From Candidatus Manganitrophaceae bacterium (GTDB taxonomy: Bacteria > Nitrospirota > Nitrospiria > SBBL01 > Manganitrophaceae): 64,000 bases of DNA. Below the pieces are notes generated by a model, which had not been told where the DNA came from, did no database searches, and worked only from the letters and a program-made list of their open reading frames with translations. How positions within the stretch are numbered: the stretch's first letter is position 1; every line of letters begins with the position of its first letter. The DNA lies in assembly GCA_016200325.1 (NCBI GenBank), contig JACQEZ010000005.1:1-64000 (forward strand), read 5' to 3'. Shown piece by piece: positions 1 through 64,000 of this stretch. Made by a program: the position numbers and the translations under genes.

Positions 1-147
1 GCGTGGATGCTGCAGGAAAGGGGCGATGTTCTCTTTGCTGCCGGTGAAGTAGTTGTCCAGCGAGAGCACTTCATGCCCCTGCCCCAGCAGCGCTTCACAC
101 AAATGCGAGCCTAAAAACCCCGCTCCCCCGGTTACCAAAATACGCAT
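1..147 (-). CDS. NAD-dependent epimerase/dehydratase, N-terminal fragment (UDP-glucuronate decarboxylase-like)
   Basis: Only the first 49 codons lie in the window; the gene runs off the left edge. It starts [20 protein letters not shown], the glycine-rich NAD-binding turn of extended short-chain dehydrogenases, followed by an acidic residue after the second strand ([12 protein letters not shown]). The LDNxFTGxKxN pattern is typical of UDP-glucuronate decarboxylases and related UDP-sugar epimerases, so a nucleotide-sugar modifying role is likely. A Shine-Dalgarno AGGAG at 154-158 lies 6 nt upstream of the ATG at 145-147. It is separated by 93 bp from the priming transferase gene upstream. The exact substrate cannot be read from this fragment. 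Confidence 0.85.
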
Positions 148-240
148 ACAAAACTCCTGACGTGAGGTCTCCAAAATACCAGACACGTCTGAAAAAGGTC
201 AAGCCGAAAACCAGCCAATCGGCAAATAGGAGCCGGACCG

Positions 241-1662
241 CTAAGAGGCGCCCCGACCGGCCAGAACTACCAAAATTGTCTTAATGAATATTTTAAAGTC
301 GAGCTTGAGCGACCAGTTGTCGATATAGTGGAGGTCTAGCTCCATCCACTTTTTGAAGTCGGTGATCTTGCTCCGGCCATTGATCTGCCAGAGACAGGTC
401 AGCCCCGGCTTCATCGAAAGCCGGCGGCGCTGCCACCGTTCATACCGAGCCACCTCCTCTGGCAGCGGCGGCCGCGGTCCGACGACGCTCATGTCGCCGC
501 GAAGGACATTGTAGAGCTGAGGAATCTCATCCAGGCTGGTTCTACGAAGGAGCCGGCCGATCCAGGTGGTTCGGGGATCGTCCCGGATCTTGAAAACCGG
601 CCCATCCATTTCATTCAGATGCGCGAAATGGGGCTTGAGCGCCTCGGCATTCTCGAGCATCGATCGGAACTTATAAAGGATAAATTGTCTTCCGTTGAGT
701 CCGACCCGGGTCTGCCGAAAGAAGATCGGCCCCTCAGAAGTCGCCTTAATACCGACGGCGATCATAAAAAGAAAGGGAGAGAGGAGAATCAATAAGAAAA
801 AAGAGATCGCCAGATCGAAAAGACGTTTGGCCAGCAGGAGGACTTCATCATGCGGCGTGGTGGTGAAGGTCAGCAGCGGCACCCCATGGAGGTCATCCAG
901 ATGAACCTTTGCGATCATATGCGGGAAAAAATTAACCGCAACGCGGGTCCGGATCCCCTGTTCTTCACAGAGAAGAAAAAGCTCTTCGAGCTCCTCCAGC
1001 CTTTTTCGTGAAACGGCAAAAATCAACTCATCCACGACATGGCTCTGAAGCATTTGGGGAAGGTCCGAAACGGAGCCGAGCACCGGAGACTTTCCGACCT
1101 TTTCTAATTTAATTTCGGGGCTGTCCGAAACAAAGCCGATTAACCGGACCCCCCAGTGCCGGTTCTTCCCAATGATCTCGGCCACCTCTCTGGCCCGCCG
1201 GCCCGTCCCGACAATGAGGATGTTCCGGTAGTTATATCCTCTCTTTCTTGCGCTGCGGATAAACGTGCGAAGGGCCAACCGTTCTAAAAAAAGACAGAGG
1301 AAGCTTGCCCCGCCGAAAAAAGTAATAAAGAGACGGCTGATGAAGTCGGCCTTGGCGGCGAAAACAATCGCCATGAGGAGGAGCATCCCTGAAATAGAAA
1401 TTTTGGCGAGCTTCCAGGCTTCCCTCCAAAAGGTCTTGGTCCGCTGCGATTCATAAAAATCGAAGTAGTACAAGAGGGCGGACCAGAGGGGAACGATGAC
1501 ATAGATCAGCCAAAGATAGTTTTCAAAGGGGATCAGGCGTCCATAACTTTGGGATAAATACAGGTCCCGGATGCGGAACGAGAGATAAAACGCGCCGATC
1601 AAGATCGTAATATCAGTCAGGTAGACCCCGACCGAGACCAGTTTTGCCTTTTGCTTTAACAT
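241..1662 (-). CDS. Undecaprenyl-phosphate sugar phosphotransferase (WbaP/WcaJ type priming transferase)
   Basis: This membrane enzyme probably moves a sugar-1-phosphate from a nucleotide sugar to undecaprenyl phosphate, the first step of an exopolysaccharide or O-antigen repeat unit. It has 473 residues, as expected for the long polyisoprenyl-phosphate hexose-1-phosphate transferase family. About four membrane segments fill residues 10-130. A Rossmann-like domain follows at 145-250 (NILIVGTGRRAREV). The catalytic bacterial sugar transferase domain runs from about 278 (KRLFDLAISF) through GPIFFRQTRVG, KFRSM, RTSLDEIPQL (Asp-Glu dyad at 378-379) and VVGPRPPLP to KPGLTCLWQINGRS. It lies downstream of the GT4, methyltransferase and Wzx genes and is the natural first enzyme for that Wzx pathway. 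Glucose-1-P or galactose-1-P are the usual donors; which one is used here is not visible. Confidence 0.93.
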   Translation of the reverse strand: MLKQKAKLVSVGVYLTDITILIGAFYLSFRIRDLYLSQSYGRLIPFENYLWLIYVIVPLWSALLYYFDFYESQRTKTFWREAWKLAKISISGMLLLMAIVFAAKADFISRLFITFFGGASFLCLFLERLALRTFIRSARKRGYNYRNILIVGTGRRAREVAEIIGKNRHWGVRLIGFVSDSPEIKLEKVGKSPVLGSVSDLPQMLQSHVVDELIFAVSRKRLEELEELFLLCEEQGIRTRVAVNFFPHMIAKVHLDDLHGVPLLTFTTTPHDEVLLLAKRLFDLAISFFLLILLSPFLFMIAVGIKATSEGPIFFRQTRVGLNGRQFILYKFRSMLENAEALKPHFAHLNEMDGPVFKIRDDPRTTWIGRLLRRTSLDEIPQLYNVLRGDMSVVGPRPPLPEEVARYERWQRRRLSMKPGLTCLWQINGRSKITDFKKWMELDLHYIDNWSLKLDFKIFIKTILVVLAGRGAS

Positions 1663-1784
1663 AGGGTTCCAATAATATAGCAGAATTTGTTAAATAGCTC
1701 TATTGGATTTCTCATTTCTCGAAAAAGCGGCAAAGAGCATCGGCAAGAGAATGGGCAATGAGAATGGGAAGGAGCAGGACGGTT

Positions 1785-2897
1785 TCATCCTCTCGCGTTA
1801 TGATCAGGGTCACCCAAGTCGATATTTTCGCTTAAATAGCTCCGCATTTTTGCTTTAAAGATTTCTTGACCAAATTGCCCCGCATGGGCTCGAATCTTTT
1901 GCGGATCGAATTCCATTGACTCAAAGCGCCGAACCGCATCGATCAGATCCTCCGGGCTCTGTTTCTGGAAAAACAGGCCGGTGACCCCCTCCAAAACTGT
2001 TTCGAGCGCCCCCCCCCGACCATATGCAATCACCGGCCGGCCCGAGGCCATCGCCTCGACCGGCGCGATCCCGAAATCTTCCTCCCCCGGAAAGAGAAAC
2101 GCCCGGCACCCACTCAGATAGGTCGCCAACGCTTCCTCCGAGACCCGTCCGAGGAAGGTAATATTCTTTTTCGCCTGCTTCCTCAGAACCGCTTCATGGG
2201 GACCGGAACCAATAATTAAGAGCGGCAGGCCGAGCCGGTTGAATGCCTCCACGACCAGATCGATCCTCTTATATGGATTTAGACGGGAGACAATCAGAAA
2301 ATAATTTTCCAATCGGTCTGAAATGGAAAACCGGGCGAGATCGACCGGAGGATAAATTAAATCGGCCCGGCGCCGATAAACCCGTTCGATCCGATCGCAG
2401 ATATGCTTCGAAATGCCGATGAAGCGGTCGACCCGCGCTGCGGTGGCGAGGTCCCACCGCTTCAGATAAGAGAGCGCCCCCGGCAAGATGATTTTGTAAA
2501 GGGGGTTGAGCCCCTCTTTGGCGAGATACGATTCCGCTTCCCAGACAAACCGCATCGGCGTGTAACAGTAACAGACATGGCGCACCCCTTTTGGGACCCG
2601 AATCCCCTTCGCAAAGGCGCTGCTGCTGCTGAGGATAACATCATAGCCTCGCAGATCAAACCGTTCCATCGCCGAGGGATAGAGGAGCAAATATTTTTTA
2701 AAATGTCGGTCTAGAAGAGGGAGGCGTTGCATGAAGGAAGGTCGAATATCCATCGTTGAGAAAACCGAGGGGAGCTTTTCCGGTATAAAAATAGAGGTGA
2801 ATATCGGCGCGTCGGGAAAAAGCGCATGGAGCGTTTCGACCACCCGCTCCGCGCCGCCGTATTGATTGAGATAATCATGGACGATGGCGAGCTTCAT
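1785..2897 (-). CDS. Glycosyltransferase family 4
   Basis: A 370-residue cytoplasmic GT-B enzyme that should add a sugar to the lipid-linked repeat unit. The N-terminal domain opens with MKLAIVHDYLNQYGGAERV, where the GGAE loop is the acceptor-side motif of GT4. The C-terminal domain carries SRLNPYKRIDLVVEAF (about 203-218), the nucleotide-sugar contact region FPGEEDFGIAPVEAMASGRP (about 270-289) and the retaining-enzyme E-x7-E pattern. It resembles WbaZ/mannosyltransferase-type enzymes, but donor and linkage are not determined. Its start codon overlaps the stop of the upstream methyltransferase gene by 4 nt (ATGA), suggesting translational coupling. A 122-bp gap separates it from the priming transferase. 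Confidence 0.88.
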   Translation of the reverse strand: MKLAIVHDYLNQYGGAERVVETLHALFPDAPIFTSIFIPEKLPSVFSTMDIRPSFMQRLPLLDRHFKKYLLLYPSAMERFDLRGYDVILSSSSAFAKGIRVPKGVRHVCYCYTPMRFVWEAESYLAKEGLNPLYKIILPGALSYLKRWDLATAARVDRFIGISKHICDRIERVYRRRADLIYPPVDLARFSISDRLENYFLIVSRLNPYKRIDLVVEAFNRLGLPLLIIGSGPHEAVLRKQAKKNITFLGRVSEEALATYLSGCRAFLFPGEEDFGIAPVEAMASGRPVIAYGRGGALETVLEGVTGLFFQKQSPEDLIDAVRRFESMEFDPQKIRAHAGQFGQEIFKAKMRSYLSENIDLGDPDHNARG

Positions 2898-3607
2898 GGA
2901 GAGGACATCGTCCCGCGCTCCCCAACAGACGACGCATCGCGCTCCGCGATGACGACCAGATCTCCTTTAAACATAAAACCCATGAACCAGAGATTTAAAA
3001 AGGTCTTTGCAAGCGCTACCAGGAAGTGTTTGTTCGGCTCCTTGTCCCGGGTCGTCTTGATCACCTTAAAGCCGGCCCGCTGGAGCAGAAGCACCAACAA
3101 TTTCTCGGGATAGGGCCGGACATGGGTCGGGTCGAGCCAGAACCGCTCCGAGGTTCTCAGATCACTGGCGTTGGGGGTGATTAAAATCAGGCGGCCCCCC
3201 TTCTTCATCACCCGTTGGAATTGGCGGATCATCTCCATCGCCTCATTCGGCTGCAGATGCTCAATGACATGCGAGCAAAAAATCCCTCCGATGGATTCAT
3301 CCCGGAGAGAACGAAGATGGCCGAGCGCGTCCCCCTGAACCGCATCGAGCCCTTTGTTCTTGCAGAGTTGAACCGCCTTCTCCGAAAGGTCGAGACCATA
3401 GCCGTTTAATCCGGCCTGCTTAAACAGATCGAGCATGATTCCCCGCCCGCAACCGAGATCGAGGATGACGCCGGGCGCCTGTTGAAAGTAAGGGAGATAG
3501 CGCGCCTGGTTCTTCCGAATCTGCGACGCATCTCCCCAGGCATACAGAAGATCGATATCGAGATCTTCGATCTGCCCGGCGGGCCGATTCTGATCTTCTT
3601 TAGCCAA
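2894..3607 (-). CDS. Class I SAM-dependent methyltransferase
   Basis: A 237-residue methyltransferase with a single Rossmann-like domain. Motif I is VILDLGCGRGIMLDLFKQAG (about 48-67), followed by the acidic ribose contact YGLDLSEKAV, the motif with DAVQGDALG, and FCSHVIEHL (motif IV region), which is typical of the methyltransferase-11/23 group. It lies between the Wzx flippase gene (8 nt overlap) and a GT4 gene (4 nt overlap) in a polysaccharide operon. O-methylation of a sugar residue or of the chain end is therefore the most likely role. No membrane segment is apparent. The acceptor is unknown. Confidence 0.87.
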   Translation of the reverse strand: MAKEDQNRPAGQIEDLDIDLLYAWGDASQIRKNQARYLPYFQQAPGVILDLGCGRGIMLDLFKQAGLNGYGLDLSEKAVQLCKNKGLDAVQGDALGHLRSLRDESIGGIFCSHVIEHLQPNEAMEMIRQFQRVMKKGGRLILITPNASDLRTSERFWLDPTHVRPYPEKLLVLLLQRAGFKVIKTTRDKEPNKHFLVALAKTFLNLWFMGFMFKGDLVVIAERDASSVGERGTMSSP

Positions 3608-4874
3608 CCGGTCTCCTCCCCGCTATTTTAAAGACATAAATCGACTGAATTGCGGTGTTGATCGCCTCCGTGACCACCACCGCGATCGCCGCCCCTATCA
3701 TACTATAGCGGGGGATGAGAACAAAACCGAGGATTGAATTGATCAAGAGATTGCCGGCGGCCACCGCAGTCACAACGCGGTACTTTCCGAGCGAGTTGAT
3801 TATGGCGGTCAACATGGCATTGATCGATTTAAAGACGATCGAGCCGCTCAATATCATCAACACCAAGGTAACTCTGTCGGAAGGGGTCACCACCCAGCCG
3901 ATGAGCGGACGGGCATAGAACGAGAGAAGAGAGGCGACGGAGAGGGTCGACAGGAAGGTGACCATCAAGACCTTTGAGACGATCCTCCGACTTCCTTTCT
4001 GGAAAAAGTCGCCGGAGGGAGACGAAAGAGAAGCATAAAGGGAGAGGGAGAGCGATGTGAAAATCAACATAAACGGTTCTGTGATCCGAAAGGCCGCCGC
4101 ATACTCCCCCACGGCGGTGGTCCCTTGAAACCATCCGAGAAGAAGCTGATCCATTCTCATATAGATCACGATCATCATGACCGACAGACCGACCGGGAGG
4201 CTCTCTCCAATTAATTCGCGCGCGACGGCCGATTGAAACTGCGGGCGGACCCTTCCATAACGGCCATAAATTTTAAAGAGAATAATTAAGTTGGCCAGCT
4301 CCGTCACCGGAACGATGAAACAGATCAGCAGGAGCGAGCCCCCGCCTCGAAGGATGATCAGCGTCAACAAGATATAAGAGAGGGCGCTGATGATGTGGCC
4401 CAGCGCGGCCTCAATCAATCGCAGTTTTGCCTGGAAATAGGTATTGAATAGATTAATTAAGAGCGTGGTATAAATGGTCGTCGCCAAAATCAGCAGGAAA
4501 GGACGGCCGCCGATATCGGGATAAAGGAAGGAGAAAGAAATCAGCGCAATGAGGTAGCCGCCGGTCGCGAAAAGGCATTTCAAGGCAAACGCATTTCCGA
4601 TCAGCGCTTCAACGGCGCCCTGCTGTCGGGAGAGCCTTCTGATGAGAACCGTATCAACGCCGAGATCGGAGAGAGACCTGAATATTTCCACGAAAGCATA
4701 GACGAGCGAAAAGACGCCGAACTCCGCCGGGCCAAACTGTCTGGCGATCAGAAGAAAAAGAAAGACGCGGGCGATCCCCGTCAGTCCCTTGAGGAAGACC
4801 ATCACCATCGTGTTCTCGACGATGGCGGAAAGAGCTCCGGATTTTCTGAGGACGGCTCGGAAGGTATTTATCAT
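3600..4874 (-). CDS. Wzx-type oligosaccharide flippase
   Basis: A polytopic inner-membrane protein of the polysaccharide transport (MATE/MOP) superfamily. It is expected to flip an undecaprenyl-diphosphate-linked repeat unit from the cytoplasmic to the periplasmic face. From the ATG at 4874 it has 425 residues with about 12-14 hydrophobic segments. The start of the family fold is FLKGLTGIARVFLFLLIARQ followed by FGPAEFGVFSLVYAF, the classic Wzx N-terminus. An in-frame ATG at 4982 would extend it by 36 basic, non-hydrophobic residues and overlap the preceding GT4 gene by 52 nt, so I prefer 4874. It sits among glycosyltransferases and the priming transferase, indicating a Wzx-dependent pathway separate from the Wzm/Wzt exporter further right. 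Confidence 0.88.
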   Translation of the reverse strand: MINTFRAVLRKSGALSAIVENTMVMVFLKGLTGIARVFLFLLIARQFGPAEFGVFSLVYAFVEIFRSLSDLGVDTVLIRRLSRQQGAVEALIGNAFALKCLFATGGYLIALISFSFLYPDIGGRPFLLILATTIYTTLLINLFNTYFQAKLRLIEAALGHIISALSYILLTLIILRGGGSLLLICFIVPVTELANLIILFKIYGRYGRVRPQFQSAVARELIGESLPVGLSVMMIVIYMRMDQLLLGWFQGTTAVGEYAAAFRITEPFMLIFTSLSLSLYASLSSPSGDFFQKGSRRIVSKVLMVTFLSTLSVASLLSFYARPLIGWVVTPSDRVTLVLMILSGSIVFKSINAMLTAIINSLGKYRVVTAVAAGNLLINSILGFVLIPRYSMIGAAIAVVVTEAINTAIQSIYVFKIAGRRPVG

Positions 4875-4930
4875 GGAGGGGGCACATCCGTATAAATCTC
4901 TTAATCTTTGAGTATTGATCGATAAACTTT

Positions 4931-6070
4931 TTATTTTCCTTGGACCACGCGATCGTAGACGTCCAACGTCAAGGCGGCGCATCGCTCCCAGCTGAACTGC
5001 TTCGCCCGCTCCAGCCCCTTTTGGCTCAGCAGAGCACGCCGCGCTGGATCGGTGATGAGGTCCTCGATCTCCGCCGCCAGCCGTCCGACATCCTCAGGAT
5101 GGACCTGCACCCCCGCCTCTCCAACAACTTCCGGGAGAGAGGAGACATTCGACGTGATCACCGGCGTTCCACACGCCATCGCTTCCAAGGGAGGAAGGCC
5201 GAAGCCTTCATAAAGCGACGGAAAGACAAAAACCGCCGCGCCACTGTAGAGGGCGGGAAGATCGCCTCCCGGAAGGTAGCCGGTCTTGATGGTGCTCGAT
5301 TGGATGCCGAGCTTTTGAATTTGCATATCTAACGTTTCCATTAGCCATCCCATTCCACCCCCCAGAACGAGGGGATACTGCTCCCTCAGACGCGTTGGCA
5401 GGGTCGCATAGGCCCGGAGGAGATTGATGATATTTTTTCTTGGTTCCAGGGTTCCGATATATAAAATGTAAGAGCCTGGCTTTAGGCCGTACTTTGAGAG
5501 AACTGGATTTAGAAAAGCGACAGGGACTGGTTTAAAGTGGGCCTCCATTCCTAATGGAGTCACAGTGATCTTCTTAGGTGGAAGATTAAGATATTTTACC
5601 ATCTCCTGTTTTGTGGCTTCTGAGATTGTTATATAGTGCGAAGCACGGTTGAGTCTTGGATAGAAGTAGCGCTCCATGTAACGAATTCGTTTGGCAGGAT
5701 GAGTCGCTGGAAAGAGATGGAAGGAGAGATCAAATACAGTCAAAACTATCGGCCCGTTGAAATGCATTGGGATATAATTCGTTTCATGATAGAGCTCAAA
5801 TTTTCTCCTCAACTGACCGAAGACGAAGAGAAAGTCAAGTGTAGCCCGATAGATGGGGTATGCTTTTCCCAGACGTTGAACAAACTTCCTTGCGCTAACA
5901 TAAGGTTCAACTGGACGATCTTTTAAACGCTTTCCCCATTGAACTCCATAATAAAAAGTAATATCCCACACTCCCTTTGAATACTGCATGGATTTGAATA
6001 GTTGATAAACATAGTTTCCAACCCCGCTCCTGGGACTAAGAAGGGGGATACCATTTGCAATTATACGCAC
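4931..6070 (-). CDS. Glycosyltransferase family 4
   Basis: A 379-residue GT-B glycosyltransferase for surface polysaccharide. The N-terminal acceptor domain starts [20 protein letters not shown] with the [10 protein letters not shown] turn common in mannosyl/rhamnosyl GT4 enzymes. The donor domain contains [19 protein letters not shown] (about 203-221) and [20 protein letters not shown], holding the E-x7-E signature. The start is a GTG at 6068-6070 preceded by AGGAA at good spacing. The gene follows a GT2 gene after 9 bp and precedes wzx. Base composition of the 5' half is visibly more AT-rich than the 3' half, consistent with a mosaic cluster. Donor and linkage are unknown. Confidence 0.88.
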
Positions 6071-6079
6071 AACAGTTCC

Positions 6080-7030
6080 TTATAGCTTATGATATACCCG
6101 CTTTTTGCCAAAACGGCTTAAAATAAAATCAGCTAACCCCCGTAGTTTATCGAGACTCCTTCCGCCCTGATGCCGGCCTAAAAGAAAACGCATAGCCCCT
6201 TTCACAATTACTTTGCCACACCGATATTGTGCTTGGAAGGAAGTCTTACTGTGCTTCCTAAGAAACAAAAGCTTATTTCTAAGATGGTAATAGGTATGGA
6301 GTGAAGATCCTAAATTTGCTTTAGTAGATGCCGACTCTTTATGCCATATTTTTGCCGTTTGGACGCAAACAATTTTATATCCTGCCTTTCCAGCCCGAAC
6401 ACACCAATCGACATCTTCATAATATAGAAAATAATTCGGATCCAACAAGCCTACTTTTTTAATAACATCGGCCTTAACCATCATTGCACACCCGCTCAGC
6501 CGATCGACTTCAACCGTCTTATCATACTGACCGACATCTAAGTCCCCCTTTCCCCAATGGGGTGACTCCCCTGTTTCAAAATCGATCGACGCTCCCGCAA
6601 ACCATATCCTTTCTGGTTCATTGAGATAATATATTTTCGGTCCAGCCATGCCGAGACTAAAGTCATTTTCCATCACATTCATCAGATCGGATAATACCGC
6701 CGGGTGAACAATAGTGTCATTGTTCAATAAGAAAATATAATCTGCTCCCTTTTCTAAAGCGTGGGAGATTCCAACGTTACTCCCAGCAGGAAAACCGAGA
6801 TTGGAAGGAAGTTCAAGCAATGTAATGTTAGACGTATTCCGTAGCTTTTCGACCGATTGATCGCGAGATCCATTATCTACAACGATAATCTCACAATTCT
6901 GATGTGACACCCTCAATAATGAATTGATGCAGGCTAAAGTATCAGTGATTCCATTCCAGTTTACAATGACGATACTGATTTTTAAGTTATTCATTTCTAG
7001 TGCACACTTTAAATCCGTATTACCTGTCAT
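6080..7030 (-). CDS. Glycosyltransferase family 2 (rhamnosyltransferase-like)
   Basis: A 316-residue inverting GT-A enzyme. It shows ISIVIVNWNGITDTLACINS at the start of the fold, VVDNGSRDQSVEKL for nucleotide binding, FLLNNDTIVHPAVL with the metal-binding N-x-D variant of DxD, and the C-terminal block YFLYYEDVDWCVRAGKAGYK followed by WHKESAS. This layout is that of the WcaA/RfbF-type family, often rhamnosyl or galactofuranosyl transferases. The start is uncertain: the ATG at 7030 gives 12 extra residues, while the ATG at 6994 (MNNLKISIV) fits the family start better; neither has a good Shine-Dalgarno sequence. AT-rich composition sets it apart from the core genes on the right. Confidence 0.87.
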   Translation of the reverse strand: MTGNTDLKCALEMNNLKISIVIVNWNGITDTLACINSLLRVSHQNCEIIVVDNGSRDQSVEKLRNTSNITLLELPSNLGFPAGSNVGISHALEKGADYIFLLNNDTIVHPAVLSDLMNVMENDFSLGMAGPKIYYLNEPERIWFAGASIDFETGESPHWGKGDLDVGQYDKTVEVDRLSGCAMMVKADVIKKVGLLDPNYFLYYEDVDWCVRAGKAGYKIVCVQTAKIWHKESASTKANLGSSLHTYYHLRNKLLFLRKHSKTSFQAQYRCGKVIVKGAMRFLLGRHQGGRSLDKLRGLADFILSRFGKKRVYHKL

Positions 7031-7133
7031 TGATGGCCGAATTCACTAGTATAAACCTGCTCTTCTGCTTTATAGCCTGTAATTATAATAGGCTATGAAC
7101 TATTTGTTATTTAAATTGATGTTAGCATCCGCC

Positions 7134-9041
7134 TTATGGCGACCTGGGTATGGCATCAAAAGCCTCTGATTGGCGAATCCTCCACCATGATAAAAATAAT
7201 GTAACAAAATCAAAAATTATAACTGAAATAAATGATAACCCTATTACATAAGTGGAAAAGAAAAGCCTGGGGTCAAGTTGGCCGAAGTAAGTACTTACAT
7301 AGGATAATGCCAAAAGCCGAACAAGAGTAAAAGCAAAAAAGATAATTGCTATCCAGTGAAATGGCCCAGGTACGGCAATGCGCCAGAGGAGTAAACGACC
7401 GATTGATGCGATGACTCCCAAAATTTCTAAGATTAGTCCAAATCGAATAAAAAAATGAGCAATCCGTTTTCTCCATTTTACAGTGGGGATTCCAAATAAT
7501 GACATCCTCTCTATAGATTTTTTTTCACTCAATCTATTTTCTTCCCAAATCCGCCCCTCATGTTGACCATGCTCCCGGTAGTGAAGAACGGCACCCCATT
7601 CATCGCCGCCGCCGTGAGGGCCAAAGTCCTTTGCCGAAGCGACATCGGGATATCGAAGCCAATATTCTAAACTAAGATATAAGTCCTGAGGATAGTTTTT
7701 CCACCCTTCTCTAAGTGTAGATGTTACCTGCGATACGCTATCGAAGTAATGTGTCATTGTAGCAAATTGATACATGCGGCCATAATTGTCGTCGACTGGA
7801 AAGGTTTCTGGTAATTCGCCCGCAACTCCAATGGGCGGACGAATCATCATCTTTACAATTTCAGTTCCCTCTTTAATAAATGGCATCACCCATTGCACTT
7901 GAAAAGGAGGTATTAAACCCTCTCCATTATATCTACATCTCAATTGTCCATTCTGACACGCCTTTTGTATTTCCAGCCGGGCGTCATGAAAGAATTTCTG
8001 CGCGCTCACAAGATCTGGTGTTAAACCCGCACTAAAGGCAGCATCCTTAATCCAAAATAACATCCATCCGTTCGTCCACTCATCACAAATATTAAAACGA
8101 GCACATGAATATGAGCCGGGCCCTGGAGGAGGCAGACGCTCTATCATTGGGATCAAACGAGGAACTGTCTCTTGAATTTTTTTTAAAGATTCCTGAGTTA
8201 CCATAACATGGCGACTCTCTTTACTCACCTCGATACTCCGTATCGCCGCGATGAATTTGGGGAACTCTCCTTCATCCATTTCATGTATAATGGGGAGGCC
8301 ATAATGCTTTGAAATGAAGGAACGAACCATTGCTTTTCCCGTAAAAGCAAAAATCAACGGCATCAAAATAACTGCGAGAATGGCCAATCGAATTATTGTT
8401 GAACGAAATCCACCACAGGCCCATGCATACCCCAATACCAAAATATAAAAGAATAACAGAAGCGCATAAAGTAGTTTATCTTCTTCACGTACTAACAACC
8501 CAAATGAAAAACTGACAGCAAGTATAGTAATAGGCCAAAATAAAATCTGTTTGGACCGAATACCATTAAGAAAAAAAATCATTGAGCTTAGAATCACGAC
8601 TAAGAGCCCAATCGATAAAGGCTCCCGCATGACTCGAAACCATTGGTGATCAAAGGTAACCGGATTAAAGAGATAAATAATGAAAATAAATAGCAAAATA
8701 ATTCGATGGAAGCCACAACGTTCCAACGCGGTGATAAAAAAAATGCCCGCTGAAATATATAAAAGGTTAATAGATAAAAGGTATGGAATTCCAAGTAACC
8801 TGCTCCCCGCAATCCAAAGAGATAAACCGGGGATTTTTACCAAGAGCCTAGCATCATAAGGACCAAATGCTTCACCCTGAAGGAGATGAAAAGCACGGGA
8901 AACGTAGAGCCCATCGTCATGAGGAGAATAAATCATCTGTATCGCCAAATCGGAAACTAAAAAAAGCCGCAGCAAAACAATTAAGCTAATAAGAAGCCAA
9001 AAGCCAAAAACTATTGGTAGCCTCGAACGAAGAGTTTCCAT
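7134..9041 (-). CDS. Large polytopic membrane protein, GT-C-like, function unknown
   Basis: A 635-residue integral membrane protein with hydrophobic segments at about 8-30, 80-150, 165-235 and four more near 520-625, and a long soluble stretch at about 240-510. Residues 41-72 (HDDGLYVSRAFHLL, then PYDARLLVKIPG) resemble the first periplasmic loop of GT-C transferases of the ArnT/PMT-like superfamily, where acidic residues are catalytic. The soluble part ends with a repeat-like motif at about 454-502 (YWLRYPDVAS, then HYREHGQHEGRIW), seen in other proteins as YLxxNPDV..HYxxxGxxEGR. It heads the Wzx-linked gene run. It may be a lipid-linked glycosyltransferase, or replace the missing Wzy polymerase; I do not recognise a named family. 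Confidence 0.6.
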   Translation of the reverse strand: METLRSRLPIVFGFWLLISLIVLLRLFLVSDLAIQMIYSPHDDGLYVSRAFHLLQGEAFGPYDARLLVKIPGLSLWIAGSRLLGIPYLLSINLLYISAGIFFITALERCGFHRIILLFIFIIYLFNPVTFDHQWFRVMREPLSIGLLVVILSSMIFFLNGIRSKQILFWPITILAVSFSFGLLVREEDKLLYALLLFFYILVLGYAWACGGFRSTIIRLAILAVILMPLIFAFTGKAMVRSFISKHYGLPIIHEMDEGEFPKFIAAIRSIEVSKESRHVMVTQESLKKIQETVPRLIPMIERLPPPGPGSYSCARFNICDEWTNGWMLFWIKDAAFSAGLTPDLVSAQKFFHDARLEIQKACQNGQLRCRYNGEGLIPPFQVQWVMPFIKEGTEIVKMMIRPPIGVAGELPETFPVDDNYGRMYQFATMTHYFDSVSQVTSTLREGWKNYPQDLYLSLEYWLRYPDVASAKDFGPHGGGDEWGAVLHYREHGQHEGRIWEENRLSEKKSIERMSLFGIPTVKWRKRIAHFFIRFGLILEILGVIASIGRLLLWRIAVPGPFHWIAIIFFAFTLVRLLALSYVSTYFGQLDPRLFFSTYVIGLSFISVIIFDFVTLFLSWWRIRQSEAFDAIPRSP

Positions 9042-9747
9042 CTTTACTACCTTTCAGCAACGTGATCATTTATCTATAATATTTATTTTGACGAAAAACC
9101 TTTGCTTCTCCAATTGGGTTTTGAAGGCTTTTCCTCAAACCAAAGTTTAAACTGTTCAAATGGGCCTAATACAATCGGAGACTATTATTCGACTCATTGT
9201 CCTCCCCATAGGACGCCCACCATTAATCAAGTAAAGATTACTTATAGAGATATTTAGAACGAACATTAACGAACCCGCGCCGGCCCTACTCTGGTACTAT
9301 ACTAAATATTAATAAATATTAAGGAATTGCATATCTTTTACAAACCTGAAATTCTGTGGGTCAAACCGGAAACATATAATATGGCATTCGGTCATGATTA
9401 GAAACAAGGAGAGAACAGACCCAAAACAGGACAAGAGCACTGATACCCATCAAACTTGATTAAAAAGAGGAAAAATGAGGAACAATCATATAAGCTCAAG
9501 TCACTTGAAATAGAATCATCATAGCCAAAAATTAGTATCTAATGGAATAAATAGAGCGGAATAGATCTCATATAGACATAATAGAAAATATAAAATTGAA
9601 AATTAAAAATCCTTAAAACTCTGGAGACTATTGAGTACGAATTGTAATAACGTCGTAAGGGACATGTACTGAGTAAGAAAATTGCCAGCCAGACCCTGAG
9701 GAAAAGACCATAAAGATGGCGGTCGCTCTCGATTCAGATCTCCTTCT
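9042..9747. other. AT-rich intergenic region without a supportable gene
   Basis: About 700 bp between two minus-strand genes. It is strongly AT-rich, rich in A/T runs, and has no reading frame that looks like a protein; the only longer frame (9603-9851) is mostly antisense-frame overlap with the GT2 gene. Two copies of AAATATTAA lie 10 bp apart at 9304-9322. The gap probably separates two transcription units and should hold the promoter for the 9041-to-241 gene run, but several weak AT-rich boxes are equally plausible and I cannot choose one. It may be a remnant of a lost gene. Confidence 0.6.
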
Positions 9748-10452
9748 TTACCTCCAGAAAAACCTCTCTCGAATAAACTGAAAATAGTATGCTGCGCCCC
9801 ACTTAAATACCTGAAGTTTCCGCTCCCCTCCGATTCTTGGAGGCTCATCACCAGGGATTTCCGTTACCTTAAGCTTTCTCTTAGCTGCCCGGACAGAAAG
9901 CAGTGGTTCCCAACTGATCCGGGTATTAAAAAGCTTCTCAGGAGTAGAGTACCCTTCATCTTTATTTAATTCCAAATCATAAACCAATTGAGTTCTATAC
10001 GCCCGAAAGATCACCATTACATCCGTATAGTGGCCCCCGTGAAGGATATTAACGGTTTTCGTAAAAAGCCAGTTGCCAAAGGCCGTTACAAAGTCGTCAT
10101 CGTGGCTTTTCGCACCGTCCAAGTAGCGCGAGGCAATCACCATGTCATAGCCTCCCGACATTTTCTTTATCAAATCCGGAATCAGCTCTGGAATCGAATT
10201 TCCGTCCGGGCTGAAAGTAATGATCACATCTCCCTGAACGAAGGGAAGGATCTCGTTGTAGCCGTGCCTGAAACCTTTCTTCTTTTGCACATAAACGGAA
10301 TATCCCTCTTCTTTAGCGTATTCGATTGTGCCGTCCGTCGACCCGCCATCCATAATGATGATTTGATCACACCACTCCTTTTTCACTCTTGGCATGATCG
10401 CTTTCATGCCATTGACCTCGTTTAAAGTGGTCACTACCAGTGTAACTTTCAT
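9748..10452 (-). CDS. Glycosyltransferase family 2 (dolichyl-phosphate mannosyltransferase-like)
   Basis: A 234-residue single-domain GT-A enzyme of the DPM1/DPG-synthase-like group. Motifs are VTLVVTTLNEVNGMKAIMPR, IIMDGGSTDGTIEYAKEEGY, a glycine-rich KGFRHGYNEI stretch, and VIITFSPDGNSIPELIPDLI, where SPDGN occupies the usual DxD metal site. VIASRYLDGAK follows. No C-terminal membrane helix is present, so it is probably soluble or peripheral. It may charge polyprenyl phosphate with a sugar or add a glycan residue. It is the last gene of the sugar-pathway operon and lies 22 bp after the TVP38 gene. Donor sugar unknown. Confidence 0.82.
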   Translation of the reverse strand: MKVTLVVTTLNEVNGMKAIMPRVKKEWCDQIIIMDGGSTDGTIEYAKEEGYSVYVQKKKGFRHGYNEILPFVQGDVIITFSPDGNSIPELIPDLIKKMSGGYDMVIASRYLDGAKSHDDDFVTAFGNWLFTKTVNILHGGHYTDVMVIFRAYRTQLVYDLELNKDEGYSTPEKLFNTRISWEPLLSVRAAKRKLKVTEIPGDEPPRIGGERKLQVFKWGAAYYFQFIRERFFWR

Positions 10453-10474
10453 CCAAATCGCCTTTCTCTGTCCT

Positions 10475-11284
10475 TTAGGAAAGTTCAGATTCCTTTTTTT
10501 TAAAAAACCGTTTTATCATTACTCTTACAAAAACCAGCAAACCCGCAGCGCCGGAAAGGAGAAAAACATGCTTTGTGAAGTCATAAGATTCTTCCTTCAG
10601 AACAAGGTCTCCAACCGAGTACCCTAAAAAGGAAAATAAAATAATTGGAGGGGTCATAAACACCGCCGATACCCAAACATATCGTCTAAACGGAATCGGA
10701 GTAATTCCCCAAAAATAGTTCAAAGGACCGAACGGGAAGATAGGTGCAATCCGGGTGAACGCAACCGCTTTCCATCCCTGTTTATCAATTCCTTCTTTTA
10801 ATCGGTTCCAAATCGGTTGTTTAAACTGTTCTTTGAAATAGCCTCCGACCAAGTACCGCGAACTGAGAAAGGCGAGGGACGCTCCCATAGCTGCCCCTAA
10901 AATTGCCAAAAAACTTCCAAGCCAGGGCCCCCAAAGGAAACCAGCCCCGAGGTTTAACGGTAGGGTCGGAAGAAAAAAAACAGGCAGGATACCATAAAGT
11001 AAAATAAACAGAACCGGTGCCAAAGTCGGATGAGACTCTAAATAGACCAGGAGGTACTCCGCCCGAATATATCCCTGACGTCTCAAATAAAAAAACCAAA
11101 AAACGGAAACCAGAAAGAACACGATCATTATTAAGCGTTTTCTATCAAGGAAGTGATTCTCTTTAGACGGACAGGTCAAAGCGGGCTCTTGAGCATCTTC
11201 AGGTTGCTCTAAGAAAGTCTCATTCCGTTTCTGCGTCGATGGATCGTCACTTATATTCAAGTTATTCAACCATATCGTGCACAT
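10475..11284 (-). CDS. TVP38/TMEM64 (VTT/DedA-like) membrane protein
   Basis: A 269-residue inner-membrane protein with the VTT domain. After a polar N-terminal tail of about 45 residues comes a membrane segment (50-66), then the family block PVFFLPTLPLNLGAGFLWG, the GAAMGASLAFLSSRYLVG segment and FTRIAPIFPFGPLNYFWGIT, whose F/P-x-x-P-x-x-x-x-N pattern is typical of TVP38. The C-terminus is a further helix and a basic tail. DedA/VTT proteins are linked to lipid scrambling, including polyprenyl phosphate recycling, so a role in returning the lipid carrier is a reasonable inference here. It sits 6 bp downstream of the Nudix gene in a sugar-biosynthesis operon. Confidence 0.87.
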   Translation of the reverse strand: MCTIWLNNLNISDDPSTQKRNETFLEQPEDAQEPALTCPSKENHFLDRKRLIMIVFFLVSVFWFFYLRRQGYIRAEYLLVYLESHPTLAPVLFILLYGILPVFFLPTLPLNLGAGFLWGPWLGSFLAILGAAMGASLAFLSSRYLVGGYFKEQFKQPIWNRLKEGIDKQGWKAVAFTRIAPIFPFGPLNYFWGITPIPFRRYVWVSAVFMTPPIILFSFLGYSVGDLVLKEESYDFTKHVFLLSGAAGLLVFVRVMIKRFFKKKESELS

Positions 11285-11290
11285 TTACGT

Positions 11291-11860
11291 TCAAATGCAA
11301 TTTCTTCGATAAAGCGCTACCAAAGTGCAAGGATCTTGAATCACGAAATCCGCAGCCATCCGAGCAATATCTGACGTTGGAAAAAATCGAAGCTCTTTGT
11401 GGCCAAATTCTTCCCCACTAAAAGGCCTTATATTAAAACATTCTAAAGCTCCGAAGATATGAATCCGTGCCTGGAGGATTCCTGCTTCAGGTGTTAAGTA
11501 TCCCAATGACTTCATCCTCTCCGGTTTGCAACCCAAACCCGTTTCTTCTTCCAATTCTCTGATCGCGGAGATGGCAGGGTCTTCTCCTTCGTCGATAAAT
11601 CCCCGAGGGATCTCCCAGGAGTAATCTTGAATTCCGTGCCGGTATACTCTAATAAGTCCGATTTGCTTCTTCAAGATCGGGAGGATGGCAACCCCGGTGA
11701 TGAGATTCTCAGCCCTGCTTTTAGGAGCAATAACAAGATAATCCCGGACAACCTCTCCATTTGCTCCTTCAATGAAGTCAAAAAAAACATTAAACTTACT
11801 GTTTTCGCAAACCAATCTTCGATCGCGGAGAATGAATTTCGTCCCTCGTCCTTTACTCAT
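11291..11860 (-). CDS. Nudix hydrolase (ADP-ribose pyrophosphatase-like)
   Basis: A 189-residue hydrolase with a complete Nudix box at residues 87-109: G-x5-E-x7-RELEEETGL, giving the metal-binding glutamates. The upstream VYRHGIQDYSWEIPRGFID segment matches the NudF/ADP-ribose and GDP-mannose pyrophosphatase group, which cleave nucleoside-diphosphate sugars to NMP and sugar phosphate. In this operon it could remove damaged or surplus GDP-sugars, but general housekeeping is equally possible. Its ATG overlaps the stop of the LhgO-like gene by 4 nt (11857-11860), so translation is probably coupled. Confidence 0.9.
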   Translation of the reverse strand: MSKGRGTKFILRDRRLVCENSKFNVFFDFIEGANGEVVRDYLVIAPKSRAENLITGVAILPILKKQIGLIRVYRHGIQDYSWEIPRGFIDEGEDPAISAIRELEEETGLGCKPERMKSLGYLTPEAGILQARIHIFGALECFNIRPFSGEEFGHKELRFFPTSDIARMAADFVIQDPCTLVALYRRNCI

Positions 11861-13104
11861 TGAGACACCGTCTGTTTAAAGGACTTTTCATATCGATCAA
11901 CCAGTAGCTCGGCAAAAGCAAAAGAGCTGGTAAATGCGGGAGAAATTGCATTGAGGACGTGCGTAGAAGTTGGCGTCTCTTCAATGATATAATCCATCTC
12001 GAGCTTTTTCATTTCAATATTGACCAACTGCGGACGGATACCAACTTTGTTGGAGGGCACTAGATCTTCGGAGGTCAATTCCGGCACGAGTTTGCGGGCT
12101 GCTTCCAAAAAAGAGCGTTTACGATATTTCCGCATTTCTGTGTGTACAAGCAGACGAAAGTTCTGATGGTTCCTCAAGTACATGCCGGCCACATGGCGTC
12201 CAATTCTCAACCCCTCCGCCATTTTGATTCCACCGAAAATTCCGTAATTCTCTCGGCCAAGTGCTGGAATCGCCGTGGGACCGACATAAACATCTCCACT
12301 AACGACCCGCGTTAGATGAACCCCCAGAAAAGGAAGCCTAATGTCTGGAACGGGATAAATGCTTCCCTTTACCAGGCCGTTTCGTTCTGGCCGCAATTTG
12401 TAATAAAGTCCTTTGAAAGGAAGAAGCGCATACCCACTCCCCAGCCCCATCTTCTTGGCAATTAAATCTGCATTCGCTCCAGCACAGTTAAACAGGTGCC
12501 CATAACCATACCGGCGACGATTGGTATGTACAATCCGCTCCTTTGACTGAATGCGATGAACCTCTTCATTGAAAAGGATCTGGCTTCCTCTATCAGAAAG
12601 GAGGGAAGCCAGCTTTCTGACCACGGCCAGACTGTCAATAACAGCCGTGTCCGGACTATAAATCCCTACCTTATATGGACCTGCGTGAGGCTCTATCTTC
12701 TTAATTTCCTCCTCTCCGAGAAGCTCGGCTCGAATCTTATTTTCTCGGGCATTCTTAAGCAAACGATCGACTACGGGAAGATCTAGCTCACCGGTCGCGA
12801 TAATGACTTTTCCAGAACAGTGATACGAGATCCCATATTCTTCGGCAAATCGGCACATCCGAGCAGCACCGATCGAGCAGACCTTCGCCTTTAATGTCTC
12901 ACTGCCATAGTAGATACCGGAGTGCAACACCCCACTATTGCGGCCACTGGCATGCATCCCAACATGCGGTTCTTTTTCTAAAAGGGCAACGCGGGCCTCG
13001 GGATAGCGCTTCTTTAACTCATGGGCGGTGGTGAGGCCGAGAATTCCAGCTCCCACAATGATGAAGTCATAATTCTCGGCCGGCTTATCAAGTGAGCCGT
13101 CCAA
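11857..13104 (-). CDS. lhgO: FAD-dependent L-2-hydroxyglutarate oxidase-like protein
   Basis: A 415-residue flavoprotein of the DAO/LhgO family. The dinucleotide-binding motif is DFIIVGAGILGLTTAHELKK (about 13-32), followed by LLEKEPHVGMHASGRNSGVLH, the LhgO-specific block HSGIYYGSETLKAKVC, and GLYYKLRPERNGLVKGSIYPV and HLTRVVSGDVYVGPTA near the substrate domain. LhgO oxidises L-2-hydroxyglutarate to 2-oxoglutarate and passes electrons to the membrane pool. Placed inside a sugar operon, it may instead oxidise a sugar or sugar acid. A conceivable link is that ColD-type dehydratases turn glutamate into 2-oxoglutarate. The family call is firm, the role in this pathway is not. Confidence 0.87.
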   Translation of the reverse strand: MDGSLDKPAENYDFIIVGAGILGLTTAHELKKRYPEARVALLEKEPHVGMHASGRNSGVLHSGIYYGSETLKAKVCSIGAARMCRFAEEYGISYHCSGKVIIATGELDLPVVDRLLKNARENKIRAELLGEEEIKKIEPHAGPYKVGIYSPDTAVIDSLAVVRKLASLLSDRGSQILFNEEVHRIQSKERIVHTNRRRYGYGHLFNCAGANADLIAKKMGLGSGYALLPFKGLYYKLRPERNGLVKGSIYPVPDIRLPFLGVHLTRVVSGDVYVGPTAIPALGRENYGIFGGIKMAEGLRIGRHVAGMYLRNHQNFRLLVHTEMRKYRKRSFLEAARKLVPELTSEDLVPSNKVGIRPQLVNIEMKKLEMDYIIEETPTSTHVLNAISPAFTSSFAFAELLVDRYEKSFKQTVSQ

Positions 13105-13106
13105 CG

Positions 13107-14048
13107 TCAGACATTTCCATATTTGGAGTTCTTGATCATGGTATATCCTTTTATCAGTTCCTGAATGCCGAAATCCAAGGGATACATCGGCTTGAAGCCG
13201 GTCCGCTCAATTTTTTCATTGGAAACGATATAGTTGCGCTTGTCCGGATCCTCTCCTACCGGAGCCTCTAAAAAGACAAAATCTGAGAGCTGTTTCTGAA
13301 TAGCCTGACAGAGTTCCAGCTTAGAGAGATTGGCCTCGGAGAGCCCCACATTATAAGCCTCCCCCTTCATCCTATCAAAATGTTCGATGCCATCAAGAAA
13401 GGCACGAGCCACATCACGAATATGGATATAATTGCGCTTAAAATGAGGCTCGAATAAGATCACAAAACGATCATATACAGCTCTGTATGTAAAATCATTG
13501 ACCAAAAGATCAATCCGCATCCTCGGAGACATACCGAAAACAGTCGCAAGCCTAAAGCTGATGGCGTTTTCATGCTCAAGAAGGGCCTTTTCAACCTCCA
13601 CTTTGTCTTTGGCATAAAGTGAGATAGGACGCAAGGGAGAATCTTCATTACAATAGTTGTTTTTATCACCGCTTCCGTATGCGCTATTGGTCGTTGGCAT
13701 TAGGACCCGCTGCTCTTTAGATAATGCTTTCAGCATCGTCAAAATTGCTTCACGGTTTGTCGTGGAAGCGGCAATTGGATCCTGATTACACAAGGGCGCA
13801 CCGACAAGAGCGGCCAGCGGGATGATGATATCGGCCTTCTTCAAAAGCGGTGCGACCGTCTTTTCGATACGGACGTCTCCCCGAACAACACTGAAATTGG
13901 GATTGTGACAGACGTGGGCAAGGCTATTCTGTCCGAACATAAAGCTGTCTAACACCGTGACCTTATGTCCCGCGTTGAGCAACTCCGGAACCATAATAGA
14001 CCCCAAATAACCTGCTCCACCCGTAACGAGAATATTAAAACTCATCAT
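13107..14048 (-). CDS. NAD-dependent epimerase/dehydratase (extended SDR)
   Basis: A 313-residue extended SDR. The cofactor motif [13 protein letters not shown] is near the N-terminus, PLAALVGAP sits at the usual NAD-binding loop, and the catalytic triad region is TTNSAYG followed by SLYAKDK (Y-x3-K). The LNAGHKVTVLDSFMFGQNSL segment and FRLATVFGMSPRMRIDLLVN are those of a UDP-glucose-4-epimerase-like branch commonly found in GDP- or CDP-sugar clusters. It precedes lhgO by 2 bp and follows gmhA, so it likely reduces or epimerises a keto-sugar made by this operon. It is a good candidate for the final ketoreductase after the dehydratase/TPP steps. Confidence 0.86.
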   Translation of the reverse strand: MMSFNILVTGGAGYLGSIMVPELLNAGHKVTVLDSFMFGQNSLAHVCHNPNFSVVRGDVRIEKTVAPLLKKADIIIPLAALVGAPLCNQDPIAASTTNREAILTMLKALSKEQRVLMPTTNSAYGSGDKNNYCNEDSPLRPISLYAKDKVEVEKALLEHENAISFRLATVFGMSPRMRIDLLVNDFTYRAVYDRFVILFEPHFKRNYIHIRDVARAFLDGIEHFDRMKGEAYNVGLSEANLSKLELCQAIQKQLSDFVFLEAPVGEDPDKRNYIVSNEKIERTGFKPMYPLDFGIQELIKGYTMIKNSKYGNV

Positions 14049-14076
14049 CTTCCTTTCCGAATAAGTTAGACAGCCG

Positions 14077-14667
14077 CTAAACTACGTCTGGAAACATCTC
14101 CGCTTCAACAGCAGCACAAAGTGTGTGTGCCAGAACAATATGCAATTCTTGGATGGTACTGGTCTCCTCTCCGCTGGCAATAATGCAGAAATCGGAAAGC
14201 TTTTTCGCATCTCCACCGTCCCTACCACAGAAAACAATAGTGGTCATTTTCATCGAACGACATTGCTCCAGTGCTCTGAGGATATTCGGAGACCGGCCAG
14301 ACGTCGTAATTCCTAAAAACAGATCGTTCACTCGCATCTTCCCTGCGATCTGCCGGGCAAAGACCTCGTCATAGCCATAGTCATTTCCAATTGCAGTTAA
14401 AATAGAGCTATCCACAGTCAAAGCCTCGGCAGGTAACGGAGCTCGGGGCTTGGCAAGCTTGCTGACAAACTCCGCCGCCAAGTGCTGCGCATCCGCCGCA
14501 GACCCCCCATTTCCTGCGATATAGAGCCGACCTCCTTGTCGGTAACCCTCCACAACGGCTTCTATCGCCCTGCCGAAGATATCAACCTGCTCATAGTTGG
14601 CCAGAAATTCTTTTTTAGCCAAAATCGACTTTTCCAAACTTTCTCTCAATCGATCTGTATGTTTCAT
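14077..14667 (-). CDS. gmhA: Sedoheptulose-7-phosphate isomerase (phosphoheptose isomerase)
   Basis: A 196-residue SIS-domain enzyme, equal to typical GmhA length. It converts D-sedoheptulose 7-phosphate to D-glycero-D-manno-heptose 7-phosphate in the cytoplasm. Visible motifs are YIAGNGGSAADAQHLAAEFV (about 49-68), the TVDSSILTAIGNDYGYDEVF loop, FLGITTSGRSPNIL with the SIS Ser-Gly-Ser phosphate site, and C-terminal ELHIVLAHTLCAAVEAEMF with the conserved catalytic histidine. It lies 6 bp after hddC, with hddA further upstream, so the isomerase feeds the GDP-heptose route. It may also supply the WaaC/WaaF heptosyltransferases, since the GmhB phosphatase is fused to WaaF 34 kb away. Confidence 0.95.
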   Translation of the reverse strand: MKHTDRLRESLEKSILAKKEFLANYEQVDIFGRAIEAVVEGYRQGGRLYIAGNGGSAADAQHLAAEFVSKLAKPRAPLPAEALTVDSSILTAIGNDYGYDEVFARQIAGKMRVNDLFLGITTSGRSPNILRALEQCRSMKMTTIVFCGRDGGDAKKLSDFCIIASGEETSTIQELHIVLAHTLCAAVEAEMFPDVV

Positions 14668-14673
14668 CTTTCC

Positions 14674-15378
14674 TCAGTCTATCTCACCCAGCATTAAAGC
14701 GGATGCATAATAATCGTCCGGAATCCCAATATCGATAAATCGGCCTGCCGATTTAAACCCATAAACTCTGCTTCCCGACTGAAGCAGCACTGGGAAAAGT
14801 TGATCCTCCAGGGATAGCGCGCTTCCAGGAATCCATTCATCGGAGAGTGCGCCCTTTTCAAAAAGATAAACTCCCCCATTGATCAGACGATTGCTAGGAT
14901 TGGAGATTCCGCGGTAGGCGACAATTCTCTCTCCTTCTCCGAGCTGCACGCCGCCGTAGCGGCTGTTTTCAGCAACCTCCAAAAGGGCCATCGTTAAATC
15001 AGCCTTCTTTTCGAGGTGAAACGATTTAAGCTTTTCCAGATCGACTTCAAAAAAGGTATCCCCGTTTAGCACAAGAAAGGGGCTCGGGTTCTTGATTCTC
15101 TCGAGTGCAAGCAACAATCCGCCGCCGGTACCAAGCGGTTGTTCCTCTACCGCATAAACGATCTCGATCCCTTTATATCTATCTTTAAAGTAATCCTGAA
15201 TCGCATCTCGCTTGTATCCGACCGAAAGGATAAACCGGAGGACCCCTTGCTTAATCCAATAATCCAGTTGGTAGGTCAGAAAGGGACGTCCGTTGATGGG
15301 AGCCATCGGCTTGGGGAGATCGGGGACAACCGACTGGAGTCGCGTACCCCGTCCCCCTGCGAGAATAATTGCCTCCAT
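14674..15378 (-). CDS. hddC: D-glycero-alpha-D-manno-heptose-1-phosphate guanylyltransferase
   Basis: A 234-residue nucleotidyltransferase. The N-terminal MEAIILAGGRGTRLQSVVPD followed by LPKPMAPINGRPFL is the pyrophosphorylase signature with the catalytic Arg and Lys. EQPLGTGGGLLLAL and VLNGDTFFEVDL supply the nucleotide pocket and the metal-binding aspartate; a second aspartate is in FIDIGIPDDY. This short form matches HddC, which makes GDP-D-glycero-alpha-D-manno-heptose. Co-occurrence with gmhA and an HddA kinase in the same operon supports GDP rather than another nucleotide, although the base cannot be read from these motifs alone. 7 bp separate it from the dehydratase gene. Confidence 0.87.
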   Translation of the reverse strand: MEAIILAGGRGTRLQSVVPDLPKPMAPINGRPFLTYQLDYWIKQGVLRFILSVGYKRDAIQDYFKDRYKGIEIVYAVEEQPLGTGGGLLLALERIKNPSPFLVLNGDTFFEVDLEKLKSFHLEKKADLTMALLEVAENSRYGGVQLGEGERIVAYRGISNPSNRLINGGVYLFEKGALSDEWIPGSALSLEDQLFPVLLQSGSRVYGFKSAGRFIDIGIPDDYYASALMLGEID

Positions 15379-15385
15379 CTCGTTC

Positions 15386-16594
15386 CTAAGCCAGCTTGGT
15401 AATTACGCTGTGAAAGTACTTTATCTTTTCCGAAATATCCGTTGGGAAATTACCGACGAAAAAGCCTTGATCGTGAGCAATATTGGCATTTTTTATTTCT
15501 CCGACACACTCATAATCAAAATACTTGATGACATCGTGACGAAGAAAATTGCCCCCAGTGATAATGCGAAAGTTGATTTTCGCCTCCTTGAGCCCCTGCA
15601 TCACTTTTTTTCGATCGATCTTAAGATCGGGGTTGAGAATCACGGTAAACGAAAACCAAGAGCTCTTTCCATTTTCTCTCTGGATAATAAAGCGCTCGTC
15701 GCCCTTAAAGAGGCAAGTAAACAGCTCCGCATTTTTACGTCTGATTTCAACCATCTTATCGAGCTTTTTCAACTGTTCCAAGCCAATTGCGCCGCTCAAC
15801 TCGAGCGGGCGGGCATTGTAACCGGGCAGAATAAAACGATACGCTTCATAAAAATCATCAGAACGTCTTTCAAAGATTTTTGTATCTAGTGGCAGATCTC
15901 GAATCCATCCATGGGCACGAAGCGATTTGGCGATATGATACGTCTCCTCATCTTCCGTAACGAGCACTCCCCCTTCCATGGTCGAGATATGATGGGAATA
16001 AAACGTACTGAAGGTACCGATATCTCCGAAGGTGCCACAGAGACGGCCTCCAAGCTCGGCCCCCATTGATTCGCAATTGTCTTCAAATAAATAGAGCCCA
16101 TGCTCGTCACAAAATTTTCGAAGCCTGTCGAGCGCACACGGATTTCCCAGAATGCTGACAGCGACCACCATCCGGGTCTTTGGGGTCAGCGCCCGCTCCA
16201 GTTGGGAGGTGTCCATATTTAACGTGTCCAACTCGATATCGAGAAACTTAAGCTTTAGTCCATATTGCTGAAGGGGATAATACGTCGTTGACCAAGAGAT
16301 GGAGGGAACGATCACCTCGTCTCCCCGTTTGAGAGGACGGTCTTTCTTATAGAAGAGAGCGGCAATACCAACCAGATTGGCAGTAGAACCGGAACTCACC
16401 ATCAATGCGTGACGACTTCCAAATTTTTTTGCAAAGGCGGCCTCAAACTTTTTTACGTTCTCTCCCATGGTGAACATGCCGCTATCAATCACCCGGTGCA
16501 TCGCCTCAATCTCTTCTTTTCCCCAAGAGGAGGCGGTCAGATCATACTCGATTTTTTGCTCTTCTTTTCCCGACTTTTTCTTTATCTTTTCCAT
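15386..16594 (-). CDS. PLP-dependent NDP-keto-deoxysugar 3-dehydratase (ColD/RfbH-like, DegT family)
   Basis: A 402-residue fold-type I DegT/DnrJ/EryC1/StrS protein. The PLP site is visible as SSGSTANL, SISWSTTYYPLQQYG and LFEDNCESMGAELGG. Where aminotransferases carry the PLP-lysine (FHxxKxxxxxEGG), this protein reads STFYSHHISTMEGG, placing His201 at the lysine position. Such a Lys-to-His change defines the C3-dehydratases ColD (GDP-colitose) and RfbH/E1 (CDP-ascarylose, abequose), which remove the C3 hydroxyl of a 4-keto-6-deoxy sugar. The four-cysteine iron-sulfur pattern expected for E1 is not obvious, favouring the ColD-like, glutamate-using type. I start at the ATG at 16594 because the longer frame would overlap the E1-beta gene by 47 nt. 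Confidence 0.85.
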   Translation of the reverse strand: MEKIKKKSGKEEQKIEYDLTASSWGKEEIEAMHRVIDSGMFTMGENVKKFEAAFAKKFGSRHALMVSSGSTANLVGIAALFYKKDRPLKRGDEVIVPSISWSTTYYPLQQYGLKLKFLDIELDTLNMDTSQLERALTPKTRMVVAVSILGNPCALDRLRKFCDEHGLYLFEDNCESMGAELGGRLCGTFGDIGTFSTFYSHHISTMEGGVLVTEDEETYHIAKSLRAHGWIRDLPLDTKIFERRSDDFYEAYRFILPGYNARPLELSGAIGLEQLKKLDKMVEIRRKNAELFTCLFKGDERFIIQRENGKSSWFSFTVILNPDLKIDRKKVMQGLKEAKINFRIITGGNFLRHDVIKYFDYECVGEIKNANIAHDQGFFVGNFPTDISEKIKYFHSVITKLA

Positions 16595-16595
16595 G

Positions 16596-17633
16596 CTATT
16601 TCTTACACATCTCCTTAATCGTATTTTCGATCTTGTCAACACTGGGATAGATATACTGTTCCAGAGTAAAGCCAGCTGGGGTTGGAATATCAGGCATCCC
16701 GATGCGTCGAACGGGCGATCTCAAATCATCGAATCCTTTTTCGGCCGCAAGACATCCGATTTCAGCACAGAGTCCCCCCATGGTCCAACCGGTATCCACC
16801 ACTAAAATTCTTCCGGTCTTTCTGAGCGATTCGAGGATGATCGTCTCATCCAACGGCTTAAGCGTCCGCAGATCGATCACATCGGCGGTAATATCCGAAT
16901 CTTTTAATTTGTCGAGCGCTTTCATCGCTAGATCTAATACATGAGAAGCGCCAACGATGGTGAGATCTTTTCCCTGTCGGCGATAGATCCCTTTTCCAAT
17001 CGGGACGGTATAAATTCCTTCCGGCACAACCCCCTGCTGCTTCATTAACCAACGGTGCTCAAAAATAAGGACAGGGTTATTATCATAAATGGCGGCGAGC
17101 ATCAGGCCCTTTGCATCATGGGGCGTACTCGGCATCACGATCTTCAAGCCTGGAACTCCCAGCAAAAGCCCCTGGATCGCTTGGGAGTGTTGCGCACCGG
17201 AACCCCAACCCCGCCCGATCGCAGACCAGACAACCATGGGGACTCTCGTCTGCCCATTATCCATGTAAGTGAACTTCGCCGCATGCGTCACCAACTGATT
17301 GAAAGCCAACAAAAGAAAATCTGGACGATTATGCATGTAAACGGGGCGCATACCATTCATCGCGGCGCCGACACAAACGCCCATCATTCCTTCTTCAGAG
17401 AGGGGCGTATCAAAGACCCGATCGTGACCGAATTTTTCCGGCAGGCCTTTTGTCGTACCAAACATTCCTCCCGGATCATCTACACCCTGCCCGAGCACGA
17501 ATACGGAGCGATCTTTATCTAGCGCGAGAGAGAGCGCCTCGTTTAGAGCCTGAGCATAACCCAAGATCCGTCCTTCGGAAGGATCTGGCACATCATATAC
17601 CAGAGAATTGACTAGTCCTTCATCCCAAGGCAT
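16596..17633 (-). CDS. Pyruvate dehydrogenase-like E1 component, beta subunit
   Basis: A 345-residue transketolase-type protein of the E1-beta family (PDH, branched-chain or acetoin dehydrogenases). SILGYAQALNEA-like helices, VFVLGQGVDDPGGMFGTTKG, DTPLSEEGMMGVCVGAAMNG (catalytic Glu80 region that activates thiamine diphosphate) and GSGAQHSQAIQG (His149) are present, and the C-terminal domain carries VIDLRTLKPLDETIILESLR. It should pair with the E1-alpha encoded 12 bp upstream. No E2 acyltransferase or E3 is in the window. Together with a 3-dehydratase and GDP-sugar enzymes this suggests the pair transfers a two-carbon unit to a sugar rather than to lipoate. That role is inferred. Confidence 0.88.
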   Translation of the reverse strand: MPWDEGLVNSLVYDVPDPSEGRILGYAQALNEALSLALDKDRSVFVLGQGVDDPGGMFGTTKGLPEKFGHDRVFDTPLSEEGMMGVCVGAAMNGMRPVYMHNRPDFLLLAFNQLVTHAAKFTYMDNGQTRVPMVVWSAIGRGWGSGAQHSQAIQGLLLGVPGLKIVMPSTPHDAKGLMLAAIYDNNPVLIFEHRWLMKQQGVVPEGIYTVPIGKGIYRRQGKDLTIVGASHVLDLAMKALDKLKDSDITADVIDLRTLKPLDETIILESLRKTGRILVVDTGWTMGGLCAEIGCLAAEKGFDDLRSPVRRIGMPDIPTPAGFTLEQYIYPSVDKIENTIKEMCKK

Positions 17634-17645
17634 TCAAATCACCTC

Positions 17646-18671
17646 TTAATCACTATAAACGTGAGTATAAAGATCTTTTTCCTTTGGCATCGGACTCGCA
17701 ATGGCGTGGGCAAATGCCTCCTGGATTTCTTGGTTAATCTCACTCTCCATTTGTTCTCGCTGCATACCGTTTATATCACCCCGATCGGAAAGAAACTCGT
17801 AATAGATCTGAATCGGACAGTACTTCTGCCAGACTTTGACCTCTTCCGAATCTCGGTAACCGGTTGCGCTGTCGTCACCGGCCCCGCCATGGCCTCTCCA
17901 GCGATAGGTACGGGCCTCGATGAAAGTCGGCCCCTCTCCCCGCCTGGCTCGCTCCGCGGCTTCACGAGTTGCTTCATAAACGTCTAGGACATTATTACCG
18001 TCGACGCAGACGCTCGGAAGACCGAAGCCGGCAGACCTCTTGTAGATCTCCACATGCGGCTGACGTGTCTCCAGAGAGGAACAAACGGAATAGAAGTTAT
18101 TTTCGCAAAAAAAGATAACAGGTAATTTCTTGAGCACCGCGAAGTTCAAGCTCTCAGAGGTGACCCCTTCCTCTGTAGTTGCATCCCCGAGGAGAACCAT
18201 CGAAACATAATTTTGCTTCTTCAATTGAGCAGCCAGCGCCGCACCGGTGGCAATTGGGACCGCTCCGCCGACGATCGCAGAGGTTCCCGCCATTCCGACG
18301 CTCTTGTCGATTAAATGCATCGAACCTCCGCGAGAGCCAGCACAACCATTTGCGCGGCAATACATCTCCGACATCATCCTTTTCAGATCTCCCCCCTTGG
18401 CGAGATAGATTCCATGCGTTCGATGGCTTGAATAAACAAGGTCCTCTCGCTTAAGGGCGGATGTGCTCCCGACGCAAGCCGCCTCCTGTCCAATGACCAA
18501 ATGGATTGGCGTTTTCATTTCATCTTCATGATAGCGGCGCTCGATCTCGAGTTCGACGAGGCGGATACGGAGCATTGACCGATAAAGTGAAACCAAAAAG
18601 GTTTGGTCATAATCAATCCCTTTTTCTTTTTGCCTTTGAAAGCCACTTCCGGTATAAGGGTATCGGATCAT
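17646..18671 (-). CDS. Pyruvate dehydrogenase-like E1 component, alpha subunit
   Basis: A 341-residue thiamine-diphosphate subunit. LYRSMLRIRLVELEIERRY, HLVIGQEAACVG, YSSHRTHGIYLAKGGDL and SRGGSMHLIDKSVGMAGTSA are E1-alpha hallmarks. The TPP/Mg motif runs from GDATTEEGV to CENNFYSV (about 162-195), with Ala in place of the third residue of the classical GDG. RTYRWRGHGGAGDDSATGYR is the phosphorylation-loop region. I use the ATG at 18671, one base after the stop of the Fcl-like gene; the longer frame would overlap that gene. With the adjacent beta subunit it forms an alpha2beta2 enzyme that decarboxylates a 2-oxo acid, probably pyruvate, giving an enzyme-bound two-carbon carbanion. Confidence 0.89.
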   Translation of the reverse strand: MIRYPYTGSGFQRQKEKGIDYDQTFLVSLYRSMLRIRLVELEIERRYHEDEMKTPIHLVIGQEAACVGSTSALKREDLVYSSHRTHGIYLAKGGDLKRMMSEMYCRANGCAGSRGGSMHLIDKSVGMAGTSAIVGGAVPIATGAALAAQLKKQNYVSMVLLGDATTEEGVTSESLNFAVLKKLPVIFFCENNFYSVCSSLETRQPHVEIYKRSAGFGLPSVCVDGNNVLDVYEATREAAERARRGEGPTFIEARTYRWRGHGGAGDDSATGYRDSEEVKVWQKYCPIQIYYEFLSDRGDINGMQREQMESEINQEIQEAFAHAIASPMPKEKDLYTHVYSD

Positions 18672-18672
18672 T

Positions 18673-19656
18673 TTAAACGCTACCTTCTTGTTTGATAAAC
18701 CATTCATAGGTGTTTCGAAGACCTTCTTCTAATGTAATCCTGGAGCGCCATCCCAGCGCAATGAACCGGGTACTGTCTAAGAGTTTTCTAGGGGCACCGT
18801 CAGGTTTTGACGTATCCCATTCGATTTTTCCCTCATATCCCACGACCCGGCGGATGATCTCGGCAAGCTCTCGGATCGACTGATCAGAACCGACCCCAAT
18901 ATTCAAAGGGAATTCGACTTTGGAGACATCCTGCTCCAGGAGGAGAAGACACGCAGCTGCAATGTCATCCGCATGGATGAATTCTCGTCTAGGATCTCCG
19001 GTTCCCCATAATACGACTGACTTTTCTTCCTTTACCTTTGCTTCATGCATTTTTCGAATCAACGCAGAGAGAACATGAGAAGAAGCTGGACTAAAATTAT
19101 CGTGGGGACCATACGCGCTGTTCGGAATAACTGGAAGGAACCGCTGTTCTCCATACTGACGGTTATATGAGAGACACATCTCCAGTCCTGCCAACTTGGA
19201 GATGGCATAAGCAAGGCTGGTCGGTTCAGGTCTGCCGCTTAAAAGTTGGGACTCCTTCATCGGCTGCGGACACTCGCGCGGATACATGCAGGAGGATCCG
19301 AAAAAGATCAATCGCTTCACTCCAGCCTGATGCGAGGCACGCAAAACATTCAGCTGAAGCTCTAAGTTCTCAGTAATAAAGTCCGCCGGGTATTCTCTAT
19401 TCTCAATGATGCCACCGACCCGACCGGCAGCAAGAAAAACGGTATCAGGTTTCTCTTTGTTAAAGAAAGCATCCACCTGGGTACGGTTACAAAGGTCCAA
19501 CTCATCTCGGGTTCGAGTAAGAATCGGTTGACCCTTCGCTTCCAGCCTACGAACCAAAGCTGAACCAATGAGGCCCTGATGACCTGCGATGTATATTCGT
19601 TTGGCTTCCCAGATTTGGAGAGTTCGACCTATACTTTGCAGACCGCCTCGAATCAT
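18673..19656 (-). CDS. GDP-L-fucose synthase-like epimerase/reductase
   Basis: A 327-residue extended SDR of the Fcl/WcaG family. KRIYIAGHQGLIGSALVRRL is the NADPH motif, FLAAGRVGGIIENREYPADF the family fingerprint, FFGSSCMYPRECPQPMKE carries the catalytic Ser and Cys, YAISKLAG the Tyr-x3-Lys, and ASSHVLSALIRKMHEA the catalytic His used in epimerisation. All key residues for a 3,5- or 5-epimerisation plus 4-reduction of a GDP-4-keto sugar are therefore present. Relatives include GDP-fucose synthase, ColC of colitose synthesis, and the C3/C5 epimerase-reductases of GDP-6-deoxyheptoses. Context (ColD-like dehydratase, Gmd, GDP-heptose genes) leaves all three open. Confidence 0.88.
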   Translation of the reverse strand: MIRGGLQSIGRTLQIWEAKRIYIAGHQGLIGSALVRRLEAKGQPILTRTRDELDLCNRTQVDAFFNKEKPDTVFLAAGRVGGIIENREYPADFITENLELQLNVLRASHQAGVKRLIFFGSSCMYPRECPQPMKESQLLSGRPEPTSLAYAISKLAGLEMCLSYNRQYGEQRFLPVIPNSAYGPHDNFSPASSHVLSALIRKMHEAKVKEEKSVVLWGTGDPRREFIHADDIAAACLLLLEQDVSKVEFPLNIGVGSDQSIRELAEIIRRVVGYEGKIEWDTSKPDGAPRKLLDSTRFIALGWRSRITLEEGLRNTYEWFIKQEGSV

Positions 19657-19664
19657 CCTCGCAT

Positions 19665-20663
19665 TTAACCTAATCCGTTCGGCTGATAAAGCACAATTTT
19701 GCTGCCTGAATTTTCAAAACGAAAAGGAACATGGATCAAATACTTCAGCTTCTCCATCACCTGCTGGCGAACCGCTGGGGTAACAAACAAGAGCAAAAAC
19801 CCTCCCCCGCCCGCCCCCAAGATCTTCCCGCCGGTAGCCCCCGCACGCTTTGCCGCCTCATAAATTAAGTCTATTTGAGGGGTCGATACTCTATCGGAGA
19901 GGCTCTTTTTATATTCCCAACACTCGTGTAAAAGTTTTCCAAAATTCTCTATCGGCTCGTTCTTGGACTGAAGGATTGCAATGGCTTCGTTTACCATCTC
20001 CCGCATCCTGCAGAGCTCTACCACACGATTTTTAAAGTTTTCGATTTTTGACTTGGCGATATCAGAAGCAATCCTTGAGAAGCCGGTGAAGAAAAGCATT
20101 AGATGATTCTCAAAATCTTCTTGTCTCGGTTTATCCATAATAATCGGAAAGACCTCAAAAGAATCATTCGTTTTGAACTCTATCTTATTAAACCCGCCAA
20201 AGGCCGCCGATATCTGATCCTGAGAACCGACATTCTCCTTAATCACGTTTTGCTCAATGTGGATCGCCTGTTTCGCAACATCCTCTTTAGAGATATGCTG
20301 GCCGTTCATTGCCATAATTGCATTGATTAGCCCGACTGTAAAAGACGAGCTCGATCCAAGTCCGGAACGGGCTGGAAGATCCCCATCATGATGGACCTCA
20401 AGACCCTTATTGCAGCCCATCTCTTGCAGAACAGCCTTCACCGCAGGATGGTTGATGTCTGCGATGTCTTTAACCGTCTCAATTTTTGAATAGACGATTC
20501 TATATTTATGGTCGAAAAAGGGCGGAAGATAACGACAACTGAGATAACAATACTTGTCAATTGTCGTGGCAAGCACCGAACCTCCATTTTCTTGATACCA
20601 GGCAGGATAATCGGTCCCACCTCCAAAAAATGAGACCCTAAAAGGCGTTCGACTAACGATCAT
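19665..20663 (-). CDS. hddA: D-glycero-alpha-D-manno-heptose-7-phosphate kinase
   Basis: A 332-residue GHMP kinase. The N-terminal RTPFRVSFFGGGTDYPAWY is the sugar-binding block of heptose and fucose kinases, GDLPARSGLGSSSSFTVGL (about 94-112) is the GHMP ATP loop, and GATGGKILGAGGGGFLLLF is motif 3. Length and motifs match HddA, which phosphorylates D-glycero-D-manno-heptose 7-phosphate at the anomeric position to give the 1,7-bisphosphate. It shares the operon with gmhA and hddC. The 7-phosphatase GmhB that should act next is not here but is fused to WaaF at 48725-50323. A start-proximal GAGG lies 7 nt before the ATG. Confidence 0.92.
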   Translation of the reverse strand: MIVSRTPFRVSFFGGGTDYPAWYQENGGSVLATTIDKYCYLSCRYLPPFFDHKYRIVYSKIETVKDIADINHPAVKAVLQEMGCNKGLEVHHDGDLPARSGLGSSSSFTVGLINAIMAMNGQHISKEDVAKQAIHIEQNVIKENVGSQDQISAAFGGFNKIEFKTNDSFEVFPIIMDKPRQEDFENHLMLFFTGFSRIASDIAKSKIENFKNRVVELCRMREMVNEAIAILQSKNEPIENFGKLLHECWEYKKSLSDRVSTPQIDLIYEAAKRAGATGGKILGAGGGGFLLLFVTPAVRQQVMEKLKYLIHVPFRFENSGSKIVLYQPNGLG

Positions 20664-20780
20664 GACCGATCCTCATATTGAAGTTTGGACGCCCAGATCC
20701 GTTTAAAATCAAGTTCTTTCTCGAGTGGAATTACAGCCGAGACAGGCTACAGGAGCATATCGATTTAACATATTTCAGGA

Positions 20781-22310
20781 TTAAATTACGGGAAGCGCTT
20801 GTTTCGTTGGGATCTGCCTATACCAACGACGTTCAACTTTATGGCTCGCCATCTCCCGGATATGGTCGACCGTTTCTAAACCGAATCTTTCTTTAACATA
20901 GGATAAATATCTCGGATTATTGAAATAAATCTGAAACGCTTCATCTCGGAACTTCAATACTTGTCCTGCCGTCAAATGTTCCGTCGGAAGTGGTAAAGTA
21001 TCAATTCCATGCTGCGAGAAACCATGCCACTTTTCGGGCAAAGGCCACCCCTTCTCAACCGCCAAGTTATATAACTTAGAACCAGGATAGGCCATTGCGC
21101 TATAAAAGTTTGCGAATTCACAATTCAATTCCAAGGCTAGGTCGAGCGTGTCCTGCATGCTCTGAAGATCATCGTCGGGTAGGCCGAAAATGTAATTTCC
21201 AATCACGTTAATTCCGGCGCGCTGAATCGCCCGGACCGTTTCCTGAATATCTTCCTGACCAAACTTCTTGAGGACCCCATCACGGACATGTTTACTTCCG
21301 GACTCAATCCCGAGCGCCAGCCAGTTGATGCCAGCTTTTTTCATTTTCTCAAGCATCTCTTCCTGTACCGTATCTACTCTGGCATAGGCCCAAAAGTTAA
21401 GATTATAGTTGCGTTCAATTAAAAGATCACAAATATCAAGCACATGTTTTTTATTGAGAACGAACATCTCATCGAGGATCTTAATCGATTTAACCTTATA
21501 ATTCTGAACAAGGAAATCAATTTCCTGAATCACACTTTGAGGACTTCTATATCGGATGCTCGGTTTTCCAAAGGGAGCGTTAATGCAACAGAAGCTACAT
21601 TTAAAGGGACATCCTAAACTCGTATAAAGCACCGCATACGGCTGCCGATCATTTAAACGGCCGAAGCAGTGCCAATTATGTGCACGGTATTTCTCCATCG
21701 GCAACAGATCCCAAGCCACCCCCGGAAGATCACGATCCAAATCATCACTAATAGGAGCAGGAAGATTTGAAATAATCTCCCCCGATTTCCGATACCAAAG
21801 CCCAGGGACAGATTCCAAAGCTTCTCGATTTTCACTTTTTAATACACGAAGCAATCCAAGAATCGTAAAGGGGCCTTCTCCCTCGCAGACAAAATCAACA
21901 GGTTCCTCTTCAAGAGTCTTTTTAGGCAACGCTGAAACATGAACCCCGCCGAGGATCGATTTAACATCAGGAGCAAGACGTCGAATTGCTCCACAGGTAT
22001 CCCCTGCGGCGGTCATCTTTTGAGTGGACGCTGAAGGTTGGGATCCAAAAACAATGACCGCCGCTAACCGGGGATTAAGCTTTCCTATCTCTTCCCCCAC
22101 CCTCTCTGGAGACCACCCCTCCGCCTCAGCATCGATAATTCTTACCATTTCGCCATGATTCCGAGCAAAAGTCGCGATTAAACCAACCCATACAGGTGGC
22201 TCGATTGCGGTCAGTGTGCTGCTGAGACCTTGGTATACCTGCTTCTGCGCGCCTGGATTAACCAATACCAGATCAAGTCGCTGATCACCGGATCTCTCTG
22301 AGCTTGCCAT
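20781..22310 (-). CDS. B12-binding-domain radical SAM protein
   Basis: A 509-residue enzyme with an N-terminal cobalamin-binding-like Rossmann domain (about 10-165; LDLVLVNPGAQ, AAVIVFGSQPSAS, ILGGVHVSALP) and a radical SAM TIM barrel. The iron-sulfur ligands are C234, C238 and C241 in LGCPFKCSFCCINAP, followed by KSIKILDEMFVLNKKHV and WLALGIESGSKHVRDGVLKK. The canonical DxHxxG cobalamin ligand is not obvious. Class B-type methylases and related enzymes alkylate unreactive carbon or phosphorus, so C-methylation or another carbon-centred change on a sugar or lipid is possible. It is the first gene after a strong promoter and carries AGGAG about 8 nt before its ATG. Confidence 0.86.
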   Translation of the reverse strand: MASSERSGDQRLDLVLVNPGAQKQVYQGLSSTLTAIEPPVWVGLIATFARNHGEMVRIIDAEAEGWSPERVGEEIGKLNPRLAAVIVFGSQPSASTQKMTAAGDTCGAIRRLAPDVKSILGGVHVSALPKKTLEEEPVDFVCEGEGPFTILGLLRVLKSENREALESVPGLWYRKSGEIISNLPAPISDDLDRDLPGVAWDLLPMEKYRAHNWHCFGRLNDRQPYAVLYTSLGCPFKCSFCCINAPFGKPSIRYRSPQSVIQEIDFLVQNYKVKSIKILDEMFVLNKKHVLDICDLLIERNYNLNFWAYARVDTVQEEMLEKMKKAGINWLALGIESGSKHVRDGVLKKFGQEDIQETVRAIQRAGINVIGNYIFGLPDDDLQSMQDTLDLALELNCEFANFYSAMAYPGSKLYNLAVEKGWPLPEKWHGFSQHGIDTLPLPTEHLTAGQVLKFRDEAFQIYFNNPRYLSYVKERFGLETVDHIREMASHKVERRWYRQIPTKQALPVI

Positions 22311-22393
22311 TACACACTCCTCTCTTACTCATTATCAATTGAGTGTTACTATCAAAATAGAGGATAGAACGAAATTGATTTTTGTTTGATGCT

Positions 22394-22422
22394 GTTATAC
22401 AAGATGCCACATAGATTGTCAA
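22394..22422 (-). promoter_or_regulatory. Sigma-70 type promoter for the sugar-pathway operon
   Basis: Reading the minus strand, TTGACA (22422-22417) is followed after exactly 17 nt by TATAAC (22399-22394). This is a perfect -35 box and a five-of-six -10 box at optimal spacing. It lies in the 133-bp gap between the SDR gene ending at 22444 and the radical SAM gene starting at 22310, giving an expected leader of roughly 75 nt. It marks the start of a transcription unit running at least to 9748. Confidence 0.75.
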
Positions 22423-22443
22423 CTCTAAAGTCTTGCAATAACC

Positions 22444-23370
22444 TCAGCTTAAGAGCTTCCTATCCCTGATCATTTGTGAGATTCCCATTGAAAATGGGAC
22501 ATCGGGAGACCAGTCTAATGCCTGGGATGCTCTTTCAATGGCAAGGACATTTGCCGGCACATCGATTTTTCTGGCATATGTAAATGTCACTTTAAGCTGA
22601 TGTCCCATCTCTTTTTCGATCTCTGAGATAATATCTCGAAGCGTATGTCCAACCCCACTCCCTATGTTAAAGAGTCGATAATCGGTACAATTATTTATCG
22701 ACTTTACAAAAGCCCTTGCCACATCTGAAACATGAATGAAATCTCTCACGATACTTCCATCACCCCAAATTTCAATGGGCTGTTCCCGAAGAGCCCTCTC
22801 AATGAAAATCGAGATAGCGCCCTGATTCGATTCAACCGATTGCCGTGCTCCATAGGGATTCGAGATCCTCAGAACAGCGTAGTCAATTGCATAAAGGCAA
22901 TGATACAAATGCAAATACTTTTCTATGGCAAGCTTTTGAATTCCATAAGAACAGATAGGGAGGGTTGGATGATCTTCAGGTATTGGAAGGACCTGGGGAA
23001 CTCCATAAATCGTACCCCCTGATGAAGCAAATATTATCTTTTTTATACCTTCCCTCTTGGCGATATCTAGCATCTGAACAGTTGCGACGAGATTCGATGA
23101 GAGATCATAGATTGGATTATCATTTGATGATTGTGGGAGTGTAGTACCGATTAAGTGGAATACGATATCCATATCCGAAAGTGCCTCTCGAACATTATCT
23201 AGATCAGAAAAATCCCCTTCCTTAAGATCGATCTTATTTATCAGATGCTTTATATTTATCTTGCTGCTCCCTTTCTTTTCAAAAATTCGCACAAAATGGC
23301 CCCCGGCCAATAAACTATCACAAAGATGAGACCCTAAAAAACCACCACCCCCGAGAACAATACAATTCAT
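22444..23370 (-). CDS. NAD-dependent epimerase (UDP-glucose 4-epimerase-like SDR)
   Basis: A 308-residue extended SDR starting [20 protein letters not shown], a glycine-rich NAD loop. IVFHLIGTTLPQS, FASSGGTIYG, and SYGIQKLAIEKYLHLY (Tyr-x3-Lys) give the active-site layout, and ISNPYGARQ, RDFIHVSDVARAFVKS complete the family pattern. A nucleotide-sugar 4-epimerase or dehydratase is likely, probably providing a monomer for the ABC-exported chain. I chose the ATG at 23370, which overlaps the stop of the 1694-residue gene by 4 nt (ATGA); the longer frame adds 13 residues inside that gene. It is the last gene of its unit, ahead of the promoter at 22394-22422. Confidence 0.86.
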   Translation of the reverse strand: MNCIVLGGGGFLGSHLCDSLLAGGHFVRIFEKKGSSKINIKHLINKIDLKEGDFSDLDNVREALSDMDIVFHLIGTTLPQSSNDNPIYDLSSNLVATVQMLDIAKREGIKKIIFASSGGTIYGVPQVLPIPEDHPTLPICSYGIQKLAIEKYLHLYHCLYAIDYAVLRISNPYGARQSVESNQGAISIFIERALREQPIEIWGDGSIVRDFIHVSDVARAFVKSINNCTDYRLFNIGSGVGHTLRDIISEIEKEMGHQLKVTFTYARKIDVPANVLAIERASQALDWSPDVPFSMGISQMIRDRKLLS

Positions 23371-26300
23371 TGAGAGTTTCCTTTGTAAGAAATAATCGCT
23401 TCGCGACATAAATCAGCCTGCATGGACAACAATTTAGTATTATCAAACTTTCGCTGCACAGTGCACCATGCATGAGAAGCTAGGCGGTTTGCCAAAGTTA
23501 GATCACTTAAAATTCGATGAATTTGTTCAGCCATCACCTTTGGTTGCCCAGGGGGCACGAGAAGGCCCTCCATTTCAGAGCTAATTATCTCTGGAATACC
23601 ATATACATTTGTAGAAATAAGGGGAAGTCTAAAAGCCATCGCAAGCAAGACAACCATTGGAAAAGATTCTACTGAACTGGCACAGACAAAAATATCGCTT
23701 AATGCATAAAAATCGTAAACTTCTGGAGTTTCCATATATATCTTAAAAAATTCTTCTCCGGCCAATTTAATTTGCCTGCGAAGATTATCGAGATATTCAC
23801 CCTCGCGACCTCCAACGAGGACAAATAGTAACTCCTCCTTAGAATAAGCGAAATCTCTGATTAAATGGTCCGCTGCATCAATAAAAACATGTTGTCCCTT
23901 ACGTTCGCATGTGGTTCCAATTAATGTAATTATTTTGCGATTCTTCGGCAAACAGTATTTTTCACGTATTTTCTCTTTGGTATTTTTTTCACAATATTCC
24001 GCAATACGATCAAGAGGCAGACCTCCAGGAACGATACGAATCCTATCTTCCTTATCAAGATGGTGATACATTTGGGCGGTTGCATCCGCTGCGATCACGA
24101 CGCGACATGCTTGAGTGAAAGAACTCTTAACCAATTCTATAACAGGATCAGGAAGATAAAGAAAGTGTTCTTCTATATTGGTACTCTCATGGACATACCA
24201 TATACTTGGTTTATTGAAAAGCTTGGCGAGTTCGATCCCCCAAAATGTATTGAGCGTATTACATCCAATTAAATCAAAATTTTCTACTGCAAGCTCTTGC
24301 CCAAGATCCTTAAGTTTCATACGCATTTTTGTAACACTTTCACCGGTTGCAATCGATTCCTTAATAATCTTTAGAGGTAGACCGGCTTCTTCATACTTCT
24401 TCCGCAATGGACCGTCCAAGGGTGACAGCGTAACGACTGAAAATCCTTCCTTTTCAGTTAAATATTTAGCCAATTCAAACGCAACAATAGGAGCTCCCTC
24501 AAAATTAAGGTTGTGTGTCAGCAATAACATTTTGATCTTTTCAATTGGATAGACATGCCCTACATATGTTGGATTCAAAGCCATTTCTGTAGAATTGCGA
24601 TCGAGGGTTCGATTAACAAATGGATCAACATAATTCGGATAACGTTTAATAAAGTTAAGATGTTCAGTAGAGTCATATTGCTGGCCTCTGCTAGCTCCAG
24701 TACGATGGACCAATGTGGCATGAGGGGTATAGACAGCTCTTCCGCCGCTTTTCCAAAGTCGTAAACAGAAATCTACATCATTGTAGGCTACGGGAAACAT
24801 CTGCTCATCCATCCCGCCAAGGCGCTTATAAGTTTCCACTCGAGTTAGTAGGCAAGCCCCGGTTAACGCGGAAACATTCCTAACTATTTGGGCTAAAAAC
24901 AGGTATCCCAATTGATCTCGATGTTGCCCTATGAAGAAATGGTCTGCCAAACCGTAATATGGACCTATAGTTATACCCGCATGTTGGACTGTCTGATCTG
25001 AAAATAGTAAACGTGCTCCGACTGCCTCCACTCCAGGAATTGTCAGCCAACCGACCATATCTTCCAGCCATCCAGGTTCCATAGCCTCAATATCATTATT
25101 GAGGATTAACACTGAAGACGTTTGGACATACTCAACGGCCTCATTGATTAGCCGTGCGAAATTAAACGTCCCATCTCCTCTTTTTGGCCTTATAACTTTT
25201 ACATCGATTGAACATTGGGTATGTAATTTTTCTAAATAATTAAGCGTTTCAATATCCTTAGTCCTATCATCAATAATCAAAATATTTACACTTTTGGGAT
25301 CCACCGTCCGCTCAAGCGAATCAATGCATGGTTTTAAAAGATCAATTCGATCTTTTGTGGGAATAATAATAGTTACGGGACTTTCTGCTATTAAATGAGC
25401 ATCCCAATGGAGTTGATAAAGACAAAGATCATGCTTCTCTGCAAAAGATGGGAGAAAAGTCTTAGCCTTAAGGCCTCGTCGATCCAAAGCTTCATTGATT
25501 GCCTGTTTCGCGTGCTCAAATATATACTTTTTTTGTCTTCCATTAGAGGCAGTACTTTTATCATGCGCCCTCCAGTGGTAACAAACATACGGAACATGCC
25601 TTATTCGGTCAGGAGTTGTCTGCTCTGATACACGGAGAAACAAATCCAGGTCTTGCGCACCTTCAAATCCCTTCCGTAATCCTCCTACTTTTTGTAAAAT
25701 GCTACGACGGATTACTGTAAGATGATGAGTATAGTTATGGGTAAGGGCCATTTCTGGACTCCATTCCCCTTTGAATTGTGGATCATATCGTCTGCCTTTA
25801 GAGTCAATTTTATCCTCATCTGTATAAATCCAATCTACGTCGGGAAAACGATATATTTGCTCTGCTACATGAAGGATCGCATCAGCTGATAATTCATCAT
25901 CATGATCAAGAAATGCAACATAATCTCCAGTAGACAATTCCAATGCGGAATTAGTCGCTTCTGAGATATGTCCATTAGTTTGACGAAATATAACCTTAAT
26001 ACGAGAGTCTTCCTGAACTAGCTTTGAAAGATAGTTCTTAACTTGTATTTGGGTCGAACAGTCATCGGCCAGACAAAGTTCCCAATTAGGATATATTTGA
26101 TTCTTTACGGATTGAACCATATCCATCAAGAATTCAAGAGGGGTGTTAAATACTGGAACAATAATACTAATCTTTGGACCGATTCCCAGTAGTCTTTGTG
26201 ATTTTTCTTTTAAATAATTGAAAAGTGTAGGAGTCATGGCGTTGTGGACCAACCAACGCTCATAAGGAGTTTGAAATTCCCATGCATGCTTTATCCGAAA

Positions 26301-28451
26301 TTCTTTCAACTGCATAAAGCGGTACCGATTTTTGAGAACTCGGACCCGCAATCGCACCTCGCTAAATGATTTAGGCCAATGGCCACGAGCGTTGAATTGC
26401 ACCGTTTTCCATAACAACATGAGAATAAATTTTATCAAATAAACATATTTCGAATGAAAAAATTTTGGCTGTTGTTCTTCAAGCTTAGTTATTTTTACAG
26501 ATCGAGTAAAAGCCAACCTCCTACGACCATCCTTCAGCTCTGCTTCTATACCTAAATTAACCCCGCCCTGGCCAGCCAAATCTATAGGCACCGTTCCTTC
26601 AAATCCAGAATATTTCGCTTGGGGAAAATGAGGAAAAGCTCTTAGAACGTCATCGCGTTGGATACCATGCCTTAACTGAATCGAAGATTTTCCATCTAGT
26701 ATTACACGCAATACAAGAGTAGACAAATCCTCAGCAAATAGCCAACCATGAATCTTCAGTAAACCATTTTCTAGCACCGCTAGGGTCAAGGGTAACTCTA
26801 GATTCCCCTTGAAACTTCCCGTAGGCGTTACCTCAACGCCTTTTCTGAGCTTAGAAAAATATAAAACGATCTTTGAATAAAGATTATTAATCTCTAAAAA
26901 CAAAGCCTTTCCCTTTCGAAATATTTTTCTTAAATACCGGCCTTTTCGATTAAGACTATCAGCCAACTGCTTATCCAAATCTAGAACTTTTAAATGCAAC
27001 TCGACATTTTCTCGTGTTTTGGAATCTAACTCACTTAACTTGTTTTCCAATGTGGCTGTGAGTTCTTTCACAGTTTTTTCCTCTTCGGTCAATCTCCTTT
27101 GCCGAACTTCTAGCTCCTGTTCAAGCTGATTTACCTTTTTACTAATTGCCTCCAGTTTTTGCCGTTCGACATGTATAGAGAACTCGAGTTCCGCTGCCTT
27201 TTGGCCTTGCTGATGAAGACTTTCTTCTAACCTTTTATTTTCTGCCGCAAAGGAAATATCAGCAATAAGAAAATCAGCAGACATAGGCCAATCCATATCA
27301 ACTTCCAATGTCCATGAGATCTGTTTAACAGAACTAAGGTGGATAGGGAGGTCCAAAAACAATTTAGGATCACCGGTTGTCGCTACAAACACTGCACCTA
27401 AAGGTTCCTGGCAAAAATGAATGTTATCCAACTGAACATTCTGCATGATTTCATCTATGTTGTTCAAACTCCAGTAATTCTCTTCGATTCCATTCAATAA
27501 ATTCCTTCCTTTAAGATGAATTGAAAACAAATGGAAAAACCCTGGTCGATCTGAAGGATCCAGCCGTAATCTCTGAATATCGATATGATCTGGTAATTCA
27601 AAACGTAGGAGTTGGCGCTCTATACCTATAGGAGCCCAAATAGATTTACTCCTTTCCTCAGTAAAACTCCCATTGGAAGAGGTCCAGAACAACGCAACTT
27701 GAAAAGACGGTTTAGATGAAACATTCGGTAAAGATAACGTCTCCCATTGCTCTTCAGTCATTTTTCCTACAGTCGCTGAGACAATAAATTGGTATGTTAA
27801 AGCATCAGCATGGCTCAACAACTGTTGTCGTAATATAATTGGGAGGAACTCGAGATGGTATTTGTATTCTGTATATTCAGGCATTACTATATTGGCATCA
27901 AAGCTGTCAACTCTAAAACCTGATGATCGAAGCATGTATAAAACACTCTTCCTTGTAAAAAAGCGAAGATGCGTTCTATCTAGAAGTCCCTCGTCACGAT
28001 ATTCAAAATTTCCTTTTAACAAATCTCCCACCAAAGCAGCATGCCCAATATTTGGAATAGAGAGCAACAACTTCCCACCAGTCCGAAGCAACGGTCTGCA
28101 CATTTCTACAACCCGCCATGGATCTCTCAGGTGTTCCAATACGTCTGCCGCGATGATGTAATCATATGTTCCTTCTTTAAAGCGTGAATACAAGTTAATT
28201 TGGTCAAGATCTGCAACCCACATTTCTCGACAGTATGGTGCGGCACATTGAGCCATCTCTTCCGACCACTCTATACAGTCGACGGTACACTTCAAGATCT
28301 CAGATAAGTAGCGTGTGAAATAGCCTGTTGCCGGACCGAGTTCCAGAACAGTCGAACCGGCCTCGATCATTCGACCAATCCTTCCGAGCGCATCTTGAGC
28401 GTTAGGATCAAAAATCTGATTGTAAATATGCCTTCCACTCATCATGATCAA
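23367..28451 (-). CDS. Multidomain methyltransferase / coiled coil / GT2-GT2-GT4 glycosyltransferase
   Basis: A 1694-residue cytoplasmic protein. Residues 1-210 are a class I methyltransferase (VLELGPATGYFTRYL, DVLEHLRDPWRV). Residues 230-400 and 540-650 look beta-rich and may bind carbohydrate. About 400-500 is a heptad-rich, charged coiled coil. A GT2 domain starts near 757 (ISIIVPVFNTPLEF, AFLDHDDELS, GFEGAQDLDLFLRVSE), a second near 1024 (TIIIPTKDRIDLLKP, LILNNDIEAMEPGWLEDMVG), and a GT4 domain runs from 1304 to the end (LLLTHNLNFEGAP, IGTTCERKGQHVFIDAA, ASSVESFPMVVLLAMAF). The methyltransferase plus coiled coil recalls the WbdD chain terminator-ruler that works with Wzm/Wzt, encoded just upstream. 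AT-rich, unlike the core genes. Confidence 0.87.
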   Translation of the reverse strand: MIMMSGRHIYNQIFDPNAQDALGRIGRMIEAGSTVLELGPATGYFTRYLSEILKCTVDCIEWSEEMAQCAAPYCREMWVADLDQINLYSRFKEGTYDYIIAADVLEHLRDPWRVVEMCRPLLRTGGKLLLSIPNIGHAALVGDLLKGNFEYRDEGLLDRTHLRFFTRKSVLYMLRSSGFRVDSFDANIVMPEYTEYKYHLEFLPIILRQQLLSHADALTYQFIVSATVGKMTEEQWETLSLPNVSSKPSFQVALFWTSSNGSFTEERSKSIWAPIGIERQLLRFELPDHIDIQRLRLDPSDRPGFFHLFSIHLKGRNLLNGIEENYWSLNNIDEIMQNVQLDNIHFCQEPLGAVFVATTGDPKLFLDLPIHLSSVKQISWTLEVDMDWPMSADFLIADISFAAENKRLEESLHQQGQKAAELEFSIHVERQKLEAISKKVNQLEQELEVRQRRLTEEEKTVKELTATLENKLSELDSKTRENVELHLKVLDLDKQLADSLNRKGRYLRKIFRKGKALFLEINNLYSKIVLYFSKLRKGVEVTPTGSFKGNLELPLTLAVLENGLLKIHGWLFAEDLSTLVLRVILDGKSSIQLRHGIQRDDVLRAFPHFPQAKYSGFEGTVPIDLAGQGGVNLGIEAELKDGRRRLAFTRSVKITKLEEQQPKFFHSKYVYLIKFILMLLWKTVQFNARGHWPKSFSEVRLRVRVLKNRYRFMQLKEFRIKHAWEFQTPYERWLVHNAMTPTLFNYLKEKSQRLLGIGPKISIIVPVFNTPLEFLMDMVQSVKNQIYPNWELCLADDCSTQIQVKNYLSKLVQEDSRIKVIFRQTNGHISEATNSALELSTGDYVAFLDHDDELSADAILHVAEQIYRFPDVDWIYTDEDKIDSKGRRYDPQFKGEWSPEMALTHNYTHHLTVIRRSILQKVGGLRKGFEGAQDLDLFLRVSEQTTPDRIRHVPYVCYHWRAHDKSTASNGRQKKYIFEHAKQAINEALDRRGLKAKTFLPSFAEKHDLCLYQLHWDAHLIAESPVTIIIPTKDRIDLLKPCIDSLERTVDPKSVNILIIDDRTKDIETLNYLEKLHTQCSIDVKVIRPKRGDGTFNFARLINEAVEYVQTSSVLILNNDIEAMEPGWLEDMVGWLTIPGVEAVGARLLFSDQTVQHAGITIGPYYGLADHFFIGQHRDQLGYLFLAQIVRNVSALTGACLLTRVETYKRLGGMDEQMFPVAYNDVDFCLRLWKSGGRAVYTPHATLVHRTGASRGQQYDSTEHLNFIKRYPNYVDPFVNRTLDRNSTEMALNPTYVGHVYPIEKIKMLLLTHNLNFEGAPIVAFELAKYLTEKEGFSVVTLSPLDGPLRKKYEEAGLPLKIIKESIATGESVTKMRMKLKDLGQELAVENFDLIGCNTLNTFWGIELAKLFNKPSIWYVHESTNIEEHFLYLPDPVIELVKSSFTQACRVVIAADATAQMYHHLDKEDRIRIVPGGLPLDRIAEYCEKNTKEKIREKYCLPKNRKIITLIGTTCERKGQHVFIDAADHLIRDFAYSKEELLFVLVGGREGEYLDNLRRQIKLAGEEFFKIYMETPEVYDFYALSDIFVCASSVESFPMVVLLAMAFRLPLISTNVYGIPEIISSEMEGLLVPPGQPKVMAEQIHRILSDLTLANRLASHAWCTVQRKFDNTKLLSMQADLCREAIISYKGNSQ

Positions 28452-28492
28452 TCCAGACTAAAAGTAAGTGATTTATTCAATACGACTCTCGT

Positions 28493-29773
28493 TCATGAAT
28501 GAATTACAATATCTACCGGAACCCAAACTTTAGATTGAATTTTCTTATACTTTGGTGGGAGAACCTGGATGATGGTTGCAGTATCTACCCAATCAAAATA
28601 CCTGGGCAAGCTGTCGTCATATGCAAGTGCTACCGTAACACTATACGTTCCTGGTGTTAATGGAATATTCTGGATAAAATCGACAACAAGTGTCTCGCCA
28701 GTTTTTCTGGCAGGAAGCGACTTATTTTCTTCAAAAGTATTAGTCCCGATGACGTCCGTCCCATTTTTATCTCTAAAAATAAATCCAAGAATAGAAAAAT
28801 TCACATCCTGAGAATAGAGGATATGAACTCTTAGGAGTATTCTTTGGTAGAAATTAATAGAATCTATAGGATCTAACTTCTCATCAAGGATTTCAACATT
28901 CTTAATTTTTACCTCACCGCTGCCATGTCGAAAAAGTTTTACCCTTTCATCAAAAGAGGAATCCTCTTTAAACAACAAATTAGATGATACTGCTTGCGTC
29001 GGAAACTCTTCCGTATGATCAAGAGAGACTTGCTCACTCCGATAACTATTTGCAACTCGTGCATGATAAATATTTACAACAGATCCTGGGTCGGAATGGC
29101 AAATCAGTTTACCTTGATCTATTAGCATTGCGGAAGAACAGAGTGTTTTAATTGCTCCTGTATCATGGCTAACAAAAAGAATTGATATATTATTTTTTTG
29201 AAGATCTTTTATTTTCCTCATACATCGGTGCTGAAAAACCACATCTCCAACGGCCAGGGCTTCATCTATTATTAAGATATCGGGATCAACATTAATAGCA
29301 GCAGCGAAAGCCAACCGCACAAACATTCCGCTCGAATAAACTTTTACCGGTTGATCAATAAACTCTCCTATTTCGGCAAAGTCCTCTATTGCAGGAAATC
29401 GCTGATCCATCTCTTGCCGATTCAGCCCCATTAGAGCTCCATTCATATATACGTTCTCTCGCCCCGTAAATTCCGGGTTAAATCCCGCTCCGAGTTCAAG
29501 CAAGGCTGCAACACGGCCATTCACCTTCACTGATCCGTTGGTAGGCTGGAGCACTCCACAAATCATCTGGAGCAGTGTGCTCTTCCCGCTCCCATTTTGT
29601 CCGATAATCCCAACCGTCTGCCCTTTTTCAATATTAAAGGAGATATCATTCAACGCATAGAACTCTCGGTGATATTTTTTGCCGTTGAAGTGAAACATCT
29701 CCTTTATACGATCTTTAGGAGAGCGATATAAACGGTAAATTTTAGTTAAATGGTTAACCTCAATCGCATTCAT
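28493..29773 (-). CDS. wzt: O-antigen ABC exporter ATP-binding protein with C-terminal glycan-binding domain
   Basis: A 426-residue ATPase. Walker A is GIIGQNGSGKST (55-66), the signature is VYSSGMFVRLAFA (from about 145), Walker B is ILIIDEALAVGD and the switch is FVSHD. The YSSGM form of the signature is typical of polysaccharide ABC exporters. Residues about 240-426 form an added domain (IKNVEILDEKLDPIDSINFY, RVHILYSQDVNFSILGFIF), matching Wzt C-terminal domains that bind the non-reducing-end cap of the O-chain. The domain suggests that export is tied to a terminal modification, perhaps methylation by the adjacent 1694-residue protein. Three bp separate it from wzm. Confidence 0.94.
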   Translation of the reverse strand: MNAIEVNHLTKIYRLYRSPKDRIKEMFHFNGKKYHREFYALNDISFNIEKGQTVGIIGQNGSGKSTLLQMICGVLQPTNGSVKVNGRVAALLELGAGFNPEFTGRENVYMNGALMGLNRQEMDQRFPAIEDFAEIGEFIDQPVKVYSSGMFVRLAFAAAINVDPDILIIDEALAVGDVVFQHRCMRKIKDLQKNNISILFVSHDTGAIKTLCSSAMLIDQGKLICHSDPGSVVNIYHARVANSYRSEQVSLDHTEEFPTQAVSSNLLFKEDSSFDERVKLFRHGSGEVKIKNVEILDEKLDPIDSINFYQRILLRVHILYSQDVNFSILGFIFRDKNGTDVIGTNTFEENKSLPARKTGETLVVDFIQNIPLTPGTYSVTVALAYDDSLPRYFDWVDTATIIQVLPPKYKKIQSKVWVPVDIVIHS

Positions 29774-29776
29774 GAG

Positions 29777-30589
29777 TTAGAGGACATCCGCAAAGGCCGG
29801 TTTTAACTTTTTAAATACCAGACCCCCAATTGCAAAGCAACACAAGCCAATAGTGAAGAGGTATACCAAGCCGAGTGGATTGGGATCTTTCTGCCCCAAC
29901 AGGGCCAAGCGATAACCGTCTACCGCGTGAAGCATCGGGTTCAACTTGAGCAATTCTTGAAATCTGTCTGGGATAAGATTTTTCGGATAAATAATGGGAG
30001 TAAAATAAAACCAGATGTTAATAAAAACCCCGATAACCTGACCGATATCTCTGAAAAAGACATTAAAGGCGGATAAAATCCATGAAATGCCCATGGCAAA
30101 TATCCCAATGGAGATAAGGTAAGGCACGATTAGAATCGCTCTAAATGAAAGCCCTATATCAAAAATACCAATAAGAATTAAAAGGATCGCTACTGCTATA
30201 AAATGATTTACCATGGCTGCAGCGAGATGACTAAAGGGTAGAATTTCAGAAGGAAAAATGGTCTTCTTAATCAAATTAGCCTGCTCTAAAACCGCGCCAG
30301 GGGCCCGCATAACGACCTCAGAAAAGAACATCCAAGGAAGTAATCCCACTATTAGCCAAATGGAGAAATGGGTTCCACCATATTCAGGGCCCAGTTTTAC
30401 TTTTAAAATTACAGAAAAGACAAAATAATAAATCGACAGCTGAGATAAAGGATGGATCACAGACCAGAAAATACCTAGAAGGGATCCAACATATCGAGCC
30501 CGGATATCCCGAACAACGAGACTCTGGATCATATAACGATTTTGAATAATTCTTCGAAGGAAGTTTAAAAGCGGTTTAACGAGATCCAA
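29777..30589 (-). CDS. wzm: O-antigen ABC exporter permease
   Basis: A 270-residue ABC-2-type permease with six predicted membrane helices. VRDIRARYVGSLLGIFWSVI is the conserved amphipathic entry helix of Wzm/TagG-type permeases, followed by hydrophobic stretches at about 35-60, 65-85, 110-135, 140-170, 175-195 and 235-255. YFTPIIYP and LNPMLHAVDGYRLALLG are recurring loop motifs. Together with Wzt it should move the completed undecaprenyl-linked chain to the periplasm. It lies between wzt (3 bp) and the RmlC-like gene (44 bp). Confidence 0.93.
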   Translation of the reverse strand: MDLVKPLLNFLRRIIQNRYMIQSLVVRDIRARYVGSLLGIFWSVIHPLSQLSIYYFVFSVILKVKLGPEYGGTHFSIWLIVGLLPWMFFSEVVMRAPGAVLEQANLIKKTIFPSEILPFSHLAAAMVNHFIAVAILLILIGIFDIGLSFRAILIVPYLISIGIFAMGISWILSAFNVFFRDIGQVIGVFINIWFYFTPIIYPKNLIPDRFQELLKLNPMLHAVDGYRLALLGQKDPNPLGLVYLFTIGLCCFAIGGLVFKKLKPAFADVL

Positions 30590-30633
30590 TGTTGACCTAT
30601 CTATATAAATCCATACTGAATAAAAGAGAAGAG

Positions 30634-31122
30634 TTAATGCACTGGACGAAGATCAATCACAAAAGGGGAATTCGGATCATCCTCATGCCGAATCTCATCA
30701 ATAGCCTCTTTCTTCCCTCGGCCCATAAAAAGCCTGTTCGGACAATTGATGACAATCCCATCTTTTCCGCCCACATTTTGGTAAGAGTGAACCACCCCTT
30801 CCGGAACGATCACCACTGTCGGGGCATCCTCGCCGACGACGAATTGCATCTTACTTTGGTAAGTTGAACTTCTCTCGCGATTATCCCAAAGAGTTACTTT
30901 GAAATTAGACGGACCGATGAAGCAGAAATAATCGGTTTGATCAACATGCTCATGAGGTCCGCGCGTCACTTCGGGTCGAGTGAGAGAGATGTATGACATA
31001 ACCGGCATAATCGATTTTTCGACGTCATCTTCCCGAAAGAGCTCAGAGAGCCATCCTCGCTCATCAACATATTTCTTCAGGGGGCGAATTTCCACACCGT
31101 TAATTTTTCCTTTTTTAAACAT
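30634..31122 (-). CDS. dTDP-4-dehydrorhamnose 3,5-epimerase family protein (RmlC-like, divergent)
   Basis: A 162-residue cupin of the sugar 3,5-epimerase family. VDERGWLSELFREDD, YISLTRPEVTRGPHEH (with the catalytic-histidine region) and VVIVPEGVVHSYQNV match the family fold. It is shorter than classical RmlC (about 180-185) and reads RGPHEHVDQTDYF instead of RGLHYQ, so it belongs to a divergent branch. The run rmlA-rmlB-rmlD-this gene strongly suggests it supplies the epimerase step of dTDP-L-rhamnose synthesis. A strong AGGAGG lies 5 nt before the ATG. It could alternatively epimerise another keto-sugar. Confidence 0.8.
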   Translation of the reverse strand: MFKKGKINGVEIRPLKKYVDERGWLSELFREDDVEKSIMPVMSYISLTRPEVTRGPHEHVDQTDYFCFIGPSNFKVTLWDNRERSSTYQSKMQFVVGEDAPTVVIVPEGVVHSYQNVGGKDGIVINCPNRLFMGRGKKEAIDEIRHEDDPNSPFVIDLRPVH

Positions 31123-31131
31123 GAGGGCCTC

Positions 31132-31968
31132 CTATACCGCTCTCATAAATCTTTTTAGCGCAGTCTCCCAATTTGGAAGTTCCCATCCTAGCTCCGACTT
31201 TGCCTTGTTAGTAGAAAGAACGGAATAGGCCGGACGTCTGGCAGGCCGAGGGAATTCTTTAGTCGAACAAGGAATCACCTTGGTTGAAAGGCCTGCCTCT
31301 TCGACAATGCGGGTTGAGAACTGGTACCAGCTGCAATGGCCTTCATTTACAAGGTGGTACTCTCCTGTCGCTCTCTTCTCAATTAACCTTAGAGTCGCTT
31401 CAGAAAGATCTTCCGTCCAGGTCGGCGAGCCGATCTGATCATCCACCACCTTTAAGACACTTTGCTTCTCGGCTAATTTTAAAATCGTTTTTACAAAATG
31501 ATTTCCGCCCTGCCCATAAAGCCACTGTGTTCGGATCAAAAGATAATTTTGAAGATACTTCCGGACGAGGCACTCTCCTTCCCATTTTGAAACACCATAG
31601 ACACTCAAAGGATTCGCCGGACTATCCTCATAATAGGGTGTCTGTCCAGTGCCGTCAAAGATGTAATCCGTGCTGAAGTGGACCAGATAGGCCCCCCATT
31701 GATGCGCCGCTTCGGCTAGATATCCGGCGCCACGGCAATTCACCGCAAACGCAAAATCTCTTTTCTCTTCACATTCATCGACACGTGTGAATGCAGCGCA
31801 GTTGAGAATGATCTTGGGACTGAACTTTCCAACTGCATTCCTTACCTCTTGTTCGTTTGTAATATCCAACTCATTCTTACCCGCGGCCCAGACCTCCCAT
31901 CCAGTCGGTATTTTATTTAAGAACGCCCGGGCCAACATTCCACCGGCCCCGGAGATAAGAACCTTCAT
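31132..31968 (-). CDS. rmlD: dTDP-4-dehydrorhamnose reductase
   Basis: A 278-residue SDR that reduces dTDP-4-keto-L-rhamnose to dTDP-L-rhamnose using NADPH. MKVLISGAGGMLARAFLNKI is the cofactor motif, LDITNEQEV and IILNCAAFTRVDECEEKRDF are RmlD fingerprints, HFSTDYIFDGTGQTPYYEDS holds the catalytic Thr/Ser region and VYGVSKWEGE the Tyr-x3-Lys. IRTQWLYGQGGNHFVKTI follows. The start overlaps the stop of rmlB by 4 nt, and the RmlC-like gene starts 9 bp downstream, so the pathway genes are co-transcribed. Confidence 0.94.
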   Translation of the reverse strand: MKVLISGAGGMLARAFLNKIPTGWEVWAAGKNELDITNEQEVRNAVGKFSPKIILNCAAFTRVDECEEKRDFAFAVNCRGAGYLAEAAHQWGAYLVHFSTDYIFDGTGQTPYYEDSPANPLSVYGVSKWEGECLVRKYLQNYLLIRTQWLYGQGGNHFVKTILKLAEKQSVLKVVDDQIGSPTWTEDLSEATLRLIEKRATGEYHLVNEGHCSWYQFSTRIVEEAGLSTKVIPCSTKEFPRPARRPAYSVLSTNKAKSELGWELPNWETALKRFMRAV

Positions 31969-32969
31969 AGCGAAACACCATAGATCTTCTCATACATTTT
32001 GAGATACTCACCTGATTTGACCCGCTTCCACCAATCAGTCCGAGTCACATACCAATGGATTGTCTCTTCCAGGCTTTTATCAAAGAGATGAGCTGGCTTC
32101 CAGCCAAGTTCATTTTCCAGCTTGCCAGGGTCGATCGCATACCTTCGGTCGTGTCCCGGTCTATCTTTGACATATTGGATCAGAGATTTGGGTTTCTTAA
32201 GAACGTCCAAGATAAAGTGCACCACTTCGATGTTTTTCTTATCACCCTGCCCACCAATATTATAAGTCTCTCCGGGGAGACCGTGGTGAAAAACACGGTC
32301 AATCGCTTCACAGTGGTCCAGAACATAAAGCCAATCGCGCACATAGAAGCCATCGCCGTAGATCGGAAGCGGTCGGTCTTCCAGAGCGTTCGTAATCATC
32401 AGCGGAATTAACTTCTCAGGAAATTGATATGGACCAAAGTTATTCGAGCATCGAGTGATGAGTGTTGGGAGACCATAGGTTTTATAATAAGAGGAAACCA
32501 AGAGATCGGAGCTGGCTTTGCTCGCCGAGTAGGGGCTCGTTGGCGAGAGCGGATCTTCTTCTTTAAAAAATCCTTCGAGTCTGCTTCCATATACTTCGTC
32601 GGTCGAAACATGGACAAACCTGTGATGGCAATATTTCCGCGAGGCCTCGAGAAGGATATAAGTCCCATAGACATTGGTACGGATAAATTCATCGGCATTA
32701 ACGATGGAACGATCGACATGAGTCTCCGCAGCAAAGTGGATGATGGCTTCAACCTCCTGAGCCAAGCTGTTTACCAAAACAGGGTCCGTAATGTCGCCGC
32801 GTACAAACCGATGCCGTGGATTTGCCTCTAGATCACCGAGACTCTCCAAGTTACCTGCGTAAGTAAGTTTATCAAGATTAATAATCGAAACAGAGAGGTT
32901 CTGTTCAAGAAAATATCGGACGAAGTTACTCCCGATGAATCCGGCTCCGCCTGTCACCAAAATCTTCAT
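31965..32969 (-). CDS. rmlB: dTDP-glucose 4,6-dehydratase
   Basis: A 334-residue extended [23 protein letters not shown] binds NAD, NLDKLTYAGNLESL is the family fingerprint, FAAETHVDRSIVNADEFI the substrate loop, and HVSTDEVYGSRLEGFF contains the catalytic Thr-Asp-Glu, followed by PYSASKASSDLLV with Tyr-x3-Lys. TRCSNNFGPYQFPEKLIPLM is the RmlB nucleotide-sugar block. All residues for oxidation at C4, loss of water across C5-C6 and re-reduction are visible. It converts dTDP-glucose to dTDP-4-keto-6-deoxyglucose for rhamnose synthesis. Confidence 0.96.
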   Translation of the reverse strand: MKILVTGGAGFIGSNFVRYFLEQNLSVSIINLDKLTYAGNLESLGDLEANPRHRFVRGDITDPVLVNSLAQEVEAIIHFAAETHVDRSIVNADEFIRTNVYGTYILLEASRKYCHHRFVHVSTDEVYGSRLEGFFKEEDPLSPTSPYSASKASSDLLVSSYYKTYGLPTLITRCSNNFGPYQFPEKLIPLMITNALEDRPLPIYGDGFYVRDWLYVLDHCEAIDRVFHHGLPGETYNIGGQGDKKNIEVVHFILDVLKKPKSLIQYVKDRPGHDRRYAIDPGKLENELGWKPAHLFDKSLEETIHWYVTRTDWWKRVKSGEYLKMYEKIYGVSL

Positions 32970-32984
32970 TGCTGACCTTTCAGT

Positions 32985-34067
32985 CTAGCTTAGTTCAATC
33001 CGGCTTTGATCACCGATGATAAATTTCTGGGTCCGCGGCTTGGCCGTTCCTCGAAAAAGTTCGACCTCTTTTCCGAGAAGACTCTTCTCAATCCGAACGT
33101 CTACGTCTGTAATTTGACATCGCTCCAAAACAATACTGTATTCCAGCTCGCTATGCTTAATGATACAGTCGTGATATATTGAAGTATATGGGCCGATATA
33201 GCTATTTTCAATTCGGGTTCCTTTACCGATAATAGCGGGACCCCGAATCTGGCTCTGAATGACCTTTGCACCCTTCTCAACAATCACTTTCCCCCGTAAC
33301 TCACTTTTGGAATCCACCTCTCCATCAATTAGCAATCCGTTTGGACTTTCTATCATTTGATCCAGCACAAACCGATTTGCTTCAAGGAGATCCTCAGGCT
33401 GTCCTGTGTCCTTCCACCAACCGGTGATCTCTGAATAGCTGACGCCGAAGCCGCTCTCAATCAAATACTGGTGTGCATCGCTGATCTCAAGCTCTCCTCG
33501 TTTACTTGGCTTAATCTTATTGACTGCTTCAAAAATATTCTGATCATAGATGTAAATACCCGTGACGGCATAGGGACTTTTCGGCCGCTTTGGTTTTTCT
33601 TCAATTCCGATAATCCGGCCATTCTTCAATTCAGGGACGCCAAATCGCTGCGGGTCTTTCACTTTGGAGAGAACCAGATGGCAATTGGTCTTGGTTTCTG
33701 AAAAGGCTTTTACAAAATGATTGATTCCGCCAATAATGACGTTGTCGCCCAGATAAAAAACAAACGAATCCTTCTTGATGAAATCTTGCGAAATTTTTAC
33801 CACATGGGCCAACCCGGACGGTGCTTCTTGGGTAATGTAGCTGATCTTCGCTCCCGACGGTCCCTTATATCCGAGAGCCACCCGTAATTCTTCCTCTGTT
33901 TCGGGGTTGACAACAATTCCTATCTCTCGAATTCCAGCAGCCGTTACCGCTTCGAGGGCATAATGAATCATCGGTTTATTTGCAATAGGGATGAGATGTT
34001 TATTGCTTGTATGGGTAATAGGCCGAAGGCGCGTACCTCTGCCGCCTGCCGTGATGAGCGCTTTCAT
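32985..34067 (-). CDS. rmlA: Glucose-1-phosphate thymidylyltransferase, long form
   Basis: A 360-residue enzyme joining dTTP and glucose-1-phosphate to dTDP-glucose. MKALITAGGRGTRLRPITHT with HLIPIANKPMIHYALEAV is the nucleotidyltransferase signature, ITQEAPSGLAHVVKI the thymine-binding region, and FYLGDNVIIGG the metal site. Beyond residue 240 a left-handed beta-helix appears (hexapeptide-like repeats such as VIEKGAKVIQSQIRGPAIIG), giving the 355-360 residue form found in many non-enteric bacteria and archaea, rather than the 290-residue enteric RmlA. It begins the rml set, 14 bp after gmd. Confidence 0.94.
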   Translation of the reverse strand: MKALITAGGRGTRLRPITHTSNKHLIPIANKPMIHYALEAVTAAGIREIGIVVNPETEEELRVALGYKGPSGAKISYITQEAPSGLAHVVKISQDFIKKDSFVFYLGDNVIIGGINHFVKAFSETKTNCHLVLSKVKDPQRFGVPELKNGRIIGIEEKPKRPKSPYAVTGIYIYDQNIFEAVNKIKPSKRGELEISDAHQYLIESGFGVSYSEITGWWKDTGQPEDLLEANRFVLDQMIESPNGLLIDGEVDSKSELRGKVIVEKGAKVIQSQIRGPAIIGKGTRIENSYIGPYTSIYHDCIIKHSELEYSIVLERCQITDVDVRIEKSLLGKEVELFRGTAKPRTQKFIIGDQSRIELS

Positions 34068-34081
34068 CTATCGAGCCTCTA

Positions 34082-35059
<978 letters not shown>

Positions 35060-35073
35060 TTAACAGAATAAAA

Positions 35074-36414
35074 TTAACGGATTTTCCGTAAGACCCCGCT
35101 CACATAGCGTTGCATCTCTTCCAACCGCTGAAGTGAGCTTGCCTCAAAGCGCAGCACCAACGCGGGCTGCGTGTTCGAAGCGCGGATCAATCCCCATCCA
35201 TCATCAAACAAAATTCGTATCCCGTCGATATCGACCGTTTTATATTTCTTTGAGAAATAGTCCCGGCATTTTTCAACAATACTAAATTTCTGGTCATCGG
35301 CACAATCGACCCGAATTTCTGGCGTTACGAAGGTGCTCGGGAGGTCGGTGAAGAAAGACGACAAGGGGCGATTCTCCTTGACCAGAATTTCGACCAACCG
35401 GCAGCCGGCGTAAATCGCATCATCATAGCCGAAGTAGCGATCGGCGAAAAAGAGATGCCCGCTCATCTCTCCGGCGAGCAGCGCGCCGGTCTCCTTCATC
35501 TTGGACTTGATGAGGGAGTGACCGGTCTTCCACATGATGGCATTGCCGCCCAACCGGGTCACCTCATCATACAGAATTTGGGAGGCCTTCACCTCCGAGA
35601 TAATCGACGCGCCGGGATGGTCCCTTAAAATCGTCGAGGCGAAAAGGAGGGTCAACTTGTCCCCCCAAATGATCTCCCCTTTCTCATCGACCGCGCCGAG
35701 CCGATCGGCATCGCCGTCGAAAGCCAAGCCGACATCGGCCCCCTCTTTCCGCACCACCGCAATCAGGTCGGCGACATTCTCCGGGACGGTCGGGTCGGGG
35801 TGATGGTTTGGAAACCGGCCATCCGGCTCGCAGTAGAGCGGGATCATTTCGCAGCCGAGTTCTTTGAAAATCTGGGGGGCAATCAGGGCAGCGGCGGCAT
35901 TTCCGCAGTCGATAACGACCTTCTTCGATCGAAAAGAGCCAAAATGTTTGACGAAATACTGTAAATAGCGCGAGAGGAAATCACGTTCGAAGGTGAGCTC
36001 CCCCTCCCCTTGGTCAAAATCGCGCCGCTCCATCATCGTCCGGACCTGCTGGATTTCGGCGCCGAAGAGGGTTCCCTTTCCGCGGCAGAGCTTGAACCCA
36101 TTAAATTCGGCCGGATTGTGGCTGGCGGTGATCATCGCCCCGCCGTCGATATCGAGCTCGAAAAGGGAGAAGTAGAGGACCGGTGTGGGGCAGGCGCCGA
36201 TATCGACGACATGAAGACCGGTGGAGAGAAGGCCGGTCAAAAGGGCTTCTCGAAGCGACGGACTGCTGAGGCGAATGTCATAACCGAGCGAAATTTTCTT
36301 TCCGCCGGAGCGTCGGATCAGCGTCCCGAACGCCTTTCCGATCCCCTCGGCGACCGCTTCGGTTAACGCCGTGCCATAAATTCCTCGGATGTCGTATTCT
36401 CTGAAGATCGACAT
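35074..36414 (-). CDS. manB: Phosphomannomutase/phosphoglucomutase
   Basis: A 446-residue alpha-D-phosphohexomutase interconverting hexose 6- and 1-phosphates. The four domains are visible: IFREYDIRGIYGTALTEAVA, the phosphoserine loop MITASHNPAEFNGFK (Ser98), the magnesium loop VGLAFDGDADRLGAVDE, the sugar loop GEMSGHLFF and the phosphate-binding C-terminus RASNTQPALVLRFEA. This is the AlgC/ManB type that handles both mannose and glucose phosphates. Adjacent manC (1 bp gap) and gmd show it feeds GDP-mannose-derived sugars, and it may also supply glucose-1-phosphate to RmlA. Confidence 0.94.
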   Translation of the reverse strand: MSIFREYDIRGIYGTALTEAVAEGIGKAFGTLIRRSGGKKISLGYDIRLSSPSLREALLTGLLSTGLHVVDIGACPTPVLYFSLFELDIDGGAMITASHNPAEFNGFKLCRGKGTLFGAEIQQVRTMMERRDFDQGEGELTFERDFLSRYLQYFVKHFGSFRSKKVVIDCGNAAAALIAPQIFKELGCEMIPLYCEPDGRFPNHHPDPTVPENVADLIAVVRKEGADVGLAFDGDADRLGAVDEKGEIIWGDKLTLLFASTILRDHPGASIISEVKASQILYDEVTRLGGNAIMWKTGHSLIKSKMKETGALLAGEMSGHLFFADRYFGYDDAIYAGCRLVEILVKENRPLSSFFTDLPSTFVTPEIRVDCADDQKFSIVEKCRDYFSKKYKTVDIDGIRILFDDGWGLIRASNTQPALVLRFEASSLQRLEEMQRYVSGVLRKIR

Positions 36415-36415
36415 G

Positions 36416-37837
36416 TCAGCTCTTGCGGGCCTCCACCCTCCCGTAATCGTCCTGGAAACGGACGATGTCGTCTTCTCCTACATAGCCTCCGCACTGCACT
36501 TCGATAATCTGAAGCGGCTCCTCGGCCGGGTTCTCCAAGCGGTGCTTCACCCCCATCGGGACGAACGTACTCTGGTTTGCCTGAATGGTATAGACGCTCT
36601 CACCGCAGGTGACCCGCGCCGTTCCTGAAACGACCACCCAATGCTCGCTCCGCTTTGAATGCATCTGGAGAGAGAGACGCGCGCCGGGATTGACTTCAAT
36701 CCGCTTAATTTTATGGTCCCGCCCCTCCTCCAATACGGTATAGCTTCCCCATGCTCGAACCACCGTCCGATGCACCCGGTGCTCGTCGCCGTTTCTCTTT
36801 TTGAGCGCTTCGACGACTTTCTTCACCTCTTGGGCTTTGTCCTTCGCACAGATGAGCGTCGCATCGTCGGTATCGGCGACGACGATATCTTTTAAGCCGA
36901 CGACGGCGACCACCCTTTTGTTTCCATAGATAATGCTGTTCTGGCTGTCGATATTAACGACATTTCCGGTAAGAATGTTGCCGTCGACATCCCGCTCGAT
37001 GACCTCGTCCAGCGCGCTCCAGGAGCCGACATCCTCCCACCCCATGTCGGCCGGAATCACCGCCAACCGGTCTGATTTTTCAAGCACGGCATAGTCGACC
37101 GAAATCGAGGGGAGGGCCGGATAAATCCGCTGGAGCGTCTCCGCCTCCTGCTCCGTTCCGATCTTTTGATCAAATTCTTTGAGCCCTTCCGCCAACTCCG
37201 GGAGAAACCGTTTGATCTCGGCCAGAATGGTCGACGCCTTCCAGAGAAAAATACCGGTGTTCCAGAAATAGTCGTCCCGTTTCAGATATTGCTCCGCCGT
37301 CTCTCGGCTCGGCTTTTCAACAAAACGTTCGACCGCGGCCGCGCTCATCTGTCCGGCGAAAGGCTTTCCCCGCTGAATATACCCGTAGCCGGTCTCCGGC
37401 CGGGTCGGCTTTGCTCCCAGTGTCACCAGATAGCCTTCATGGGCAAGCTTCTCTCCCAAGCGAAGGGCCTCCAGAAAAGCCTGAGGCTGGCGGATAAAAT
37501 GATCGGCCGAAAGGACCACCATCACCCCATCTTCAAACTTCTTCCGAAGGTGGATCGCTGCAAGGGCGATGGCCGCGGCGGTGTTTCTTCCGATCGGCTC
37601 CGAGATAAACCGAGGCTCACCAAAGACAGGATCTAATTGAAACTTAATCTGCTCCGCCTGGGACGGGTTGGTAACGATGTAGATCCGGTCGGATGGAATT
37701 AAATCGGAGATCCGCGAGAGGGTTGCCTGAATGAGGGTCTGATTGCCGAAAATCTTCAGAAGCTGCTTCGGATATTCCTCCCGACTCAACGGCCAGAAAC
37801 GGGTTCCACTTCCTCCTGCCAAAACCACACCGTACAT
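36416..37837 (-). CDS. manC: Mannose-1-phosphate guanylyltransferase / mannose-6-phosphate isomerase
   Basis: A bifunctional type II enzyme of 473 residues. MYGVVLAGGSGTRFWPLSRE with YPKQLLKIFG is the GDP-mannose pyrophosphorylase signature, EPIGRNTAAAIALAAIHL the GTP contact, and FVEKPSRETAEQYLKRDDYF the sugar site. The C-terminal cupin (YTVLEEGRDHKIKRIEVNPG, QMHSKRSEHWVVVSGTA) is the phosphomannose isomerase domain with its metal ligands. I start at the ATG at 37837, preceded by GGGAGAAGG; the frame's longer ATG at 37864 adds nine unconserved residues. It is the first gene of the O-antigen block after a 438-bp gap. Confidence 0.94.
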   Translation of the reverse strand: MYGVVLAGGSGTRFWPLSREEYPKQLLKIFGNQTLIQATLSRISDLIPSDRIYIVTNPSQAEQIKFQLDPVFGEPRFISEPIGRNTAAAIALAAIHLRKKFEDGVMVVLSADHFIRQPQAFLEALRLGEKLAHEGYLVTLGAKPTRPETGYGYIQRGKPFAGQMSAAAVERFVEKPSRETAEQYLKRDDYFWNTGIFLWKASTILAEIKRFLPELAEGLKEFDQKIGTEQEAETLQRIYPALPSISVDYAVLEKSDRLAVIPADMGWEDVGSWSALDEVIERDVDGNILTGNVVNIDSQNSIIYGNKRVVAVVGLKDIVVADTDDATLICAKDKAQEVKKVVEALKKRNGDEHRVHRTVVRAWGSYTVLEEGRDHKIKRIEVNPGARLSLQMHSKRSEHWVVVSGTARVTCGESVYTIQANQSTFVPMGVKHRLENPAEEPLQIIEVQCGGYVGEDDIVRFQDDYGRVEARKS

Positions 37838-38015
37838 ACCTTCTCCCAATGATCGATGAACCATTCGAGCCGGAGATCACCTAAATCCAAGCTGGATCTG
37901 TTTTCTAGTTATAGACTAAATAAGAAGCCGTATCTGTTTCCCATGATATCGAAAACGATCGGTAAAAACTTTATATGTTCCGGAGTAACCCGCTAAAGAT
38001 TTTTGAGGTGTAATA

Positions 38016-38044
38016 GATATATCAAAACAGGGGAAACATTGCAA
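38016..38044 (-). promoter_or_regulatory. Possible promoter upstream of manC
   Basis: On the minus strand TTGCAA (38044-38039) is followed after 17 nt by TATATC (38021-38016). Each box matches the sigma-70 consensus only partly, but the spacing is ideal and the AT-rich setting stands out within the GC-rich surroundings. It lies in the 438-bp gap ahead of the manC-manB-gmd-rml genes and would leave a leader of about 175 nt. Moderate to weak support. Confidence 0.35.
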
Positions 38045-38205
38045 GAATAAGTTGGGGTTAATTCGTTGATTTTAAAGGTGTCGGGAAAAGAGCGAATCGG
38101 ATGAAAGGGGCCTTCCAATCTCGGGTTAAAGATCTCTAGAAGGTCTCCCTGACACCGAGGAACGCTCAAGTGACGCGGCACTTTCAGCTGGAGAAGAATA
38201 GCGTG

Positions 38206-38234
38206 CCGCCCCCGCCGAAGCAACCACGGGGCGG
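38206..38234 (-). terminator. GC-rich hairpin downstream of the methyltransferase gene, possible terminator
   Basis: CCGCCCC at 38206-38212 pairs perfectly with GGGGCGG at 38228-38234, leaving a 15-nt loop. On the minus strand it is followed by CACGCTATTCTTCTCC, which has only a loose T-rich tail. It may end the core operon about 40 bp after the methyltransferase stop, but the weak T-run makes an intrinsic terminator uncertain. Confidence 0.3.
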
Positions 38235-38275
38235 AATGGCTTTTCCTGCAGGGGGGGCCTTTTTCAGGCGAGAAA

Positions 38276-38920
38276 TCAGATCTTGCTGCAGAGGAGGATC
38301 ATGTTGTCCGAGAAGATCCGCGAGACGGGAAAAACCTGCTCAATTCTCAGCCCGGCCCGCTCGATTTCACGAAAAATCTCATCCTTCGGCCGGCGTTTTT
38401 TTCCACTTCCGACCCCCAGTTTCGATCCGAGGTCTCTCCAGAACGCTTTGTATGGATTTCGATACGTATGATCGATGACCAACCAACGCCGGCTGACCCG
38501 GCCCATCTCTTTCAACACCTCATGTTTGACCTCGATCGGCAGGTGTGGAAGAAAGCGGATCGAGAGGACACAGTCGACGCTCTTATCCCGCAAGGGAAGC
38601 CGCTCCGCATCGCATCGCAGATGTCCGAGAATGCCGGCGCTCCCCGCCAACTTTTTCTGTGAAAAAGACATCATCTCAGCCGAGATATCGGAGCCGATCC
38701 AGCGGTGTCCCAAATCGGATAAAAACGCCCCGAAGCGGCCGGTGCCGCACGGGATATCGACCACGGTGCTCTGAGGGGGCAAGGAGGCGAGCGCCTTGGC
38801 GAGGGTCGCATGGGTCTGTTTGTTTTTCAACTGTCCCCAAATCGATTGGTACCGGTCTCGATCGTAACGACCTGCAACCGCGGTATTTTGATAACGTTTC
38901 TTTGCCGTGTATTTATCCAC
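38276..38920 (-). CDS. Class I SAM-dependent methyltransferase
   Basis: A 214-residue methyltransferase-11-type protein. TVVDIPCGTGRFGAFLSDLG is motif I, WIGSDISAEMMSFSQKKL the acidic ribose contact, RCDAERLPLRDKSVDCVLSI motifs II-IV, and EMGRVSRRWLVIDHTYRN motif VI. It closes the core-assembly gene run, 11 bp after a WaaP-like kinase gene, so methylation of a core sugar, phosphate or lipid intermediate is conceivable. It has no membrane segment. The substrate is not recognisable from sequence; quinone methyltransferases share similar motifs but the neighbourhood argues against that. Confidence 0.82.
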   Translation of the reverse strand: MDKYTAKKRYQNTAVAGRYDRDRYQSIWGQLKNKQTHATLAKALASLPPQSTVVDIPCGTGRFGAFLSDLGHRWIGSDISAEMMSFSQKKLAGSAGILGHLRCDAERLPLRDKSVDCVLSIRFLPHLPIEVKHEVLKEMGRVSRRWLVIDHTYRNPYKAFWRDLGSKLGVGSGKKRRPKDEIFREIERAGLRIEQVFPVSRIFSDNMILLCSKI

Positions 38921-38931
38921 CTCTACTCCCT

Positions 38932-39777
38932 TCAGGCGGAGGCTGGGCCCCGTCCCTTTCGTTGAATGGCATGCTGATAAATGTTCCTGAAAAACACTTT
39001 CCGGTCGACCTTCAGGTTTGAAGCCGCCGCGAGATACCGCTGGAGGAAACGAACGGCATCCCGTCTGGAAACGATCCCGAGAAAAGAGCTGAGCAGGCTT
39101 CCCAAATCTTCAATCCGTCGCGCAAGCGAAATCTCTCTTGAAATTCGGACCGACTCCAAATCGACAAAGGTCAAATGGACCTTCCCCTCCGCCGGATAGA
39201 CGAGCACATTGCTCGCTTTCAAATCGCCGTAGAACATTCCGGCCCCATGCAGCGTCGCCAATGCGCCGGCCAGCGTCTGGAGCAGGTCCTCTTTCTCACG
39301 CAACCGTACTCCATCTGCACACCCTTCGTATAAGCGCGCATACCGTTGATGGACCGCCTCCGCCGAGGGAATCTGTTCCACCAGAAGATACGATTGGAGC
39401 AGGAATCCGCAAAGTCTTCTCTCCAAAAAGGCGATCGGCGTCGGCGTCGGGAGCGATGCTTTCATCAGCGCCTCGCCGGCGCGCCACGATTTTCTGGCGC
39501 GGGAGCGGACGAAGCGATTTCGAATCCACTTTTTGAACCGGACCCGGCGGGTAAAATCATCCACTTTGACGAAGAGCGGCTCTTTTCGACCGGACCGCTC
39601 GATTTCAATCACAAGATAGAGACGGTCCTCCCGCGCATGCAGCAGCGGATAGCGATTCTCCGCAATCGCCTCCGGAAGCCGATCGAGAAAATGTCGAAAG
39701 GAAGGATCCTCATATTCGGCATTCACCTCCCCGACGAGCCGCCCCTCCTTCAAGGAAATCGGAACCGTCTTTAACAA
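38932..39777 (-). CDS. Lipopolysaccharide core kinase (WaaP/Kdo-kinase family)
   Basis: A 281-residue protein with an eukaryotic-like kinase fold of the LPS kinase family. PLFVKVDDFTRRVRFKKWIR holds the ATP-lysine region, YLLVEQIPSAE the hinge, MFYGDLKASNVLVYP (GDLKASN at 184-190) the catalytic loop, and FVDLESVRIS the metal-binding aspartate (206). Such enzymes phosphorylate heptose or Kdo in the inner core at the cytoplasmic membrane, stabilising the outer membrane by cation bridging. A second such kinase lies at 43097-43924. It overlaps the WaaG-like gene by 7 nt. Which sugar is the target is unknown. Confidence 0.84.
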   Translation of the reverse strand: MLKTVPISLKEGRLVGEVNAEYEDPSFRHFLDRLPEAIAENRYPLLHAREDRLYLVIEIERSGRKEPLFVKVDDFTRRVRFKKWIRNRFVRSRARKSWRAGEALMKASLPTPTPIAFLERRLCGFLLQSYLLVEQIPSAEAVHQRYARLYEGCADGVRLREKEDLLQTLAGALATLHGAGMFYGDLKASNVLVYPAEGKVHLTFVDLESVRISREISLARRIEDLGSLLSSFLGIVSRRDAVRFLQRYLAAASNLKVDRKVFFRNIYQHAIQRKGRGPASA

Positions 39778-40934
39778 TCGGGCCGACCCCCGGCGACGAT
39801 CTCCCGGTAGAGCGCCACCATCTCCCGAGCGGCCTTCTCGGGCGGATATCGCTCCGCCTCCCGACGGGCCGCGCGTCCCGTCCGTTCCATGAACCGGGGG
39901 TCGCTGCGGGCTTCATTATAGAAAGAATTGATCTTCTCTGCAAGCAAAAGTGAGTCGGTCGGATCTTTTAAAAGCGCCCCGTTCTCCCCCTCCCGGACGA
40001 TCTCCGCCCCGCCGCATCCCGCATTGGTAATGACCGGCAACCCGCTCGCCATCGCTTCCAAATGGACCTGCCCAAACGGCTCATAAAGGGTCGGGAAGAC
40101 GAAGAGGTCCGCCGACGCATAATATTTCTCGATCTGTTTCTGCGGCCCCAAAAACCGAACCGACGCGCCGATACCCAACTGCGCCGCCCGCTGCAGATAG
40201 TTGATCGAGCGTCCCCGGCCGAGGACAAAGAGAACGATCTCCGGCGTTTTCAGCACTCCGAGCGCTTCGATCACACAGCGAAGCCCCTTTCGCTCGAATC
40301 CCGATCCGACGAAGAGAAGGAGAAATTGCGATTCGGAAACCTGGTGCCGTTTTCGGATGACCCCCCGAGACGCCTCTCGGTTTCTCGGATGAAACCGCTC
40401 CAAATCAACGCCGTTGTAGATGACCGTCACATCGTCCGGTCGGACCGGATAGAGTTGGACAATCTCCTCTTTCACCTGCTTCGAGATGGCGATGATTTTT
40501 TTATAGTTTCCCCTTTTGAAAATGCGCGATTCGATCCGGAGAATCAGCCAATGAAGGGGGTTGAGAAAAACCAAAAACCGTTGAAAGGGAGAGAGGCGTT
40601 TCGTCCGCGCCGACAGCCAGGCGCGATGGCATCCATCCTCCGCCCAATAAATATCTTGCGAGACGGTCTTGTCTAGGCTCTGGACGATATCAAATCGATG
40701 TCCGCGCAGCCGGCGCTTCGCGAACCAGGCAAAGGTTAAGACCTTGAGAAAAGAGAGCCCGCCGATCATCGGCACCGGGTGAAAGGTGATTCCCGCCAGA
40801 CGGTCCCCGGTCCATTGATGGGCGAAGAGATGCACCTCATGGCCCGCTCTCTGAAGATCGAGCATCAGCTGGGTCAGGTGCTGCTCCGCGCCGCCGTGAA
40901 AACGGTAGCTTTTTCGGACGAACGCGATCTTCAT
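39771..40934 (-). CDS. waaG: LPS core glycosyltransferase, family 4 (WaaG-like)
   Basis: A 387-residue GT-B enzyme very like WaaG, which adds the first outer-core hexose to heptose II. MKIAFVRKSYRFHGGAEQHL carries the GGAE motif; the segment AGHEVHLFAHQW, QDIYWAEDGCHRAWL and the basic block around LHWLILRIESRIFKRGNYKK are WaaG-like. The donor domain has FVGSGFERKGLRCVIEALGV and FPTLYEPFGQVHLEAMASGL with E-x7-E. I start at the ATG at 40934, which overlaps the stop of the next GT4 gene by 4 nt. Adjacent kinase genes fit the enteric waaG-waaP arrangement. Confidence 0.85.
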   Translation of the reverse strand: MKIAFVRKSYRFHGGAEQHLTQLMLDLQRAGHEVHLFAHQWTGDRLAGITFHPVPMIGGLSFLKVLTFAWFAKRRLRGHRFDIVQSLDKTVSQDIYWAEDGCHRAWLSARTKRLSPFQRFLVFLNPLHWLILRIESRIFKRGNYKKIIAISKQVKEEIVQLYPVRPDDVTVIYNGVDLERFHPRNREASRGVIRKRHQVSESQFLLLFVGSGFERKGLRCVIEALGVLKTPEIVLFVLGRGRSINYLQRAAQLGIGASVRFLGPQKQIEKYYASADLFVFPTLYEPFGQVHLEAMASGLPVITNAGCGGAEIVREGENGALLKDPTDSLLLAEKINSFYNEARSDPRFMERTGRAARREAERYPPEKAAREMVALYREIVAGGRPDC

Positions 40935-42091
40935 GGCGCGCCCGCTTCCGTGACCCAAATCTTTTTCTCTTGCAGAAGGGTCTGATACAATCGTTGAATT
41001 TTCTCCATCATGATCGCATCGGTAAACTCGGCCGCGACCCGCGCCTGCGCCCGCCGCCCCATCGCCTCCGCCTCCGAGGGGTTCTTCAACAGAAAGCGGA
41101 TCTTCTCCGCCAGCGCGCCGGCGTCATTCGGCGGAACGCGCAGGCCGAACTTCTCGGAGGGAAGAATTTCGACATTCTCCACGATGTCCGAAGCGATCAC
41201 CGGCTTTCCCGCCGCCATCGCCTCCAACAACGCATTCGAGAACCCCTCGTTCAACGACGGAAAGACGAAGAGGTTCATCAGCGCCAGATAATCGGGGACC
41301 TCCCGTTGAAGTCCGGTCAAAATCAGGCGATTGCCCAGGCCTCGGCGCGCCCCCTCTTTCTCGAGCGCCTCCCGCTCCGGTCCTTCGCCGACGATGATGA
41401 GATGGAGATCGGGAAACTCCGACTGCAGCAGCGAAACCGCCTCAATCAAAAGCGCCTGTCCCTTCTCCTTCGCAAGCCGGCCGACGGTCCCGATCACCGG
41501 TGCGGCGGCCGGGATCTTCCATTTTACGCGAAGGTCCTCTTGCAGCGCCGGTCTCATAAAGCGGTCGATGTCGCATCCGTTATGGATCACCTTGATTTTC
41601 TCTTCCGGAAGATGATCATACCGGATCAAATCCCGCTTCACCGCGTCCGAGACGGTAATCAGCCGATCGGTCCCCCGCGCCAAGAGCCAGTTGACGACGG
41701 AGCGATGCCGCTTTCGCCGGGCATAGGTGTTGTGAAACGAGGGGAGGATCACCGGGACGCCGGCCGAAATCGCCGCAATCCGACCGTAGAGGTTTGCGTG
41801 AAATTGATGCGTCCGAAGGATCGTCACCCGCTGCTCCCGCATCAAGCGGCGAAGGAGGCCGACGAGCCGCAGATCGAAGGTATGTCGCTGCATCCGATTC
41901 AAGACGATCACCGGGGTGCCGTCCCGCTCGATCGCCTCTCCGGTCTCTCCCTTCTCTTTCATGCAGCAGACGATCGGCCGAAACAGCCGCCGGTCATAGA
42001 GGCGGACGACCTTACGCAGCTGGTTCTCCACCCCGCCGGACGGAAGCCGCGAAATCAGATGGAGCACCGTCACGGGAGCGCGCTCAGCCAT
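40931..42091 (-). CDS. LPS core glycosyltransferase family 4
   Basis: A 386-residue GT-B protein. VTVLHLISRLPSGGVENQLR (GGVE motif) opens it, LRTHQFHANLYGRIAAISAG is an acceptor-side block, and GRLAKEKGQALLIEAVSLLQ and FPSLNEGFSNALLEAMAAGK form the donor domain with E-x7-E. I use the ATG at 42091: a GGAG at 42098-42101 lies 6 nt upstream, whereas the ATG at 42103 lacks one. It overlaps the CgeB-like gene by 8 nt. It belongs to the core assembly run; the sugar and linkage it forms are unknown. Confidence 0.86.
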   Translation of the reverse strand: MAERAPVTVLHLISRLPSGGVENQLRKVVRLYDRRLFRPIVCCMKEKGETGEAIERDGTPVIVLNRMQRHTFDLRLVGLLRRLMREQRVTILRTHQFHANLYGRIAAISAGVPVILPSFHNTYARRKRHRSVVNWLLARGTDRLITVSDAVKRDLIRYDHLPEEKIKVIHNGCDIDRFMRPALQEDLRVKWKIPAAAPVIGTVGRLAKEKGQALLIEAVSLLQSEFPDLHLIIVGEGPEREALEKEGARRGLGNRLILTGLQREVPDYLALMNLFVFPSLNEGFSNALLEAMAAGKPVIASDIVENVEILPSEKFGLRVPPNDAGALAEKIRFLLKNPSEAEAMGRRAQARVAAEFTDAIMMEKIQRLYQTLLQEKKIWVTEAGAP

Positions 42092-43100
42092 GATCGGCTC
42101 CATAGAGGGAGAGAAGGGTATCGACCCGGTGCGCGACGGTGTGATCCTTCAAAACACGGCGGTAGGCGCGCTCGGCAATCTGACGCCGGGTCTCCTCATG
42201 ATCGAGGTAGTATCGGATCAGCTCCAACAGCTCTTTTTTGTCGTTGTAAGCAATGATCTCTTCGCCGATCTTGAAATGCTTTTCCAAATCGGCCTTCCGA
42301 TCGAGCAGCTGGAATCCGCCGCAGGCGGCGATCTCGAAGGTCCGGTCGTTGATCCCGGTGATGTCGTTGAGGGGGTGATGGGGGTTGAGCGAAATCTTCG
42401 ACCCGCAGACCACCTTCGTCTTCTCCTCTCCCCAGACGCTTCGTCCCTGGACCGCCGGCCGAATCGGATCGTCGGACGGGAGGGAGGCCCATCCCTTCCC
42501 CCAGATCTTCAGATCGAACGCCTGCAGCTCCCGCATCAAAAACCCTCGATACGGATAGTGCGACCCGACGAGGGAGAGATCGGCGCCCCACCCTTTTTGT
42601 TCCTCCGGCGTCAACGCGACGGGACGGCAGACGTCGGGATCGGCGGCATGCGGAAGATAACGGACGTTTTGAAATCCGATCTTCGTCAACGCCGCCAACG
42701 CATACGAATCTTTGATGAAGAAGAAATGATATGGCTCGATATTCCGGAATGGCATCATGTGAAGCGGGTTGTCCGGAAAGAGGTTCATCATCACCGTCGG
42801 TGTTCTGTTCCGGATCTCCCAGAGCGCCTCGGCCTCGACCGAGCCCCCCTTAAAGACAATCATCAGGTCGGGACGCTCGGCGACCACCCGGCGGACGAGA
42901 TCGCGGTTCATCCGCCGATGCCACCAGGCTTTCACCCCCTTGTTCTTCTCGATGAATGCAAAGAGATTCCGCTTCTTGTAGGCGAAAAAGTCGACCGCAT
43001 GGCCCCGCTGCTGCAGCAGACGATGGAACGACCAAGCGATGTCGCTTTGGAAACGCCCCCCTTTCTCGTCATATTCGGGACCGACGATCAAAATCTTCAT
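42084..43100 (-). CDS. CgeB-like glycosyltransferase
   Basis: A 338-residue protein of the CgeB/DUF3880 glycosyltransferase group. MKILIVGPEYDEKGGRFQSD begins the N-terminal domain, KGGSVEAEALWEIRNRTPTV and NLFPDNPLHM are family blocks, and the C-terminal part has VGSHYPYRGFLMREL, KISLNPHHPLNDITGINDRT and FEIAACGGFQLLDRKADLEK. Members add sugars to spore coats, flagellins or polysaccharides; here core LPS is likely. I start at the ATG at 43100, overlapping the kinase stop by 4 nt; the longer frame of 61 residues is basic, low-complexity and lies in the kinase gene. Confidence 0.84.
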   Translation of the reverse strand: MKILIVGPEYDEKGGRFQSDIAWSFHRLLQQRGHAVDFFAYKKRNLFAFIEKNKGVKAWWHRRMNRDLVRRVVAERPDLMIVFKGGSVEAEALWEIRNRTPTVMMNLFPDNPLHMMPFRNIEPYHFFFIKDSYALAALTKIGFQNVRYLPHAADPDVCRPVALTPEEQKGWGADLSLVGSHYPYRGFLMRELQAFDLKIWGKGWASLPSDDPIRPAVQGRSVWGEEKTKVVCGSKISLNPHHPLNDITGINDRTFEIAACGGFQLLDRKADLEKHFKIGEEIIAYNDKKELLELIRYYLDHEETRRQIAERAYRRVLKDHTVAHRVDTLLSLYGADHG

Positions 43101-43924
43101 CCGATTCTCAATCCTTGCTCCAACATCGGCCGAGAGGCCCGCATCGCAGGATATTCTGAAAGGTACCCCTCCAGGATCTCCCGTTGCGCGTCGATCGGGA
43201 GCGACCGGACCTGTCTTCCGAAAAAGCTCCGGAGGTCGTCGAGCGCCATCGCCGCAGCGCGGGTAGGATCGGCTTCGCGGCAACCTTCATTATCGAGGAA
43301 ATAGATTTCGGGCGGACCGAGCGGCTCGACCGATCGGACCAAGAAATTGGTGACGTTCAGATCGCCGTGGATCATCCCCTCCCGGTGGAACGCCCCCAAC
43401 AGCTTCCCGATCCGTTCGAAGAGCCGGCCCCCGCTGTAACAGTCGAGGAGTTCTTTCTGTTCAAGGAGCTTGGAGAGGCGGACCCCCGCCACCTCTTCGG
43501 TCACGAAAAACGATTTGCGGATAAAGCCGAGCCGCCGCTCCTCCCCGAGCGCCAAAAGGGGCGGGGTCAGGAAACCCCGCGCATCCATCCAGCGCCCCGC
43601 GGTCCAAGCGCGATGGCCCTTCGACGCCGCAAAGGGGGCCGTCATCGCATGCCGCCAATGGTTGTAGAGAAAGACCTTGAGATAAACCGGCCGCCGAAAT
43701 GCTTCAATACGATAGACGGCGGTGTTCACCGAGCTCGGAATCCGCTCGATCTTCTCTAACGCTCGTGGGGCGTTCAACTCTCCGGAGAGAAACGCAATAA
43801 AGGCCGGGCTGTTCCAGTCGGTCCGAACGGTCAAATGCAAGCGCCCGACGCGCCGCTCCAGATAGGGCGATGCGGCGGGCATCTCGGTCGGAGCGGAGAG
43901 ATCGGTGGCATTCAGCGGTTCCAT
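43097..43924 (-). CDS. Lipopolysaccharide core kinase (WaaP/Kdo-kinase family), second copy
   Basis: A 275-residue kinase of the LPS kinase family. YLKVFLYNHWRHAMTAPFAA spans the nucleotide-lysine region and basic helix, FFVTEEVAGVRL the hinge, MIHGDLNVTNFLV (HGDLNVTN at 186-193) the catalytic loop and YFLDNEGCREAD the metal site (Asp211). It likely phosphorylates an inner-core Kdo or heptose. It is only distantly similar to the kinase at 38932-39777, so the two may act on different positions. It follows the heptosyltransferase gene by 7 bp and precedes the CgeB-like gene with a 4-nt overlap. Confidence 0.83.
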   Translation of the reverse strand: MEPLNATDLSAPTEMPAASPYLERRVGRLHLTVRTDWNSPAFIAFLSGELNAPRALEKIERIPSSVNTAVYRIEAFRRPVYLKVFLYNHWRHAMTAPFAASKGHRAWTAGRWMDARGFLTPPLLALGEERRLGFIRKSFFVTEEVAGVRLSKLLEQKELLDCYSGGRLFERIGKLLGAFHREGMIHGDLNVTNFLVRSVEPLGPPEIYFLDNEGCREADPTRAAAMALDDLRSFFGRQVRSLPIDAQREILEGYLSEYPAMRASRPMLEQGLRIG

Positions 43925-43931
43925 CCTCTCT

Positions 43932-45077
43932 TTAGACTCCGATTGCCGGCAGGAGACGGATGACGCTCGGCTCGCGTCGCGCCGCCTTTAATAGAGAGAG
44001 GCTCCGGTCAATCTCTCCGATCACCTCTTTCGGCGTCATCTCCTCCAAGCAGCGGCTCCGCTTGCTCCCGCCGCAGCCGTCTTGGCTGCAGGGAACGCAG
44101 GAGAAATCTTTGATCACCGTCGTATGTCCCTCTCCCCAGGGCCGCCAGAGCTCCGCCACCGAGGGGCCGAAGAGGGTGACCACCGGCGTTTCCATTGCCG
44201 CGGCGATATGCATCGGCGCACTGTCGACGCCGAAGAAGAGGTCGGCCCGCTTGGAGAGCGCCGCCAGCTCGCGAAGGCTGGTCTTGCCGACCAGGCTCAT
44301 CGGACGGTGTCGGGTGAGAGAAAGAATCCGGTCGCACTTCTCTCGTTCAATTGCGGCCGGCCCTCCGGTCAACACGACATCGACCCCCCGTTCCCCGATC
44401 AGATGATCGATCGCCGCCGCCATCGCGTCATCTTGCCAGCATTTGAAGATCCATCGCGACACCGGATGGACCTGCACCAAAAACCGTCCCTCCGCCTGCC
44501 GCCGCTCCGACCACCCTTGCGCGATCAAGAGCGAGAGGAGCCGGTCTTCCTCCTCTTTGGAGAAGAAGAGCTCCGGCCGTTTCCGAAGCGGCTCATATCC
44601 GAGCGCGCGGATCGATTCCAGATGCCGCTCCACCATGTGGGTGTGGGTGTTCGGCACCTGAAAGGGAAGGTTATAAATCATCCGCATCAGCCGCGCCGGC
44701 CGCTGCGTCGGAAGGAGCCCGACGCGATGGCCCGCCCCCGAGTAGAGCGAGAGAAAAAGGCCGCGGTCGCCGGTGGTCAAATTGACCGAGAGATCGACGT
44801 GAGCCGACCGGATTTCTCCCAAGACCGCCCGCTCCCGCCGAAGCCGCTCCATCGCCGGGAGCGCTTTCCACTTCGGATCGACGACGATGATCCGGTCGAT
44901 GAATGGATTTCCCTCTAAAATCGGCGCCGACTCCTTGAACACCGCCACCGACATCGTTGCCTGAGGAAACGCCTCTTTGAAAGCGCGGATTGTCGGCGTC
45001 GAGAGGAGGACGTCGCCGATCTGGCGAAAAAGCATGATCAGAATCGATCGGACCTCCTCCGGCGCAACCCCGATCAT
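43932..45077 (-). CDS. LPS heptosyltransferase family 9 (WaaQ-like)
   Basis: A 381-residue GT9 enzyme. LIMLFRQIGDVLLSTPTIRA is the GT9 N-terminal motif (RxxGDVLxxTP), VNLTTGDRGLFLSLYSGA and VQVHPVSRWIFKCWQDDAM are family blocks, and FFGVDSAPMHIAAAMETPV with FGPSVAELWRPWGEGHTTV the ADP-heptose site. The ending PCSQDGCGGSKRSRCLEEMT has the cysteine pattern common in GT9. This profile is closest to WaaQ/RfaQ, which adds the third heptose, making it distinct from WaaC and WaaF encoded further right. Its ATG lies at the 4-nt overlap with the GT4 gene. Confidence 0.88.
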   Translation of the reverse strand: MIGVAPEEVRSILIMLFRQIGDVLLSTPTIRAFKEAFPQATMSVAVFKESAPILEGNPFIDRIIVVDPKWKALPAMERLRRERAVLGEIRSAHVDLSVNLTTGDRGLFLSLYSGAGHRVGLLPTQRPARLMRMIYNLPFQVPNTHTHMVERHLESIRALGYEPLRKRPELFFSKEEEDRLLSLLIAQGWSERRQAEGRFLVQVHPVSRWIFKCWQDDAMAAAIDHLIGERGVDVVLTGGPAAIEREKCDRILSLTRHRPMSLVGKTSLRELAALSKRADLFFGVDSAPMHIAAAMETPVVTLFGPSVAELWRPWGEGHTTVIKDFSCVPCSQDGCGGSKRSRCLEEMTPKEVIGEIDRSLSLLKAARREPSVIRLLPAIGV

Positions 45078-46150
45078 CTCCCGCCCCTCTCCAGCGCCGC
45101 GTGATAGACCGTCTCGACCTGATCGAGCATCCGGTCGAAACTGAACTCTTTTTCAACCCGCGCCCGACCGGCCCGTCCCATTGCAGCCCGCAGGGCCGGC
45201 TGTTGAATCAATTCCAAAATCTTCGCCGCACACGCGTCCGAATCCCGAGGAGGAATGAGATATCCGTTCACCCCCTCTTCGATCACCTCCGGAATACCGC
45301 CGACCGTCGTTCCGATCACCGGTTTCTCCATCGCCATCGCCTGGAGCAGCGACTGCGGTACCCCCTCATTCGCATAAGAGGTGAGGACGACGATATCCAG
45401 GCGACTCAAGACCGCACGGATGTCGGTCTGATATCCGAGCATCTCGATCCGATCGGTGAGATTGATCCGGTCGAGGAGCGATCGGAGCCGCTCCTCTTCC
45501 GGTCCGTCGCCGACGATATAGAACGCCGCCTCCGGCATTTTTCGCAAGACCTCCCGCGCGGCGTCGATGAAGTAGGTATGGCCTTTCCAGTCTCTGAGAA
45601 AGGCAACCATCCCGACGGCCGGCACCCCGGCGGCCGGCGGGACCGGCTGAAAATGGCCGAGATCGACCCCGGTTGGGATGGAGATGATCCGCTCCGGCGC
45701 AAGTCCACTCTCCTCGATGAGCAGACGGCGGGTCGCCTCCCCGGTGGTGATGATCCGGTCGGGACGCCGATAGAGCCAGGTCGAAAGCCAGCTCCGTCCG
45801 ACCGGGGTGGAGAGATGCCGTGTCCGGATCAGCCGGGGCCTTCGGCCCGAAAAGCGGGCGGCAAAAAGGCCGAGCCAGCTGTCGCGCGAGCTGTGGGTGT
45901 GGACCAGGTCGATTTGATGTTTTTCAATGACCTCGAGAAGCCCCTTCACCGCCGCGGGGTAGCCGCTCTTCTGCATCGGGACCGCCTCGGTCGGCAGGCC
46001 GGCTTCTTGCGCGCGGGCAAAAATAAGAGCGTCGGGGGGCGCGGCGACCACCACCGTGTGGCCCCGTTTGACGAACCCCTTCGCCTCGGTCAAGATCCGG
46101 ATCTCCTGGCCGCCCCACGCCAGGGACGCTTCTGTATGCAAAATCTTCAT
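45074..46150 (-). CDS. LPS core glycosyltransferase family 4
   Basis: A 358-residue GT-B enzyme. MKILHTEASLAWGGQEIRIL carries the WGGQE acceptor motif, VHTHSSRDSWLGLFAARFSG and IRTRHLSTPVG are typical of a subgroup found in lipid A/core clusters of several phyla, and GMVAFLRDWKGHTYFIDAAR with SYANEGVPQSLLQAMAMEKP (E-x7-E-type block with Gln) forms the donor site. It starts 6 bp after the ICMT-like gene and overlaps the heptosyltransferase gene by 4 nt. Function is probably a core hexosyl transfer; sugar unknown. Confidence 0.86.
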   Translation of the reverse strand: MKILHTEASLAWGGQEIRILTEAKGFVKRGHTVVVAAPPDALIFARAQEAGLPTEAVPMQKSGYPAAVKGLLEVIEKHQIDLVHTHSSRDSWLGLFAARFSGRRPRLIRTRHLSTPVGRSWLSTWLYRRPDRIITTGEATRRLLIEESGLAPERIISIPTGVDLGHFQPVPPAAGVPAVGMVAFLRDWKGHTYFIDAAREVLRKMPEAAFYIVGDGPEEERLRSLLDRINLTDRIEMLGYQTDIRAVLSRLDIVVLTSYANEGVPQSLLQAMAMEKPVIGTTVGGIPEVIEEGVNGYLIPPRDSDACAAKILELIQQPALRAAMGRAGRARVEKEFSFDRMLDQVETVYHAALERGGR

Positions 46151-46156
46151 CTTTTT

Positions 46157-46693
46157 CTAGCCGACCTTGATGATCATCAACACCAACATCACGAGAATCC
46201 CGAGCCAGGTCCGGTGCTCCCGATGTTTCATCACCAGCCCCCAGTCGAAGCTCCCCGCCTCGGAAGCGCCGCGGCGCCAACGGGGGAAGAATCGGGGAAC
46301 CGTCGTGACATACGCCGAGAAGCGCTCGCCGAACCTTGCAGCAAGCCGTTCTTCTTCCTGCCGGATCGTTGAGCGATAAATAAACGCAAACCCAAAGAGG
46401 AACAAGAGGAGGAGCACCCAGCTCCGGCCCATCACCACGAAGCCGAATCCCAAGACCCCATTCCCCAGATAAAGGGGATTTCGCGTAAAGGCATACGGCC
46501 CGGTCGTCGCCAGCTCTTGATTCTTCCGGATGTAGCCGGAGGACCAGACGCGGATCGCTTCTCCCAGGAGAACGAACGGGATCCCGGCGGCGATGGAAAC
46601 GAACGAAGGCCGGGCAAAAAACCAGAAAGCCGCTCCCATCAGCAAGCTGGTGACAATCCGATTTTTTCCGACCAACTTTGAGAGATCAGTCAT
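46157..46693 (-). CDS. Isoprenylcysteine carboxyl methyltransferase family membrane protein
   Basis: A 178-residue inner-membrane protein with four to five hydrophobic segments (about 12-25, 30-45, 80-110, 155-175). The family block is VWSSGYIRKNQELATTGPYA followed by FTRNPLYLGN, in which the RNPxYxGN and Glu-rich RQEEERLAARFG motifs bind SAM in ICMT/PEMT enzymes. Bacterial homologues methylate phospholipids or unknown substrates; the location between two core glycosyltransferases suggests an envelope lipid or glycan target. Its start overlaps the WaaE-like gene stop by 4 nt. Confidence 0.84.
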   Translation of the reverse strand: MTDLSKLVGKNRIVTSLLMGAAFWFFARPSFVSIAAGIPFVLLGEAIRVWSSGYIRKNQELATTGPYAFTRNPLYLGNGVLGFGFVVMGRSWVLLLLFLFGFAFIYRSTIRQEEERLAARFGERFSAYVTTVPRFFPRWRRGASEAGSFDWGLVMKHREHRTWLGILVMLVLMIIKVG

Positions 46694-47487
46694 CCCTCTT
46701 TAGGCTCCTTCTTTGTCGTTGTTGCCGGCTTCGCCATTTGGGCGAGCTTGGCATATTTGAAATAGGTATACCGGCTGTAGAGCCGCGCCAATAGAAAACC
46801 GTCCCATCCGTCGAGAAAACCGAGACGGAGGAGATACATCCTGATGAAGGTCGTCCAAGGGCGGAGCGTCAGATCGAGGGCGTTCGCTTTTTTCCCCCGT
46901 TCGAACAACTCCTCCGCCGCCAAGGTGGAATACCGCTCCATCCGCTCGAAGTAGGCCTCCAGCGACCGGTAGGTATAGTGCTCCAGCGGCGTCTTTAATC
47001 GGCCGACCGGGCCGTCGACCGAGACCGCCTCGTGGACCTTTCGATCGAGAAAGCGCCCTTCCTTCCGCTGAAAGAGCCGCAGCACATAATCGGGAGACCA
47101 CCCGCCGTGGCGAATCCAATGCCCGAGAAAGAAGTTTTTTCTCGGGATCAGATAGCCGGCGGCCGGAGAGGGGGCGCCGATCGCGCGCTCAATCTCCTCT
47201 CTTAAGGCCGGGGAAACCCGCTCGTCGGCGTCGAGGCTGAGGATCCAATCATGCGAGGCCTGGGCCACCGCCCAATTCTTCTGCCGGGCATACCCTTCCC
47301 AGGGATGATGAAAAACCTTCCCGGTAAACCGCTTTGCGATCTCCACCGTCCGATCGGTGCTCCCGGAATCGACGACGACGATTTCATCGGCCCAGGCCAC
47401 GCTGGAGAGGCAGGCGTCGATCTCTCCCGCCTCATCGCGGGTAATCACCGTGACCGAAATCGGAGGCCGGCCCGTGGGGGGGGTCAC
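46690..47487 (-). CDS. LPS core glycosyltransferase family 2 (WaaE/KdtX-like)
   Basis: A 265-residue GT-A enzyme. ISVTVITRDEAGEIDACLSS, EIVVVDSGSTDRTVEIAKRF, GYARQKNWAVAQASHDWILS and SLDADERVSPALREEIERA (DADE metal site) are the WaaE/KdtX fingerprint. RKNFFLGHWIRHGGWSPDYV and DRKVHEAVSVDGPVGRLKTP follow. WaaE adds a beta-1,4-glucose to heptose I of the inner core. The start is a GTG at 47487, sharing GTGA with the stop of the small zinc-protein gene, which strongly suggests translational coupling. Confidence 0.9.
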   Translation of the reverse strand: MTPPTGRPPISVTVITRDEAGEIDACLSSVAWADEIVVVDSGSTDRTVEIAKRFTGKVFHHPWEGYARQKNWAVAQASHDWILSLDADERVSPALREEIERAIGAPSPAAGYLIPRKNFFLGHWIRHGGWSPDYVLRLFQRKEGRFLDRKVHEAVSVDGPVGRLKTPLEHYTYRSLEAYFERMERYSTLAAEELFERGKKANALDLTLRPWTTFIRMYLLRLGFLDGWDGFLLARLYSRYTYFKYAKLAQMAKPATTTKKEPKEG

Positions 47488-47654
47488 GGGAGCTTGACGG
47501 CCTCGTCGATCAGCATGATCGGGATATCTTCCCGAATCGGATAGAGCAGTTTACACTTGGGACAGGCCAACCCATCCCCCTTCTCATTCAATTGAATGTC
47601 CCCTTTGCACTTGGGACAGGCTAAAATTTCGAGCAAATCTTTGTTGACCGCCAT
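47484..47654 (-). CDS. Trm112-like small zinc-ribbon protein
   Basis: A 56-residue protein reading MAVNKDLLEILACPKCKG at its start and ending DEAVKLP. Two CPKC knuckles (residues 13-16 and 31-34) form a zinc ribbon, and the spacing plus YPIREDIPIMLIDEA is the YcaR/Trm112 family signature. Homologues often sit beside lpxK or LPS genes; Trm112 proteins partner and stabilise methyltransferases. Here it stands between waaC and a WaaE-like gene and shares its stop with the GTG of the latter. It might support one of the methyltransferases in this cluster. Translated directly from the bases. Confidence 0.9.
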   Translation of the reverse strand: MAVNKDLLEILACPKCKGDIQLNEKGDGLACPKCKLLYPIREDIPIMLIDEAVKLP

Positions 47655-47675
47655 ATCTTCTCCTTATTCAATGGT

Positions 47676-47739
47676 GGATTTCGGATTGCGGAATGAAATA
47701 CAAGCGCTTCATATTTTTAATCCGCACTCCGAAATTTCC
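47676..47739. repeat. Palindromic repeat element spanning the end of waaC
   Basis: ATTTCGGATTGCGGA at 47678-47692 is the inverted counterpart of TCCGCACTCCGAAAT at 47721-47735, with a single mismatch, and the flanks extend the similarity. The element forms a hairpin with a loop of about 28 nt that contains the waaC stop codon. Related sequence occurs twice in waaA. It may act as a REP-like element or a transcription attenuator between waaC and the downstream core genes. Confidence 0.72.
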
Positions 47740-48740
47740 TTTATCACTTCTTCTACACTGATCGCCCGCATGCATTCGTTTTCTCTCACGCAGCGGTTGC
47801 GGTGGCAACCGGCACAGGAGAACTCCTTCCGAATAACTCTGTTTCCTGCGCCATAGGGACCGACCTTCCTCGGATCGGTCGGACCGAACAATGCGATCAC
47901 CGGCGTGCCGACCGCCGCTGCCAGGTGCATCGGACCCGAATCGTTGCAGATGAACGATTGCGCGCGGCGGATCAAGGCGGCCAGCTCCGGCAGGGTCGTC
48001 TCCCCCGCGGCATTCCCTGCCGGCTGTTTCATCATTCCGACAATCCGGCCGACCTCTTCCCGCTCGCCGCGGCTGCCGACGAAAACGATCGAGCGCTGCT
48101 TCTCTCCAATGAGCCGGTCGGCCAGCTCCGCGAAACGGGCCGGCAGCCACTTCTTGCTCTCCCAACGGGCGGTCGGGTGGATCACACTAAACGGTCCCGG
48201 GGCGGAGAGGCCGATCTTGGGAAGGAGCCGATCGACCGCCCGGTCTGCCTCGGCCGAGATTGAAATCCCGAAGTCGATTCGCGCCACATCACAGCCGAGC
48301 GCCCGCGCCACCTCCCGATACCGATCGACCGCATGGACGCTTTGCTCCGGAACCACCACCCGGTCGGTATAAAACCAGGGGGCCCCTTCTCTCGCTGCGG
48401 CAAAACCGACCCGGACCGACGCCGTCGTCGCCGCCCCCAACAGAGCGCTCCGCGACAGCCCTTGCAGATCGACCACCAGATCGAACGGCCGCCGTCGAAC
48501 CGCCCGGATCAGCTGCGGGACGGCCCCCCAGGCAAACGGCACGGCGATCACCTCATCGATATAGGGGTGTCCGGTCAACACCGGCGCCCACTCCGACTTC
48601 ACCAGCCAAGAGATCCGCGCCGACGGATATCCCTTCCGAATCGCGCCGACCGCCGGGAGGGCATCGATCACGTCGCCGAGCGAACTCGGCTTGAGGATGA
48701 GCACCTCTCGATAATTCCGTCCCGTTATTCCGCGAGCCAC
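47709..48740 (-). CDS. waaC: Lipopolysaccharide heptosyltransferase I
   Basis: A 343-residue GT9 enzyme that adds the first heptose to Kdo. VLILKPSSLGDVIDALPAVG is the WaaC N-terminal motif (KxSSLGDV), LVVDLQGLSRSALLGAATT and RVGFAAAREGAPWFYTDRV are WaaC-specific, and FICNDSGPMHLAAAVGTPVI with FGPTDPRKVGPYG binds ADP-heptose. I start at the GTG at 48740, which has a strong GGAGG (48746-48750) 5 nt upstream; the ATG-type frame at 48770 lies deep in waaF. The last residues ISECGLKI are encoded by one arm of a repeat palindrome, so the original C-terminus may have been altered. Confidence 0.92.
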   Translation of the reverse strand: MARGITGRNYREVLILKPSSLGDVIDALPAVGAIRKGYPSARISWLVKSEWAPVLTGHPYIDEVIAVPFAWGAVPQLIRAVRRRPFDLVVDLQGLSRSALLGAATTASVRVGFAAAREGAPWFYTDRVVVPEQSVHAVDRYREVARALGCDVARIDFGISISAEADRAVDRLLPKIGLSAPGPFSVIHPTARWESKKWLPARFAELADRLIGEKQRSIVFVGSRGEREEVGRIVGMMKQPAGNAAGETTLPELAALIRRAQSFICNDSGPMHLAAAVGTPVIALFGPTDPRKVGPYGAGNRVIRKEFSCAGCHRNRCVRENECMRAISVEEVIKEISECGLKI

Positions 48741-50323
48741 TCCCGCCTCCGCAGATCGTCCAAGATCCAATCGACGGCGGCGGCCAGGTCGGCGGCGACC
48801 TGGTCGGGCCGGCTTCCCGTCCGGCGCATCTCCTCGAGAGAGCGCTCGCCGTAACCGGTTCTCACCAACACCCCCTTTGCGCCGCCGCGCGCCAATCCGA
48901 TGTCGAGCGGCTTGTCGCCGACGACATAGGAGCCGGTCAGGTCGATCTGATGCTCCGCAATGGCCCGCTCAATCATCCCCATCGCCGGCTTGCGGCAGTC
49001 GCAGGGAGAAATCTCGGGATGATGCGGGCAGTAATAGACCGCATCAAGATGCCCCCCCGCCTCCGAAAGAAGGGCCTGAAGATGGCGGTGAACCTCGCCG
49101 ACCTGCTCCTCGGTAAAATAGCCTCGCGCGGCGCCCGACTGGTTTGTTACGATGATAACCGGAATGCCGCGCCGGTTCAACCGGGTAATCGCTTCGATCG
49201 ATCCGGAGATCGGCGTAAAGCGGTCGACCGTGCCGATATGCCCGACATCCTCGTTAATGGTTCCGTCCCGGTCGAGAAAAACGGCGATCTTCCGGCGCCC
49301 CAGCCGCGCCAGCTGCCGCTCCGCCGCCGCCCCGACCGCCTCGGCCGAGACCCGCTCCATACAGCGATGGTCGATCGGACAGACCCGATAGGTGCAGGGG
49401 GCGCAGTCGACTTTGTTTCGGACGATCAGATCATCGGCCCCCGCCGGAGAGGTCGCATCGGGATTGGTCGGTCCGAAGACCGCCACCACCGGCACCCCCA
49501 AGGCGGAGGCGACATGCATCGGCCCCGAATCGTTCGTGACAAAGAGCCGGCAGCGGGCGATCAGCGCCATCATCAGCCGGACGGTCGTCTTTCCCGCGAC
49601 CACGACCGCCGGGTGGGTCATTTTCTCTCGGACCTCCTCGGCCATCGCCACCTCCGAAGGACCGCCGAAGAGGACGATCCGGGCGGGATGCAGATCGAGC
49701 AGGCGGTCGGCGACCGCGGCAAACCGGACCGGGTCCCACCGTTTTGAGGAACCGTACGCCGCACCGGGATTAATTCCGATCACCTGCTCCCAGCGGGCGA
49801 CTCCCTGGGACAGAAGAAGGTCCGAAGCGGCCTGGCGCTCCTTCTCGGTGAGGGTGAGATAGGGCGCCTTGAGGTCGGGCGCGCCGCCGACCTGCTGCAT
49901 CAACCGAAGATAAGCCTCTCGCTGGTGGACGGGACCGCCTTTGCGCGAAAGAGATCGCGTCAGCAAAAGGCGGCGGCCGTCGGCGGCATAGCCGACCCGC
50001 TCCGGAATGCCGGCCGCGGCGGCGACGAAGGCCGCCTCAAACGCATTCTGGAGGAGAAAGGCAAGATCAAATCGCCCCTCCCGAACCCACTTGATCAGCC
50101 GCCAGAGACCGAGCAGACCGGCGTGCCTCCCGGGGGACTCATAGAGCATCAGCCGGTCGATGTCGGGATGGTGCTCGAAGAGGGCGGCGACCGGCGGCTT
50201 GGCGAGCAGCGTGATCCGGCTCTCCGGAAAACGGGCGCGCAGCGCCGAGAGGGTCGGGATCGCCATCACCGCATCTCCGATCCAATTGGGGGCGCGAACT
50301 AAGATTTTTTGATAACGCTTCAT
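48725..50323 (-). CDS. waaF-gmhB: Fusion of heptosyltransferase II (WaaF) and heptose-1,7-bisphosphate 7-phosphatase (GmhB)
   Basis: A 532-residue two-domain protein. Residues 1-342 are GT9 WaaF: ILVRAPNWIGDAVMAIPTLS, NPGAAYGSSKRWDPVRFAAV, LFVTNDSGPMHVASALGVPV and FGPTNPDATSP. Residues 345-532 are a HAD-IIIA phosphatase: FLDRDGTINEDVG (nucleophile Asp351, Asp353), IVTNQSGAARGYF, zinc loop YCPHHPEISPCDCRKP and VVGDKPLDIGLARGG, all GmhB hallmarks. GmhB removes the 7-phosphate from heptose 1,7-bisphosphate, a step needed for both ADP- and GDP-heptose, and WaaF adds heptose II. The coding frame is unbroken across the join. It overlaps the GTG of waaC by 16 nt. Confidence 0.95.
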   Translation of the reverse strand: MKRYQKILVRAPNWIGDAVMAIPTLSALRARFPESRITLLAKPPVAALFEHHPDIDRLMLYESPGRHAGLLGLWRLIKWVREGRFDLAFLLQNAFEAAFVAAAAGIPERVGYAADGRRLLLTRSLSRKGGPVHQREAYLRLMQQVGGAPDLKAPYLTLTEKERQAASDLLLSQGVARWEQVIGINPGAAYGSSKRWDPVRFAAVADRLLDLHPARIVLFGGPSEVAMAEEVREKMTHPAVVVAGKTTVRLMMALIARCRLFVTNDSGPMHVASALGVPVVAVFGPTNPDATSPAGADDLIVRNKVDCAPCTYRVCPIDHRCMERVSAEAVGAAAERQLARLGRRKIAVFLDRDGTINEDVGHIGTVDRFTPISGSIEAITRLNRRGIPVIIVTNQSGAARGYFTEEQVGEVHRHLQALLSEAGGHLDAVYYCPHHPEISPCDCRKPAMGMIERAIAEHQIDLTGSYVVGDKPLDIGLARGGAKGVLVRTGYGERSLEEMRRTGSRPDQVAADLAAAVDWILDDLRRREWLAE

Positions 50324-50327
50324 TTCA

Positions 50328-50386
50328 GCTTTTCAGCGTCGGCGCTCAGCCTTCAGCTTATTCTGATTCGCTGAGGGCTGGTGACG
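50328..50386. repeat. GCTGA-rich short repeats between lpxL and waaF-gmhB
   Basis: In the 70-bp gap before the fusion gene, the minus strand shows GCTGA-type words several times: CAGCCCTCAGCG, AAGCTGAAGGCTGAGCG, and GACGCTGAAAAGCTGAAATG next to the start codon. Such imperfect GCTGA strings recur between genes in several environmental lineages. It covers the expected ribosome-binding region (AAGCTGAA precedes the ATG), so it may weaken translation initiation. Confidence 0.55.
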
Positions 50387-50393
50387 GATCGCT

Positions 50394-51272
50394 TTATTTC
50401 GGCTGTGTTTTCCATCGTCGATGGACCCAGAGCCATTGATCGGGATAGCGCCGGACGTACGATTCGATCGTCCGTGTAAAGAGCGCGGTCGCCTCGCGAA
50501 TGTCCCGCTCCAGATTGCCCGTCCGCGGGATCTCCAGCGGCTTCTCGACGATGACCCGGTGCCGATTCCCCTCTCGAACGATGAATGCGGGAAGAAGGGG
50601 AACGCCGGTCCGGAGCGCCATGATCGCGAGCCCCTTATGCGTGGCCGCCGGCCGGCCGAAATAGTCGACGAAGACCGCTTCGCTCAAGGCGGTGTTCTGG
50701 TCGAGGAGAACGCCGACCGTCTCCCCGGCCCGCAGCCGCCGCATGATTTCCGCCGCCGAGGTCCGCTTGTTTAAGACTCGGTTTCCGTAACGCTCCCGCC
50801 AGCCGTTGATCATCTCATTGAGGTACGGGTTATCGAGCGGCCGCGCAACAACCGAGAGCTTCATTCCCAAGACGGCTGCGGCCGTCGCCATCCACTCCCA
50901 ATTTCCAAAATGGGCGGTGAGAAGCAAGACCCCTTTTTTCCCCTCGGCGGCGGCGGTATAGTGCTCCATCCCCTCGAAGGTTGTCCGCTGCATCAACAGA
51001 TCGGCGGGCCGTCCCTGGATCCAGACAAACTCGGTGACCGACCTCCCCAGATTCTCGAAGACCCCGCGCGCAATTCGCCACAACTCCCGCTCGTCTCGCT
51101 CCGTTCCGATCGCCGTTTTGAGCGCCTCGAACGTAATCCACCGGTGTCGGCGGTCGGCCAGATAGAAAAGCCGTCCCAGCGCGGCCCCGAAGGCGACGGC
51201 GATTCGAAACGGCAGGCGCTGAAGAAATAAAATCAAGATGCGTGCGAGGAGATATTCGAGCTTTTGTCTCAT
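50394..51272 (-). CDS. lpxL: Lipid A late acyltransferase (LpxL/HtrB family)
   Basis: A 292-residue membrane-anchored acyltransferase. An N-terminal hydrophobic/amphipathic region (about 5-35) is followed by the FENLGRSVTEFVWIQGR block, catalytic LLTAHFGNWEWMA (His121-x4-Glu126), VVARPLDNPYLNEMINGWRE and VGVLLDQNTALSEAVFVDYF, the HtrB layout. It adds a secondary acyl chain to Kdo2-lipid A or its analogue on the cytoplasmic face. It sits next to lpxK and waaA, and the next gene is 21 bp away. Which chain it transfers is unknown. Confidence 0.92.
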   Translation of the reverse strand: MRQKLEYLLARILILFLQRLPFRIAVAFGAALGRLFYLADRRHRWITFEALKTAIGTERDERELWRIARGVFENLGRSVTEFVWIQGRPADLLMQRTTFEGMEHYTAAAEGKKGVLLLTAHFGNWEWMATAAAVLGMKLSVVARPLDNPYLNEMINGWRERYGNRVLNKRTSAAEIMRRLRAGETVGVLLDQNTALSEAVFVDYFGRPAATHKGLAIMALRTGVPLLPAFIVREGNRHRVIVEKPLEIPRTGNLERDIREATALFTRTIESYVRRYPDQWLWVHRRWKTQPK

Positions 51273-51293
51273 TCCTTACAGCCTATGCCGCCC

Positions 51294-52412
51294 TCAACAT
51301 CGGCCGCCTTCAAAAAGAAGCGGCCCCCATTTTTCCTGATGATCCCAAAAGACCACCTCGACCCGCACCATCCAGATCTCCAGCTTTTCGGTCTCTTGGG
51401 AAAGAAGGCCTTTGATCTTAACGGCATCTTTTTCGGTCGTTACGACACGGGTCACCCCTCTCTCCTGCGCCTTCTTTTGAATTCGGCCGAGATCATCCGC
51501 CTGATAGCGGTGATGATCTCGGAAGTTGATCTGCTCCCGCAGATCGACCTGCAATTGCTTCAGAAGGGTCGCAAACGAGTCGGGATTTCCGATCCCGCAA
51601 AAACCGAGAACCGGCTCCCCCGCCAGCGCCTCGGGAGGGAGGGTCGCTCCGGTTCGCACATTCATCCAGGCCGTCGGTTGGAACATCGTTCGAACGCAGG
51701 GACGGCCGAGCCGTTCGAGCTCGCCGATCCACTCCGATGCATCGGATTGATCTGAAGAACGGGTAAAGATGACCACATCGGCCCGGCGGACCTCGGAGAG
51801 CGGCTCCCGAAGGGTCCCCCGCGGAAGGAGGGCGCCGTTTCCAAAGGGATTCGTCGCATCGACCAGGAGCAGATTGAGGTCTCGGTGGAGCCGAATATGT
51901 TGAAAAGCGTCGTCCAAGAGAAGCACATCGAGCTTGAATCGGTTGAGGAGCCACCGGCACCCTTCGAACCGGTCGGGCGAGACGATCACCGGAACCCCCT
52001 TCAGTCGCTGGGCGATGAGGTACGGCTCGTCTCCGACCGCCGATGGATCTTCCAAAATTTCCTGGCCGTCCGAGACCAATCGAAGCGGTCCTTTGTAGGT
52101 CCCTCCATAGCCGCGGCTGACGACCCCGACCGCCGCCCCCCGCCTCTGCCACTCCTCGGCCAGGAAGATGGTAAACGGCGTCTTCCCCGTTCCGCCGACC
52201 GTCAGATTGCCGACGCTGACGACGCGGCAGTCGACCCGCCGCCGCTCGAGAAACCCCTTTTCATAAAGCAAGATTCGAAGACGGCAGAGCAGGCCGTAAA
52301 GCGCGGCAAGCAGCGTAAAGGGGAAGAGAACGACCTCGGAGAGGCCTCTTCCTCGATTCCAAATCCATCGCCAGAGGGCGACCCGCCGACTGGATTTTAA
52401 TTTTCGAGCCAC
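51294..52412 (-). CDS. lpxK: Tetraacyldisaccharide 4'-kinase
   Basis: A 372-residue inner-membrane-associated P-loop kinase that phosphorylates the 4' position of the lipid A disaccharide. A hydrophobic N-terminal helix (about 24-48) is followed by the Walker A SVGNLTVGGTGKTPFTIFLA, VGVVSRGYGGTYKGPLRL, DEPYLIAQRLKGVPVIVSPD and LLLDDAFQHIRLHRDLNLLL (DDxFQH catalytic block). GIGNPDSFATLLKQL and HHRYQADDLGRI continue the family pattern. The start is a GTG at 52412, 16 nt inside waaA; the overlap suggests coupling. Confidence 0.94.
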   Translation of the reverse strand: MARKLKSSRRVALWRWIWNRGRGLSEVVLFPFTLLAALYGLLCRLRILLYEKGFLERRRVDCRVVSVGNLTVGGTGKTPFTIFLAEEWQRRGAAVGVVSRGYGGTYKGPLRLVSDGQEILEDPSAVGDEPYLIAQRLKGVPVIVSPDRFEGCRWLLNRFKLDVLLLDDAFQHIRLHRDLNLLLVDATNPFGNGALLPRGTLREPLSEVRRADVVIFTRSSDQSDASEWIGELERLGRPCVRTMFQPTAWMNVRTGATLPPEALAGEPVLGFCGIGNPDSFATLLKQLQVDLREQINFRDHHRYQADDLGRIQKKAQERGVTRVVTTEKDAVKIKGLLSQETEKLEIWMVRVEVVFWDHQEKWGPLLFEGGRC

Positions 52413-53767
52413 CGGCCCACCTGCTCCAGATTCCGCAGAACCGCGCCGCGATTCGCCAACACCACTTGGTAGGCCGCTTCGCCGCGTTTTTTTAACTCCT
52501 CGGGATGTCGAATCAACCAGAGCATCTGCCCCCCCATCGCCTTCCCGTCGGCCACCTCGATCCCGCCGCCGGCGCGCCGGAGCTGGTCCGCAATCTCTTT
52601 GAAATTCGACATGTGGGGGCCGAAGAAGACCGCCTTCTTCGCAACGGCCGCTTCAAGGACGTTGTGGCCGCCGATCGGCGCCAAGCTCCCCCCGACGAAA
52701 ACCAGGTCGGCCAGCGCATAATACCGATCGAGCTCGCCGATGGTGTCGAGGAGCACCACACGGGGAGTGATTTCGGAGGGCGGAGGGCGGAGTGCGGATT
52801 GAAAATCATTCCGCTCTGCGTCTGGAGCAGATCGCTCGGCCAGGACCGTCTTCCGGAGGAAGGGAACCCCCCGCTCCAAGAGAAGACGCTCCACCCGCTC
52901 CAGCCGCTCCAGATGCCTGGGCGCGATCAGCAGCCGGATCTGCTCGACATCGTCCGAGAGGATACGATACGCATCGAGCACCGCCGCTTCTTCTCCCTCA
53001 TGGGTGCTTCCGGCGATCATTAATCTCTCGCCGGACCGGAGGCCGATCTTTTCAGCCAACTCCGCCATCCGCAATCCGAAATCCGCAATCGCCTCCGTCC
53101 CTCCCGCCGCCTGATCATACTTCATATTCCCCGTTGCCGAGACCCGCTCGGCGGGAGCGCCGAGCGCCCGAATCCGCTCCGCTTCCCGTTCCGTCTGCAT
53201 CAGGAAGAGTCCGACCTCTTCGAGCACGTGCGAGAGGAAAAATCGGATCATCCGATAGCGGCGAAATCCCCGATCGGAGATCCGGCCGTTGATCAGAATG
53301 GAGGGGATCTTTTTTTTGGAGAGGGAGCGAAGGAAGTTCGGCCAGAGTTCGGTCTCCAGAAAGATGAAGAGGGTTGGGGAGACCTTCTCGACCACCGACC
53401 GGGTCACCCAGGGAAGGTCAAAGGGAAAATAGAGAAAGCGGTCGACCCCCCTCAATCGCTGCCGGGCCGCCGCCTGGCCGGTCGGCGTCACCGTCGAGAA
53501 GACGATCGCCGCCTCCGGATAGCGCTCCCGGAGCTTCCGGACGAAAAGCTCGGACGAGATCACCTCTCCCACCGAAACGGCATGGACCCAGATCACCCGC
53601 TTTCCGCGAAGCGGCGCAAAGAAATCGGTCGGATAGCGGCCGAGCCGCTGCATCACCCCCGCGCGATACGCCGGACGCCCCGCCAACCTCCGGAGAAGAA
53701 AGAGGAGCGCCGCGGGGAGCGAGAGGAGAATTAAAATTTGATACAGTCCGAAATAAATCCGCTTCAT
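52397..53767 (-). CDS. waaA: Kdo transferase with repeat-derived insertions
   Basis: A 456-residue GT30 enzyme transferring Kdo from CMP-Kdo to lipid IVA. The N-terminal membrane anchor (about 5-25), WVHAVSVGEVISSELFVRKL, FSTVTPTGQAAARQRL, FLETELWPNFLRSLSKKKIP, LINGRISDRGFRRYR, AGSTHEGEEAAVLDAYR and LVFVGGSLAPIGGHNVLEA are the classic signatures. Two in-frame insertions relative to the family are encoded by dispersed repeat sequence: about residues 226-235 (IADFGLRMAE) and 320-333 (NDFQSALRPPPSEI). Both fall in loops between domains or strands, so the enzyme probably still works. Length is about 30 residues above the usual 425. Confidence 0.93.
   Translation of the reverse strand: MKRIYFGLYQILILLSLPAALLFLLRRLAGRPAYRAGVMQRLGRYPTDFFAPLRGKRVIWVHAVSVGEVISSELFVRKLRERYPEAAIVFSTVTPTGQAAARQRLRGVDRFLYFPFDLPWVTRSVVEKVSPTLFIFLETELWPNFLRSLSKKKIPSILINGRISDRGFRRYRMIRFFLSHVLEEVGLFLMQTEREAERIRALGAPAERVSATGNMKYDQAAGGTEAIADFGLRMAELAEKIGLRSGERLMIAGSTHEGEEAAVLDAYRILSDDVEQIRLLIAPRHLERLERVERLLLERGVPFLRKTVLAERSAPDAERNDFQSALRPPPSEITPRVVLLDTIGELDRYYALADLVFVGGSLAPIGGHNVLEAAVAKKAVFFGPHMSNFKEIADQLRRAGGGIEVADGKAMGGQMLWLIRHPEELKKRGEAAYQVVLANRGAVLRNLEQVGRWLEN
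52770..52806. repeat. Dispersed repeat copy inside waaA (residues about 320-333)
   Basis: The segment begins ATTTCGGAGGGCGGAGGGCG, with the 7-bp unit GGGCGGA repeated, and ends GTGCGGATTGAAAAT. It matches the palindrome arm beside waaC (ATTTCGGATTGCGGA) and encodes NDFQSALRPPPSEI in waaA without breaking the frame. Confidence 0.7.
53061..53089. repeat. Dispersed repeat copy inside waaA (residues about 226-235)
   Basis: The plus strand reads TCCGCCATCCGCAATCCGAA then ATCCGCAAT, made of alternating TCCGCAATCCGAAAT words found in the palindrome at 47676-47739. It encodes IADFGLRMAE in waaA in frame, between the two Rossmann domains of the enzyme. Confidence 0.7.
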
Positions 53768-53800
53768 TGCATCCTATCAGCGCGGGGCGCAACGATCTCC

Positions 53801-55549
53801 TCACCCGTCCCGACCGGTGACCCCTTCTTCTTGAAACTGCATTTGGTAGACTTTCCGATAAGGGCCGTCGCGACGCATCAGCTCTTCATGTCGTCCCTGC
53901 TCCACGATTCTTCCCTGATCGACCACCAAAATGCAGCTCGCCCGCTGCACCGTCGAAAGCCGATGGGCGATCACAAACGTCGTCCGGTTTTGCATCAAGT
54001 TCATCAAGGCCTTTTGGACGATGAACTCCGATTCGGCGTCGAGCGCCGAGGTCGCTTCGTCCAAAATCAAGATCGGCGGGTTCTTCAATAGGGCGCGTGC
54101 GATCGCGATCCGCTGCCGCTCTCCCCCGGAGAGATTCGCCCCCCCTTTCTCGACGACGGTATCATACCCTTTCTGCATTTTCCCGATGAAGAGATGGGCA
54201 TAGGCCGCCTCGGCGGCGCGGACCACCTCCTCGTCGGAGATCTGATCGAGCCCGTAGGCGATGTTCCATCGGACGGTGTCGTCGAAGAGGACCACCTCCT
54301 GGCTGACAATCCCGATCTGGCTCCGAAGCGAGGCGAGATGGATCTCTTGAATCGGGATGCCGTCGATCAGGATCCTTCCCTCTTTCGGCTCATAAAAGCG
54401 GGGGAGCATGTTCACCAGCGTCGTTTTTCCGGCGCCGCTGCTCCCGACGAGCGCAATCATCTCTCCCGGACGCGCCTTGAGGCTGATGTTCGAGAGGGTG
54501 GCCGATTGAATCCCGTCATACGAGAAGGAGACGTTTTGAAATTCAATCTCTCCCCGCAGGCTCGGCACCTTGCGATGGCCGGTATCGACCTCGCGCTCAT
54601 TCCGATCGTCGAGGATCATGAAAACCCGCTCCGCCGCCGCGAGCGCCTGCTGCAAGATATTGTTTGCCGAGCTGAGCCCTTTCATCGGGGCATACATCAT
54701 CATCGAGGCGGCCATAAACGAGAAGAAGGTTCCGGGGGTCATCTGATCGGAAATCACCTGATAACCGCCGTACCAGATAATCGCCGCCGCGCCGATGCTG
54801 CCGAAGGTCTCCATCATCGGGCTGGTCAGCTCGGAGACCGACGTGGCGCGCATTACATTTTTGAAGTAGTTGAGGTTCTTCTTCTCGAAGCGCTCGGTCT
54901 CGAAATCCTCCCGGCCGAACGCCTTCACGATCCGAATCCCGGCGAAGGTCTCCTGGAGAACGCTGGTCAGGTCGCCGATTTTCTCCTGCCCCATCCGCGC
55001 GATCTTCCGAAGCCGGCGTCCCACCCGAATCATCGGATAGGTGGCGAAGGGAATCGCAACGACCGAGGCGAGGGCGAGCTGCCAGTTTTGATAGAAGATC
55101 ACGGCGGTCAGCGCCGCCATCGTCAGCGTCTGCTGGAAGAGATCCTTCACGACGGTGGAGACCGCCGTCTGCATCAATCCGACATCGTTGATGACCCGCG
55201 ACATCAGCTTGCCGGTCGCGTTTTTGGCGTGAAACCCGATCGGCAGGAGCAAAATGTGATGGTAGAGGTTCTTCCGGATGTCGGCGATGATCCGATTGCC
55301 GATATACCGAACGAGGTAGGCCTGGCCGTAGTTGAAGGCCCCCTTCAAAAAAGCGACGACGATGATCGTCACCGGAAGGAGCATCAACATCTTTACATCT
55401 TTTCGAATAAAGACGTCATCCAACACCGGCCGGACCAGCCAGGCGTAGGCGGCGGTGAGCAAGGCCACCATCGCGCTGCAAAAAAAGGCGGCGCTCAGCG
55501 TCCAGCGATACGGCTTTAGAAATCCGAGCAATCGAAGATAAAGCTTCAT
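53801..55549 (-). CDS. msbA: Lipid A/LPS flippase ABC exporter
   Basis: A 582-residue half-transporter with a six-helix membrane domain (1-320) and a nucleotide-binding domain. It starts MKLYLRLLGFLKPYRW; the ATPase part has Walker A LVGSSGAGKTTLVNML, the Q-loop IGIVSQEVVLFDDTVRWNIA, the signature NLSGGERQRIAIARALLKNP, Walker B ILILDEATSALD and the switch VIAHRLSTV. It moves lipid A-core across the inner membrane. I start at the ATG at 55549, overlapping the lpxB stop by 4 nt; the 143-residue upstream extension of this frame is a low-complexity antisense-like shadow within lpxB. Confidence 0.95.
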   Translation of the reverse strand: MKLYLRLLGFLKPYRWTLSAAFFCSAMVALLTAAYAWLVRPVLDDVFIRKDVKMLMLLPVTIIVVAFLKGAFNYGQAYLVRYIGNRIIADIRKNLYHHILLLPIGFHAKNATGKLMSRVINDVGLMQTAVSTVVKDLFQQTLTMAALTAVIFYQNWQLALASVVAIPFATYPMIRVGRRLRKIARMGQEKIGDLTSVLQETFAGIRIVKAFGREDFETERFEKKNLNYFKNVMRATSVSELTSPMMETFGSIGAAAIIWYGGYQVISDQMTPGTFFSFMAASMMMYAPMKGLSSANNILQQALAAAERVFMILDDRNEREVDTGHRKVPSLRGEIEFQNVSFSYDGIQSATLSNISLKARPGEMIALVGSSGAGKTTLVNMLPRFYEPKEGRILIDGIPIQEIHLASLRSQIGIVSQEVVLFDDTVRWNIAYGLDQISDEEVVRAAEAAYAHLFIGKMQKGYDTVVEKGGANLSGGERQRIAIARALLKNPPILILDEATSALDAESEFIVQKALMNLMQNRTTFVIAHRLSTVQRASCILVVDQGRIVEQGRHEELMRRDGPYRKVYQMQFQEEGVTGRDG

Positions 55550-56751
55550 CCGGTCCCTCGCGGTGACTTTCTCTCTCGCATCACCCTTCCCCTTTTCAAT
55601 CTCTCTAAAATGACGGCCGCGGCACGGCTCGACGCGCCGGCGGCCCCGAGGCGCTCCGCCACCTCTTTCAAATCGCCCTTCATCCGCTCGCGCGCAACGC
55701 CGTCTTTCAGGAGGCGGCCGACCTCCTGCCGAATCCGCTCGGGAGAGGCCTCCGCCTGAATGAGCTCCGGCACGATCGGCCTTCCGGCGACGATGTTGAC
55801 CAGACCGATCGATTTCAACCGGATCAGCCGCCGTGCCAGCCAGTAGGTGAGCGGAGAAAGCTTGTAGACGATCACCATCGGCGCCTGCGCCAGCGCCGTC
55901 TGGAGCGTCGCCGTTCCCGAGGCGACGACCACCGCATCGGACGCCCGAAGCACCTCCTGAAATTCCCCCTCGACACACCGGAGAGGAAGATCAACCCGCC
56001 GCGTGAGGTCCAAGACCCACTCCTTCGACAGGGAGGGAGCGACCGGGACCAACAGCTGCAGACCGGGGATCTCTTTTGCCAGCAGCGCCATCGCCTCGAG
56101 CATCGTCGGCAGGTGCGAGAGAACTTCCCGATGCCGGCTTCCGGGGAGAAGGCCGATCGTGGTTCCCTCGGGAAGCAGACCGCATCCCTCAAGATAAGCC
56201 GACTTCGACGGATACTTCAGTTGAGCCGAGGCGGCCTCGTCGAGCAGCGGATGGCCGACAAACTCGCAGGGGATTCCCGCTTCGGTATAGATCCGCTCTT
56301 CGAACGGCAAAATAACCAACATCTGATCGATCCGCTCCCCGATCGTCTTCACCCGACCGGCCCGCCAAGCCCAGACCTGGGGGCTGATATAATAGACCAC
56401 CGGGACCCCCCGCTGCTTGGCCGCCTTCGCGAGGCGGAGATTGAAATCGGGATAGTCGATCAGGACCAGAAGATCGACCCCGCTCTCCAGCGTTTTGACC
56501 CCCATGCGGTATGCCTCCCATACCGACTTTAAATGGAGGAAGACTTCAAAAATACCGACCACGCCGAGCTGCGCGATGTCGAAGATCACTTCTACTCCGG
56601 CGCGCCGCATCGCCGTGCCGCCGAAGCCGACGATTTGGAGCGAGGGATCCTCTTTCAACAGCGCCTCGGCCAGCGCCCCGCCGTGGAGATCGCCGGAGGC
56701 CTCGCCCGCCACCATCATGATGCGGGCCGGATTGGGTGACTGCGCCGTCAT
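55546..56751 (-). CDS. lpxB: Lipid A disaccharide synthase
   Basis: A 401-residue GT19 enzyme joining UDP-2,3-diacylglucosamine and lipid X. MMVAGEASGDLHGGALAEAL is the family N-terminus, VFLHLKSVWEAYRMG, LVLIDYPDFNLRLAKAAKQR, VYYISPQVWAWRAGRVKTIG and PFEERIYTEAGIPCEFVGHP are LpxB hallmarks, and ASGTATLQTALAQAPMVIVY completes it. The frame extends 91 codons upstream of the ATG at 56751 with no conserved residues and crosses the end of the Gfo/Idh gene, so I reject that longer start. Four nt overlap with msbA. Confidence 0.96.
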   Translation of the reverse strand: MTAQSPNPARIMMVAGEASGDLHGGALAEALLKEDPSLQIVGFGGTAMRRAGVEVIFDIAQLGVVGIFEVFLHLKSVWEAYRMGVKTLESGVDLLVLIDYPDFNLRLAKAAKQRGVPVVYYISPQVWAWRAGRVKTIGERIDQMLVILPFEERIYTEAGIPCEFVGHPLLDEAASAQLKYPSKSAYLEGCGLLPEGTTIGLLPGSRHREVLSHLPTMLEAMALLAKEIPGLQLLVPVAPSLSKEWVLDLTRRVDLPLRCVEGEFQEVLRASDAVVVASGTATLQTALAQAPMVIVYKLSPLTYWLARRLIRLKSIGLVNIVAGRPIVPELIQAEASPERIRQEVGRLLKDGVARERMKGDLKEVAERLGAAGASSRAAAVILERLKRGRVMRERKSPRGTG

Positions 56752-56833
56752 TGGTTCAACCGCGATGAGAATGCGAAGTGTGGAGGCGCGTTCGGAGGGG
56801 AGAGACGAACCGGTTCGGAGGACGACGCCACAT

Positions 56834-57829
56834 TCAGGAACCGCTTTCCGCGTTGGAGAATCCGCTTTCCGCGTTGCCTGGGTTGCTCTTGATGAGGTCG
56901 ACCACCTGAAGCGCCACGGCCAGCGCCCTTCGCCCATCTTCCCCGGAAACCTTCGGCACCGTTCGCGTCCGGACCGCCTCCAGGAACGAAGAGAGCTCCG
57001 CTTTGAGCGGCTCCTCCTTTTCAATCTCCACCTTGTCGATCGTGACCTCCGGCCGCGCGGCGTCGGGCCGGACGATCCGTCGGCAAATCACCAGCTCCTG
57101 TTGAAGGTAGTCGAGGGAGAGGTAGGTATCGGGTTGGAAAATCCGGATCTTCCGCATCCGCTCGCGCGAGACCCGGCTCGCGGTGACGTTGGCGACACAG
57201 CCGTTCGCAAAGGCGAGCCGGACGTTGGCGATGTCAATTTGAGCGCTTAACACCGGCACCCCGGTGGCGCGCACCTCGACCAGCTCGGACGGCACCAAGG
57301 AGAGGATGATGTCGATGTCATGAATCATCAGGTCGAGAATCACATGGACATCGGTTCCCCGTTCGATGAACGGCCCCATCCGATGGCATTCAATAAACCG
57401 TGGCTGAACGAGCCCCTCTTTGAGTTTTCGGACCCCGGCGTTGAATCGCTCGACATGCCCGACCTGCAGCATCCGCCCCTTCTGTTCGGCCAATACCAAG
57501 AGCGCATCGGCCTCTTGCAGCGTCGCCGTCATCGGCTTCTCTAAAAGGAGATCGACGCCGTTTTCCAACAAGGACTTCGCCACCTTGAAGTGAGCGGGGG
57601 TCGGGACGACGACGCTCGCCGCATCGATCTTTCCGAAGAGGGCGGCCGCGTCGGTATAAGCGCCGCAGCCCCGGTCGGCGGCGATCTTCTCCGCCCGCTC
57701 GAGGTGGGTATCGACGACCCCAACGAGCTCGACCCCGGGGAGCTCCGAGTAGATCCGCGCATGGTGCTCCCCCAGATAGCCGACCCCGATGACCGCCACC
57801 CTGATCTTGTTTTTCGTTTGTTCCGTCAT
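56834..57829 (-). CDS. Gfo/Idh/MocA family oxidoreductase (GnnA-like candidate)
   Basis: A 331-residue NAD(P)-dependent oxidoreductase. VAVIGVGYLGEHHARIYSEL binds the cofactor, VVPTPAHFKVAKSLLENGVD contains the family motif, LLLEKPMTATLQEADALLVL the EKP lysine, and HVERFNAGVRKLKEG and ILDLMIHDIDIILSLVP the substrate side with the conserved DxxxHD. The position between lpxI and lpxB recalls GnnA, which oxidises UDP-GlcNAc at C3 for amide-linked lipid A, but no GnnB aminotransferase is in the window. The C-terminus NAESGFSNAESGS is a tandem repeat not seen in relatives. Its start overlaps lpxI by 4 nt. Confidence 0.86.
   Translation of the reverse strand: MTEQTKNKIRVAVIGVGYLGEHHARIYSELPGVELVGVVDTHLERAEKIAADRGCGAYTDAAALFGKIDAASVVVPTPAHFKVAKSLLENGVDLLLEKPMTATLQEADALLVLAEQKGRMLQVGHVERFNAGVRKLKEGLVQPRFIECHRMGPFIERGTDVHVILDLMIHDIDIILSLVPSELVEVRATGVPVLSAQIDIANVRLAFANGCVANVTASRVSRERMRKIRIFQPDTYLSLDYLQQELVICRRIVRPDAARPEVTIDKVEIEKEEPLKAELSSFLEAVRTRTVPKVSGEDGRRALAVALQVVDLIKSNPGNAESGFSNAESGS
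56841..56875. repeat. Short 21-bp-period tandem repeat at the end of the Gfo/Idh gene
   Basis: CCGCTTTCCGCGTT occurs at 56841-56854 and again at 56862-56875. The 21-bp period equals seven codons and produces the twin NAESG words at the C-terminus. The words resemble those of the dispersed repeats in waaA. Confidence 0.7.
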
Positions 57830-58686
57830 GTCGTTGTCTGTCCTTGCTGCGGCGGCCCCCCCGCGTGGCCGGAGCGATCAGACCAGCCGACGACCGCGAT
57901 CCCCGCGGCCGCAGCCTCCCGCAGGAGCTTTTCTTTTTCGAGCAAGAGGGTCTTCCCCGCTTCGACCGCCAAGACAGCGGCCCCGACTTCGATCATCGCT
58001 TCGATCGTCCCCGGTCCAACGGCCGGAACGTCAAAACGGAAATCTTGTTGCGGCTTACAAATCTTGATGACGACCGCTTTTTCTCTCCCGAGGCCGCCGC
58101 CGCGCCGAATGGTGGCGTCGGTCCCCTCGATCGCCTCGACAGCAAGCACTACGCCGTTTCGGACAACGATGCACTGCCCGATGTCGAGCGCGCCGATCTG
58201 CTTGGCGACCGGCCATCCCCACTCGATCTCTTCCCGCTCCGCCGCGGTCATACGCCGGGTCATCTCCCCCTCCACGGCGAGCAACGAGGAGAGATAGAGG
58301 GTCGACTCCCGAATCCGGATCTCTTCCCGCTCCAGCTCTCCGGCGAAGGCCCGGAGCATCGCGTCGTCTTTTTTCTCCCGCATCCGGGCAAGCAGGGTGA
58401 GCGCCCGAAAATCGGGCCGCATCTCGAAGAGGCGCGTCTTCCGAATGCCGCCCGCCATCACCGCATCCGAGATGCCGGCCTTCTTGAAGAAGGAGATCAG
58501 CTTTCCGATCTGGCCGACGCGGATCCAAAGGATCTGATCGACCTTGTCGGAGAGCTCCGGCTCGGTCTCCCCGGTATGGGCGACGGCGACGACCGAGAGA
58601 CCGGCCTGCTTGGCGGTCTCGGCGAAGATCAATGGGAAACGCCCATTGCCCGCGATCAACCCGATCTTACGTGGAGCGATTTCCAT
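57826..58686 (-). CDS. lpxI: UDP-2,3-diacylglucosamine hydrolase, LpxI type
   Basis: A 286-residue DUF1009 protein. IGLIAGNGRFPLIFAETAKQ is the N-terminal LpxI block, WIRVGQIGKLISFFKKAGIS and VMAGGIRKTRLFEMRPDFRA follow, and the catalytic C-terminal domain shows NGVVLAVEAIEGTDATIRRG, GREKAVVIKICKPQQDFRFD and VPAVGPGTIEAMIEVGA. LpxI hydrolyses UDP-diacylglucosamine to lipid X, replacing LpxH. It lies between lpxA (48 bp) and the Gfo/Idh gene (4-nt overlap). Confidence 0.94.
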   Translation of the reverse strand: MEIAPRKIGLIAGNGRFPLIFAETAKQAGLSVVAVAHTGETEPELSDKVDQILWIRVGQIGKLISFFKKAGISDAVMAGGIRKTRLFEMRPDFRALTLLARMREKKDDAMLRAFAGELEREEIRIRESTLYLSSLLAVEGEMTRRMTAAEREEIEWGWPVAKQIGALDIGQCIVVRNGVVLAVEAIEGTDATIRRGGGLGREKAVVIKICKPQQDFRFDVPAVGPGTIEAMIEVGAAVLAVEAGKTLLLEKEKLLREAAAAGIAVVGWSDRSGHAGGPPQQGQTTT

Positions 58687-58734
58687 CTGGATGCCGCAAG
58701 CCTCCCCGCCCTGTCTCGCTGCTGCCTGATCTGA

Positions 58735-59508
58735 TCATCGAGAGATTCCCCTCTCCGACCGCTCCACAAAGGAGACGAGCGATTCGACCTCGCCGACCTC
58801 TTTCCACTTCTCCCGCGCCTGCTTGGCCGCCTCGCGAAACGTCAACCCAGAGCGGAAGAGGAGCTTATAGGCCCCCTTCAGCGCCTCGATTTTCTCCTTC
58901 GAGAAACCGTGACGCTTCAGTCCGATGAGGTTGAGGCCATACAGCTTCGCCCGATTGCCAGCGACGCTGACGAACGGGGGAACATCCTGCGCCACCGCCG
59001 AGCATCCGCCGATCATCGAATAGGCGCCGATGTTGACGAACTGATGGATCCCGGACAGTCCGCCGAGGATCGCATGATCGCCGATGGTGATATGTCCCGC
59101 CAAGGTGGCGGCATTGGCCAGGATCACCTGGTTGCCGACGATGCAATCATGCGCCACATGGACATAGGCCATGAAAAAGTTTCGATCGCCGATCACCGTC
59201 TCCCCGCGCCCCTGCGCCGTCCCCCGGTTCAGCGTCACATACTCCCGAAAGGTATTCTGGCGGCCGATCTTCAGCCAGGTCGGCTCCCCTTTGTATTTTA
59301 AATCTTGCGGCGCCTGGCCGATCGAGGCGAAAGGGTAGAAGGTGCAGCCTTCGCCGATCTCCGTCCACCCGTCGATGACGACATGCGCTCCGACCTTTGT
59401 CCCACCGGCGATTTTGACATGCTCGCCGATCACCGAATAGGGGCCGACCTCCACCGTCGGGTCGAGCTCCGCTTTCGGGTGGACGAGGGCGCTCGGATGA
59501 ATGCTCAC
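58735..59508 (-). CDS. lpxA: UDP-N-acetylglucosamine O-acyltransferase
   Basis: A 257-residue left-handed beta-helix acyltransferase, the first step of lipid A synthesis. Hexapeptide repeats run from [20 protein letters not shown] on. [20 protein letters not shown] contains the catalytic His, [20 protein letters not shown] the acyl-carrier contact, and [20 protein letters not shown] the C-terminal helices. Length matches E. coli LpxA (262). If the neighbouring Gfo/Idh is GnnA-like, it might use the 3-amino sugar, but this cannot be seen. Its start overlaps fabZ by 4 nt. Confidence 0.96.
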
Positions 59509-59975
59509 TTCTCTATTCCTCCCTTGGCCCCCTGGCCGAGCATCGCCTTGAGCTCCGCTTCGGCGGCGAGCTTTCCGTCGACGTATGCCATTCCTTTCAA
59601 TTTCCAGAACGGCGGCCGTTCTTGAATGACCTCGACCTCGATCCTCAGTTGGTCGCCGGGATAGACCGGCTTCCTGAATTTTGCCTTGTCGATCCCGAGG
59701 AAGAATACCAGCTGCCCCTCGCTCCCCTTTGCCGATTTGAAGGCAAGGACCCCGCCGACCTGCGCCATCGACTCGATGATCAACACCCCCGGCATGATCG
59801 GATGCTTCGGAAAGTGTCCCTGAAAGAACGGCTCGTTGATCGTCACATTCTTAAAGCCGACGATCCGCTTTCCCGGCTCGATTTCGATAATCCGGTCGAC
59901 CAGCAAAAAGGGATAACGGTGCGGCAAGATTTCCGTGATCTCTCCGATATCGATGACCTGCTCCTTAATATCCAT
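59505..59975 (-). CDS. fabZ: 3-hydroxyacyl-ACP dehydratase
   Basis: A 156-residue hot-dog-fold dehydratase. [20 protein letters not shown] is the N-terminal block, [20 protein letters not shown] contains the catalytic His54, and [15 protein letters not shown] the catalytic Glu68. It dehydrates 3-hydroxyacyl-ACP for fatty acid synthesis and competes with LpxA/LpxD for substrate, so it commonly sits between lpxD and lpxA. Here the ATG shares one base with the lpxD stop (TGATG), pointing to coupled translation. Confidence 0.96.
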
Positions 59976-61024
59976 CAGTCCCTCTCGTCAGGTTGAGCGA
60001 TTCTTTGTCGCAGTGTCTCGACTTCCTTCTCCAGCGCTTTGATCCGTTCCCGCATTTCGGGAAGATGGGGAAAGGAGGCCTGCGCCTTCAACCAATCCCG
60101 ATGCGGAAGGGGCGGAAACCCGGAGACGTTCTCCCCCTCCGGGATATCTTTGGTCACCCCCGACTTCCCCCCGACCACGACATTGTCGCCGATGGTCAAA
60201 TGACCGGCCACACCGACCTGCCCCGCCAAGGTGACGCGCCGTCCGATTTTAGCGCTCCCGGAGATCCCGACCTGAGCCACCAAGATCGAATCGGCGCCGA
60301 TGACCACATTGTGGCCGATCTGAACCAGATTATCGACCTTCGTTCCGGCCCCGATCACCGTGTTTCCCAAGGTCGCCCGATCGACGGCGACATTCGCCCC
60401 CAGCTCGACATCGTCTTCGATGATCACCCCGCCGACCTGCGGAACTTTATGATATCGCCCCTTGTGCGGGGCGAAGCCGAAGCCGTCGCTGCCGATCACC
60501 GTCCCGCTATGAAGGATCACCCGCTTGCCGATCCGAACCTTCTCCCGGATGGTGACGTTTGGATAGATCAGGCTCTCCTCCCCGACCTCGCTCCCCTCGC
60601 CGATGAACACACCGGCGCCGAGTTGAACGCGATCGCCGATCCGGACCCGGTCTTCAAGGGTCACGAAAGGCCCGATCGCCACCCCTTCACCGAGAATCAC
60701 CCCCTGGCCGATCGCCGCCCTCGGATCGACGCCGGCAGGCGCGCGGCGGGAGGGATGGAAATGGGAGAGCAATCGGGTGAAGGCGAAATAGGGATCGTCG
60801 ACCAACAACAAGGCGCAAGGAGCCCCCTCAATCCGCTTGCCGACGATGACGGCCGAAGCGCGGGTCTTCATCGCTTTGGCGAGGTACTTGGGGTTCGCGA
60901 GAAAAGTAATCTCCCCCGGCTCCGCCTCGTCGATTCCGGCGATTCCACGGATGGGCAGATGCGGATCTCCGGCGACCTTTCCCTGGACAAGATCGGCAAC
61001 TTCCTGCAACGCCATTTCAATCAT
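59975..61024 (-). CDS. lpxD: UDP-3-O-acylglucosamine N-acyltransferase
   Basis: A 349-residue trimeric left-handed beta-helix enzyme adding the N-linked acyl chain. The N-terminal domain has [20 protein letters not shown] and [20 protein letters not shown]. The helix contains the repeats [20 protein letters not shown], and [20 protein letters not shown] with [18 protein letters not shown] holds the catalytic His region. The C-terminus is a coiled helix. I start at the ATG at 61024, with a GGAG about 10 nt upstream; a GTG at 61066 adds 14 unconserved residues. Confidence 0.95.
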
Positions 61025-61085
61025 GATCGAACATCTCCGGCGGGCAAAGCGCGTAAGCGCCTCCACCCGCCTTGAAAGGGTCGCC

Positions 61086-61625
61086 TTACTTGGCCGGCGC
61101 AGCCGGTGTCGCGCGGTCGACCTGCTCGATCACTTTGGGAGTGATATCAAAACTCTCCTTGGCATAGAGGACGGAGCCCCCTTCGCCATTTTTATCGAGC
61201 ACGAAGGTATACCCTTCTTTCTCGGCGATCTGCCGAACCGCTTCTTCCAATTTTTTGTTGAAGTCGCGCAGGGTGTCGAACTTCTTTCCCTGCACTTCTT
61301 TGTTCAGGTCGGTCGCCCTCTTCTGGTACTCCATCAGCTTTTTTTGGAAATCATCCTGTTTGACCTTCTTGGCCTCCGGGGAAAGAAGCGCCCCTTGGCG
61401 GGTGAGGTCCTCTTCGAGCTGCTTTAACTCCGTCTCCTCCAGGTCGATGATCTTCTGGCGGCTCTTTACATATTCTTCCATGTTGGTCTTAACGCGCTTT
61501 CCTTCCTTGGAGCTCTCGAGCACCTTCTGGGCATCGACGAAACCGACCTTTAGATTCTGAGCATGTCCTTTTCCCAGCATCAGCGAAAACAAAATAACCA
61601 TCGTAAAAATTGTTACTTTTTTCAA
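61086..61625 (-). CDS. skp: Skp/OmpH-family periplasmic chaperone
   Basis: A 179-residue periplasmic protein binding unfolded outer-membrane proteins. A signal peptide begins with [16 protein letters not shown] and ends near GKGHAQ, then [20 protein letters not shown] opens the OmpH domain, followed by a long charged coiled coil (residues about 45-130; [20 protein letters not shown]) and [20 protein letters not shown]. The start is a TTG at 61625 with a strong AAGGAGG 5 nt upstream. No ATG fits, since the first in-frame upstream start would place 38 basic residues before the signal. It follows bamA by 64 bp. Confidence 0.93.
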
Positions 61626-61630
61626 TTCTT

Positions 61631-61637
61631 CCTCCTT
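61631..61637 (-). promoter_or_regulatory. Ribosome binding site deciding the TTG start of skp
   Basis: On the minus strand AAGGAGG is followed by AAGAA and TTG. The near-perfect complement to the 16S rRNA tail and ideal 5-nt spacing decide in favour of the TTG at 61625, which alone gives a normal signal peptide. Confidence 0.85.
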
Positions 61638-61689
61638 GATGGAACGGGAACCGCGGACTCCCTCCGAATCCGCCTCCCCGGTCCTTGTT

Positions 61690-63966
61690 CTAAAAAAGCG
61701 TTCCAATGGAAAATTCCGGAATGAAGCCGGTATTCTCACCCGGCTCGGGATTTAAATTTTTCCCCATTTCAATCCGAAGCGGACCGATGGGAGAAATCCA
61801 CCGCAGCCCGAATCCGGCCCCTTGCCTAAGCTGCGAGAACCGGATCGCTTCCGAATCATCGAAAGCCCGACCGAGATCATAGAAAAAGAGCCATTTGATT
61901 TTCGCCTCGGGCACCAAGGGAATCAGGTACTCGACATTAAAGAAGAGCTGCTTGTTTCCCCCCAAAATTTCGCCGGTGTCGGTCACAGGACCGGCCTTGC
62001 CGAACTTGAAACCTCTGACGGTATTGATGCCGCCGACAAAGAAGCGCTCTCCGGCCGGGAGCTCTTTTCCGGCGATGCCGATGGCATATCCGAAGCGGCC
62101 ATGCACGGAGAGGACATGCTCCCACCAGAGGGGAAAATACCGGCTGGAGTCGACGATGACCTTGTAGTAATCGTTGTCGCCGCCGAGAAAAGTGCCGGCA
62201 TACTCGAAAGAGATGGAGTTGCGGCTCCCCTCCTTCGGATCGAAAATAAAATCACGGGTGTCCCTCGCGAGTGAGAAGCCGAGTGCGCTCGTCAGCGTTT
62301 TTCCCAGTTTGGCCTGCTCTTTAATTAGATCAGGCGCCTGGTCTTGGACATTACGGATATTGAGCGTTTCCAAGGTGTAGCTGACGCTTGCACTGACATA
62401 CTCCCCGAATTGGCGTCCGAAGATGAGATCGCCGCCGACCCGCTTCTCCTCATAGGAGTTGAAGCTCCGAACCGAGTTAAAGAGATCGGTGGTCTCCGAG
62501 ACATTCGTGTCGAAAAGATAGGGCTCCCTGAAGGTGAGGCTATATGTTTTTCGGCGCCCTCCGATTTCGGCCTTCGCGCGCACGAGCTGCCCCCGGCCGA
62601 AGAGATTCCCCTGGGTGATCTCCGTCGTCGCGATAAACCGATCGACCGAGCTGTAGCCGCCGCCGATGCTAAAGGTGCCGGTCGGCTTCTCCTTCAATTT
62701 TACATTCAGATCGACCCATCCCTTCTCGACCTGCTCCGGGACAATTTCGATGTTCTCGAAGAAATTAAGGTTGTTCAGCCGCTGAAAGCTCCGCCGCAAC
62801 AATTTGGTATTAATCAGCTCCCCTTCGTTGACACGGACCTCCCTTCGAATCACCTTGTCACGGGTCTTATCATTGCCGGTGATCCGGATCTCCCGGACCT
62901 TGACCGGGTCATCCTCGGCGACCTGAAAGGTGATGTCGACCGTTTTATCTTCAAGATGCGGGTTGAGTTGGGGGACGACGTTGGCAAAGATATAGCCTCG
63001 CTCTCCATAGAGGTCGACCATGCTCACAATGTCTTGCCGGACCTGTCCCCGATTGAAGATCTCCCCCTCTTTGCTCTTCGTCAATTCAACCAGCCGATCG
63101 GTGTCGAAGAGCTGATTTCCCTCATAGTGGATCTCTTTGACTTTGAATTGGTCCCCTTCTACGATCGGAAAGGTGATGTCGAACCACTGCTTGTCCTCGC
63201 TCAAGTCGACCTTCGGCGGCGCCACCTGGACCTGAAGGTAGCCGTGGTTCAGATAAAACTCTCGGAGACGATCGACGTCGCCGTCGATTGTCTCCGCTTT
63301 ATAGCGGCCCGACTCGGTCATCCAAGAGGTCAGCCAGAAATATTTCGATGTCTCGATCTGCTTTCTCAACTCCTTGTCGGTAAAGGTCTGGTTTCCCCTC
63401 ATCCGAATCTGACGGACATAGGCGCGATCCCCTTCTTTGATCAGGAAGGTCAACAACGCCTGGTCTTCCGAGACCCGTTGGATGATCGGGGTGACTTCTG
63501 CACTATAATACGCCTCCGCCTCATAGGCTTTCTTGATTTTTTCCACGTAGGTGTTGATCTCTTCCGTATCCAAGAAGGTCTGCGTTTTGATCGGCACCTT
63601 CTCCTTTAATTTGTCCTTATCGAGATGTTCATTTCCCTCGTAAACGACATCGATGAGAAGCGGCTTTTCATGAACCGAGAAGGTCATCGCGAGTCCCCCC
63701 TCAAATCCCTCGGTCTCCACATCGACCCGATCGAAATATCCCAATCGATACAGGGTCTTTACATCCTCCCGGATCTGCGCCGGGGAGAAGAGATCTCCCT
63801 CCTTGAGAGAGATCTTCGATAGGATCGTGGCCCTATCGATCTTTCGGTTCCCTTTCACGTCAATCAGCTTGATTCGAATCTCGTTGTCCTCTGCATGACC
63901 CAGGGAGGAAAAACCAACCAAGATAAGCACGAAAAGAAGGGAGACCGTGCCGAGAAATTTTAGCAA
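61690..63966 (-). CDS. bamA: Outer membrane protein assembly factor BamA
   Basis: A 758-residue Omp85 protein, the pore of the BAM complex. A signal peptide (1-25, ending SSLGHA) is followed by five POTRA domains (about 28-430; repeats of IKLIDVKGNRKIDRATILSK, VYEGNEHLDKDKLKEKV, RMRGNQTFTDKELRKQIE, HYEGNQLFDTDRLVEL, RITGNDKTRDKVIRREV) and a 16-strand barrel (about 440-758) with RFFVGGINTVRGFKFGKAGP and GAGFGLRWISPIGPLRIEMG. It ends in phenylalanine (FSIGTLF), the usual outer-membrane signal. The start fits the signal peptide; 34 bp remain to the window edge. It heads this gene order. Confidence 0.97.
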   Translation of the reverse strand: MLKFLGTVSLLFVLILVGFSSLGHAEDNEIRIKLIDVKGNRKIDRATILSKISLKEGDLFSPAQIREDVKTLYRLGYFDRVDVETEGFEGGLAMTFSVHEKPLLIDVVYEGNEHLDKDKLKEKVPIKTQTFLDTEEINTYVEKIKKAYEAEAYYSAEVTPIIQRVSEDQALLTFLIKEGDRAYVRQIRMRGNQTFTDKELRKQIETSKYFWLTSWMTESGRYKAETIDGDVDRLREFYLNHGYLQVQVAPPKVDLSEDKQWFDITFPIVEGDQFKVKEIHYEGNQLFDTDRLVELTKSKEGEIFNRGQVRQDIVSMVDLYGERGYIFANVVPQLNPHLEDKTVDITFQVAEDDPVKVREIRITGNDKTRDKVIRREVRVNEGELINTKLLRRSFQRLNNLNFFENIEIVPEQVEKGWVDLNVKLKEKPTGTFSIGGGYSSVDRFIATTEITQGNLFGRGQLVRAKAEIGGRRKTYSLTFREPYLFDTNVSETTDLFNSVRSFNSYEEKRVGGDLIFGRQFGEYVSASVSYTLETLNIRNVQDQAPDLIKEQAKLGKTLTSALGFSLARDTRDFIFDPKEGSRNSISFEYAGTFLGGDNDYYKVIVDSSRYFPLWWEHVLSVHGRFGYAIGIAGKELPAGERFFVGGINTVRGFKFGKAGPVTDTGEILGGNKQLFFNVEYLIPLVPEAKIKWLFFYDLGRAFDDSEAIRFSQLRQGAGFGLRWISPIGPLRIEMGKNLNPEPGENTGFIPEFSIGTLF

Positions 63967-64000
63967 CGGGTTTGCTTTCCTCCAAGTTCAAAATCTCCGT

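Follow-up and report, generated by a model that had tools for sequence, protein, structure and literature searches.

An orphan E1-alpha/E1-beta pair in a lipopolysaccharide locus as a probable E2-free carboligase, with a branched GDP-heptose as its predicted product

In the window, the stretch of 64,000 nucleotides of Candidatus Manganitrophaceae DNA that was analysed here, a pair of E1-alpha and E1-beta genes very probably encodes an E2-free carboligase working in glycan synthesis. A two-carbon branch on a heptose is the most likely outcome, because the pair has lost its docking features and travels with genes predicted to yield a 3-deoxy-4-keto heptose. The best reading is an enzyme of the alphaKADH2 type, and we put the probability that its specific product is a C4-acetyl-GDP-heptose at about 0.6. 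Both subunit genes are intact and belong to a tightly packed minus-strand run inside an LPS/O-antigen region. The open reading frames lie exactly where the preliminary description had placed them, and the pair is indeed flanked by an Fcl-like SDR and a PLP 3-dehydratase, with gaps of 1 bp (Fcl/E1-alpha), 12 bp (E1-alpha/E1-beta) and 1 bp (E1-beta/dehydratase, whose start ATG is at position 16594). The relevant features of the window are as follows.

9748..10452, minus strand: family 2 glycosyltransferase, cassette neighbour (PF00535)
10475..11284, minus strand: VTT/DedA-like membrane protein, cassette neighbour (PF09335)
11291..11860, minus strand: NUDIX hydrolase that travels with several cassettes (PF00293)
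11857..13104, minus strand: L-2-hydroxyglutarate oxidase, LhgO (NCBIfam PRK11728, 352 bits, above the cut-off of 299)
13107..14048, minus strand: Cj1427-type GDP-heptose C4-dehydrogenase, SDRx (372 bits to 6vo6/6vo8)
14077..14667, minus strand: GmhA-like sedoheptulose-7-phosphate isomerase (NCBIfam gmhA/PRK13936, 163-166 bits)
14674..15378, minus strand: HddC-like heptose-1-phosphate guanylyltransferase (NCBIfam HddC, 198 bits, top match)
15386..16594, minus strand: ColD-type PLP/PMP-dependent GDP-4-keto-sugar 3-dehydratase (450 bits to ColD 2gms; His at the PLP-Lys position)
16596..17633, minus strand: E1-beta, partner subunit of E1-alpha 17646..18671 (PF02779 and PF02780)
17646..18671, minus strand: E1-alpha, predicted subunit of an orphan (E2-free) alphaKADH2-type ThDP carboligase (PF00676, orphan clade)
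18673..19656, minus strand: Fcl/GDP-fucose-synthase-like SDR (GDPFucSynFcl, 423 bits; PDB 1e6u)
19665..20663, minus strand: HddA-like GHMP kinase, heptose 7-phosphate kinase (NCBIfam HddA, 151 bits)
20781..22310, minus strand: B12-binding radical SAM enzyme, partner in every full cassette (PF02310 and PF04055)
34082..35044, minus strand: GDP-mannose 4,6-dehydratase, Gmd (TIGR01472, 452 bits, above cut-off)
48725..50323, minus strand: heptosyltransferase II with a fused GmhB-like phosphatase domain (TIGR02195 and PRK08942)

Fold and sequence signature of the orphan E1 pair

In profile searches, E1-alpha matched Pfam E1_dh at 246 bits and E1-beta matched the Transket_pyr and Transketolase_C domains, and the best PDB matches were human PDH E1-alpha 1ni4 for the former and 1ik6 and 3duf_B for the latter. 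E1-alpha retains the ThDP/Mg motif G162-D163...N192 and the catalytic residues R257 and H261, while E1-beta retains catalytic E80 and H149, so that the pair has the alpha/beta fold and the ThDP and catalytic residues of a PDH/2-oxo-acid dehydrogenase E1. This two-chain E1_dh/Transket_pyr architecture is not that of the YerE type, which is a single-chain acetolactate-synthase-like flavoprotein. The E2 partner gene that is linked to the E1 genes of a PDH complex is missing: the preliminary description had noted no E2 or E3 in the window, and neither an E2 gene nor an E3-like match was found on the whole contig. The genome, which is 99% complete, contains four full-length E1-alpha genes and three E2 genes, and the other three full-length E1 pairs each adjoin their own E2.

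The trees of E1-alpha, of E1-beta and of both joined separated E2-type from orphan pairs with 99-100% support, and in each of the two subunit trees a single change splits the E2-linked from the orphan pairs. When 45 orphan pairs were compared with 33 sequences on the other side of the tree, the E1-beta motif HxRxDF (H101 and R103 in the window) was present in all 45 orphans and in none of the 33 others; R194 of the window E1-beta was likewise present in 45/45 orphans, and the clade-specific residues of E1-alpha in the window are P55 and R203. Position 305 of E1-beta is Lys/Arg in 39 of the 45 orphans, the window included with Arg, versus Asp/Glu in 31 of the 33 on the other side. This position aligns with human beta-Asp289 and Bst beta-Glu285, which we take to be the acidic E2-docking residue on E1-beta; the window pair thus carries Arg305 where a component of the PDH complex has an acid, and further acidic positions are also lost in the orphan pairs.

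These data bear on whether the pair is a normal E1 of a PDH/2-oxo-acid dehydrogenase, served by an E2 core borrowed from elsewhere in the genome, as its fold and catalytic residues, identical in kind, and the three E2 genes might suggest. The preliminary description had regarded an E2/E3 partner gene elsewhere in the genome, with matching expression, as evidence against a carboligase; E2/E3 genes do exist elsewhere, but no E2 lacks an adjacent E1 of its own, and the docking acid is missing from the orphan pairs. Together with the separate clade of the pair in both subunit trees, the charge reversal of the docking acid with the loss of further acidic positions, and the co-inheritance of the pair with sugar genes across phyla, this makes the borrowing of an E2 very improbable, and it was rejected. 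HxRxDF and the lost docking acid may serve as a simple signature by which carboligase E1 pairs, which now carry a pyruvate dehydrogenase annotation, can be told from genuine components of the complex.

Orphan pairs in Streptomyces were sought by profile search; a degenerate DNA pattern for HxRxDF had matched an unrelated conserved gene there. Two Streptomyces pairs located beside TDP-sugar genes, L187 and L189, were placed inside the orphan clade by either subunit tree; they carry HxRxDF, and L189 lies in a paulomycin-like neighbourhood. The placement of alphaKADH2 enzymes in this clade rests on L187/L189, with L189 standing in for the authentic AviB, Pau and KbDH sequences. Sugars are not the only acceptors in this clade, since a related orphan pair on a plasmid of S. 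griseofuscus belongs to a cluster in which no sugar genes are evident.

Recurrence of the cassette across phyla

The full cassette, composed of the E1 pair, the His-dehydratase, SDRx, the HddA-like kinase and the B12-radical-SAM enzyme, was found at 21 loci, window included, spanning at least eight bacterial phyla, and most of these loci come from MAGs. The search for the same four-gene set in other genomes, proposed in the preliminary description, was thus successful, and given 21 full-cassette loci the gene arrangement is not chance. No E2 was within reach of the cassette at any of the 21 loci. Every full cassette contains the HddA-like gene, the radical SAM gene (51-74% identity) and, as expected of alphaKADH2 enzymes, linked genes for a ketosugar acceptor, namely the C4-dehydrogenase and the 3-dehydratase. 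Further neighbours are shared less widely: the NUDIX hydrolase also occurs in L056, L057, L058 and L115, the VTT/DedA-like protein in L057 and L115, and the family 2 glycosyltransferase is 78-79% identical in L057 and L066 and 60% in L115. In other glycan loci, E1 is paired with Lys-type aminotransferases, which indicates that a 3-deoxy acceptor is not universal.

Acceptor sugar and proposed pathway

The DegT-family protein beside E1-beta is much closer to ColD than to the CDP enzyme 3bcx (186 bits), and is therefore probably GDP-specific. Its PLP-binding Lys is replaced by His (SHHIST motif), as in ColD and in all full cassettes. SDRx had its best PDB matches in 6vo6/6vo8, with the next PDB sequence at 82 bits; the PDB file labels these entries only as a putative sugar-nucleotide epimerase, and we take them to be C. 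jejuni Cj1427, to which SDRx is thus related over other SDRs. The SDRx motifs are common to all cassette copies, and the dehydratase Asp/Glu pair is absent. Cj1427 is a GDP-heptose C4-dehydrogenase that forms L-2-hydroxyglutarate, and together with a 3-dehydratase (C. jejuni enzymes, in vitro) it yields GDP-4-keto-3-deoxy-heptose (PMC10680097), so this candidate substrate is already obtainable enzymatically. An LhgO gene, above its family cut-off as is its ortholog in the L057 cassette (PRK11728), follows SDRx; this supports an alpha-ketoglutarate-dependent ping-pong oxidation by SDRx, whose by-product LhgO likely recycles.

The heptose supply was assigned from context to the HddA-, HddC- and GmhA-like proteins, which gave top matches or nearly so, none above the curated family cut-off (151 vs 600 bits for HddA and 198 vs 300 for HddC, with GmhA also below). 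The heptosyltransferase II fusion, with 206 bits to TIGR02195 (above cut-off) and 175.5 bits to PRK08942 (cut-off 178), may supply the bisphosphate phosphatase step. The acceptor is likely GDP-D-glycero-4-keto-3-deoxy-heptose, with the 6-OH retained, made via the Cj1427-type enzyme. The 3,6-dideoxy acceptor of Gmd type, which the preliminary description had named as a test substrate alongside the heptose analogue, was dropped, because 9 of the 18 other cassette genomes showed no Gmd match above background and the Cj1427-type enzyme is always present; the Gmd of the window probably serves another sugar of the glycan.

In the proposed pathway, which leans on close homologs for its early steps, SDRx would oxidise C4, with alpha-ketoglutarate regenerating NAD+ and yielding L-2-hydroxyglutarate, which the adjacent LhgO would turn back into alpha-ketoglutarate. 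The ColD-like enzyme would strip the C3 hydroxyl to give GDP-4-keto-3-deoxy-heptose. E1-alpha/beta would then decarboxylate pyruvate, the assumed donor, and the hydroxyethyl-ThDP carbanion would attack the C4 ketone to form a nine-carbon 3-deoxy-4-C-acetyl-heptose with a tertiary alcohol. The Fcl-like SDR might reduce the acetyl branch afterwards or epimerise C5 beforehand, and the final sugar would enter LPS/O-antigen. Concerning the analogous ligation on a 4-keto-3-deoxy sugar that had been suggested earlier, an E2-free E1-type carboligase in such a pathway has strong genomic support, and the transfer of two carbons from pyruvate to the ketone is predicted by analogy.

The Fcl-like SDR (below the GDPFucSynFcl cut-off of 500) retains the SYK triad and the Cys/His epimerase dyad, and may act as C4-reductase and/or C5-epimerase, or as side-chain ketone reductase. 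Since the C4-reductase and epimerase residues are kept, Fcl might do no more than reduce the 4-keto sugar, leaving E1 another role, which counts against the best explanation.

The cassette might make a GDP-3-deoxy-heptose through this C4-reductase, with E1 active off-pathway and its product, such as an acyloin, used elsewhere; C. jejuni makes 3-deoxy heptoses by C4-dehydrogenase, 3-dehydratase and C4-reductase without an E1, and the Fcl triad is retained. But C4 reduction is not a fixed part of the pathway, given that Fcl is absent from the sequenced surroundings of cassettes L056, L057, L059, L060, L061, L064 and L080. Among the loci that neighbour the window in the tree, most have E1 directly next to the dehydratase gene; we consider an off-pathway E1 improbable.

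A carboligase with another acceptor, timing or donor, acting for example on a ketosugar that has already been transferred to a lipid or glycan, on another carbonyl or with another 2-oxo acid, is unlikely but deserves more weight. The two-carbon unit of avilamycin is reportedly added after glycosyl transfer (PMC4425429), this enzyme type also branches at C3, the S. griseofuscus pair sits in an apparently non-sugar cluster, and the Fcl-like reductase and the radical SAM enzyme also need places in the pathway. Nevertheless, the pair is always linked to the 3-dehydratase and C4-dehydrogenase, which points to the 4-keto-3-deoxy sugar nucleotide; the natural products known for this enzyme group all bear C2 branches, and KbDH accepts pyruvate only.

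Beyond C4-acetylation of the heptose in the window, a wider proposal, whose chances we put somewhat short of even, is a surface-glycan pathway, widespread and shared horizontally, whose E2-free pyruvate-dehydrogenase-type E1 enzymes build nine-carbon 3-deoxy-4-C-acetyl (or hydroxyethyl) GDP-heptoses that the B12-radical SAM enzyme modifies further. If true, an antibiotic-type branching enzyme would have moved into LPS biosynthesis, a new family of branched heptoses would be predicted in at least eight phyla, and these would form an LPS monosaccharide class absent from the literature searched, where no match was found either for E1 genes within O-antigen clusters or for heptoses branched at C4.

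Comparison with known systems

The likeness to the ColD/ColC colitose pathway consists of a close ColD homolog and an Fcl/ColC-like SDR; colitose is made from GDP-4-keto-6-deoxymannose via Gmd and without a C2 branch, unlike the sugar proposed here. The capsular heptose pathways of C. jejuni share with the window the GmhA/HddA/HddC-type supply, the Cj1427-type C4-dehydrogenase, the 3-dehydratase and the Fcl-like reductase, whereas those described lack an E1 pair and end in heptoses without a branch, and the window adds the LhgO gene and the B12-radical SAM enzyme. For LPS sugars, YerE of the yersiniose pathway and ErwE carry out the kind of reaction proposed for the window pair, moving the acyl group of a 2-oxo acid onto C4 of a nucleotide sugar of the 3-deoxy-4-keto type. 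However, YerE, a member of the decarboxylase superfamily, is a flavoprotein with a single chain that acts on a CDP-3,6-dideoxyhexose (PMC12247030), and the window encodes a two-chain E1 acting probably on a GDP-3-deoxyheptose.

The alphaKADH2 enzymes AviB1/AviB2, Pau11/Pau12, EvdU5/EvdS3 and KbDH-alpha/beta are likewise E1-alpha/E1-beta pairs tied to ketosugar biosynthesis, and the paulomycin-like Streptomyces pair shares the clade and signature residues of the window pair. They serve secreted antibiotics with deoxysugars, whereas the window pair lies in an LPS locus with a ColD-type 3-dehydratase and probably acts on a GDP-heptose. In antibiotics, E1-type enzymes attach two-carbon branches to ketosugars, and in vitro KbDH acylates ketones that resemble sugars. 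That sugars can be branched by an E1-type architecture is thus known from antibiotics (PMC12247030, PMC4425429), so the architecture different from YerE that the preliminary description expected is new for surface glycans only.

Gene run and LPS setting of the E1 pair

The E1-alpha and E1-beta genes are both intact, each is matched by Pfam models and solved PDH E1 structures, and they lie within a minus-strand gene run (11291-20663), listed here 5' to 3' in the order of transcription.

20781-22310, B12-binding radical SAM gene, just upstream of the run
minus strand, HddA-like kinase
minus strand, Fcl-like SDR
17646-18671, minus strand, E1-alpha
16596-17633, minus strand, E1-beta
15386-16594, minus strand, ColD-like DegT protein
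minus strand, HddC-like protein
minus strand, GmhA-like protein
13107-14048, minus strand, SDR (SDRx)
11857-13104, minus strand, L-2-hydroxyglutarate oxidase
minus strand, NUDIX protein

Beyond this run the window is taken up by an LPS region with RmlA, RmlB, RmlD, Gmd, WaaP-like kinases, glycosyltransferases, heptosyltransferase II, LpxK, an MsbA-like transporter, LpxI, an Omp85 protein and putative Wzm/Wzt-like transporter genes. Heptosyltransferase II (48725-50323) is a fusion protein whose other part is a GmhB-like heptose bisphosphate phosphatase domain, and a 1694-aa ORF (23367-28451) appears to join a methyltransferase-like N-terminal part to several parts that resemble glycosyltransferases.

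Separation from E2-linked dehydrogenases

The host genome (4.2 Mb, 99% complete) contains four full-length E1_dh family genes, three of which have E2 genes 2-3 kb away (contigs C16 and C19). No E2 or E3 match was found anywhere on contig C5, which carries the window, and the window pair has no E2 neighbour, as the preliminary description had stated. One branch, with 99-100% SH-aLRT, puts every E2-linked pair on one side and the cassette pairs, along with the other orphans, on the opposite side, and trees of the joined subunits and of each subunit singly gave the same split. The ThDP-activating Glu (E1-beta E80), the active-site His (E1-beta H149, E1-alpha H261) and the metal/ThDP Asn are kept on both sides. 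E1-beta H101, R103 and R194 and E1-alpha P55 occur in 45 of 45 orphan-side pairs and E1-alpha R203 in 44; H101 and R103 occur in none of the 33 on the other side. E1-beta position 305 is Lys/Arg in 39 of the 45 orphans, whereas it is Asp/Glu in 31 of the 33 others, and aligns with human beta-Asp289 and B. stearothermophilus beta-Glu285, which we take to be E2/E3BP-docking residues. The E2 binding domain is basic in nature (PMC6270654).

A conserved cassette and its probable acceptor

A genome-wide scan with E1-alpha as query returned 59 loci, and the same cassette was present in about 20 of them, in a single genome from the same class and on pDMC1, a plasmid carried by the cultured strain Solidesulfovibrio magneticus RS-1. 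The E1 pair, SDRx, HddA-like kinase, radical SAM and DegT protein occur together in 21 loci including the window, so the gene set sought in other genomes was found, and none of the 21 has an E2. By record titles these fall in Pseudomonadota, Acidobacteriota, Chloroflexota, Nitrospinota, Elusimicrobiota, Planctomycetota, Bdellovibrionota and Thermodesulfobacteriota; most are MAGs, and single placements may therefore be contamination. None of the other five genomes in the window's genus shows the cassette. His replaces the PLP lysine in the DegT protein of every full cassette, even at about 30% identity to the window protein, so dehydratase function is conserved. The radical SAM is as constant as the E1 pair, its best PDB match being a weak one to AprD4. 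Also travelling with the cassette, and present on pDMC1, are the genes at 9748-11860 for a NUDIX hydrolase, a VTT membrane protein and a family 2 glycosyltransferase, the last of which is 78-79% identical in cassette loci L057 and L066.

SDRx scores 372 bits against the C. jejuni structure 6vo6/6vo8, presumably Cj1427, and the next PDB sequence scores 82. Cj1427 oxidises GDP-heptose at C4 and forms L-2-hydroxyglutarate. Together with a C3-dehydratase, Cj1427 gives GDP-D-glycero-4-keto-3-deoxy-heptose (PMC10680097). The gene following SDRx, which scores above the curated cut-off for L-2-hydroxyglutarate oxidase and is found again in the L057 cassette, fits recycling of the L-2-hydroxyglutarate by-product. 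The Asp/Glu pair typical of 4,6-dehydratases is absent from SDRx, and in 9 of 18 cassette genomes, where MAG gaps are possible, Gmd matches did not exceed background. For these reasons a 6-hydroxylated 3-deoxy-4-keto heptose is favoured as acceptor over a 3,6-dideoxy sugar such as GDP-4-keto-3,6-dideoxymannose, in keeping with the 4-keto-3-deoxy sugar proposed earlier.

Proposed reaction and related orphan pairs

The observed gene content, residues, phylogeny and co-occurrence support and sharpen the earlier proposal that the pair may ligate a two-carbon unit onto such a sugar. We infer the donor, acceptor, position and timing of this transfer: on the model of the alphaKADH2 enzymes, ThDP-dependent two-chain carboligases (PMC12247030), the E1 pair would first decarboxylate pyruvate, and the resulting acyl anion would then be added to the ketone at C4, leaving a tertiary alcohol that bears an acetyl branch. 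The Fcl-like SDR keeps both reductase and epimerase residues.

Six polysaccharide loci (L037, L038, L044, L046, L081 and L116, of which L046 belongs to the window's genus) carry orphan E1 pairs with Lys-type DegT aminotransferases, not His-type dehydratases, which suggests other ketosugar acceptors. A Burkholderiales MAG (L088 10001-13500) has two tandem E1-alpha/E1-beta-like pairs with no E2 detected, and of these the pair placed in the trees groups with the E2-linked ones.

A Streptomyces orphan pair of the orphan clade, on S. griseofuscus plasmid pSGRIFU1 (L114 14923-16969; annotated only as thiamine-dependent dehydrogenase), lies in a biosynthetic cluster where no sugar genes are evident, and clade membership alone is therefore no proof of a sugar acceptor. 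Two further orphan pairs, from probable Streptomyces genomes (L187 and L189), also belong to the orphan clade and share its signature residues. The first adjoins RmlA and RmlB; the second has a neighbourhood of MFS transporter, EF-G, RmlC, E1-beta, E1-alpha and activator-dependent glycosyltransferase, an arrangement resembling the published paulomycin cluster. The E1-type enzyme and the branching reaction are already known from antibiotic biosynthesis. In the searchable literature no E1 gene in an O-antigen cluster and no 4-C-branched heptose turned up, and relative to it the setting in LPS, the proposed GDP-heptose acceptor and the wide spread of the cassette appear new.
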